Shown here piece after piece: positions 1-31,498 of a stretch of DNA of 31,498 bases. How positions within the stretch are numbered: the stretch's first letter is position 1; every line of letters starts with the position of its first letter. Below the pieces are notes generated by a model. The model was not told where the DNA came from. It saw only the letters and a list, made by a program, of their open reading frames with translations, and did no database searches. The stretch is from IMG/VR virus record IMGVR_UViG_3300020084_001471, positions 1-31,498 of that record, one strand, 5' to 3'. The stretch is from a virus. Position numbers and translations under genes: made by a program.

Positions 1-845
1 TCAGCGTATGGTCGTGTGAGGCGGAGAGGGCGTGCTTGCCGTCGGGTGTCAGCGCAACCGCCCAGACATAGGCACTATGGCCTTTCAGGGTTCGCAGGGC
101 CTGGCCCGTCTCGATGTCCCAGACAATGAGCGTGCGGTCGCTTGAGGCGGAGAGGGCGTGCTTGCCGTCGGGTGTCACCGCAACCGCCAAGACCGAGGCG
201 CTATGGCCTTTCAGGATTCGCAGGGCCTGCCCTGTCTTGATCTCCCAGACAATGAGCGTATGGTCGGCTGAGGCGGAGACAGCACGCTGGCCGTCGGGCA
301 TTACCGCAACGGCCCTGACCCAATCGCTATGGCCTTTCAGGATTCGCAGGGCCTGCCCTGTCTCGATCTCCCAGACAATGAGCGTATGGTCGGCTGAGGC
401 GGAGACAGCACGCTGGCCGTCGGGCGTTACCGCAACCGCAATGACATAGTCGCTATGGCCTTCCAAGGTACGCAGCGCAGCGCCCGTCTCGATCTCCCAG
501 ACAATGAGCGTATGGTCCCGCGAGGCGGAGACAGCGCGCTGGCCGTCGGGCGTCACCGCTACCGCCAAGACCGAGGCGCTATGGCCGCGCAGCGTGTGCC
601 GCGCCCGGCCCGCCTCAATGTCCCAGACAATGAGCGTCTTGTCGCTTGAGGCGGAGACGGCGCGCTGGCCGTCGGGCGTCACCGCTACCGCCAAGACCGA
701 GGCGCTATGGCCGCGCAGCGTGTGCCGCGCCCGGCCCGCCTCAATGTCCCAGACAATGAGCGTCTGGTCCCGCGAGGCGGAGACAGCGCGCTGGCCGTCC
801 GGTGTCACCGCAACCCCGTTGACTGGCTCGCTATGACCCTCCAAA
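1..845. repeat. Seven near-identical 126-bp tandem units (WD40 blades)
   Basis: The same core (for example gccgtcgggtgtca and its variants) recurs at about 39, 165, 291, 417, 543, 669 and 795, exactly 126 bp apart. Adjacent units around 566-691 and 692-817 share long stretches with no difference. Divergence is concentrated in a few codons per blade, for example R/S/A before D-x-T and the residues after GHS. Conservation at the DNA level, not only the protein level, points to recent unit duplication or ongoing homogenisation. Confidence 0.9.
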
Positions 846-859
846 ATTCGTTTTTTCAT
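1..859 (-). CDS. WD40-repeat protein, 3' end cut by the window edge
   Basis: The minus strand reads open from the ATG at 859-857 to the left edge (286 residues visible, no stop). The protein starts MKKRILEGHSEPVNGVAV and then repeats a 42-residue WD40 unit about seven times. Each unit carries the signature VAVTPDGQRAVSAS, D-x-TLIVWDIE and TLRGHS, so the GH and WD/WE dipeptides sit at the expected places. Seven blades would close one beta-propeller, a scaffold for protein-protein contacts; no enzymatic domain is visible in this part. An AGGAG Shine-Dalgarno lies just upstream (about 868-872). The start overlaps the stop of the upstream gene as ATGA (859-856), which suggests translational coupling. 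It is transcribed away from the phage genes, so it may be a host gene or a phage accessory gene. The WD40 assignment is firm; the function is unknown. Confidence 0.87.
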   Translation of the reverse strand, partial: MKKRILEGHSEPVNGVAVTPDGQRAVSASRDQTLIVWDIEAGRARHTLRGHSASVLAVAVTPDGQRAVSASSDKTLIVWDIEAGRARHTLRGHSASVLAVAVTPDGQRAVSASRDHTLIVWEIETGAALRTLEGHSDYVIAVAVTPDGQRAVSASADHTLIVWEIETGQALRILKGHSDWVRAVAVMPDGQRAVSASADHTLIVWEIKTGQALRILKGHSASVLAVAVTPDGKHALSASSDRTLIVWDIETGQALRTLKGHSAYVWAVALTPDGKHALSASHDHTL

Positions 860-1299
860 TGTTGCTCTCCTCCTGTGTGGTCTGGGGCGATTGATGCGCC
901 CCGATGTCCGAAGCCTATCGTTTGCGAAAATGCCGTCGCTAGCAGGTCAAGCATACATCCTATCCGGCGGTTCTCGCGGTTGAGATCATTGCGTTCGTTC
1001 GTGGCCAACTCACGGTATGGCTCAAAATCGCCACACCAGGCGTATGGCCAGAGCCGATCTTGCTGGCGTGCCAGATTGCGCGCTTGGAATTTTTTGCGGC
1101 GATGAGCGATGAGAATTATTTTCTCACCGACCTGCCATCCGGTCCCACGCCCAGGCGGATGTTGCGCGGTGTTCAGCATCAATTCCGCCCCTATTCGTAG
1201 TTTGCGAAAGACCGCAATTTTGTTGGCTAGGTCCGGATTCATTTTTGGCCTTCGGTTGCTCTTCGAGAACCCGTCGCAACCGCCCGTTTCGCTCCTCAT
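856..1299 (-). CDS. Hypothetical 147-residue protein coupled to the WD40 gene
   Basis: I do not recognise this family. The reading frame could start at 1329, but the ATG at 1299 is preferred because GGAAG lies about 8 bases upstream of it. The product is hydrophilic and basic, with a middle segment VGEKIILIAHRRKKFQARNL followed by a Trp/Tyr/Cys-containing stretch (WPYAWCGDFEPY) and a helical C-terminus (CMLDLLATAFSQ). No signal peptide or membrane segment is apparent. Its TGA overlaps the ATG of the WD40 gene (ATGA), and a sigma70-like promoter lies upstream at 1373-1345. The two genes therefore look like a two-gene operon. A competing frame at 1124-1333 begins MNARREERKKKNEERNGR but is short and not coupled to the next gene. 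Confidence 0.5.
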   Translation of the reverse strand: MRSETGGCDGFSKSNRRPKMNPDLANKIAVFRKLRIGAELMLNTAQHPPGRGTGWQVGEKIILIAHRRKKFQARNLARQQDRLWPYAWCGDFEPYRELATNERNDLNRENRRIGCMLDLLATAFSQTIGFGHRGASIAPDHTGGEQQ

Positions 1300-1344
1300 T
1301 TTTTTTCTTCCTTTCTTCCCTTCGCGCATTCAAAAAACAGGTTG

Positions 1345-1373
1345 AGTCTAATCCGCCCGCCTTCGCTCGTCAA
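1345..1373 (-). promoter_or_regulatory. Sigma70-like promoter, leftward
   Basis: On the minus strand TTGACG (1373-1368) and TAGACT (1350-1345) are separated by exactly 17 bases. The predicted start of transcription is near 1338, giving a leader of about 39 bases before the preferred ATG at 1299. It matches, in mirror orientation, the promoter at 1489-1517. Confidence 0.5.
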
Positions 1374-1488
1374 GCGAAAAATGCACAAGCGGCAAAAATA
1401 AATGAGCACCAAGACTGTTGATTTTGCACGTGTTAGCCAAACCGAGCAAAAATAAGCAAAAAAAATCGGCGCACACAACAGATTTTTC
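1374..1488. promoter_or_regulatory. AT-rich region between two divergent promoters
   Basis: No credible gene lies here. The stretch is A-rich on the plus strand and repeats GCAAAAATAA twice (near 1392 and 1444), with long A runs around 1458-1465. Its position between two back-to-back promoters makes it the natural place for operators of a transcriptional switch. This is inferred from position and composition only. Confidence 0.3.
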
Positions 1489-1517
1489 TTGACGCCGAGC
1501 AATGCGCGAAATAGAAC
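1489..1517 (+). promoter_or_regulatory. Sigma70-like promoter, rightward
   Basis: TTGACG (1489-1494) and TAGAAC (1512-1517) are separated by 17 bases. Transcription would start near 1524, only a few bases before the ATG at 1527, so a transcript from here would be nearly leaderless for that reading frame. It probably serves the rightward early genes. Confidence 0.5.
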
Positions 1518-1526
1518 AAATCCATT

Positions 1527-1796
1527 ATGACTGACGAAAACGGAAATCTAAGTTTCCTCGGTCAAACGATCAAAGTGCGCGATCAATCTGGTCGAGTGCG
1601 CAAGCCCTGCCGTTCGGAACTGACCAAGGGGGCGGTTGGGCGCGTACTGTTTTTGCGGTGGCGACAGCTTTTCTTGCGGCAAGAAATCGCGGACCATCGT
1701 GCGCATTTGCGCGGCGGCAGGTATGTCGCTAAACGGTCGCAGCAAATTCGCGCTGACCGGCGGGCCGAGGCTCGGATCAGGATGTGGCTGCGGTAG
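1527..1796 (+). CDS. Doubtful small ORF after the rightward promoter
   Basis: An 89-residue frame starting MTDENGNLSFLGQTIKVRDQ. The first 35 residues look protein-like; the rest is very Arg-rich and resembles an out-of-frame translation. No Shine-Dalgarno is present, but the promoter at 1489-1517 would place the transcript start about 3 bases upstream, so a leaderless gene is possible. An overlapping frame (1636-1896) contains a cysteine-rich run (AYCFCGGDSFSCGKK, then GSGCGCGS). A frameshifted or decayed zinc-binding gene is therefore another possibility. I cannot choose between them. Confidence 0.22.
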   Translation: MTDENGNLSFLGQTIKVRDQSGRVRKPCRSELTKGAVGRVLFLRWRQLFLRQEIADHRAHLRGGRYVAKRSQQIRADRRAEARIRMWLR

Positions 1797-1876
1797 CGAA
1801 GTTTTTTATGCTGCGATGCGTGACGGGCAACGTGACCTCACTTCTCCCTCACCGGCAGCACGCGCTCGCGGCCTCT

Positions 1877-1903
1877 CCCGCCGTTCGCGCCCGTAACGGC
1901 GGG
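1877..1903 (+). terminator. Strong hairpin, possible terminator or mRNA structure
   Basis: CCCGCCGTT (1877-1885) and AACGGCGGG (1895-1903) form a perfect 9-bp stem with a 9-base loop. The downstream bases (ccaaatttcttt) are only partly T-rich, so intrinsic termination would be imperfect. It sits 40 bases upstream of the gene at 1943 and could separate it from whatever lies at 1527-1796. Confidence 0.3.
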
Positions 1904-1942
1904 CCAAATTTCTTTATTGAAATCACGGAAGAGGGGAACGCC

Positions 1943-2302
1943 ATGTTGCGACGTGATTGGTCGAAAGGTTTTCAACTCCTCGCTGATCTGCTCAATGAAG
2001 CTGCGAATTCGGAAGGCGACCAAAAAGTAATCATGGCAAAGTATAAACCCGATCTCCTCGCTCGCCTTTTCGGTCTCATCGAGGCGCTGATCGAAACTGC
2101 CGACGATCTCTCGCCCGTTCTCCAACTTCTGGAAGACATAGAGCTCGTGCTATTTGATAAATCGGAACAAGCGCATTGGCCAAGAGAATTTGCCAGGAGA
2201 ATCCGCGAGGCAAGAAAATCTATCGCTCTCTCCGATCGGATGAAATATCGGCGTTTCCATAGTCGGCCCGATCACGAACCAAACCTGCGACCTACTCGAT
2301 AG
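1943..2302 (+). CDS. Hypothetical helical 119-residue protein
   Basis: The ATG at 1943 is chosen because GAGGGG lies 6 bases upstream; the frame stays open further upstream but that part is Arg/Ala-rich and unconvincing. The product (MLRRDWSKGFQLLADLLNEA...) is predicted almost entirely alpha-helical, with leucine-rich amphipathic segments (YKPDLLARLFGLIEALIE, VLQLLEDIELVLF) and a basic, unstructured tail rich in Arg, His and Pro. It has no membrane segment and I do not recognise a family. It lies just upstream of the winged-helix gene (2320), so a role in early regulation or replication is possible but not shown. Confidence 0.55.
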   Translation: MLRRDWSKGFQLLADLLNEAANSEGDQKVIMAKYKPDLLARLFGLIEALIETADDLSPVLQLLEDIELVLFDKSEQAHWPREFARRIREARKSIALSDRMKYRRFHSRPDHEPNLRPTR

Positions 2303-2319
2303 ATGAATAGATCGCAACC

Positions 2320-2847
2320 ATGTTTCAAACGATGATGCCCAACAACTTATTCTTTGCTGGCGCGTTTCCTAACCTCACGAGCGCCGCCGTACTTGCCCTC
2401 TCACGCCACTACTGGCTCGCTCTCATGCAAGCCCGGCGGGAGAAAAAGACTAATCCCTTCGAGGTGATCTATAGTGCGCCGACGCTGCGAATCGCCGACT
2501 CCTACAAGGTTGGCCGCCGAGCCAACTGGCATCTCCGACAAGCCGGACTTATTGAGCTCATTCACGAAAGCCCTGGCAAACCGCCACAATATCAATTGAC
2601 CAACACGCTCAAGGTATCGCTCGAACGCACTACGAAGGACATTTGGCTCGATAGGACGGGCCGGCCAAGAACACGAAAGACTGAAATTGTAAAGCTTCCG
2701 GCCAAGCTACCCTGTCCAAAAGGGACAGACTGTCCAAAAAGGACAGGGAAACCCTGTCCAAAACGACTAGGGTGGTCTGTCCAAAAGGGACAGGGTCAAT
2801 TCAAAAGCTTTATAAAAGAAAGTACGATAAAGCAAAAGGAGGGGTGA
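2320..2847 (+). CDS. Winged-helix protein, candidate replication initiator or regulator
   Basis: A 175-residue protein. Residues about 18-100 have the look of a winged helix-turn-helix domain: a helix with LALSRHYWLALMQARREKK, then APTLRIADSYKVGRRANWHL as the turn and recognition helix, then LIELIHESPGKPPQYQLT as the wing. The C-terminal third is basic and repetitive (PCPKGTDCPKRTGKPCPKR) because it is encoded by four palindromic DNA repeats at 2712-2793. Phage initiators such as lambda O carry their origin iterons inside their own gene, so this may be a replication initiator with an embedded origin; an autoregulated transcription factor is the alternative. M1 or M5/M6 could be the start, as none has a strong ribosome binding site. 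It lies among small early genes upstream of the methyltransferases. Confidence 0.68.
   Translation: MFQTMMPNNLFFAGAFPNLTSAAVLALSRHYWLALMQARREKKTNPFEVIYSAPTLRIADSYKVGRRANWHLRQAGLIELIHESPGKPPQYQLTNTLKVSLERTTKDIWLDRTGRPRTRKTEIVKLPAKLPCPKGTDCPKRTGKPCPKRLGWSVQKGQGQFKSFIKESTIKQKEG
2712..2793. repeat. Four palindromic iteron-like repeats (CTGTCC-N5-GGACAG)
   Basis: Copies lie at 2712-2728, 2730-2746, 2754-2770 and 2777-2793, with starts spaced 18, 24 and 23 bases. Copies 1 and 4 are the same 17-mer (CTGTCCAAAAGGGACAG). Copy 2 differs by one base in the A-rich centre. Copy 3 keeps the left arm, but its right arm is degenerate (CGACTAG). Each is an inverted repeat suited to a dimeric DNA-binding protein. 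They lie inside the 3' end of the winged-helix gene, whose product is the natural candidate ligand. Confidence 0.85.
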
Positions 2848-2881
2848 AAAAAGCGATTTTGAAAACCAAGAGCAAAAAACC

Positions 2882-2902
2882 GTCAGGGGTTTTACCCCCG
2901 AC
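2882..2902. other. GC-rich hairpin downstream of the iterons
   Basis: GTC-A-GGGG (2882-2889), loop TTTTA, then CCCC-C-GAC (2895-2902) gives a 7-bp stem with one A/C mismatch. It lies in the 90-base gap after the winged-helix gene and before the 2938 gene, in an A-rich setting. It could be part of an origin or a weak terminator; no T-run follows it directly. Confidence 0.3.
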
Positions 2903-2937
2903 ACCCCCAAAACCAAACCATAGAAAGGAGAAAGGAA

Positions 2938-3264
2938 ATGAAGCAAGAGAGAGAGCAACAGCCGGAGCTAACAGGTTCGGAGGGGCAGAATGTCATGCCA
3001 GCACTCCCAAAAATCGAGCGTTTGGGCCGCGAATTCCAGAACAAGAAGGGTGAATTACGGCAGACGATTGAGGCGGCGAAGAAAGAAATGGCCGCGATTG
3101 AGGAAAAGATTTTGGCCGAGCTCGTCGCGCAGAATCGCGCTAGCTACGTGCTGACCGACGTTGACGGGCGGCGCTTTCGGGTTGAACGTAGAGAGATGAG
3201 CGCGCGATTGAAATGGTCGAAGATTGCGGCGGCGGGGTCAGGCCGGACGCGGCGCAAGCGGTAA
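2938..3264 (+). CDS. Hypothetical coiled-coil phage protein, 108 residues
   Basis: A strong ribosome binding site (AAAGGAGAAAGGAA) precedes the ATG. Residues about 22-65 (LPKIERLGREFQNKKGEL..., then TIEAAKKEMAAIEEKILAEL) form a likely coiled coil. A small beta-containing segment follows (ASYVLTDVDGRRFRVERRE), then a basic C-terminus ending RTRRKR. It has no membrane or signal sequence. I do not recognise the family. It follows the iteron region and precedes the RyR-domain gene, so it belongs to the early/accessory block. Confidence 0.72.
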   Translation: MKQEREQQPELTGSEGQNVMPALPKIERLGREFQNKKGELRQTIEAAKKEMAAIEEKILAELVAQNRASYVLTDVDGRRFRVERREMSARLKWSKIAAAGSGRTRRKR

Positions 3265-3299
3265 TTCAGCTCTGGCGATAACGCTAGCGGCGTGCGGAC

Positions 3300-3482
3300 G
3301 TGTACTTCCAGTTGGATGGATTCGCGTACCAGGCGGCAGTAGGTGTGTGGGATCGGGCATGGAAGCTGGCGATGGCGTTGCTGTTCGAGGGCGAAGGTGA
3401 TAAAAATGACAGAGAACATGAAAGTTGCGCCACTTGCGACCCAAAAGAGTTTGCTAGAGCGGCGGGCGCGGTTTGTCTATGA
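3300..3482 (+). CDS. Possible 60-residue gene with GTG start
   Basis: This covers most of the 141-base gap between 3264 and 3406 and overlaps the RyR gene by 77 bases. The first 40 residues (YFQLDGFAYQAAVGVWDRAW, then KLAMALLFEGEGDK) read like a folded protein, while the last part, which overlaps the next gene, does not. There is no good Shine-Dalgarno and the start is GTG. If it is not a gene, the gap contains nothing else I can identify. Confidence 0.25.
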   Translation: MYFQLDGFAYQAAVGVWDRAWKLAMALLFEGEGDKNDREHESCATCDPKEFARAAGAVCL

Positions 3483-3807
3483 AGCAGCTCGGCTGGCAGC
3501 AGTCGCTGCTAACGCTCCGATCATTCCCGCGCCTTTTGATCTGCGCGAATGCGAGTTCAAGGATCAATTCTACGAGATAATCAAACGGCAATGCGGGGAA
3601 AAACGTTTTCTCTTGCCGGGGGAGGCACACAGTTCATGGATGGAATCATACCTCGCCATGGGCTGGACTTATGGCAAAACCTACGATCCCGTGGCCAAGA
3701 TACACCCAGACCTTGTGCCATATTCACAGCTTGCCCAATTGGAGCGGGATAAGGATTCGGTTTTTATCATGCTCTGCGAGATAGCGCGGCAATGGATTCG
3801 GGAATGA
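3406..3807 (+). CDS. RyR-domain protein
   Basis: The start at 3406 is chosen because AAGGTGA lies about 5 bases upstream; the frame extends back to 3343 without a ribosome binding site. The 133-residue product has a helical N-terminal half (residues about 12-68). Its C-terminal half carries the RyR-domain signature of animal ryanodine receptors, also seen in bacteria and phages: H-x2-W, GWTYG, a conserved D, then K-x-HPDLVPYSQL and a closing D-containing helix. In this family the domain is thought to bind a small ligand or a protein, but its job in phages is not established. The gene sits directly before the first DNA methyltransferase and overlaps its start by ATGA (3804-3807). That association suggests a role in DNA modification, anti-restriction or counter-defence. 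Confidence 0.85.
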   Translation: MTENMKVAPLATQKSLLERRARFVYEAARLAAVAANAPIIPAPFDLRECEFKDQFYEIIKRQCGEKRFLLPGEAHSSWMESYLAMGWTYGKTYDPVAKIHPDLVPYSQLAQLERDKDSVFIMLCEIARQWIRE

Positions 3808-5093
3808 TACCAGAGCGAAACACGATAGTGTGCGGAGACGCGCTTGAGGTGATGCGGGGGCAGCCGGAGGGCTTTGTGCATTGTTGCGTGACGAGTCCTC
3901 CTTACTGGGCGCTCCGGGATTACCAAGTTGGAGGGCAGATTGGGTTGGAGAAAACGCCAGAGGAATATATCGAGAGGATGGTCGCCGTTTTCCGTGAGGT
4001 CCGCCGTGTGCTGCACGAGAGCGGGACATTGTGGGTAGTCATTGGCGATTGCTATAATGGGTCCGGCAAAGCTGGAAACAACCCTGAATATCGAGTCAGG
4101 CATAAAGAATTCGGAAAGCCGTCAATGCACAAAGAGCGGTTTGGTAAACCGACGAATGTCCAGTCACTGAAACCCAAAGACCTCTGTGGGATTCCCTGGC
4201 GGCTCGCGTTGGCTTTGCAGGCTGACGGCTGGTACTGGCGCTCGACGCTTCCATGGGTCAAGCGCAATCCGAAGCCTGAAAGCACGAAGGATCGCCCCAC
4301 GTCGGCAGTTGAGTATGTGCTAATGTTTAGCAAGCAGGCGCGGTACTTTTTTGATATGGAAGCGGTGCGAATTCATACCCAGCGTTCCGTTTCGCCGAGA
4401 GAATACCAGCAGGCCCTGCAAGACACTGGCGAGGCTTGGTATCCCAGGCTCGGAGGAAATAAGGGTGATGATAGCAAAACGAAACATGGCAAAAAGCATC
4501 ATGGGATTGCCCCGCCTGCTGGTCGCGCTTGGCGAAACAGTGACTTGTTTTTCCAGAGCTGGCAAGGGTTGTGGTGTGAAGACAACGAGCCACTGGCCTT
4601 TGTTGTAAATCCTGAGCCGTTGAGCTTGCCCCACTATGCCGCGTTCCCGCGAAAGTTGATCGAGCCAATCGTCAAGGCGGCGACAAGCGACAGGGGATGC
4701 TGCCCGATATGCAAAGAGCCATGGAAACGATTTGTCAAGCGATGCGAAGCCAAATATGATGCCTCTGCCGGAATCGGATGGGTTGATGTAACCGAGGTTG
4801 CGCGCGCTGATAAGCTGCCTGGAAATGATGTCTATTTTGAATCGGGCTGGCAGGCTAACTGTCCTTGCCAACCCGCTCCCGATTTCGTGGGCGACAAGAA
4901 AGCCGTCACGCAGTTCGACACAAGCCCAGAGCCTTGCGTGGTTCTTGACCCCTTCATGGGCAGCGGGACGACTGCTCTTGTTGCCCGAAAGTTGAGGCGC
5001 GACTTTCTAGGGATCGAGCTGAACCTTGAGTACGTCAGAATGGCCGAGCGGCGACTCGACGCCGAGCGGGAGCTATTCGATGGGAAAGGATGA
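3804..5093 (+). CDS. Beta-class site-specific DNA methyltransferase
   Basis: A 429-residue amino-methyltransferase of the N6_N4_Mtase type. The catalytic motif TSPPYW is at residues 30-35, near the N-terminus. The SAM-binding motif I (DPFMGSGTT) is at 382-390, near the C-terminus, which is the beta-class order. SPPY is common in N4-cytosine enzymes but also occurs in N6-adenine ones, so the modified base is not certain. The long middle section should contain target recognition. It includes a cysteine pair (CPIC) and a later CPC, perhaps a zinc knuckle. The start at 3804 is preferred because it overlaps the RyR stop as ATGA; an in-frame ATG at 3792 gives four more residues. No partner endonuclease is visible, so this looks like a solitary phage methylase that protects phage DNA. 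Confidence 0.9.
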   Translation: MIPERNTIVCGDALEVMRGQPEGFVHCCVTSPPYWALRDYQVGGQIGLEKTPEEYIERMVAVFREVRRVLHESGTLWVVIGDCYNGSGKAGNNPEYRVRHKEFGKPSMHKERFGKPTNVQSLKPKDLCGIPWRLALALQADGWYWRSTLPWVKRNPKPESTKDRPTSAVEYVLMFSKQARYFFDMEAVRIHTQRSVSPREYQQALQDTGEAWYPRLGGNKGDDSKTKHGKKHHGIAPPAGRAWRNSDLFFQSWQGLWCEDNEPLAFVVNPEPLSLPHYAAFPRKLIEPIVKAATSDRGCCPICKEPWKRFVKRCEAKYDASAGIGWVDVTEVARADKLPGNDVYFESGWQANCPCQPAPDFVGDKKAVTQFDTSPEPCVVLDPFMGSGTTALVARKLRRDFLGIELNLEYVRMAERRLDAERELFDGKG

Positions 5094-5099
5094 GGGAAT

Positions 5100-5279
5100 A
5101 TGGAAAAGACAATGGCTGATTTCGGCAGCGGGCTGAAAGATCGCTATTGCGGCGGCTATCAGCCGAAATCATCGCGCAAGGGCATAAATAAGCCGCCAAG
5201 CCGTACTCGCCCAATGGTTTCGGCGGTTAAACCGCCACCACCGCTGCGACTTGAATTTGTCTTTGTGAAGCGCGAATGA
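5100..5279 (+). CDS. Small basic 59-residue protein between the two methyltransferases
   Basis: An ATG at 5100 follows a GAGGG ribosome binding site. The 59-codon frame ends in TGA at 5277-5279, overlapping the next ATG (5276) as ATGA. The product begins MEKTMADFGSGLKDRYCGGY, then has a basic, Pro-rich middle (KPPSRTRPMVSAVKPPPP) and a short hydrophobic C-terminus (LRLEFVFVKRE). No family is recognised. The good ribosome binding site and the exact junctions at both ends support it as a real gene coupled to the Dam-like enzyme. Confidence 0.6.
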   Translation: MEKTMADFGSGLKDRYCGGYQPKSSRKGINKPPSRTRPMVSAVKPPPPLRLEFVFVKRE

Positions 5280-6175
5280 AACGACTGCGAAACCCGATCC
5301 CGTATTTCGGCGGCAAAGGGCATATGGGAACGACTGCGCGTATCCTGTCGTTTTTCCCGCCTCATCGCCACTACGTCGAGCCGTTCGGTGGCGGGGCATC
5401 GGTCCTATTGGCCAAATCGCCGTGCGGCGGGGTTGAGACTTACAACGACTTTGACCATGCGCTATATGAATTCTTCCTGACGTTGGCCGACCCTGCCGCA
5501 TTTGAACTGTTCAAACGGCGGGTAGAGGCCCTACCCTACAGCCGCGAATTGTGGCGTGAGTGCAAAGCCACGTGGGGCGAGCGGACGGATAGGCTTGAGC
5601 GCGTCTGGCGATGGTGGGTTGTGGCGCGACAATCATTTGGCGGAATGTTTGCCCAATCCTGGGGTTCATCTGTGACGCTCGCAAACCGCAAAATGGCAAG
5701 CACCAATGGCTCGTGGCTTTCGGCAATCGAGGGGCTTCCCGCCGTTCACGCCCGCCTCCAAAGCGTGCAAATCGAGAACTGCGATTTCCGCGACTGCCTC
5801 AAACGCTATTGCGGCGAGGGCTATCTAGCCTATTGCGACCCTCCCTATGTCCTAAGCACGCGACGCGATGGAGGCTACCAGCACGAAATGAGCGATGACG
5901 ACCACCGCGATCTTGTCGAGCTATTTTTGCAATACGACGGCATGGTGGTTTTAAGTGGCTACCGGAACGCCGTCTATGAAGCGCTTGAGGCGGCGGGCTG
6001 GGAACGTCACGATTGGCATACTAGCTGTTTGGCTGCTGGCCGAACGCGGGCAAGTGGTTTGCAGGGGAAAAACTCGGCCCGCCGCACGCAGCCACGGACG
6101 GAATCGGTCTGGCTGAACCCCGCGTGTCAACGAGCGCTGTGGCAGAAAGACGAACTGCTACAGCTCCCAACCTAA
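5276..6175 (+). CDS. Dam-like N6-adenine DNA methyltransferase (D12 class)
   Basis: A 299-residue alpha-class adenine methyltransferase. The N-terminus IPYFGGKG (residues 8-15) is typical of the D12 family. SAM-binding motif I is EPFGGGASVLL at 35-45, and the catalytic DPPY is at 188-191 within YCDPPYVLSTR. Residues between about 70 and 160 are helical and Trp-rich, matching the usual target-recognition insertion. The C-terminus is shorter and more basic than in E. coli Dam. It would transfer a methyl group from SAM to N6 of adenine in a short site. No restriction enzyme is nearby, so DNA protection or timing of replication and packaging is the likely role. It is coupled to the 59-residue gene by ATGA. 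Confidence 0.93.
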   Translation: MKRLRNPIPYFGGKGHMGTTARILSFFPPHRHYVEPFGGGASVLLAKSPCGGVETYNDFDHALYEFFLTLADPAAFELFKRRVEALPYSRELWRECKATWGERTDRLERVWRWWVVARQSFGGMFAQSWGSSVTLANRKMASTNGSWLSAIEGLPAVHARLQSVQIENCDFRDCLKRYCGEGYLAYCDPPYVLSTRRDGGYQHEMSDDDHRDLVELFLQYDGMVVLSGYRNAVYEALEAAGWERHDWHTSCLAAGRTRASGLQGKNSARRTQPRTESVWLNPACQRALWQKDELLQLPT

Positions 6176-6177
6176 AT

Positions 6178-6253
6178 AATTGCACAGTCTCGCACGATTT
6201 CCCTTGACAAACTGTCACACTCTCGCCGCATAAATGCACCAAGTTGTGCAATT
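6178..6253. promoter_or_regulatory. Promoter-like region with flanking inverted repeat before the packaging genes
   Basis: TTGACA (6204-6209) is a consensus -35 box. A weak -10 (CATAAA, 6229-6234) follows with a 19-base spacer. The region is flanked by AATTGCACA (6178-6186) and its exact inverse TGTGCAATT (6245-6253). A smaller inverted repeat TGCAC/GTGCA is centred near 6243. This is the first clear non-coding gap before the late genes, so it is a plausible late-operon promoter with an operator. Transcription would start near 6241, downstream of the ATG at 6234, which favours the TTG start for the next gene. Confidence 0.35.
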
Positions 6254-6881
6254 ACCTTCCCAGAGGCGCAACTTGGGGCGACCGAAAACAGGCAATCCCA
6301 AGGGCCGTTGGCAACGTCGGACGACGTTGCTCCCATGCCACATTTCCAAACAGCTCACCCCCGGCGACCGCAAACGTATGGCTGAGCTGGCCATGCCGCA
6401 GCGCAACGATCCCGTCTGGCTTCGCCCTGTGCTGATCCTCGTGCTTTACGGTTTCACCTACCGCGAAGCTGCACCGATGGTCGGCGTGACTCTTGACGAC
6501 GTTGAGGCATGGTTTCGGACGCCTACTAATCGCAAACGTTGGGAACAAGTGACAGGCATCGCCACGAAATACGCGGTCCGTCGGTTGCTCGACATTGCCT
6601 GGGAACATGCCGCGAAGGGCAGCCAGTGGCATTTCCAATTTGTCGCCGCCGCACTTGCCGACGCTTGGCTCAAGCGAGTCAGCCATACGCGGCGTGAGTG
6701 TGAAGCTGTGAATGGCGGTTTGCCTTTTGGTCCGATCAATTCATTCGCTCTCTATCTGGCGATTCGTGGCGCGTCGGGCAATGGTGACGGTAGCGGTCAG
6801 AATACGCTGCCCGAACCGTTGCCCGCGTTCGAGCTTCCGATGACCGATGAATCAAACGAAGCCTCAGAGGTTGCGAGCTAG
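6234..6881 (+). CDS. Terminase small subunit (probable)
   Basis: A 215-residue protein directly before TerL. TerS proteins recognise phage DNA and recruit the large subunit. The N-terminus has a basic AT-hook-like run (LGRPKTGNPKGR). Residues about 65-93 look like a helix-turn-helix (LYGFTYREAAPMVGVTLDDV), and a helical oligomerisation region follows (RRLLDIAWEHAAKGSQWHFQ). The acidic C-terminus (MTDESNEASEVAS) is as expected for TerL contact. The start is uncertain: ATG 6234 has no ribosome binding site, whereas TTG at 6273 has GAGG about 7 bases upstream and would begin exactly at GRPKTG, the usual TerS N-terminus. The assignment rests mainly on position and fold-level features, so it is probable rather than certain. 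Confidence 0.65.
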   Translation: MHQVVQLPSQRRNLGRPKTGNPKGRWQRRTTLLPCHISKQLTPGDRKRMAELAMPQRNDPVWLRPVLILVLYGFTYREAAPMVGVTLDDVEAWFRTPTNRKRWEQVTGIATKYAVRRLLDIAWEHAAKGSQWHFQFVAAALADAWLKRVSHTRRECEAVNGGLPFGPINSFALYLAIRGASGNGDGSGQNTLPEPLPAFELPMTDESNEASEVAS

Positions 6882-6883
6882 CA

Positions 6884-8344
6884 ATGCAAGCGGTCGTCCA
6901 GGAAATCCCCGTCCTTGATCCCAAGGTGATTCGCCGTTGGGATAAGATCGCCAGTCAACGCGGTGAGCAAATCCGCGAAGACCCCGTGAAGTGGTGCAAG
7001 CGCTACCTCGGCCTTTCGTTTTGGTCAAAGCAACGCGAAATTCTTGAGGCGGTTCGGGATTGCAACCGTGTAGCTGTGCGATCGTCAAATAAAGGCGGCA
7101 AGACGTTTGCGCTAGCGGCCTCAGTTTTTTGGTGGTTGAATGTTTACGGCGACGGGCGCGTATTCACTACCTCGCCGCGTACTGCCTCACTCAAACTCCA
7201 ACTATGGTCGGCTCTTCACCAAATACGCGATAGTGCGCCGTGCCGCGACTACGCCACGACAGGCCAATGGGGTAAAGACCTTGGCTGGTCACTCACGCCT
7301 ACCTGCAGCGTCGTCGCGCTCAATCCTGAGAAACCTGAATCATGGGGCGGAATGCACACAGCTAAACCGTGCTACGTCATCGTTGACGAGGCGTCGGCTC
7401 TCCAGGATTCTGCCATGCAAGCGATTCAGGGTTTGTGCGCAATGGACGGCTCGAAGATCGTGTTGGCGGGCAATCCCCTTTCCAATGAAGGGCCATTTGC
7501 GCGAGCCCTCAAACCGGGTAGCGGCTATCGCGTTGTGGGTTTTTCGGCGTTCGATCTCCCCACCATGACGGGCAAAGAGCCGGACTTACCAGGTCTTGCG
7601 GGCAGGCAATGGATCGAGGAGATGCGCCGTGTGCACGGTGAGGACAGTCCATTTTGGCAAGCTCGCGTCATGGGCGTCATTCCGGAGGATGCGGCCTACG
7701 GTCTGATTCAACCTTCATGGATCGTGGCGGCGCAGCAACGTCAGGGTCAGCGTGGCGAGAAATCGCTCGGCGTGGACGTGGCATATCAAGGTGACGATGC
7801 AACCGTTTTCCAAATCATTGCGGGCGACATAGCCGACAAGCCGATGGTTCACTACGGCCTTGAACCGATGGAAGTGTGTGGGTGGGTCATTCGCCTTATG
7901 CGTGAATTTGAGATTCAACCTGAGCGCGTCAAGATAGACGCCATTGGCATTGGCGCGGGCATCGTCTCGCGGTTACATGAACAGGGTTGGCCCGTCGTGG
8001 GCGTGAACGTAGCGGAGCAGGCAGCCGATCCCGATCAATTCGCAAACCGGCGCACTGAGGCAGCCTGGGCATTGCGAGAGTGGATTCGCACTACCGCTTG
8101 TTTGCCGAAAGACGAATTGCTTGAGGGCGAGTTGGCCGCCGTGCGTCTGGGCAAACAGAACAGTCGCGGCCAGCAAACGCTTGAGCTCAAAACGGAAACG
8201 AAGAAACGGCTTGGCCGTTCACCTGACCGATTCGACGCGCTGATGCTAGCGCGATACGAACCCGCGCCGCAGTATGTCGAGCGCGTCGTCTATGCAAACC
8301 TTGTGCGCGACACAAACACCAAAATCGGCGATTGGGATGATTGA
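6884..8344 (+). CDS. terL: Terminase large subunit
   Basis: A 486-residue packaging motor. The ATPase domain has a Walker A-like RSSNKGGKT (residues 66-74), a Walker B YVIVDEAS with D168/E169, and a coupling segment GSKIVLAGNPLSNEG. The C-terminal RNase H-like nuclease has three acidic positions in the right order: GVDVAYQGDD (D298), DAIGIGAG (D352) and RFDALMLA (D451). These cut concatemeric DNA during headful or site-specific packaging. The gene starts 2 bases after TerS and ends in a TGATG overlap with the portal gene. The length is normal for the family and both active sites look intact. Confidence 0.95.
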   Translation: MQAVVQEIPVLDPKVIRRWDKIASQRGEQIREDPVKWCKRYLGLSFWSKQREILEAVRDCNRVAVRSSNKGGKTFALAASVFWWLNVYGDGRVFTTSPRTASLKLQLWSALHQIRDSAPCRDYATTGQWGKDLGWSLTPTCSVVALNPEKPESWGGMHTAKPCYVIVDEASALQDSAMQAIQGLCAMDGSKIVLAGNPLSNEGPFARALKPGSGYRVVGFSAFDLPTMTGKEPDLPGLAGRQWIEEMRRVHGEDSPFWQARVMGVIPEDAAYGLIQPSWIVAAQQRQGQRGEKSLGVDVAYQGDDATVFQIIAGDIADKPMVHYGLEPMEVCGWVIRLMREFEIQPERVKIDAIGIGAGIVSRLHEQGWPVVGVNVAEQAADPDQFANRRTEAAWALREWIRTTACLPKDELLEGELAAVRLGKQNSRGQQTLELKTETKKRLGRSPDRFDALMLARYEPAPQYVERVVYANLVRDTNTKIGDWDD

Positions 8345-9813
8345 TGCCAGTGAAGGCCAAAAAAAGATCGGTGCGCTCTCAGGTTAGCGATGAAGGACTT
8401 CGCGAGGTTCTGCACGCTTGGGATTTCGCAGAACGCCAGCGCAACGCTCTGCGCATAGATCGCTCGCTTGATAGACTCGACGAGGCGGCCTCCGACTATT
8501 TCGCCCGCGAAGATCGAGGATGGACGGCACTGACTCAAACGCCACTCGACTTGCGCGATGACGAACGCTCGCTTTGCGTGAATCGTTCACGCCTCTATTT
8601 CGTGCGCGATGGTGATTGCCGACAGCTCGTGCAACATTGGACAAACTATTGTTTCGGGGCTGGCATCTCAGCCAAAAGCGAAAACAAAGAAACTGCGGCG
8701 ATCTTAGACGATCTTTGGTATTCCAACCGCAATCGCAATGCGATGAGCTACGTGGGGCAAACACGAATGTCGAACCGGCTGCTCGTGGATGGTGAATTGT
8801 TCATTGTATTTTTTCCCGACGGCGAACAAACAACTATTCGCACAATTAATCCGCTCGAAATCACAGAGCGCGTGACCGACCCCGAAGATAGCGAAAATGT
8901 CTGGGGTTACAAACGAGAGTTCTCGACAAGAGACAAAAATCAACAGCGTTATTTCTACCCTGACCTTTCGCAATATGGCGAATCTGAAAACCATGACCAG
9001 AAAGATTTTGTGACGCAAGACGGATACATTCTGCACGTGCCCTTCATGCCTCTTGGCTGGCGGGGCAACGGCCTGCTCTTTGTCGTGACAGACTGGGCAA
9101 AGGCAGATCGCCAGTTCATGGAAGCCCGTTTGGCAATTCAGCGGGCGCTCGCGCAATTCCCGATGAAGGAGAAGATTCGCGGAACGAAGGCGCAGATTCA
9201 ACAGCGGCAAGCAGAAGTGCAATCGGGTCTTGTCACGCAAAACGCAGAAAAGAATCCGCCACCTGCTCCGGGGGCGCGTTGGATTGAGAATCAAGACTTG
9301 ACGCTAAGCGCCATGGATTTTGAGACAGGCGCAGCAGCGGCGCAGATAGACGGCAACATGCTTCTTCGCAGAAAAGCCAGTGGGGCAAATCTCAATCCGC
9401 TCTATGTCGGTGCAGGCGAGGCATTCCGATTGGCGACGGCAAGCGCAATGGAATTGCCGATCCTCAAAACGTTTCAGTCGTATCAATACCTTTGGCGCGA
9501 CACGTTTGAGCGCGTGATTGATTTCGCGCTCGCGGTAGCCAACGTGCCGGAAGAGGACTGGCAATACGACGTGGGGATGCCGCAAATTGTGGCGACCGAC
9601 GCAGTGGGGATTGCGGCTGCTACCGTACCGCTTCTCAACCTCATGCCTGAATACCTGGAATCCGCGAAGCTGAAAAAGTGGCTGTTGGATATTCTCGGCG
9701 CGCCAGACGCACAGGCGATAGTTGATGAAATCGGCGCGGTCAAACCAGGGGCGATTGTAAACGAAAGTCTGAAAGCAATCATGGCGACGCTCGCGGAGAA
9801 AGTTGCGCGATGA
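8344..9813 (+). CDS. Portal protein
   Basis: A 489-residue protein placed exactly between TerL and a MuF-like protein, the normal site of the portal. The portal is the dodecameric ring at one capsid vertex through which DNA enters and leaves. Portal-like features include an early helical region with a WTNYCFGAGI segment (about 100), a beta-rich wing (LLVDGELFIVFFPDGEQTTI), a long helical stem region and a C-terminal helical crown. I choose the ATG at 8344 (TGATG overlap with TerL) over the in-frame TTG at 8341. The last bases overlap the next gene as ATGA. Sequence alone does not place it in a named portal subfamily. Confidence 0.85.
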   Translation: MPVKAKKRSVRSQVSDEGLREVLHAWDFAERQRNALRIDRSLDRLDEAASDYFAREDRGWTALTQTPLDLRDDERSLCVNRSRLYFVRDGDCRQLVQHWTNYCFGAGISAKSENKETAAILDDLWYSNRNRNAMSYVGQTRMSNRLLVDGELFIVFFPDGEQTTIRTINPLEITERVTDPEDSENVWGYKREFSTRDKNQQRYFYPDLSQYGESENHDQKDFVTQDGYILHVPFMPLGWRGNGLLFVVTDWAKADRQFMEARLAIQRALAQFPMKEKIRGTKAQIQQRQAEVQSGLVTQNAEKNPPPAPGARWIENQDLTLSAMDFETGAAAAQIDGNMLLRRKASGANLNPLYVGAGEAFRLATASAMELPILKTFQSYQYLWRDTFERVIDFALAVANVPEEDWQYDVGMPQIVATDAVGIAAATVPLLNLMPEYLESAKLKKWLLDILGAPDAQAIVDEIGAVKPGAIVNESLKAIMATLAEKVAR

Positions 9814-10718
9814 CAGTTGCTACATTGCAATGGACTGACGAGGCGCGGCGGGCAGCACACGTTACGTTGCCAAACATGACCAACTCGCCGATTGGTCTGG
9901 CAGCGCAACGTCAGATTCAGTCTGTCTTTCGTCAGCACTTTCGTTTACTGCTTGATAGTGCACCTGACGTGCTCGCCGATCCCAAAGCCTTTCTTGACGA
10001 CCTCAATCGGCTGATTGATGCCGACGCGCCTGCTGTCCAAACGCGGCTTTTGGCAATTCTATTGGCGATCAAGGCAGCAATGCGTTGGACGATAGGCGTT
10101 GATCGACGAAAGGAATTCGCGGAGGCAAAGAGAGACGAACGAATTGAATATCGCCCACTGAGCGTAGAGGCGATCAAACGCTCTGCCCTCCGCGTCGGAT
10201 ACCAGCGCGTTGTGGCGGCTGCTGTGGCCTTGCGCGGCTCACCTGAGCAGTTGCTTGAGAAGACAGCTCGCCTCCTGCCCGCCTCGGACATTATAGCAGC
10301 TACAAGCTGGGCGAAACAGTACTCTGCGACGCTTGTGCGCGACGTGAACGCGGCGACGAGCCGCACGATCGCAGACATTGTAGGCAAGGGGATTGAGGCA
10401 CGCAAAGATGTTGTGGAGATAGCCCGCGATATTCGCGCTGAGTTTCAGGATATGAGCGTCAGGCGAGCGCGTTTGATCGCCAATACTGAAACCAACATGG
10501 CGCTCAGCCGGACGGCACACGATGAAGCGAAAGCTACTGGACTCGAAATGAAAAGCTGGATCGTCTCGCCGCTCAGCCACAATCCATGCGAAGAAATCTG
10601 TCTGGCAAATGAGGCCGAAGGACCAATTCCAATTGAGCAGACTTTTCAGAGCGGACATGAGATGACGCCAGGGCATCCTGGTTGTCAGTGCGGAATTGGA
10701 TATGAGGCAAAAGACTGA
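9810..10718 (+). CDS. MuF-like minor head protein
   Basis: A 302-residue protein. The N-terminal two thirds are helical, and the C-terminal part has the Mu gpF head-morphogenesis signature. That signature includes RRARLIANTETNMALSRTAH (the helix with R-x2-LI-x-TE), then a KSWIVSPLSHNPCEEICL segment with paired cysteines, and finally HEMTPGHPGCQCGI, which matches the classic HPxCRC-type ending. MuF proteins bind the portal and are packaged in small numbers inside or on the head. Start and stop are coupled on both sides (ATGA with the portal, TGATG with the protease), as expected for a tight head operon. Confidence 0.87.
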   Translation: MTVATLQWTDEARRAAHVTLPNMTNSPIGLAAQRQIQSVFRQHFRLLLDSAPDVLADPKAFLDDLNRLIDADAPAVQTRLLAILLAIKAAMRWTIGVDRRKEFAEAKRDERIEYRPLSVEAIKRSALRVGYQRVVAAAVALRGSPEQLLEKTARLLPASDIIAATSWAKQYSATLVRDVNAATSRTIADIVGKGIEARKDVVEIARDIRAEFQDMSVRRARLIANTETNMALSRTAHDEAKATGLEMKSWIVSPLSHNPCEEICLANEAEGPIPIEQTFQSGHEMTPGHPGCQCGIGYEAKD

Positions 10719-12766
10719 TGCCATACCCAAACGAACATAGTGCACGACTTCGCAATCCTGACGAATGCGATAAGTTCCGGCGCGTCAACGGCGGCACGAT
10801 TTACGGCAAGGTCAAAGTCCCTGCGTCGGTGTCAATCGTCTGGGGACATGTGAAAGGCGCTGGTAGCCAAGCATGGCAGCCGCAAGCGCTACGGTTTCCA
10901 AAATCTGAATGGACTGCATCGGCAGCTCGCAAGTGGCTTGCCGACAATGACATAAAGCACACGTTTGAACCGGCCGGTGAGGAGGCAATTGAGATGCCTA
11001 GTGATGCTCAAAAGTTCGGCGAGATGAAAGACTTGTTTCAGGTCGAGGTGTTCAGGAGCGGCGACTATGGCGCGAAGGGGAAATATACGGATGCCGACCT
11101 CAAGGCTATGGCCGCCGACTACAATCCGCAAATACATGAAGCGCCTGTGACGCAAGATCATGCACAGGCTGGCCCTGCACACGGCTGGGTGGCAGGACTG
11201 CGCGCTCAGGCTGGTTCATTGTTTGCCGACGTGCGTGACGTATCTGACGCGCTAATGGCGGCGATCAGAAATCGCAGCTACAAGAAACGGTCCGTTGAAC
11301 TTTACGGCGCGTTTGAGAAAACTACCAGGCCATATCTTCGAGCGGTCTCATTTCTCGGAGCGGGTGTGCCAGCGGTCAAGGGTATGGCCGATATTGCTTT
11401 TGCAGAGAATGAAAGCTTTATCGAGATTGATTTTGCCGAGGCCGCCATGAAGACAGAAAATGGCGAGGACTATCCCGCTGAGGCTTATGCCTACTGCCCT
11501 GATCCTGACGCGCCATCAACGTGGCGGTTGCGAATTTGGGAATCGCCCACAGCCAAGGTGACGCGGGCGCAGCTCGCTCGGGCTGCGGCTACCGCTTATA
11601 ATGAGATTCCTGCTGCCGAGGTAAGCAAAATCAAAGCGAAGCTGCGCGCTATCTACCGATCACTGGACATACCAGATGATGAAATGCCCAAAACAGTGAA
11701 GGAGGGCGGCGCGAGCTTTCGCTTCATAGAATCATGGCTGGCGGAATTCGCAGAAGCCGCCGAGGATAAAGACCCGTTCACTTACACCGTGCGGATTCTT
11801 AAACCTGGACTAACTGCTGATGAGCGTCGCTACTACCCCGCCGAGGTCATCGCTCGCGACGGTCCGCGCGTTTTTGAGGGGGCACGAACGCATGAGAATC
11901 ATGCGACCAAGCAGGAAGATCAATCGCGGCCAGAGGGCGATGTGCGGACGTGGGTTGGAATACTATCCGAACTGTTTATTGATAGCGCGGGTGCGCTCTG
12001 TGGTCAGGCCACGATTTTCGATCCTGCCTTCCACACGAAGCTCGCGGGAATGAAAGCGGCGGGCGTGCTGAACAAAATGGCGCTTTCGATTCGCGCTCTC
12101 GGCGAGTGCGTCAAGGGCATGATTGGTGGGAAGGCGGTTGACATCGTAGAACGCCTTGTCAAGGCGCGCAGTGTGGATTTCGTTACTGAGGCCAATGCGG
12201 GAGGCTGTGTGCTTTTTGATGAAGCGCATGATGTGGACTTGTTGAATGAATGGGCCTTGCGTGAAGCGCGACCCGATTTCGTCGAGCTGGTCGAACGCAA
12301 AGCGTTGAAGGCGCTATCGAGGCAAGCAAAGACCGAAAAGGCGCGGCTTGTTGAGGAACGCGATGCGGCGCTGGCTGAGATTGCAAAACTGCGCGAAGAA
12401 TCGGAGCGGACTATGAAGCTTGCAGAGGGCAGAATCGCCGGAGAGCGATTGCTGGTCGAGGCTTCTAATCTGTCAGATTCGGCGCGCCAACTTTTGCGAG
12501 AGCGGCTTGGCGAGGACATCGCAAACCCTGACAAGGTGCGCGGAATGATAGAATTCTGCGAATCGGTCAGAGCTGTTGCGGCTAAGGAAGCGGAAGCGGC
12601 TAAACCGCAACCAAGGGCCGTAACGGGTCTTGGCAAGAGTTCGCCACGTGGTACGGGTGAGGAAAAAACGGCGCTGCGTGAAAGCATGATTCAGCACTAT
12701 CGGGATCAAGGAGATTCAAAAGAACTCGCAGAAAAAAAGGCTGACGTGTTTGTCAGCCCACGCTGA
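10718..12766 (+). CDS. Prohead protease/scaffold fusion with two protease domains
   Basis: At 682 residues it is much larger than usual prohead proteases. Residues 1-85 form a small N-terminal domain (MPYPNEHSARLRNPDE...) seen in other phage head proteins. Residues about 105-230 resemble the Mu gpI protease: H148 in TQDHAQ, S192 in KKRSVELYG, and the closing FLGAGVPAVKG. Residues about 245-320 resemble a head-protein accessory domain (YAYCPDPDAPSTWRLRIWE). Residues about 345-495 look like a second, different capsid-maturation protease, with H395 in ENHAT, S457 in MALSIRALG and the ending VDFVTEANAGG. Residues about 538-580 are a coiled coil and the rest is helical, typical of scaffold. It should assemble inside the procapsid and digest scaffold and itself during maturation. 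The gene begins in a TGATG overlap with the MuF gene. Confidence 0.85.
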   Translation: MPYPNEHSARLRNPDECDKFRRVNGGTIYGKVKVPASVSIVWGHVKGAGSQAWQPQALRFPKSEWTASAARKWLADNDIKHTFEPAGEEAIEMPSDAQKFGEMKDLFQVEVFRSGDYGAKGKYTDADLKAMAADYNPQIHEAPVTQDHAQAGPAHGWVAGLRAQAGSLFADVRDVSDALMAAIRNRSYKKRSVELYGAFEKTTRPYLRAVSFLGAGVPAVKGMADIAFAENESFIEIDFAEAAMKTENGEDYPAEAYAYCPDPDAPSTWRLRIWESPTAKVTRAQLARAAATAYNEIPAAEVSKIKAKLRAIYRSLDIPDDEMPKTVKEGGASFRFIESWLAEFAEAAEDKDPFTYTVRILKPGLTADERRYYPAEVIARDGPRVFEGARTHENHATKQEDQSRPEGDVRTWVGILSELFIDSAGALCGQATIFDPAFHTKLAGMKAAGVLNKMALSIRALGECVKGMIGGKAVDIVERLVKARSVDFVTEANAGGCVLFDEAHDVDLLNEWALREARPDFVELVERKALKALSRQAKTEKARLVEERDAALAEIAKLREESERTMKLAEGRIAGERLLVEASNLSDSARQLLRERLGEDIANPDKVRGMIEFCESVRAVAAKEAEAAKPQPRAVTGLGKSSPRGTGEEKTALRESMIQHYRDQGDSKELAEKKADVFVSPR

Positions 12767-12777
12767 AAGGAGAGAGG

Positions 12778-13686
12778 ATGATGAACCGATGGAAACTGCT
12801 TGGAGCGATGGTCTTTGCAATCCTGGCCATCGCCGCAGTTGTATATCAAGTGAATCCCTACACACCTGGCCTAACGGCAGGAACGCAGGTTTCTGAGAGC
12901 GGATCAGTTGTCACGTTGATCGAGAGTTCTCTGATCCATCCTGTTCATGCCGACAATCTCGTCAACAAAGGCGATCCCGTGCTTCTGGCGAACGAGGGAG
13001 TCAGCGGCGTGGCTCTGACCGATGCGGCGACGGCAGGTGACTACATCGCTATCGGTCGCTACGGGATTTGGAATCTCTCGATCACCAATACCGTGAACGT
13101 GCCTATGGCTCTTGGCGATGTTGTGTACATCAGCCCGACAGCGGCAGCCTTGAGCGATACGCCTGGAACGACAGGATTCCCGTTCGGTATTTTGCTTAGC
13201 GCAATCGCCACGAGCAACACGGCTGTCGTGCGGCCGGTGCTTTTGAAAGACGGCGCGTCAAGTGCGGTTGCTAATCTGATCGCTGGCGGTGACGTGACGG
13301 CGGGAGATGATGTTGGAGTAGGTGACGATTTGGTCGTAGGCGACGATGCTAGCGTGACAGGCGATCTTGGTGTCGGCGGCACATTCCAAGTCACGGGTAC
13401 GTCCACTCTCGGCCCGATCACGTTAGGCGGCGGCTCATTGCTCAAGGGCGTCCGCGTTACGTCCACAACGATGGTTGGCACGGCAGGGACTACCGCAAAT
13501 GTTACTGTGAGCGACCTAACGCCAACGACCGGTTACGTCTGGGGTCAAGTCCGCAAGGGCAGTAGCACAATCACCGGCGGCCAAATCATGGCGAATCCCG
13601 AAACCGGCCTTGCCGATCTCCGACTCGACGCGACCAGCAGCACAGCAGCCAACGTAACAGTTGATGTTTTTGCACTCATCAAGTGA
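12778..13686 (+). CDS. Capsid decoration-like protein (DUF2190-like) with N-terminal hydrophobic segment
   Basis: A 302-residue protein placed directly before the major capsid gene, where decoration proteins usually sit. Residues about 55-155 follow the DUF2190 pattern: GVALTDAATAGDYIAIGRYG, then a later GDVVYISPTAAAL, making a small beta-barrel. Residues about 170-215 are Gly/Asp-rich repeats (AGDDVGVGDDLVVGDDASV) like a trimeric beta-helix shaft, and the C-terminus is beta-rich. Oddly it begins with a hydrophobic helix (LLGAMVFAILAIAAVVYQV) after MNRWK, like a membrane anchor or uncleaved signal, which ordinary decoration proteins lack. A strong AAAGGAG site precedes tandem ATGs at 12778 and 12781; the second has the better spacing. 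Confidence 0.62.
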   Translation: MMNRWKLLGAMVFAILAIAAVVYQVNPYTPGLTAGTQVSESGSVVTLIESSLIHPVHADNLVNKGDPVLLANEGVSGVALTDAATAGDYIAIGRYGIWNLSITNTVNVPMALGDVVYISPTAAALSDTPGTTGFPFGILLSAIATSNTAVVRPVLLKDGASSAVANLIAGGDVTAGDDVGVGDDLVVGDDASVTGDLGVGGTFQVTGTSTLGPITLGGGSLLKGVRVTSTTMVGTAGTTANVTVSDLTPTTGYVWGQVRKGSSTITGGQIMANPETGLADLRLDATSSTAANVTVDVFALIK

Positions 13687-13705
13687 CGAAAGGGGTGAAA
13701 CTATC

Positions 13706-14845
13706 ATGGCACTATCTGAAATGCTCGAACTGATGGAAAGCGGCGGCGACTGGCAGAAAGAAATCGTGGTTCCGCGCAATCGGTATTCTGACGACACTAC
13801 TCGCCGAATGATGGAGCTGTGGGAAAACAAAGCGCAGCTCCCGCGCCACAAACATGAATACGAAGTGCACGAGGCAATGTCGCACAGTGACTTCCCCATC
13901 CTCATGGCTACGATTTTGGACCGCCAGATGCTCGCGGCCTACGAGACTTTGGAGATGCCGCCATACAACAACATCTTTCGCAACCGCGCCGGTGGAATCA
14001 CTGACTTGAAGCGCGAAGTCTATTCGCTCGACTACGCGGGCGACCTTGCACCGCTCCAGGTCGTGGCGGAATATGGCAAGTATCTTGAGCATCCCGCCGT
14101 GGCTGAAACGCCCTACCACTACCACCTGCTGAAATGGGGGGCGATGTACCGTATCTCATGGGAGGTTTCGCTGGCTGACGACCTCGGCCTGATTGATCGT
14201 TTGCCTAAACGATTGGCGACAGGCGCGCGAATGACTGAGAACTATGTGCAGAGCAATCTGCTCGCGACAACGACCGGCTGGCGAGCGGTAACGATACAGA
14301 CCGGCGGCGTTTCGGCGCTTCCCCTGAGCGAAGCCAACCTGATCACTGCGCTCGGCAATATGTGCGGCGATGATACCGCCTATCGTAGCGGCGGTTGGCA
14401 CATTGTCAACAGGCCCGGGTTCTTGGTCGTGTCGAGTGAAGCTCTTGCGATGACGGCTCGGAGAATCCTCGAACCTGAAAGCTGGGCTGTTGTCGGAACG
14501 GCGGGCGCGATCACTGACCGAGGCAACCTCAACGTGCTCAAGGCTTATGGTCTGACTATCGTTTTCGATCCGATGCTGGCCAGTCTTTGCACGACCGGCA
14601 CAATTGGCCAGACGATGTGGGGCATCTTCAGCAAGAACATTCCGATTGCGGAGTATTCGTTCTTGCGCGGGCAGAATGCGCCATATCTCACGATGCGCGC
14701 TTCCGACATGGTTACAGTCGGCGGCGGCGCGGTTGGGCCAGGCGAGGGAAGTTTCGAGGATGACTCAATCGCATACCGCGTGCGGCATCCGTACAATGCC
14801 TGCCTGTGCGATCCACGCGGTGCATGGCTCAGCAACGGGCAGTAA
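13706..14845 (+). CDS. Major capsid protein
   Basis: A 379-residue protein following the protease/scaffold and decoration genes, the standard place for the HK97-fold major capsid protein. The ATG at 13706 is chosen because AAAGGGGTGA lies upstream; the frame is open back to 13661 inside the previous gene. The sequence fits a capsid protein: an N-terminal helical arm (MALSEMLELMESGGDWQKEI), a mixed alpha/beta core, an A-domain-like VSSEALAMTARRILEPESW segment, and a C-terminus ending in RHPYNACLCDPRGAWLSNGQ. No large propeptide is obvious, which is consistent with a separate scaffold domain in the protease gene. It should be the most abundant virion protein. Confidence 0.85.
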   Translation: MALSEMLELMESGGDWQKEIVVPRNRYSDDTTRRMMELWENKAQLPRHKHEYEVHEAMSHSDFPILMATILDRQMLAAYETLEMPPYNNIFRNRAGGITDLKREVYSLDYAGDLAPLQVVAEYGKYLEHPAVAETPYHYHLLKWGAMYRISWEVSLADDLGLIDRLPKRLATGARMTENYVQSNLLATTTGWRAVTIQTGGVSALPLSEANLITALGNMCGDDTAYRSGGWHIVNRPGFLVVSSEALAMTARRILEPESWAVVGTAGAITDRGNLNVLKAYGLTIVFDPMLASLCTTGTIGQTMWGIFSKNIPIAEYSFLRGQNAPYLTMRASDMVTVGGGAVGPGEGSFEDDSIAYRVRHPYNACLCDPRGAWLSNGQ

Positions 14846-14861
14846 GAGGACAGAGGGGGAA

Positions 14862-14912
14862 ATGGATAGCTATGGTCTGACTGCTGGCCGGTGGTCGGAC
14901 CAATCGGGATAG
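14862..14912 (+). CDS. Possible 16-residue leader peptide
   Basis: A very strong ribosome binding site (AGAGGGGGAA) lies just upstream of the ATG at 14862, but the frame closes after MDSYGLTAGRWSDQSG. Its TAG stop (14910-14912) is inside the left arm of the hairpin at 14906-14947. A short, well-initiated ORF ending inside a hairpin recalls translation-controlled attenuation, or it may be the remnant of a longer gene. It sits in the 128-base gap between the capsid and fibre genes. Confidence 0.3.
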   Translation: MDSYGLTAGRWSDQSG

Positions 14913-14947
14913 CGGCTGAGTGCCGTGAGGTGTTCGGTCGCTATCCC
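14906..14947 (+). other. Intergenic hairpin after the major capsid gene
   Basis: GGGATAGCG (14906-14914) and CGCTATCCC (14939-14947) pair perfectly over 9 bp with a 24-base loop. No T-run follows, so it is more likely an mRNA stability or attenuation element than an intrinsic terminator. It separates the highly expressed capsid gene from the exported-protein block. Confidence 0.4.
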
Positions 14948-14973
14948 ACAATTTCAGCGATGGGTGATGAGCG

Positions 14974-16626
14974 ATGAAGGGCAAGAAAAAGATCGGATTA
15001 TGGATTCTCGCGCTGCTTATGAGTTTGCCGTCAATGGCGGCGGCGCAATGGCCCGGCGATTTGGTTTGGAATGTGCCGACAGATAACGTCGGAACATCCG
15101 TTCCTGCCCTTCTTTCCATGCGCGTTGCCGTAGGCGAGCAGCGCCGTTTTCGTGCGCGACTGACTTATGGCGGGCAAGTCGTCAATAGCGCAAGTTTTGA
15201 CCTGTATCAATTCATGTCGAAGGACGTGAAAGGGTACACAGTTTCTACGCTCACGATGACACCGGAAGCGCCGACAACCGGCGGGTGGGTTGTTTGCACT
15301 TTCACGAATCAGTCGCTTCCGGCGAATGCCTACTACGGCGCAATCGTGGCGACCAGCACAACGGCGAATCTGAAATTGATCGCCGGATGGTGGAAGATTT
15401 CCTTGACGGGTTTATTGCCGACAACGGCCCTGGGCGCAGGAACACACGATGAAGTTATCGTCACGACGCTGACCGCAACGAATATACGTACGCAGACGTT
15501 GTACTCGCCGGATTTGCAAACAAGTTTCACCAATACGGCAAAGACGAATGCCGCTAATGATTGGCGTGGATATGCGCAAACGAATTTTGGGAATATGACA
15601 GGAACGGGAACGTTGACCATCGCGGGGAATGTGGGGATTGGTGACACATCGCCACAAAGCCTGTTCAGTGTTGGCAATGGCGATAAGTTCACCGTTAACG
15701 CCAGCGGTGAAACCTCGACAGCGGCGACTGCGATGTATCTGAATAAGAGCGGCCCCGACGCTGATCAATCTATCTATTTCTACGAAGGCGGGTCGCCAAC
15801 GGGCGCTCGCTTTGGGTGGAACAACACGCCAGGGAGATATACCATGATTGGCGGCGGGCTGCAGGTAAATGGCCTCGGCACGACCGATGGCTGGGGAACA
15901 ACCATAACGGCGGGCGCTGCGACCAAGGCAGTGCGCGGCCTGGTCATTCTAACGAGCGGAACGACAGGGAAGGTTGATCGCGCTCTCGACGTTTCGGGCA
16001 CGACTGGCTTCACGTCGAGCGATCACCTGATCTATGCCAAATCGAATGCTTACCTGACGGGCGATGGAGATTGGATTGGCCGGAATATGACTGGACTTGA
16101 GGGCGTTTCGGCAGGGACGTATTGGCCCTATAGCGGTAACTGGAGAGTTGCGTTATGGACTGCCAGTGATAGATTTACGTTCTTGGGCCGCCCGACGACT
16201 GGAGCTCCGGTCGTGACCACGGGTTCGGCAGTTGGAGAGTGGAGCATGTCTCGGCTTTCCACACGCTCTCAATTTGTGTCCGATACATCCTATTCAATTC
16301 GCGCCTCGGTCGAGCGGCGATCCCAGACGTTGCTGACAACCGGAACGAGCGCTGTGGATTTCGTGATGCCTGATATGGCGACCCTCTGGTCGCGCAACCA
16401 CGAAACAACCGGTACGATTTGTTCTGAGTTCACGTTAGTTAATGCCTCGAACCAGACTTGCAGGGTTGAGGCTTCGATTCCAAAGATGACGACATTCTGG
16501 CTTGCGGGAACGACATATACTGAGCTAGTATTGAATGCCGGTGCAACAGTAACGCTTATGCAATCTCCGCGTCCGGCGTGGCAATGGATTGTCAAGTCCC
16601 GCGACGGGACGGTGACAGGGATATAG
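14974..16626 (+). CDS. Fibre-like structural protein with Sec signal peptide (long paralogue)
   Basis: A 550-residue protein with a textbook signal peptide: basic n-region MKGKKK, hydrophobic core IGLWILALLMSLPSM and AAA before Q at about residue 25. The mature part has a beta-sandwich-like N-terminal domain. A fibre shaft follows with GNVGIGDTSPQSLFSVGNGD, a motif common in trimeric tail fibres. The C-terminal region ends with repeated Thr-Gly-rich strands. Residues about 317-476 are encoded by a 482-bp segment identical to one in the 17172 gene. An earlier segment (15496-15618) is also nearly identical to 17373-17495. Position after the capsid gene suggests a head fibre or capsid appendage, but a signal peptide on a virion protein is unusual. 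No enzymatic motif is seen. Confidence 0.7.
   Translation: MKGKKKIGLWILALLMSLPSMAAAQWPGDLVWNVPTDNVGTSVPALLSMRVAVGEQRRFRARLTYGGQVVNSASFDLYQFMSKDVKGYTVSTLTMTPEAPTTGGWVVCTFTNQSLPANAYYGAIVATSTTANLKLIAGWWKISLTGLLPTTALGAGTHDEVIVTTLTATNIRTQTLYSPDLQTSFTNTAKTNAANDWRGYAQTNFGNMTGTGTLTIAGNVGIGDTSPQSLFSVGNGDKFTVNASGETSTAATAMYLNKSGPDADQSIYFYEGGSPTGARFGWNNTPGRYTMIGGGLQVNGLGTTDGWGTTITAGAATKAVRGLVILTSGTTGKVDRALDVSGTTGFTSSDHLIYAKSNAYLTGDGDWIGRNMTGLEGVSAGTYWPYSGNWRVALWTASDRFTFLGRPTTGAPVVTTGSAVGEWSMSRLSTRSQFVSDTSYSIRASVERRSQTLLTTGTSAVDFVMPDMATLWSRNHETTGTICSEFTLVNASNQTCRVEASIPKMTTFWLAGTTYTELVLNAGATVTLMQSPRPAWQWIVKSRDGTVTGI
15922..16403 (+). repeat. 482-bp direct repeat, copy 1
   Basis: This matches 17568-18049 base for base on reading both copies side by side. 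Sequence on both sides diverges at once (cgaaacaacc against cgagactact on the right). A perfectly conserved core with diverged flanks indicates recent gene conversion or cassette transfer between the two fibre genes. Confidence 0.9.
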
Positions 16627-16652
16627 GCGAATGAACCGATAGGAGACAACCG

Positions 16653-17162
16653 ATGAAACGAACGATGCTCTACACAATTGCTTTCTTCTTGCTGCTAGGA
16701 ACTTTTTTGGCGCTTGCAGAAACGATAGGGACGGTCACTACGACGCGCATCTGGCGTCAGAGTGAAAATGTGGATGCTACGTTGCGACCTTACGTTGATC
16801 CGCTGCGAGGCGTTGAAGAGACGGTTAAGCGCCTGGACATACGGGCGACGGTTTCAGCAGCAGGTGTAACCAGTGCTACCATACGAAATCTTGCGGGATC
16901 GAGAGACCTTCTCTTTGTGACGCAGCTCTTGGCGGTTGCAACTAGCGGCACAGCAGCTAACACAGGTTACGTGAACTGGGACTTGCAGATATTGGATAGC
17001 GCAGGTCTGGATTTGCTGAAGGGGTACGGGGCTGACCGTAGCAATAGCGCTATCGAAGGGATCAATTTCGTCACGCCTGCTTCCGTAGTCGGCCCGATGC
17101 GAGTTTATATCACAAGCTCAACGCAAGGTTCAATCTATCCCATAACGATTCTGTATCGCTAG
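16653..17162 (+). CDS. Small exported protein between the two fibre paralogues
   Basis: A 169-residue product preceded by AGGAGAC. The N-terminus is a clear signal peptide: MKR, hydrophobic TMLYTIAFFLLLGTFLALA, then cleavage after ALA before ETIG. The mature 145 residues are predicted beta-rich, with alternating hydrophobic strands (RDLLFVTQLLAVATSG, YVNWDLQILDSAGLDLL) and an ending SSTQGSIYPITILYR. This resembles a small jelly-roll or capsid/fibre-decorating fold, but I do not recognise a family. It may be a partner or cap of the flanking fibre proteins. Confidence 0.7.
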   Translation: MKRTMLYTIAFFLLLGTFLALAETIGTVTTTRIWRQSENVDATLRPYVDPLRGVEETVKRLDIRATVSAAGVTSATIRNLAGSRDLLFVTQLLAVATSGTAANTGYVNWDLQILDSAGLDLLKGYGADRSNSAIEGINFVTPASVVGPMRVYITSSTQGSIYPITILYR

Positions 17163-17171
17163 GAGTTTCCA

Positions 17172-18266
17172 ATGCGACGCATGACTTGTCTGATTCTGAT
17201 CGCGCTGGTTTGTATCATATCCCTTGCAGCGGTCTGGGTTGATGTGCCGCCGCCGGTCACACAGGATGATTTGCTCAACTACACGCGCCGCGATGGTTCT
17301 GCGCTGCCGACAGGGAATTGGTCATTTGTGGGTCGGGACTTGCTGAACGTTGGAAATCTGAAAACGACAGGGACGTTGTACTCGCCGGATTTGCAAACCA
17401 GTTTCACCAATACGGCAAAGACGAATGCCGCCAACGATTGGCACGGATACGCGCAGACGAATTTTGGGAATATGACAGGAACGGGAACGTTGACCGTCAG
17501 AAGCTTGCAAGTAAATGGGCTAAATACCACTGATGGCTGGGGAACAACGATAACGGCTGGGGCTGCAACCAAGGCAGTGCGCGGCCTGGTCATTCTAACG
17601 AGCGGAACGACAGGGAAGGTTGATCGCGCTCTCGACGTTTCGGGCACGACTGGCTTCACGTCGAGCGATCACCTGATCTATGCCAAATCGAATGCTTACC
17701 TGACGGGCGATGGAGATTGGATTGGCCGGAATATGACTGGACTTGAGGGCGTTTCGGCAGGGACGTATTGGCCCTATAGCGGTAACTGGAGAGTTGCGTT
17801 ATGGACTGCCAGTGATAGATTTACGTTCTTGGGCCGCCCGACGACTGGAGCTCCGGTCGTGACCACGGGTTCGGCAGTTGGAGAGTGGAGCATGTCTCGG
17901 CTTTCCACACGCTCTCAATTTGTGTCCGATACATCCTATTCAATTCGCGCCTCGGTCGAGCGGCGATCCCAGACGTTGCTGACAACCGGAACGAGCGCTG
18001 TGGATTTCGTGATGCCTGATATGGCGACCCTCTGGTCGCGCAACCACGAGACTACTGGCACAGTATGCGCCGAATTCACGATAAGCAATCAAAGCGATCA
18101 GACGAATCGGATAGAGGCCGGCGCGTCTGCAAGATTTCGGATGGCGGGAACGAACTACACCGAATTGGTCTTGAATGCAGGTGCAACAGTGACGCTTATG
18201 CAAGCGCCGCGTCCGGCATGGCAATGGATTGTCAAGTTCCGCGATGGGACGGTGAGTGGACAATAA
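17172..18266 (+). CDS. Fibre-like structural protein, short paralogue with signal peptide
   Basis: A 364-residue paralogue of the 14974 gene, preceded by an AGGAG site (TAGGAGTTTCCA). The N-terminus is hydrophobic (MRRMT, then CLILIALVCIISLAAVW), consistent with a signal peptide or anchor; no proper lipobox is present. It lacks the N-terminal beta-domain and part of the VGIG shaft of the long copy. It keeps the SPDLQTSFTNTAKTNAAND segment and the 482-bp identical block (residues about 133-292). The C-termini align but differ: CSEFTLVNASNQTCRVEAS in the long form against CAEFTISNQSDQTNRIEAG here. Two versions of the same fibre with different tips suggest alternative receptor binding or hetero-oligomers. 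Confidence 0.7.
   Translation: MRRMTCLILIALVCIISLAAVWVDVPPPVTQDDLLNYTRRDGSALPTGNWSFVGRDLLNVGNLKTTGTLYSPDLQTSFTNTAKTNAANDWHGYAQTNFGNMTGTGTLTVRSLQVNGLNTTDGWGTTITAGAATKAVRGLVILTSGTTGKVDRALDVSGTTGFTSSDHLIYAKSNAYLTGDGDWIGRNMTGLEGVSAGTYWPYSGNWRVALWTASDRFTFLGRPTTGAPVVTTGSAVGEWSMSRLSTRSQFVSDTSYSIRASVERRSQTLLTTGTSAVDFVMPDMATLWSRNHETTGTVCAEFTISNQSDQTNRIEAGASARFRMAGTNYTELVLNAGATVTLMQAPRPAWQWIVKFRDGTVSGQ
17568..18049 (+). repeat. 482-bp direct repeat, copy 2
   Basis: The second copy of 15922-16403, inside the short fibre paralogue. Same orientation and reading frame; the centre-to-centre distance is about 1.65 kb. Homologous recombination between the copies would delete the 16653 gene and fuse the N-terminus of the long fibre to the tip of the short one. 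Confidence 0.9.
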
Positions 18267-18281
18267 AGGGGGTAGAAAACG

Positions 18282-18755
18282 ATGACACGCTTTTGGAAAA
18301 GGATCGTCTTGGCTGTAGCCGTATTGCTCAGCCCTCTGAATCGGTCTTTCGCGCAGCCGCCACTCGGTACAGCGCCGACGAAGTTGACAGGCGATACGAC
18401 TGAGACGATTCAGATCATGCAAGGGATCGTAAATGCCGCTGCGCACGTGTGGCGATGGGACGCCCAGGGATGCACGTCTTTCACGATTTCCGTGATCAAC
18501 GCCTCTGGTGCAAGCGAGATGGTGAAGCGGCAGCAATCGCAGCTTGTGGCGATGAACAGTGGTGGGCCAGCAAGGTTGTGGGTTTTGGCAAACACAGCGT
18601 TGAAGCGTCTGTTCATTCGCGCTGCGGCTGATGCCGTTGACGATGAGGGCTTGCGGATAATTGCCCAGGGGCAGAACTTGCGCAATTGGGCGAGGGCGAT
18701 AAAAAACGCGGCGACAACGGCGAGCTTGGTTGTGGCTACTCCAACTAATGATTGA
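18282..18755 (+). CDS. Exported protein of unknown function, 157 residues
   Basis: Preceded by AAAGGGGGTAG. The N-terminus is a standard signal peptide: MTRFWKR, hydrophobic IVLAVAVLLSPL, then NRSFA before QPP. The mature part is a mixed fold with SFTISVINASGASEMVKRQQ and KRLFIRAAADAVDDEG, probably a small beta-sandwich, and ends close to the stop with TASLVVATPTND. I recognise no family. It is the fourth gene with a signal peptide in the block after the capsid gene and is followed within 20 bases by a holin-like gene. Confidence 0.68.
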   Translation: MTRFWKRIVLAVAVLLSPLNRSFAQPPLGTAPTKLTGDTTETIQIMQGIVNAAAHVWRWDAQGCTSFTISVINASGASEMVKRQQSQLVAMNSGGPARLWVLANTALKRLFIRAAADAVDDEGLRIIAQGQNLRNWARAIKNAATTASLVVATPTND

Positions 18756-18773
18756 TTGCATGGTGCTCAGAGA

Positions 18774-19046
18774 ATGAATGAGACAACACAGCTCAGGTTG
18801 ACGGAAATCGAATCTGAACTTCGCAGACAATCGCTTAACGACCATGATTTATTGATACGGCTGAATACACGGCTCGATATGTTGTGGGAGATGACCGAAG
18901 GTTTGCCATTGCGACTTGTGGCGGTTGAATCCGAAATCGGCGCGATTCGCCGGAATGCGCAACGAACGGCGGCAATAGCAGGAACTGTCTTGGCCGCCTT
19001 GGTAAGTGCGGCTGTGAATTTCGGAAAGAAACTTTTTGGGGATTGA
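18774..19046 (+). CDS. Holin-like coiled-coil membrane protein (XhlA-like architecture)
   Basis: A 90-residue protein from the ATG at 18774; the frame extends to a TTG at 18756 without support. Residues about 3-55 form a coiled coil (LRLTEIESELRRQ, then LVAVESEIGAIRRN). One hydrophobic helix follows (RTAAIAGTVLAALVSAAVNF, residues about 64-83) and a basic tail, KKLFGD. This is the layout of XhlA-type lysis-associated proteins and other one-helix phage holins or spanin partners. No endolysin is adjacent in this window, so a membrane anchor or export helper for the preceding signal-peptide proteins is an alternative. Confidence 0.55.
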   Translation: MNETTQLRLTEIESELRRQSLNDHDLLIRLNTRLDMLWEMTEGLPLRLVAVESEIGAIRRNAQRTAAIAGTVLAALVSAAVNFGKKLFGD

Positions 19047-19049
19047 CAC

Positions 19050-19424
19050 GTGGCTTTGACAATCGTTCAACAAATCCGCTTCCTCATGGGCGATAAAGAT
19101 GCTAACGCTGACGGCACCGGCGACATATATGGCGTGATGGATGAGGAGATCAATTTCTCCTACGAGGAAAGTGAAAGCATATATCTGGCCGCTGCAACGT
19201 GCTTGCGGGCCGCAGCATCGAAATTGGCGGCATCGGAACTTTCACAGAGCGCCGCAACTTGGAGCAAGGACACGCGGGGGCGCGTGGCCGCAATGAATGC
19301 TTTGGCCGACAAACTTGAGGCTACCGCGCCGAGTGAACCCTATGGCGTCGGCGCTGAAATCGCTTTGACCGACGCGGCTGAGGCGCAGATTCTCGAAAAC
19401 AAGGCGACGCGAGAGAGCGCATAA
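19050..19424 (+). CDS. Head-tail connector protein (gp6-like, probable)
   Basis: A 124-residue protein with a GTG start at 19050, 4 bases after the previous stop; GGGG lies upstream. It is helical, with the pattern seen in phage adaptor proteins that bind under the portal. The N-terminus VQQIRFLMGDKDANADG is followed by a helix ESESIYLAAATCLRAAASKL and a C-terminal alanine/glutamate-rich helix. Position after the head genes and before a joining protein fits the adaptor. The family assignment is by architecture and order rather than by a diagnostic motif. Confidence 0.65.
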   Translation: MALTIVQQIRFLMGDKDANADGTGDIYGVMDEEINFSYEESESIYLAAATCLRAAASKLAASELSQSAATWSKDTRGRVAAMNALADKLEATAPSEPYGVGAEIALTDAAEAQILENKATRESA

Positions 19425-19820
19425 ATGGCCTATAGGTGCGACGGTGATCTATTGCGGTTGATGCAGGAGCATGGCCAGACAATCAGGTTGCATGGCTTGA
19501 GCCGCGCCGATGATGACCTGGGCGGCAAGGAGCGGACGCTAGAGGAGGGGCCGACGGTCGTATGTTTCACCCGTCCACTGAGCGCCGAAGAAATTGATTG
19601 GCACGAGCGCCATGATACGCGAGCAGACCTCATGGTCTATCTGCCGCTCACAGATAGCGACGGCAACTTGCTTTCGTTAGCGCTCGACGGCATGGCGGAG
19701 ATTATGACACCTGATTCAATCGCCGGATACTACTCTATCGTCGGGCTAATAAACGCCTTGCCTGTCGAATCGAGTGATGGCAACGGCGAGCATCTTGAGA
19801 TGTTGATACGGAAGGCGTGA
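19425..19820 (+). CDS. Head closure / head-tail joining protein (probable)
   Basis: A 131-residue protein starting immediately after the previous TAA (TAAATG). It is beta-rich, with a middle segment FTRPLSAEEIDWHERHDTRA and a domain-end DGMAEIMTPDSIAGYYSIVG. The second reads like the 'a specV.v dgv.y.I...' strands of phage stopper proteins. Stoppers plug the connector after packaging and receive the tail. It is assigned from order (adaptor, stopper, gp10-like) and secondary-structure pattern. Confidence 0.55.
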   Translation: MAYRCDGDLLRLMQEHGQTIRLHGLSRADDDLGGKERTLEEGPTVVCFTRPLSAEEIDWHERHDTRADLMVYLPLTDSDGNLLSLALDGMAEIMTPDSIAGYYSIVGLINALPVESSDGNGEHLEMLIRKA

Positions 19821-19824
19821 GAGT

Positions 19825-20310
19825 ATGGCGGCGACACTCAGTCCGGGTTTCGGGGTGCATACGAACGAGAATTTGCGGCTGCGTGCTTTGCGGCAATGTG
19901 AAGGCGCGCTCTTGTCTGCAATCAGAGATGCCGCAGCGCGGCTTGAGGATATCGTAGTAACTAGCATGAAGCGAGCGCCGTTGCGATATAGGCTGGCACG
20001 AGGCTTGACCTTGGTGAGCTCTCGTTCCCGAAAACGAAAGGGGTTTGGGAAGCCGCAGTTTGTTGCCTCCGCGCCCTACACGCCGCCGCATTCGCGCAGA
20101 CCAATGGAAGGATTGCGGGCGAACATAGACCACGAAGTTGATCGAGCGACGCTGCGAGCAAGAATAGGATCGAATGTGATTTATGACCGCGCTTTGGAGC
20201 TTGGTTATTCACCTCGAAACCTATTGCCACGTCCGCACTACATGCCCGCGCTCCGTCAACTCCTGGGCGAGTTTGAAACCATTCTTGGCCGCTACAGGAT
20301 AATGACCTAA
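19825..20310 (+). CDS. HK97 gp10-like tail completion protein
   Basis: A 161-residue protein. The middle and C-terminus carry the gp10-like signature: ASAPYTPPHSRRPMEGLRAN (after a basic loop), ARIGSNVIYDRALELGY, and finally PRPHYMPALRQLL. In known phages this family helps join or complete the tail at its upper end. The basic loop SRSRKRKGFGK around residues 65-75 is longer than usual. The stop overlaps the next start as TAATG (20308-20312). Confidence 0.82.
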   Translation: MAATLSPGFGVHTNENLRLRALRQCEGALLSAIRDAAARLEDIVVTSMKRAPLRYRLARGLTLVSSRSRKRKGFGKPQFVASAPYTPPHSRRPMEGLRANIDHEVDRATLRARIGSNVIYDRALELGYSPRNLLPRPHYMPALRQLLGEFETILGRYRIMT

Positions 20311-20852
20311 TGCAATGGCTGATCGAAAGCATCATGGCAAAGATCAAGGCGGCAGATGATTTCTGCGCGTGGCTCGGCACAGATAAGGACGGGCAAGTCC
20401 GTTTCTATCTCGGCAAGGCCGTTGCCATAGAAAACCTTTCAACCGATTCAAAGACTCTCGGCACGGCGGCAAACCCGCTTCGCTATGCAGTTTTCACAAT
20501 CGCGCCGCGCAGCGGCGAGAACCTGAGATTCATGGATGGTTCTGAGACTCGCAACTATACGATGACTGTCCATTTCTTCGAGCGCAGCACTACATCGGTT
20601 CTGCCATGCGTCGAGGGTGAACGGCTCTTTGCAGCGATTTGGCAACTGCCCGCATCTGGCCAAATTGACGGCCTTTCGACAGCCGAGCCGAAGTGGTCAT
20701 TTCATTCATTACATGTCATGGCCGACTCAGACCCGACTTCACCCGAACCGACTGTCGAGGGTTTGTGGATGATGCAGAGAGACTTCAAAATCAGATTGAG
20801 CGCAACGCCTGTGCCGACGCCGACACCGACGCCGACACCAACGCCACCTTAG
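20310..20852 (+). CDS. Tail terminator-like protein with Pro-Thr tail
   Basis: A 180-residue protein at the tail-terminator position, between the gp10-like protein and the tail tube. The core is mixed alpha/beta, with LRYAVFTIAPRSGENLRF and MTVHFFERSTTSVLPCVEGE (the second resembling an edge strand of the terminator fold). It then ends in an unusual 15-residue extension of alternating Pro and Thr (PVPTPTPTPTPTPP). That extension is encoded by a near-perfect hexanucleotide repeat at about 20809-20849. Similar Pro-Thr ends occur on the next gene and on the 1261-residue adhesin. The start overlaps the previous stop (TAATG). Confidence 0.6.
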   Translation: MQWLIESIMAKIKAADDFCAWLGTDKDGQVRFYLGKAVAIENLSTDSKTLGTAANPLRYAVFTIAPRSGENLRFMDGSETRNYTMTVHFFERSTTSVLPCVEGERLFAAIWQLPASGQIDGLSTAEPKWSFHSLHVMADSDPTSPEPTVEGLWMMQRDFKIRLSATPVPTPTPTPTPTPP

Positions 20853-20868
20853 AAAGGGGTGAACGAGA

Positions 20869-21273
20869 ATGGCGAAATACAGTGGAGTAGCTGGCACTAT
20901 CAGTCTGTTGCATGGCGAGGATGAGCTTGGTGGGAACTGTTATCTCTGGGAAGTTGCCGCTGCTGCGGATTTGCGGCCCGCGGGAACTTTCGGCGACGGT
21001 GGCTATCGTTCGACCGTAAAGGGCGAGCAGTCATGGGACTTGACCGCTACATGCATGGCCGATGCAACTGATGCCGATTTCATAGAAGGCGATCTCTACG
21101 TGGTAGACGCGACAGATGACGCGGCGGGGAAACGAATAGCAGGTTCATTTCGGCTACAATCTACCCGGCACACGACCGATAGGCGGGGAGATGCAATGAC
21201 TGTTGCCACGCTATTGAGCGAAGGGAAAATCATCATTGAGCCAGTGGCGACGCCGACACCAACGCCTCCGTAA
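20869..21273 (+). CDS. Tail tube protein (probable) with short Pro-Thr tail
   Basis: A 134-residue protein with a strong AAAGGGGTGA ribosome binding site, as expected for an abundant product. It is beta-rich: GTISLLHGEDELGGNCYLWE, later GEQSWDLTATCMADATDADF and KRIAGSFRLQSTRHTTDRRG. The W-D-L-T-x-T-C-M-A-D pattern is typical of the tail tube beta-sandwich. It sits immediately before the frameshifted chaperone genes, the normal tail-tube position. It ends EPVATPTPTPP, a shorter version of the Pro-Thr tail of the preceding gene. No tail sheath gene accompanies it, which supports a non-contractile tail. Confidence 0.75.
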   Translation: MAKYSGVAGTISLLHGEDELGGNCYLWEVAAAADLRPAGTFGDGGYRSTVKGEQSWDLTATCMADATDADFIEGDLYVVDATDDAAGKRIAGSFRLQSTRHTTDRRGDAMTVATLLSEGKIIIEPVATPTPTPP

Positions 21274-21285
21274 AGGAGCAAGTGA

Positions 21286-21786
21286 ATGGCAGACGAACCT
21301 GTGATTCTTCTCGACTCCGAGGGTAAGCAGCTTAAGGCCAAACTTTTCGGATTGGCCGAGGCGCGAGAACTACGGCGCTGGGTCATGCAGGAACGCTACC
21401 AGGTGGCGCTTGAGGCGCTGAAACGGGAAGTGCGACCAGAGAATGTGAGCTGTCCACATTGTCGGCGTTCGTTTGCTTGGCAAGCACGAAATCCGATCAT
21501 GGATGATGACAAGCTTCAGATACTCGCCTCGGCCCTTGCGATCACGCGGAAAGATGAAATCGAAGCTGAGGCGTCAGTCGCGGGAGCGATTCAACAGATT
21601 TTTCTGGCGCTTCGTCATTATGACAAAAATGTGACATGGGAAAAGGCAGCGGAGATTTTTGCCATTCCTGGGAATTTCAATCGGCTTACCGAGGCATCGT
21701 TCCCGCCGACGCGCAAGGGGGATACGAAAGATGACGAAAACCCTACCTCGATTGGTGGGCAGTCGTCGAGCGACAATACCAGCTAG
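21286..21786 (+). CDS. Tail assembly chaperone, short form (gpG-like)
   Basis: A 166-residue protein preceded by AAAGGAG, placed between tail tube and tape measure. It is mainly helical, with an N-terminal AKLFGLAEARELRRWVMQER segment and one CPHC pair around residues 56-59 that may belong to a small zinc site. In siphoviruses this gene gives a major short product and a minor extended product made by -1 frameshifting, and both coat the tape measure during assembly. The slip site AAACCCT at 21738-21744 lies 14 codons before the frame-0 stop and leads into a long open -1 frame. Confidence 0.8.
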   Translation: MADEPVILLDSEGKQLKAKLFGLAEARELRRWVMQERYQVALEALKREVRPENVSCPHCRRSFAWQARNPIMDDDKLQILASALAITRKDEIEAEASVAGAIQQIFLALRHYDKNVTWEKAAEIFAIPGNFNRLTEASFPPTRKGDTKDDENPTSIGGQSSSDNTS

Positions 21787-21956
21787 TCGCGTATCTCTTT
21801 GGCTTGCCTTTGGAAACTGTCGAATGCCTTTCATTCCGGCTCGCGGCAGAACTGCTCGACACGTATTGTTATGCTCGTGACGTGGTTGAGGGACGGGGCG
21901 GCAAAGAAGCCGAGATGATCTATCGGGCGCGGTTGATGAATCTCAGACGGAGATAA
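21286..21956 (+). CDS. Tail assembly chaperone, frameshifted form (gpGT-like)
   Basis: Reading 153 codons of the short form up to CCT (21742-21744), then slipping back one base, continues for 70 codons (YLDWWAVVERQYQLVAYLFG ... RARLMNLRRR) to TAA at 21954-21956. The combined product is 223 residues. The extension is well-composed (LPLETVECLSFRLAAELLDT, helical). It has no start codon of its own near the beginning, only downstream TTGs, and its upstream end is closed by TGA at 21732-21734. Slippage therefore has to occur within the interval that holds AAACCCT. The extension would bind the tape measure while the short form coats it. Confidence 0.8.
21738..21744 (+). promoter_or_regulatory. Programmed -1 ribosomal frameshift site, A AAC CCT
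   Basis: The bases AAACCCT are in the frame-0 phase A-AAC-CCT, which is the canonical X-XXY-YYZ slippery heptamer (X=A, Y=C, Z=T). Both tRNAs can re-pair on AAA and CCC after a -1 slip. A weak stem CTCGA/TCGAG (21747-21751 with 21766-21770) lies just downstream. The spacer is shorter than usual, so its role as stimulator is doubtful. Confidence 0.75.
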
Positions 21957-21960
21957 TGAC

Positions 21961-23691
21961 GTGAAGCTAGCAGAGGCATACGTCGAATTGGTCGGACGCA
22001 TGAACCGGCTTGAGTCTGATTTCAAACGCGCCGGTGCGATGGGAACGGCAGCCGGAAAGCAGGCGGGCGAAGCTTATGGTTCGGCCTTCGAGCAATCTGT
22101 CAAGACTCACGCAGAAAAAGCGAGGCAGGCACTCAACACACCGCTGAGAGACCCTGTGACTGGTCGGATGATTAGCCGAGGTTCTCTGGGGCAATATGGA
22201 AATGCGATGTTGTTTCGAGCGACAAGTCTGCAAGGTGCTACAATCCCTCCCGAATTATTAGGAGCAGGGGTCGGTATGGTAGCTGCGCGAACGGCTAGCA
22301 ATACAGCTATGCAAATAGCTAATAGTACAACAGCGCGAATGGCTAGTGGTGCAGTGGCGGCATCAATGCGTATAGCTACTCCGTTGCTTGGTATTTATGG
22401 TGCTTATCGCATGGGTAAAATGGCTCTAGAAGAATCTATGCAGTCGGAGGAAGCATCGCGTATGTTCGTTGCTGCAATGGGTGCTCAATCTGAAGCTGCC
22501 CAACAATGGGCTGATAGATTAGCACAGACGGTGGCGCGTGAAAACGAGGACATTATGCAGAACGTCGCCGTTTTCAAGCTATTGTTCGATCAATTCGGCA
22601 TCGGCGAAAAAGCTGCTTTAGATATGTCAAAAGGGCTGATCGAACTTCAATACAAGCTTTCTGCGGTTAGCGGAGCTCGCCCAGAAGAAGTTTATGGTGC
22701 ATTGTTGTCGGCTCTAGCGGGACGCGCAAGAGCACTCAGGCAGTTCGGAATTAGGCTTGATGAGACGAATGTAAAAGAGACGGCATATCGGCTTGGTCTT
22801 GCCGCAACCGGAAGCGAGCTAAACGAAACACAGAAAGCCTTAGCTACCTATGCTGCGCTGATGGAACGAAGTACCAAAATAGCTGGCGATCTTAACAAGG
22901 TTCAAGAACTTCTGAGAACTCGCGTTCGCTCTGTTGGTGTTGAATATAGAGAAGCTTTCCGAGCGATAGGTGAAGCAGGAAAACAATCTGGTCTAGTAGA
23001 TGTGGCGCTCAAGATTGCCAAAGTTCCTGCATACGCGATAGGGGCAATGGGACGTGCGTTCACTGGCGCACCCGAAGCGTCTGTGCAAGAGACAGAATAT
23101 GCTCGCAGCCGACTAGCGGCGAAAACCGCAAAGGAAGAAGGACTCGCTTCTTTTTGGCGCCGGGCAGAATTGAATCGTAGGATTGCCGAAGAAGATATTC
23201 GGTCACAGCAAGAGAGAGCAACACAGATAAGTTTTGCTCGCCGCGACGTGCTCAGCAAGTTCCTAGAGACGTTCGCAAAGTACACGCCGGAAAGCGGATG
23301 GTACGACGTGACTCAGCCGATGTTCGTAAACAAGGGACGCGGCATTGGCAGAGATATGGTCAAGTCTGGTCGCTATTGGATCGAAGGGCAAAAAACGCAG
23401 ATCAAGCAGTTCATGGCGGCATACGAACAACTCCAGGAGATGCAGTTTCTCAGCCGCACACTAGGCACAATGGGGATAACAAAAATGCCGTCGTTCCTAT
23501 CCGACATAGCGCAACGTGCGTATGGCACGATGGCTCGCATCGGCCCTCAGTTTCTCGGCGCAGAATGGGGTAGATTTGCAGAACCCCGAAAGACGACAGA
23601 AGAAAAGCAGTTGGAAGAACTGGTCGCGATTCGCAAGAACACCGCGAAGGGCAACACCGCGCAATCAGACCAATATGAGATTGCCGAATAA
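21961..23691 (+). CDS. Tail tape measure protein
   Basis: A 576-residue protein with a GTG start 4 bases after the chaperone stop; GGAG (21949-21952) is 8 bases upstream. The N-terminus KLAEAYVELVGRMNRLESDF is typical of tape measures. A Gly/Ala-rich weakly hydrophobic region follows (GVGMVAARTASNTAMQIANS, IATPLLGIYGAYRMGKMALE), then long helices (QEERATQ-type coiled segments around 400-440). At about 1.5 angstrom per residue it would set a tail near 85 nm. Nucleotides about 22250-22950 look more AT-rich, with different codon choice from the flanks, possibly a recombined segment. It measures tail length and is expelled during DNA injection. Confidence 0.88.
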   Translation: MKLAEAYVELVGRMNRLESDFKRAGAMGTAAGKQAGEAYGSAFEQSVKTHAEKARQALNTPLRDPVTGRMISRGSLGQYGNAMLFRATSLQGATIPPELLGAGVGMVAARTASNTAMQIANSTTARMASGAVAASMRIATPLLGIYGAYRMGKMALEESMQSEEASRMFVAAMGAQSEAAQQWADRLAQTVARENEDIMQNVAVFKLLFDQFGIGEKAALDMSKGLIELQYKLSAVSGARPEEVYGALLSALAGRARALRQFGIRLDETNVKETAYRLGLAATGSELNETQKALATYAALMERSTKIAGDLNKVQELLRTRVRSVGVEYREAFRAIGEAGKQSGLVDVALKIAKVPAYAIGAMGRAFTGAPEASVQETEYARSRLAAKTAKEEGLASFWRRAELNRRIAEEDIRSQQERATQISFARRDVLSKFLETFAKYTPESGWYDVTQPMFVNKGRGIGRDMVKSGRYWIEGQKTQIKQFMAAYEQLQEMQFLSRTLGTMGITKMPSFLSDIAQRAYGTMARIGPQFLGAEWGRFAEPRKTTEEKQLEELVAIRKNTAKGNTAQSDQYEIAE

Positions 23692-24530
23692 TGGCCGTTA
23701 GAGAACTCAGACCACCCGCAAGCCCAGGCCGCCGCCTTTGGTACGACGGTAACTGGCATGGCGAAATACCTTTTGCAGTTATTGACGCCAGTACTAAAAA
23801 TCCCGATGCTTTTTTGACCGAGGTAGTGGCGGCTTTTCCTCTCGGCAAGCCCTGGTCACTGATGCTTCCAGAGCTTCGTGTGATTCAGCTTGATATGGCT
23901 CTTGAGTTGGAAGAGGCGGGGACGAGCAATTGCGAATGGCGCGGGCGAGCGATCTATGGCCCGCCGCAATCTGGCGGCCTCGGCTCGGCAGGAGATGTGA
24001 ATTTTTGGTATGATGCAACGCCTGGAATTGTGACAACGCGAGTTGATAGCGACGGAAATCCTCTTTCCGCCAATATTGAACTACAGATACCGATTGTAAC
24101 CGAGACGTTTTTCTACGAGCGCACAGAAAGCGCCGTCGGATTCTGGGTTGATCGTTCTCTGCGCCATTGGTCTGACGCGCAGCCACGTCACATGTGGGGA
24201 ATGAATAGCGAGGATGACTTTAGCCAACGCACTCGCGTAAATGAGTGCGTTAACCGCACGAATTCCAATTTCTTTCACGGCGAAGGGACGGGTAAATGGC
24301 TCTGTCGCGGCGCAAGTCCGATACGGCAGAACGATCCGTTGATTTTTGAAGGTGTTGAATATGACCGTTGGCTCGTGCGCTATGCCTTCGAGCGGCGGAT
24401 TTTCCTTCAGGGCAATCAACAGCGGCATTGGAAGGAATGGGTTGACGATGAATTGAAAGAGGTTTTTGAGCGCGCCGACTTTGGCCGCTTAGAATTGGTT
24501 TGGCGCAACGGCTCGCCGATAGCTGCTTAA
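23691..24530 (+). CDS. Tail tip protein, distal-tail-like (uncertain)
   Basis: A 279-residue protein whose ATG overlaps the tape-measure TAA (TAATG). In siphoviruses the gene after the tape measure is the distal tail or minor tail protein that starts tail assembly. The product is beta-rich and Trp-rich (FPLGKPWSLMLPELRVIQLD, SAVGFWVDRSLRHWSDAQPR) with a C-terminal helix (KEWVDDELKEVFERADFGRL). No Dit-specific motif can be shown by eye, so the assignment is by position. There are few cysteines and no signal peptide. Confidence 0.6.
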   Translation: MAVRELRPPASPGRRLWYDGNWHGEIPFAVIDASTKNPDAFLTEVVAAFPLGKPWSLMLPELRVIQLDMALELEEAGTSNCEWRGRAIYGPPQSGGLGSAGDVNFWYDATPGIVTTRVDSDGNPLSANIELQIPIVTETFFYERTESAVGFWVDRSLRHWSDAQPRHMWGMNSEDDFSQRTRVNECVNRTNSNFFHGEGTGKWLCRGASPIRQNDPLIFEGVEYDRWLVRYAFERRIFLQGNQQRHWKEWVDDELKEVFERADFGRLELVWRNGSPIAA

Positions 24531-24531
24531 T

Positions 24532-24789
24532 ATGGAATTTGAAAGGTTGCCAGACAAATCACTCGTGAGTGGCCGGGCGGAAAATCGTTTCCGCCGCGCA
24601 ATTGCTCAGGCAATGCCGGTGCGGGTTGCCGGAGCGACAATGGCGCGATTGCCCGGTGGGACCGTCATCGGTTTTCCTGGCACTTTGAGAAGTGGCACAG
24701 GCGGCGGTAGTAGCGATCTAATCGCACACGGCCACACGAGCGACACCGACGGCGGCTATAGCACGGCAGGTTTCACCGACCCCATTTGA
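24532..24789 (+). CDS. Small Gly-rich tail-associated protein, 85 residues
   Basis: The ATG follows the previous stop by one base. A basic N-terminal helix (GRAENRFRRAIAQAMPVRVA) is followed by a glycine-rich, collagen-like or beta-structured segment (PGTLRSGTGGGSSDLIAHGH, then TSDTDGGYSTAGFTDP). The HGHTSDTDGG run resembles the end of short fibre or spike linkers. I do not recognise a family. Location between the distal tail gene and the adhesin suggests a tip adaptor. Confidence 0.55.
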   Translation: MEFERLPDKSLVSGRAENRFRRAIAQAMPVRVAGATMARLPGGTVIGFPGTLRSGTGGGSSDLIAHGHTSDTDGGYSTAGFTDPI

Positions 24790-24807
24790 TCTTCGAGCGC
24801 CCTGACA

Positions 24808-27800
24808 GTGATACACCCCAAAGCATCCTACCTCACGACGATTTTCTCTGAGCTCGCTTCCAAATCAAACGTACCGCGCGATAGCCGTGAGGGAATCGAG
24901 GAACAGACGCTTGCGGTCGGCATGAATGAATACAAACCAGTTTTCACAGACGCCTGTGTGGGTTGCCCCGCCCGCTGGAAAGAGGAAACGGCTCTCGGCC
25001 ATGTTGTGCCAGATAAGATGCAGCAAACAACACAGACGCCGCAAGTGCACTTATTTAGTCGCAACACATTTCGGAAGATGCACAAGCTGATCTGTGAACT
25101 GAACGGAGTAGGTAGCGGTCTCTATGCGCCGGTCGGCGGATTGCCTGCTGGCGGCGCGCCGATCTGGGTGAATGTTTATCTTGTCGGCGTGGATGGTGAA
25201 TGGTTGACGCTCTGCTGCTACTGGGATGGTCAATATCACGATCCGCGAAACATGCTGAATGAATTTGGGCAATCAGTCGGTCCTGTCGCGCCGAACTGGA
25301 CGGCGGGACTGTGCTATGCGGGAACGAATTATGAAGCGAAGGGTCTCTATCTGCTGATTGAGGATGTGCGATTTTGGACGCCTCTTTATGGCGACACGGC
25401 TGCGCCCTATTATGTTTTTCAGATTCGCATCCCTGCCGACATTAGCGACATTCTGACGGGCGTACCTTCTGGCGGCGCGCGGTTCTATACCCCTGGCACG
25501 ACACCCGAGCTTGGCAAGGATATTAACGTCGAGCTTAGCAAACCATATCGCCCGCTCTATACGGCGCTGTTCGAGCACGAACGACTGCCATGTCGAAAAC
25601 GAAAGATCGAGATTCTTGCGCCATTCTCTGAGCTCGACATTCATGGCGGATTGCTGCTCAGCGGCCATGACGGATTGACCGATGGTGTAAGGATTTCCGC
25701 GCCCGTCTCGTGGCATGAGACGCCAACCTACCATGAAACGGGTCGGTGGTATGAAATGGGATATGAGACGAACATTGCAGGCAATCTGAAGGTCGAGCGA
25801 AAAGTTGGCGAGACGTGGGAAGATGTTACCAGTAGCGTGCGGGCGACGGAATATGAAAACATAGAAGGCGTGTACTACGTCAAGAAACATTGGTGGTCAA
25901 GGGTGCAGACCACGAACTCGCCCTACCAGACGAAACTCTATCTGAGAGGTTTCATTCCGACAGCCGAAGGGACTTGGTTTACCCCCGATAGCGATCTCAC
26001 TGAAGGAGCATCGGCGATTCGCATCACTTACTGGCCGGTGCAAGAGGGAGCGCATAGCGGGCGCGTGACGCAGCGCTCGATGCTTTGCGGCAATTGTCGC
26101 CGTGACTATAGCGAATGGATTGGCGCGACGGGAGCGGGCGTGCAAGGTGTCGGAGTTGATCCTGAAGGGCATCATTGGTATTGCGCGGCACGCACGGTTG
26201 CTTCCGGCGTCGCCAATTTCGTTGCGGGTAAATGTCAACTGGCCCGCAACTGCTCCCACTATGACTGGGGCTACCCTGACCTGCCGTCGCCGCAAGTGCT
26301 CGCAGAGATTGATTCCGCCAAGTACTGGGTCACGGTAACGCCATATCCGCCAGGCTCGCCGCAATACTGGGTGCATATCTGCGCGCCTTCGATTATGCTC
26401 CTGCTCGGAGCGCGATATGATTGCGCTGCTGGCAACCATGAATTTGTAGAAACGGCGGGCAATGGATGTCTGGGTAATTGGTTAGAGACGGCGGGCGACG
26501 GCACGATCCAAGGGATTCACAGAGGCGCAATCTATCATATCTGCGGTTCGGGCTGCAACCCCACAGGATATGACGACCATCGCTACGGCTTGTTGATTCT
26601 CAGTGACACGATCTATGCGGACGGATTGCGGCCACACAAGCAATCCGATTTCGTTTTGGAGGATGCCGAGAGCGATCCTGTTCCGGCTCATCGCGCCTAT
26701 TTGCTTCGCCAGTTCATCTCGACATATAAGGGGGTGAAAACTTACGGCGCGCAATGGTATCGGCGGGCGCGGGCGGCATTGGGCTGGCAAGGGGAAAATC
26801 GCGTTAGTCGCGTGCCCGCGCTCGGCAATTTCGTAAAAACCTTCTTTCCGGCGATCAAACCATTTGAGGCCGGAACGACGGAATTCGCCAAGGGGGCGGT
26901 CGAGGTCGGTTCGTGGACGCTCGGCGGTGAAGAATACGGACTCAAAATCACTCGCACGCGCACAAAGCCTCTGCCTTACAAACGCCTCGGCGCCCTCTCT
27001 TGCAATTCCTATGGTGAATCAAAGAACCACACAGGCAGAGTGCTTGTGGTGCTCGGCTACGTGGACGGCCAACTGGGAATTGACTGCTACCCTGGCTGGC
27101 ATCGGCTTTGCATGACTGAACCTGGCGGCGAGACAATCTTGAATTTCAAAGGATCGGGTAACGTTGTAGAGCTGCCTGACGACTTGCGATTGGCTTCACC
27201 GCACGAGCTGAGCTACTGCCGGAAATTCGGCGACGTTCACGACAAAGTCGCAGCGGGCGATACGATAGAGTTCACGACAATCGCAGCGCTTGCAGGTAAG
27301 AAATTCTATGTGCGTTGGGCAAAGCCGAGCTGTGGAACGCAGTTCCTTCCGCCGAGTGCTTACCCCTGGTGGGACTCGCCGCTGGTCATCGGCTGGCCCG
27401 CCGTGAACCATGACTATTTTCTAAACGCCGACCGCCTTGTGATTCAAGATGAACATGACTTGCTCAAGGCAGCGTTTGATGCCGGATTGTTTGCGAATGC
27501 TTATTTTCGCGTGGACACGTCGGGTGTGTGGGCGATGAATAGGCCACTTGAGGCCGCTGTGATGCGAAAACCGATGACGGGGAGGCCGACAAAAGAAGTG
27601 CCAGAGCCGCCGATGATTTCCGTTTCGCCTACGGGCGCTGTGGATTTTGGGTCAGTCCCCATTGGAGGGGCATTGGAGTTGCTTGCGTTCACGGTCAAAA
27701 ACATCGGCGAGCAAACACTGATTGGAACGGCAAGCGTAGCTGCGCCGTTCAGCATAGTTTCGGGCGACTCGTTCAGCTTGGCGAATCAAGAGAGTCAGCA

Positions 27801-28593
27801 GGTTCTCATCCGTTTCGCGCCGACCGCACTTGGAACTTACAGTGAGACTGTCAGCTTCGCAAGCAACGGCGGCAATGTCACACGAACGGTTATCGGCGGA
27901 AGTGAACAGGAATCTTTTCCCGTGCCGACGCCGACGCCGACAGCTACTCCCATTCCAACACCTACACCCGGCAGCCCGCCGCCAATGCCTTTTAACTTTG
28001 AGGCGACTGAAGGTTTTGATTGGATTTTCGGATTCTGGAAAGATTTGGAAGATGCCCCGCTATTTCAAATCTGCGCACAACGAACAGGATTGTTCTTTCC
28101 CGATTATCCAGACGAGGGATCGTTGCCGCCACCGGATTTGGAGCAATTTTCTTTGGCGATGATTACTCCAGGTAAGCCACTTTTTCCTGAACATTGGCCT
28201 ATGCTTGGTTTTTGCCAATGGTGGGAAATTTTGCCTTTCGGATATTTAGCAAAGCTTTCTTGGGATAGCGAATGGGTTTGGTTTCGGATACGGGCGATCA
28301 ATGAATATGGTGCGAGCGATTGGACTGTGCCCGACGCTGGTTACTGGACATATCCTGGATGGCCGACGCCAACACCAACTCCGCCTCCAACTCCTACTCC
28401 AACGCCGCCGCCGCCAACGCCAACTCCAACGCCAACTCCAACGCCAACTCCAACGCCAACTCCAACGCCAACTCCAACGCCAACTCCAACGCCAACACCA
28501 ACACCAACGCCAACTCCAACGCCAACACCAACACCAACGCCGAGCTTTCCGCCACTCACAGGAACTCCGCCACCGCCGACGGGAACAGAGTGA
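24808..28593 (+). CDS. Large tail adhesin / tip protein with ASH-like and Fn3-like domains and Pro-Thr stalks
   Basis: A 1261-residue protein with a GTG start at 24808 (no strong ribosome binding site). The first 930 residues are beta-rich, with Cys-rich patches: CVGC near 51-54, and between about 425 and 590 several pairs such as CGNC, CQLARNC and CGSGC. Residues about 936-1035 form an ASH/choice-of-anchor-D type Ig fold (VDFGSVPIGGALELLAFTVK, later NGGNVTRTVIGG). A short Pro-Thr linker follows (1039-1058), then an Fn3-like domain (about 1060-1180, ending WFRIRAINEYGASDWT). Residues from about 1186 are a long Pro-Thr stalk ending SFPPLTGTPPPPTGTE. By position and domains it is a host-contact protein at the tail tip. 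The gene for a glycosyltransferase fusion starts 11 bases after its stop. Confidence 0.75.
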   Translation: MIHPKASYLTTIFSELASKSNVPRDSREGIEEQTLAVGMNEYKPVFTDACVGCPARWKEETALGHVVPDKMQQTTQTPQVHLFSRNTFRKMHKLICELNGVGSGLYAPVGGLPAGGAPIWVNVYLVGVDGEWLTLCCYWDGQYHDPRNMLNEFGQSVGPVAPNWTAGLCYAGTNYEAKGLYLLIEDVRFWTPLYGDTAAPYYVFQIRIPADISDILTGVPSGGARFYTPGTTPELGKDINVELSKPYRPLYTALFEHERLPCRKRKIEILAPFSELDIHGGLLLSGHDGLTDGVRISAPVSWHETPTYHETGRWYEMGYETNIAGNLKVERKVGETWEDVTSSVRATEYENIEGVYYVKKHWWSRVQTTNSPYQTKLYLRGFIPTAEGTWFTPDSDLTEGASAIRITYWPVQEGAHSGRVTQRSMLCGNCRRDYSEWIGATGAGVQGVGVDPEGHHWYCAARTVASGVANFVAGKCQLARNCSHYDWGYPDLPSPQVLAEIDSAKYWVTVTPYPPGSPQYWVHICAPSIMLLLGARYDCAAGNHEFVETAGNGCLGNWLETAGDGTIQGIHRGAIYHICGSGCNPTGYDDHRYGLLILSDTIYADGLRPHKQSDFVLEDAESDPVPAHRAYLLRQFISTYKGVKTYGAQWYRRARAALGWQGENRVSRVPALGNFVKTFFPAIKPFEAGTTEFAKGAVEVGSWTLGGEEYGLKITRTRTKPLPYKRLGALSCNSYGESKNHTGRVLVVLGYVDGQLGIDCYPGWHRLCMTEPGGETILNFKGSGNVVELPDDLRLASPHELSYCRKFGDVHDKVAAGDTIEFTTIAALAGKKFYVRWAKPSCGTQFLPPSAYPWWDSPLVIGWPAVNHDYFLNADRLVIQDEHDLLKAAFDAGLFANAYFRVDTSGVWAMNRPLEAAVMRKPMTGRPTKEVPEPPMISVSPTGAVDFGSVPIGGALELLAFTVKNIGEQTLIGTASVAAPFSIVSGDSFSLANQESQQVLIRFAPTALGTYSETVSFASNGGNVTRTVIGGSEQESFPVPTPTPTATPIPTPTPGSPPPMPFNFEATEGFDWIFGFWKDLEDAPLFQICAQRTGLFFPDYPDEGSLPPPDLEQFSLAMITPGKPLFPEHWPMLGFCQWWEILPFGYLAKLSWDSEWVWFRIRAINEYGASDWTVPDAGYWTYPGWPTPTPTPPPTPTPTPPPPTPTPTPTPTPTPTPTPTPTPTPTPTPTPTPTPTPTPTPTPTPSFPPLTGTPPPPTGTE
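28363..28541 (+). repeat. Hexanucleotide microsatellite encoding the Pro-Thr stalk
   Basis: About 180 bases built from CCAACG/CCAACT/CCAACA units with some CCGCCG. Because the unit is six bases, gain or loss of units keeps the reading frame and changes stalk length. The +1 frame over the repeat is also open (Ala-Asn-Ser-Asn repeats) and runs into the next gene's frame. A shorter version of the same repeat encodes the tails at about 20809-20849 and 21245-21270. Confidence 0.9.
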
Positions 28594-28604
28594 GGAAAAC
28601 ACTT

Positions 28605-30173
28605 ATGAATACCCGACCAAAAGTATCGGTGTGCATCAACAGCGCAGGGGAAGGTCCTCGTTTGAAAAGCACAATAAGTGAATTCCACAACGCGCTCGGC
28701 GACTATCCACACGAATTCGTCATTGTTGACGACGCCAGTACCGACGGGTCAGCTTCAGAGCTGGGCGAGGAAGTGAGAGTCCTACGGAATGAAACGCGGA
28801 TTGGCTGTGATCGCTCCAAAAATCGAGCGATGTTTGCCGCTCGTGCTGAATGTCTTTGGTTTGCAGACGGCCACCACAACCTTGTATCAGGGAGTGCAAT
28901 CGAGCTGATCGAAAGCGCGATGGATTTGCAGGCGATAGTCTGTCCGATCATTCGCCATATTGCCTACGATCAATTTTGGCAACCTTACGTCCTCAGCGGT
29001 CAATTGTTGATTCCCGATCCTAAAGCGCTCGGACTATACAGTGGTTTCTTTGAATCCGTTCGCGCAGAAAAGCTGACAAACGAAATCATTCCGATAGATG
29101 TCCCCGCGATGACTTTCGTTGTTTCACGTTCCACATTGATCGAGCGTTTAGGCGGAATCAACAACTATGAAGGCGCGTATGGTTCGCAAGAGCGTGGAAT
29201 AGGATTGAGGGCATTCATGGCTGACGTTCCAATTCGAGTTCTTAGCTCGGTTCAGGTCGGCCATGAATTCAACTGCAAAGATTCGCCCTCAAGAAACCAT
29301 TTCCCCTACCGGCCACAAAGCGGAATTAGCGTAGCTAAAAACGCATGGCACGCCTATGCGGTCGTGACGATACCTGAGACGTTTGATCGCTACATTCGCC
29401 CTGCACTCATGTCTGGCCATGGCTGGAGAGCTGGCGCGGGAACCGAACAATCTCTTATAGTCAAGTCCGAACAGGAGCATTTTCACCGGTTCTGCAAGAA
29501 GCGCGCAGACTGGGAGCTGGTCGAAAAAATCGGACTGTATAGGCAAGAGCTGCGGGGACTTCCGCTGAATGACATCGGCGATCATCCTCTTGAACCGCTG
29601 GCCGTTGAGATGGTCGAACGTTATGCGCACGGTCGCGCGCTCGAATTTGGGACAGGTTCGGCAAAGGGCACGAGAGCTCTTCTCACAAAATGCCTTGAGG
29701 TCGTCACGATAGATGACGATCTTTCCTTTGTGACAAAGGCACAAGAGGAATTCAAAAATAAGCGAGTCCATTGTTTGTGCGCCCAACTTGGCGCGGATGG
29801 ATTCTATCAGCTCAGATTGATCGGTCTCTTCGATACTGTCCTGATTGATGGTCCGATCAACTATGGATCAAGGAATGGAGCGCGGAGCAATGCTATGCGC
29901 GCAATCTGGCCGCACGTGAAAATGGGGACAGTGATCTTGGTTGACGACGGCAAACGCGACACGGCAATGGTTGAACAGTGGCTACGCGAATACCCGCTCA
30001 CGGGCGAGCTACTTCCCACGAATCGAGGGATGTGGAAGTTGCTCGTAACCGGCGAGGGCAATGCGGATTTGCGGGAAGAGCTATCAGATTTGGCGAGCAA
30101 CGTCCGATCCTTATCGGAGCTCTTTGATCTTTCGGGCACGCCGCCGCCAGCGGTAGAGATTGCGGAAGATTGA
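28605..30173 (+). CDS. Glycosyltransferase (GT2/GT27-like) fused to a SAM methyltransferase
   Basis: The ATG at 28605 is preferred: GAGG lies 9 bases upstream, and the frame upstream is only the Ala-Asn-Ser-Asn reading of the Pro-Thr repeat. Of 522 residues, 1-225 form a GT-A domain. VSVCINSAGEGPRLK opens it, FVIVDDASTDGS (38-49) is the nucleotide-sugar site, FADGHH (86-91) has D88-x-H90, VCPIIRHIAYDQF is at 112-124, and VGHEF (218-222) holds H220. The DXH plus later VGHxF arrangement resembles the metal ligands of polypeptide GalNAc-transferases rather than the usual DXD of GT2. Residues about 325-500 form a class I methyltransferase: LEFGTGSAKGTRALL (from 346), a following VVTIDDDL and DTVLIDGP (410-417). 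Its neighbours suggest it modifies the Pro-Thr tails, but a role on host surface sugars is possible. Confidence 0.83.
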   Translation: MNTRPKVSVCINSAGEGPRLKSTISEFHNALGDYPHEFVIVDDASTDGSASELGEEVRVLRNETRIGCDRSKNRAMFAARAECLWFADGHHNLVSGSAIELIESAMDLQAIVCPIIRHIAYDQFWQPYVLSGQLLIPDPKALGLYSGFFESVRAEKLTNEIIPIDVPAMTFVVSRSTLIERLGGINNYEGAYGSQERGIGLRAFMADVPIRVLSSVQVGHEFNCKDSPSRNHFPYRPQSGISVAKNAWHAYAVVTIPETFDRYIRPALMSGHGWRAGAGTEQSLIVKSEQEHFHRFCKKRADWELVEKIGLYRQELRGLPLNDIGDHPLEPLAVEMVERYAHGRALEFGTGSAKGTRALLTKCLEVVTIDDDLSFVTKAQEEFKNKRVHCLCAQLGADGFYQLRLIGLFDTVLIDGPINYGSRNGARSNAMRAIWPHVKMGTVILVDDGKRDTAMVEQWLREYPLTGELLPTNRGMWKLLVTGEGNADLREELSDLASNVRSLSELFDLSGTPPPAVEIAED

Positions 30174-30176
30174 CCC

Positions 30177-30368
30177 ATGCTAACGATACCCGATCCAGAC
30201 TGGCCCTACTTTACTATCATTCCGGCAGAGGCGCTGTGGATTGAGTTGGCCGAAGGGCCGGTTTACGTCAAGAGGCGCTGGCTTGAGGAGAACTTGGCCG
30301 CCGACATAGAAGGCAAGGCGGAGGAATACTGTTTCAGATTGACCGGCTATCCCGTCACTGGTATGTAA
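30177..30368 (+). CDS. Small hypothetical protein, 63 residues
   Basis: The ATG lies 3 bases after the preceding TGA. The product (MLTIPDPDWPYFTIIPAEAL..., later VYVKRRWLEENLAADIEGKA) is acidic, without membrane or signal segments, and probably one beta-hairpin plus a helix. No family is recognised. Tight spacing in the operon supports it as a real gene. Confidence 0.58.
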   Translation: MLTIPDPDWPYFTIIPAEALWIELAEGPVYVKRRWLEENLAADIEGKAEEYCFRLTGYPVTGM

Positions 30369-30394
30369 CTGCAAAATCTGATCGGAGGGCAAGG

Positions 30395-30835
30395 ATGCAA
30401 AAAATCACCGAATCCATGCAAGCATTAGCCGAACAATATCGCGTCCGGTGGGAACGCCAAGGCGACGGTGAATATGTGATTCAGGGCAGACGCGGCGATT
30501 CGCACATTTACGATCCCTATGTCGCCGGACATTTAGCTCTGGCTCTTATGGAGAATGGGAGACAGGTCAGGGGATTTGCTCCGCTCCTGACCGCGCACTG
30601 GAAAGAGAAGATCAAGAGAGAACACCCTGAGTGGCGGATTCTGCAAGAAGGTGACGCCGAGGCTTGCTTTCTGTTCCCAGAAACCGATCTGCCAGCCGCC
30701 CTGGATTATGCCCGCGTGAGGCGGCGAAAACTGATTTCGGAGGCTACACGGCAAAAATTGGCAAGCATGGGTCACAGATTTCGACCCGGCACAAGGCAGG
30801 AAGCGATCCAAGAGAGCCTATTTTCGACGATCTAG
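30395..30835 (+). CDS. Hypothetical protein, 146 residues
   Basis: A strong GGAGGGCAAGG ribosome binding site precedes the ATG. N-terminal residues 1-50 (MQKITESMQALAEQYRVRWE, then GEYVIQGRRGDSHIYDPYVA) may form a small alpha/beta domain, the middle is helical (HLALALMENGRQVRGFAPLL, EKIKREHPEWRILQEG), and the C-terminus is basic (RVRRRKLISEATRQKLASMG). No membrane segment or signal peptide. I do not recognise a family. It lies between the glycosyltransferase fusion and a further tail-region gene, separated from both by short gaps; the 72-base gap after it shows nothing clear. Confidence 0.62.
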   Translation: MQKITESMQALAEQYRVRWERQGDGEYVIQGRRGDSHIYDPYVAGHLALALMENGRQVRGFAPLLTAHWKEKIKREHPEWRILQEGDAEACFLFPETDLPAALDYARVRRRKLISEATRQKLASMGHRFRPGTRQEAIQESLFSTI

Positions 30836-30907
30836 GCAGAGCGAGGCTTTATGTAGCCCCGTCATAGATCGCCGATCCTGGCGCGTTTATGAGGGATTTT
30901 AGGCCAA

Positions 30908-31498
30908 ATGGCAGGACTACCACCAATCGAAACCATCCGGCAGCGCGTCAGAGCGATCGAACAGGCAACGATGGTTACGGGCGTTGGCCTCGGCTCAGTC
31001 CACGTCGCCGGAAGCAAAGGCCGTGAAATAAGTAGCGGGTATCTTTGGACCCCTGGCGCTCTTGCATTTCCGGGGACAGAATCTCATCAATCTGACGTGA
31101 TTCACTGTCTCGAAGAAACCACTTCACCGCCAACAGCCTATTCCCTTGGTTTCGGCCAAGTACCGCCCGAGTATTTTCACTACAGCAAATCATGGAACGG
31201 CTGGACGCTAGACGTGGATGTCTGCCCCGCCAATGGCGCGGGTTACATGCCGACGCAGCAGGGCATTTCTCGCCATGTGCTTGGCGGGCAAATTGGCGGC
31301 GTTGGTCAGAAATATGGCATCTATGCGATGCAGGACTTAACGCCGAGCCAGGCAGGGCCTTACTCCGAATCCAATCCGCCAATTCAGGGCGACATCTGGC
31401 TAATGTCTGATCCGTACATGACAAATCCGCCGAATGTCTCCGGCGTGACAGCGGGCCGGGCATGGTGCAATGCAAAACCCCCAGGTCATGGCCACGAT
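30908..31498 (+). CDS. Partial CDS at the right edge, likely tail- or surface-associated
   Basis: From the ATG at 30908 the frame is open to the end of the window (197 residues, no stop). GAGGG and AGG lie upstream. The protein begins MAGLPPIETIRQRVRAIEQA (a short helix) and then becomes beta- and Gly-rich: GVGLGSVHVAGSKGREISSG, later HVLGGQIGGVGQKYGIYAMQ. Trp/Tyr/Pro-rich loops are frequent (EYFHYSKSWNGWTLDVDVCP), as in fibre tips or carbohydrate-binding proteins. No catalytic motif is visible. It continues beyond the window, where lysis genes might also be expected. Confidence 0.7.
   Translation, partial: MAGLPPIETIRQRVRAIEQATMVTGVGLGSVHVAGSKGREISSGYLWTPGALAFPGTESHQSDVIHCLEETTSPPTAYSLGFGQVPPEYFHYSKSWNGWTLDVDVCPANGAGYMPTQQGISRHVLGGQIGGVGQKYGIYAMQDLTPSQAGPYSESNPPIQGDIWLMSDPYMTNPPNVSGVTAGRAWCNAKPPGHGHD

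Follow-up and report, generated by a model that had tools for sequence, protein, structure and literature searches.

A candidate mucin-type O-glycosyltransferase in an uncultivated tailed phage, related to GT27 and encoded next to a Pro-Thr repeat protein

From the analysis of a 31,498-base virus contig (hereafter the window, i.e., the whole stretch of DNA that was analyzed), which its gene content identifies as a fragment of a tailed phage, it appears probable that this phage encodes a metal-dependent GT-A glycosyltransferase (GT), sister to family GT27, that O-glycosylates the phage's own mucin-like Pro-Thr tail-region protein. We build here on the sequence of the enzyme, the family to which it belongs, its predicted fold, an invariant triad of residues, and the linkage of its gene to those of repeat proteins. 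From these observations we infer the protein acceptor, the identity of the sugar donor, the retaining or inverting type of linkage, the location in the virion, and the role of a fused methyltransferase-like domain, with Ser/Thr as the acceptor residue suggested by gene context.

Results

Genomic Context of the GT Gene

The GT gene sits in the virion gene cluster, after the terminase, portal, head, and tail-region genes, and starts at the ATG at 28605, which is preceded by a Shine-Dalgarno-like GTGAGGAA (table 1). A gap of 11 nt separates it from the gene of the Pro-Thr protein, the first 664 aa of which had no match in the phage collection. A DNA-level case for selection on the Pro-Thr tract was considered and found weak, given that the tract consists for the most part of a 12-bp repeat whose copies differ at third codon positions alone. 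Elsewhere in the window, a WD40/beta-propeller repeat protein is encoded at the left end (2-859, minus strand), and two neighboring DNA methyltransferase genes (3792-5093 and 5276-6175, plus strand) precede the terminase gene.

Table 1. Features of the window around and within the GT gene.
Feature	Position	Strand	Basis or remark
Terminase, portal, head, and more late genes, upstream of the GT gene and in the same direction	6884..24789	+	PHROGs
Proposed acceptor: tail-region protein of 1261 aa, with a HYDIN-like Ig domain and a Pro-Thr C-terminus	24808..28593	+	
60-residue tract of Pro and Thr only (residues 1186-1245), mucin-like	28363..28542	+	
Shine-Dalgarno-like GTGAGGAA of the GT gene; overlaps the stop codon of the upstream gene	28590..28597	+	
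GT-methyltransferase fusion gene, 522 aa	28605..30173	+	Translation
GT-A domain (residues 1-300), GalNAc-T-like fold	28605..29504	+	AlphaFold2 model, GALNT2 match
DXH metal motif D88-G89-H90	28866..28874	+	Aligns with DSH of GALNT2; D and H invariant
VCPIIRHIAYDQF segment (residues 112-124)	28938..28976	+	Aligned with VSPIIDVINMDNF of GALNT2
E196, acidic, at the xED (catalytic base) position	29190..29192	+	Aligned with N of GALNT2 WGGEN
VGHEF (residues 218-222), third metal ligand H220	29256..29270	+	Aligns with VGHVF of GALNT2
C-terminal methyltransferase-like domain (EFGTGSAKGTRALL, DTVLIDGP, VILVDDG)	29505..30170	+	Sub-threshold Methyltransf_24

Sequence Family and Motifs of the GT Domain

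The motifs on which the original prediction was founded, namely D88-G89-H90, VCPIIRHIAYDQF, and VGHEF with H220, are all present in the 522-aa translation, in which the DXD motif of chain-elongating GT2 enzymes is absent and DGH stands instead. Pfam assigns residues 8-128 to Glycos_transf_2 (PF00535; E = 1.9e-11, 44.7 bits against a cut-off of 23.3), which is a broad family. When the single GT protein was compared with the PDB by phmmer, GALNT2 was the best match (E = 8e-10), in an alignment that keeps the motifs in register (DGH/DSH, VCPII/VSPII, and VGHEF/VGHVF), and it is because of this match that we consider the likeness of the motifs to go beyond chance. A profile search of the PDB returned GALNT2 (1.1e-38) and GALNT10 (8.6e-38), then chondroitin synthase (1.1e-24) and dolichol phosphate mannose synthase (1.7e-19).

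Only seven columns are invariant across 19 homologous domains (S8, E37, D43, G67, D88, H90, and H220): the DXH pair and the third His are constant, whereas the V-x-P segment is kept only in part among the phage relatives and VGHxF is variable in this alignment beyond its His. A DxH motif in place of DxD is reported to occur only in GT27 and GT60, both of which attach sugars to Ser/Thr residues in polypeptides (PMC7185993). At the xED position, read from the alignments, Glu is found in 17 of the 19 domains and Asp in the other 2, when GALNT2 has Asn; inverting enzymes nearly always retain an acid there (PMC7185993). Since the window GT carries Glu in place of this Asn, its sugar contacts and mechanism may differ from those of GALNT2. 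A C-terminal ricin-type lectin domain is usual, albeit not universal, in GT27, and none was found in the window protein by Pfam.

Predicted Structure of the GT Domain

The AlphaFold2 model of GT residues 1-301, built from the 19-row alignment, reached a pLDDT of 81.4 and a pTM of 0.85, with pLDDT <50 at residues 123-125, 137-144, and 228-235. In a Foldseek search of the PDB, the first 50 rows were all GT27 enzymes, and VIA-align placed 29 GT27 entries on top (Z from 26.8 to 22.5), followed by B4GALNT1 (20.6), GlfT2 (19.9), and K4 chondroitin polymerase (19.2). The match to GALNT2 (Z = 26.8, rmsd 2.8) comprises 263 aligned residues, model residues 2..298 lying on chain residues 133..423, and the fold matches of the model in BFVD were generic GT2s, weaker than the GT27 matches. 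The closest fold is that of GT27, and the adverse outcome envisaged in the original prediction, a clear best match to chain-elongating GT2 enzymes, was not seen, GT27 being best by profile and by fold. Taken together, the sequence alignment and the aligned structure ranges suggest that D88, H90, and H220 form the metal site.

These matches also bear on the idea that the substrate of the GT is DNA or a small molecule, as in base hypermodification. The two DNA methyltransferase genes of this phage would be in line with it, but they are distant and of usual kinds, and the fold and motifs of the GT match peptide-acceptor enzymes, which leaves this idea very improbable.

Relatives and Phylogeny

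Scans with the single GT protein found no close relatives among phages, plasmids, or the contigs of viruses and genomes, a tblastn of the window GT against sequenced phages found none either, and a scan with the single terminase protein found no close relatives. The relatives of the GT surfaced only with an alignment of the GT domain and the matched GALNT2 fragment, which retrieved viral contigs L010, L011, and L012 (27-29% identity over ~230 residues, E down to 2e-22). All three encode GT-methyltransferase fusions of ~500 aa that are laid out like that of the window and have DPH where DXD would stand, the L011 protein being the same as that of L010 and therefore not counted apart. With the later addition of L019-L022, L033, L035, L041, and L066-L068, 12 further phage contigs with DXH GTs are at hand besides the window. 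L010 alone has four such GTs, and L019, L020, and L021 each encode DXH GTs in tandem, with a third in the record, L019 and L021 also encoding a GT-methyltransferase fusion. Among the weak-E plasmid matches, one of the three read carries DXH, a Cytobacillus protein (L014).

Some of these loci are elaborate. Positions 6102-16535 of L010 form a phage glycan cluster with its four DXH GTs (one of them methyltransferase-fused), two Methyltransf_24 genes, and weakly sulfotransferase-like genes, and L021 encodes, at 6531-9950, a 1139-aa protein in which a radical-SAM-like N-terminal part (CNLTCDYC) is fused to two DXH GT domains. Nitrospinota proteins from L002, L006, and L007 show the inverse order, a methyltransferase followed by a DXD GT2.

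In a 43-row tree with long branches and GALNT2 as its only GT27 row, the 28 DXH rows (GALNT2 included) form one group apart from the DXD GT2s (support 81/79). The phage clade, together with the bacterial L052 and Planctomycetota L057/L058, has a support of 99/96, and GALNT2, L054, and L014 fall outside it, with the one GT27 row standing for that family. Because the phage clade lies outside GT27 in this tree and an acidic residue occupies the xED position, we file the window GT family as a putative sister clade of GT27 and not as GT27 proper.

Bacterial DXH Enzymes and the Host

The bacterial DXH GTs of the Cytobacillus plasmid (L014) and of planctomycetes (L052 and L054) share with the window GT the DXH motif and the C-terminal His, and L052 even lies within the phage clade. 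Unlike the window GT, they are apparently cellular genes, with no fused methyltransferase and no repeat neighbor seen, and L014 and L054 have Asp at xED when the window GT has Glu. DXH-type relatives (E <1e-30) occur in 5 of 294 Planctomycetota genomes, DXH having been checked in only part of these five, and one match at 1e-28 was found among 388 genomes from the phylum to which an Opitutae genome belongs; one CAZy GT27 is on record in Singulisphaera (PMC5352709). Relatives of the terminase, with up to 39% identity, are present in 19 of 392 Planctomycetota genomes. As regards the host, these Planctomycetota and Opitutae-phylum matches are a hint only. Downstream of the Planctomycetota terminase relatives, neither the GT nor comparable repeat genes were found in the stretches examined, so that terminase synteny is no guide, and since prophages with related terminases are without both genes in these stretches, the GT and repeat-gene module looks accessory.

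Linkage of DXH GTs to Ser/Thr/Pro-Repeat Proteins

The vicinity of a repeat protein recurs in other uncultivated phages. L010 encodes 670-aa and 1119-aa proteins with long SPSVSPSPS repeats, the latter (2733-6092) ending 9 nt before a DAH GT that starts at 6102; SASPSASLSASPTASP repeats are found in L012; and several genes of L019, L020, and L021 bear Thr/Ser tracts, with an 8-nt overlap between one such L020 gene (5438-7060) and a DXH GT gene. A DSH GT of L033 forms a fusion protein with a Thr-rich region, and L066, L067, and L068 present PPTTA repeats, PPTTTPPPT repeats, and poly-Thr, respectively, when no Ser/Thr/Pro-repeat tract was seen in the stretch examined of L022, L035, and L041. In the Planctomycetota contigs L057 and L058, which were left out of the counts below, a gene with a short poly-Thr tract adjoins a DAH GT (4 nt overlap and 15 nt gap, respectively). 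The poly-Thr gene of these two contigs is short, with a linker and a Cys-rich end, and lies near the same type of peptidase gene in both. They may be prophage remnants. The L020 protein encoded at 5438-7060 additionally contains a carbohydrate-binding domain of sialidase-like type (PF22585, E = 3.5e-8).

As controls, we took 91 phage DXD GT loci with the same upper limit on flank length (mean 15 kb for DXD, 17 kb for DXH). Under a strict criterion (40-aa windows with S+T >=40% and S+T+P+A >=80%), set after L010 and L012 had been seen and before L066-L068, of which one in three passes, Ser/Thr/Pro-repeat ORFs were found in 8 of 13 DXH contigs versus 1 of 91 DXD controls (Fisher, 4e-8). Under a loose one (runs of at least nine S/T/P), introduced on reading L066-L068, all three of which pass, they were found in 7 of 13 versus 5 of 91 (P = 5e-5); contigs being partly non-independent (L020 and L021 come from one metagenome, and L066 and L067 have sister GTs), both P values are only a guide. 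With GT27 enzymes as best PDB matches, an invariant triad, and this linkage, on which the original prediction was silent, the earlier proposal of a GT27 relative possibly glycosylating Ser/Thr of proteins is well supported.

This linkage helps weigh two other readings. The GT might act on surface structures of the host cell (of the O-antigen, capsule, or teichoic acid type), like phage seroconversion or exclusion GTs, with the repeat neighbor a flexible tail linker only. Phage GT2 genes are often so classed, and the PHROG matches of the window GT fall in glycosyltransferase groups listed under moron/AMG, with a GtrB-like trace (E = 0.51); yet the best matches are protein-acceptor GT27 enzymes and not chain-elongating GT2s, the gene lies in a late operon coupled to a repeat protein, and repeat proteins are frequent neighbors of DXH GTs but seldom of DXD GTs, all of which makes a host-surface target unlikely. 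We give a little less credit still to the suggestion that other virion proteins, such as the capsid or tail tube, are glycosylated as in mycobacteriophages, with the mucin-like neighbor incidental. In phage Corndog, an O-methyltransferase and glycosyltransferases are encoded between the portal and protease genes (PMC4351075), and PMC12363180 cites glycosylated capsids and tail tubes, but the recurrent nearness to Ser/Thr/Pro tracts and the L033 fusion are then left unexplained. Against glycosylation of the Pro-Thr protein itself, which we prefer, it should be said that the repeat tracts could be mere flexible linkers.

The Methyltransferase-Like Domain

The fusion to a methyltransferase asserted in the original prediction is borne out as to a C-terminal methyltransferase-like region, but as a weaker call: Methyltransf_24 matches residues 365-448 with E = 6e-4 and 21.0 bits, under the curated cut-off of 26.3, and the predicted structure of the region has a pLDDT of 43. 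The fusions of L010 and L012 carry clear methyltransferases of another Pfam group, Methyltransf_11. The domains thus being of different kinds, their sequences suggest that the pairing of GT and methyltransferase arose repeatedly.

Discussion

With GT27, as represented by human GALNT2, the window GT shares a GT-A fold over the whole catalytic domain, the DXH motif, the third metal His, and the V-x-P segment; it differs by the missing ricin-type lectin domain, by the Glu/Asp at xED, by the fused methyltransferase-like domain, by its presence in a phage, and by its position outside the GT27 branch (one row in our tree). The nearest known case of glycosylated virions is that of the mycobacteriophages Corndog, Che8, and Myrna, whose GTs are likewise phage-encoded and for which the reported targets are the capsid and tail tube (PMC12363180). 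Corndog has its O-methyltransferase and glycosyltransferases within the virion gene cluster as separate genes (PMC4351075), when they form a fusion in the window. The statement that no phage enzyme with this pairing had been described must therefore be narrowed, the pairing being known as separate genes; it holds insofar as neither a DXH enzyme nor a fusion was found reported there. SunS, a peptide S-glycosyltransferase derived from the SPbeta prophage, is likewise a prophage-derived GT2-like peptide enzyme, but its profile match to the window GT is far weaker (E = 7.5e-7). It acts on a bacteriocin cysteine.

On this basis, we propose that the late operon would have the GT made together with the mucin-like Pro-Thr tail-region protein. 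D88, H90, and H220 would hold the metal, the nucleotide sugar would be bound as in GT27, and, while the late genes are expressed, Thr (or Ser) residues of the Pro-Thr tract would most likely receive the sugar, so that the particle may carry an O-glycosylated brush. The fused putative methyltransferase would probably methylate the added sugar or a later one.

Mucin-type O-glycosylation is generally regarded as eukaryotic, and no phage mucin-type system was found in searches of open-access full texts. The recurrence of the GT/repeat-protein pairing in other uncultivated phages suggests that certain phages cover their own virions with sugars of the mucin type. We lean, by a small step beyond even chances, toward an undescribed phage mucin-type system, in which long Ser/Thr/Pro-repeat virion proteins and dedicated, often several, DXH polypeptide GTs would be encoded side by side, accompanied by methyltransferases and, in a single contig, by sulfotransferase-like genes, the whole giving some phages a glycosylated, mucin-like coat; a GT27-type metal site would then occur in a clade of prokaryotic viruses, with an acidic residue still at the position of the catalytic base.

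If true, a system related to mucin-type O-glycosylation would exist in bacterial viruses, in a phage family that shares the metal site and predicted fold of GT27 and is linked to mucin-like repeat proteins, and phage DXH GTs with their repeat proteins would offer simple enzyme/acceptor pairs. It would also bear on the glycan coats of phage particles, with regard to adhesion and protection from proteases, and, since an acidic residue that GALNT2 lacks is retained in the DXH enzymes of bacteria and phages, on the origin of GT27.
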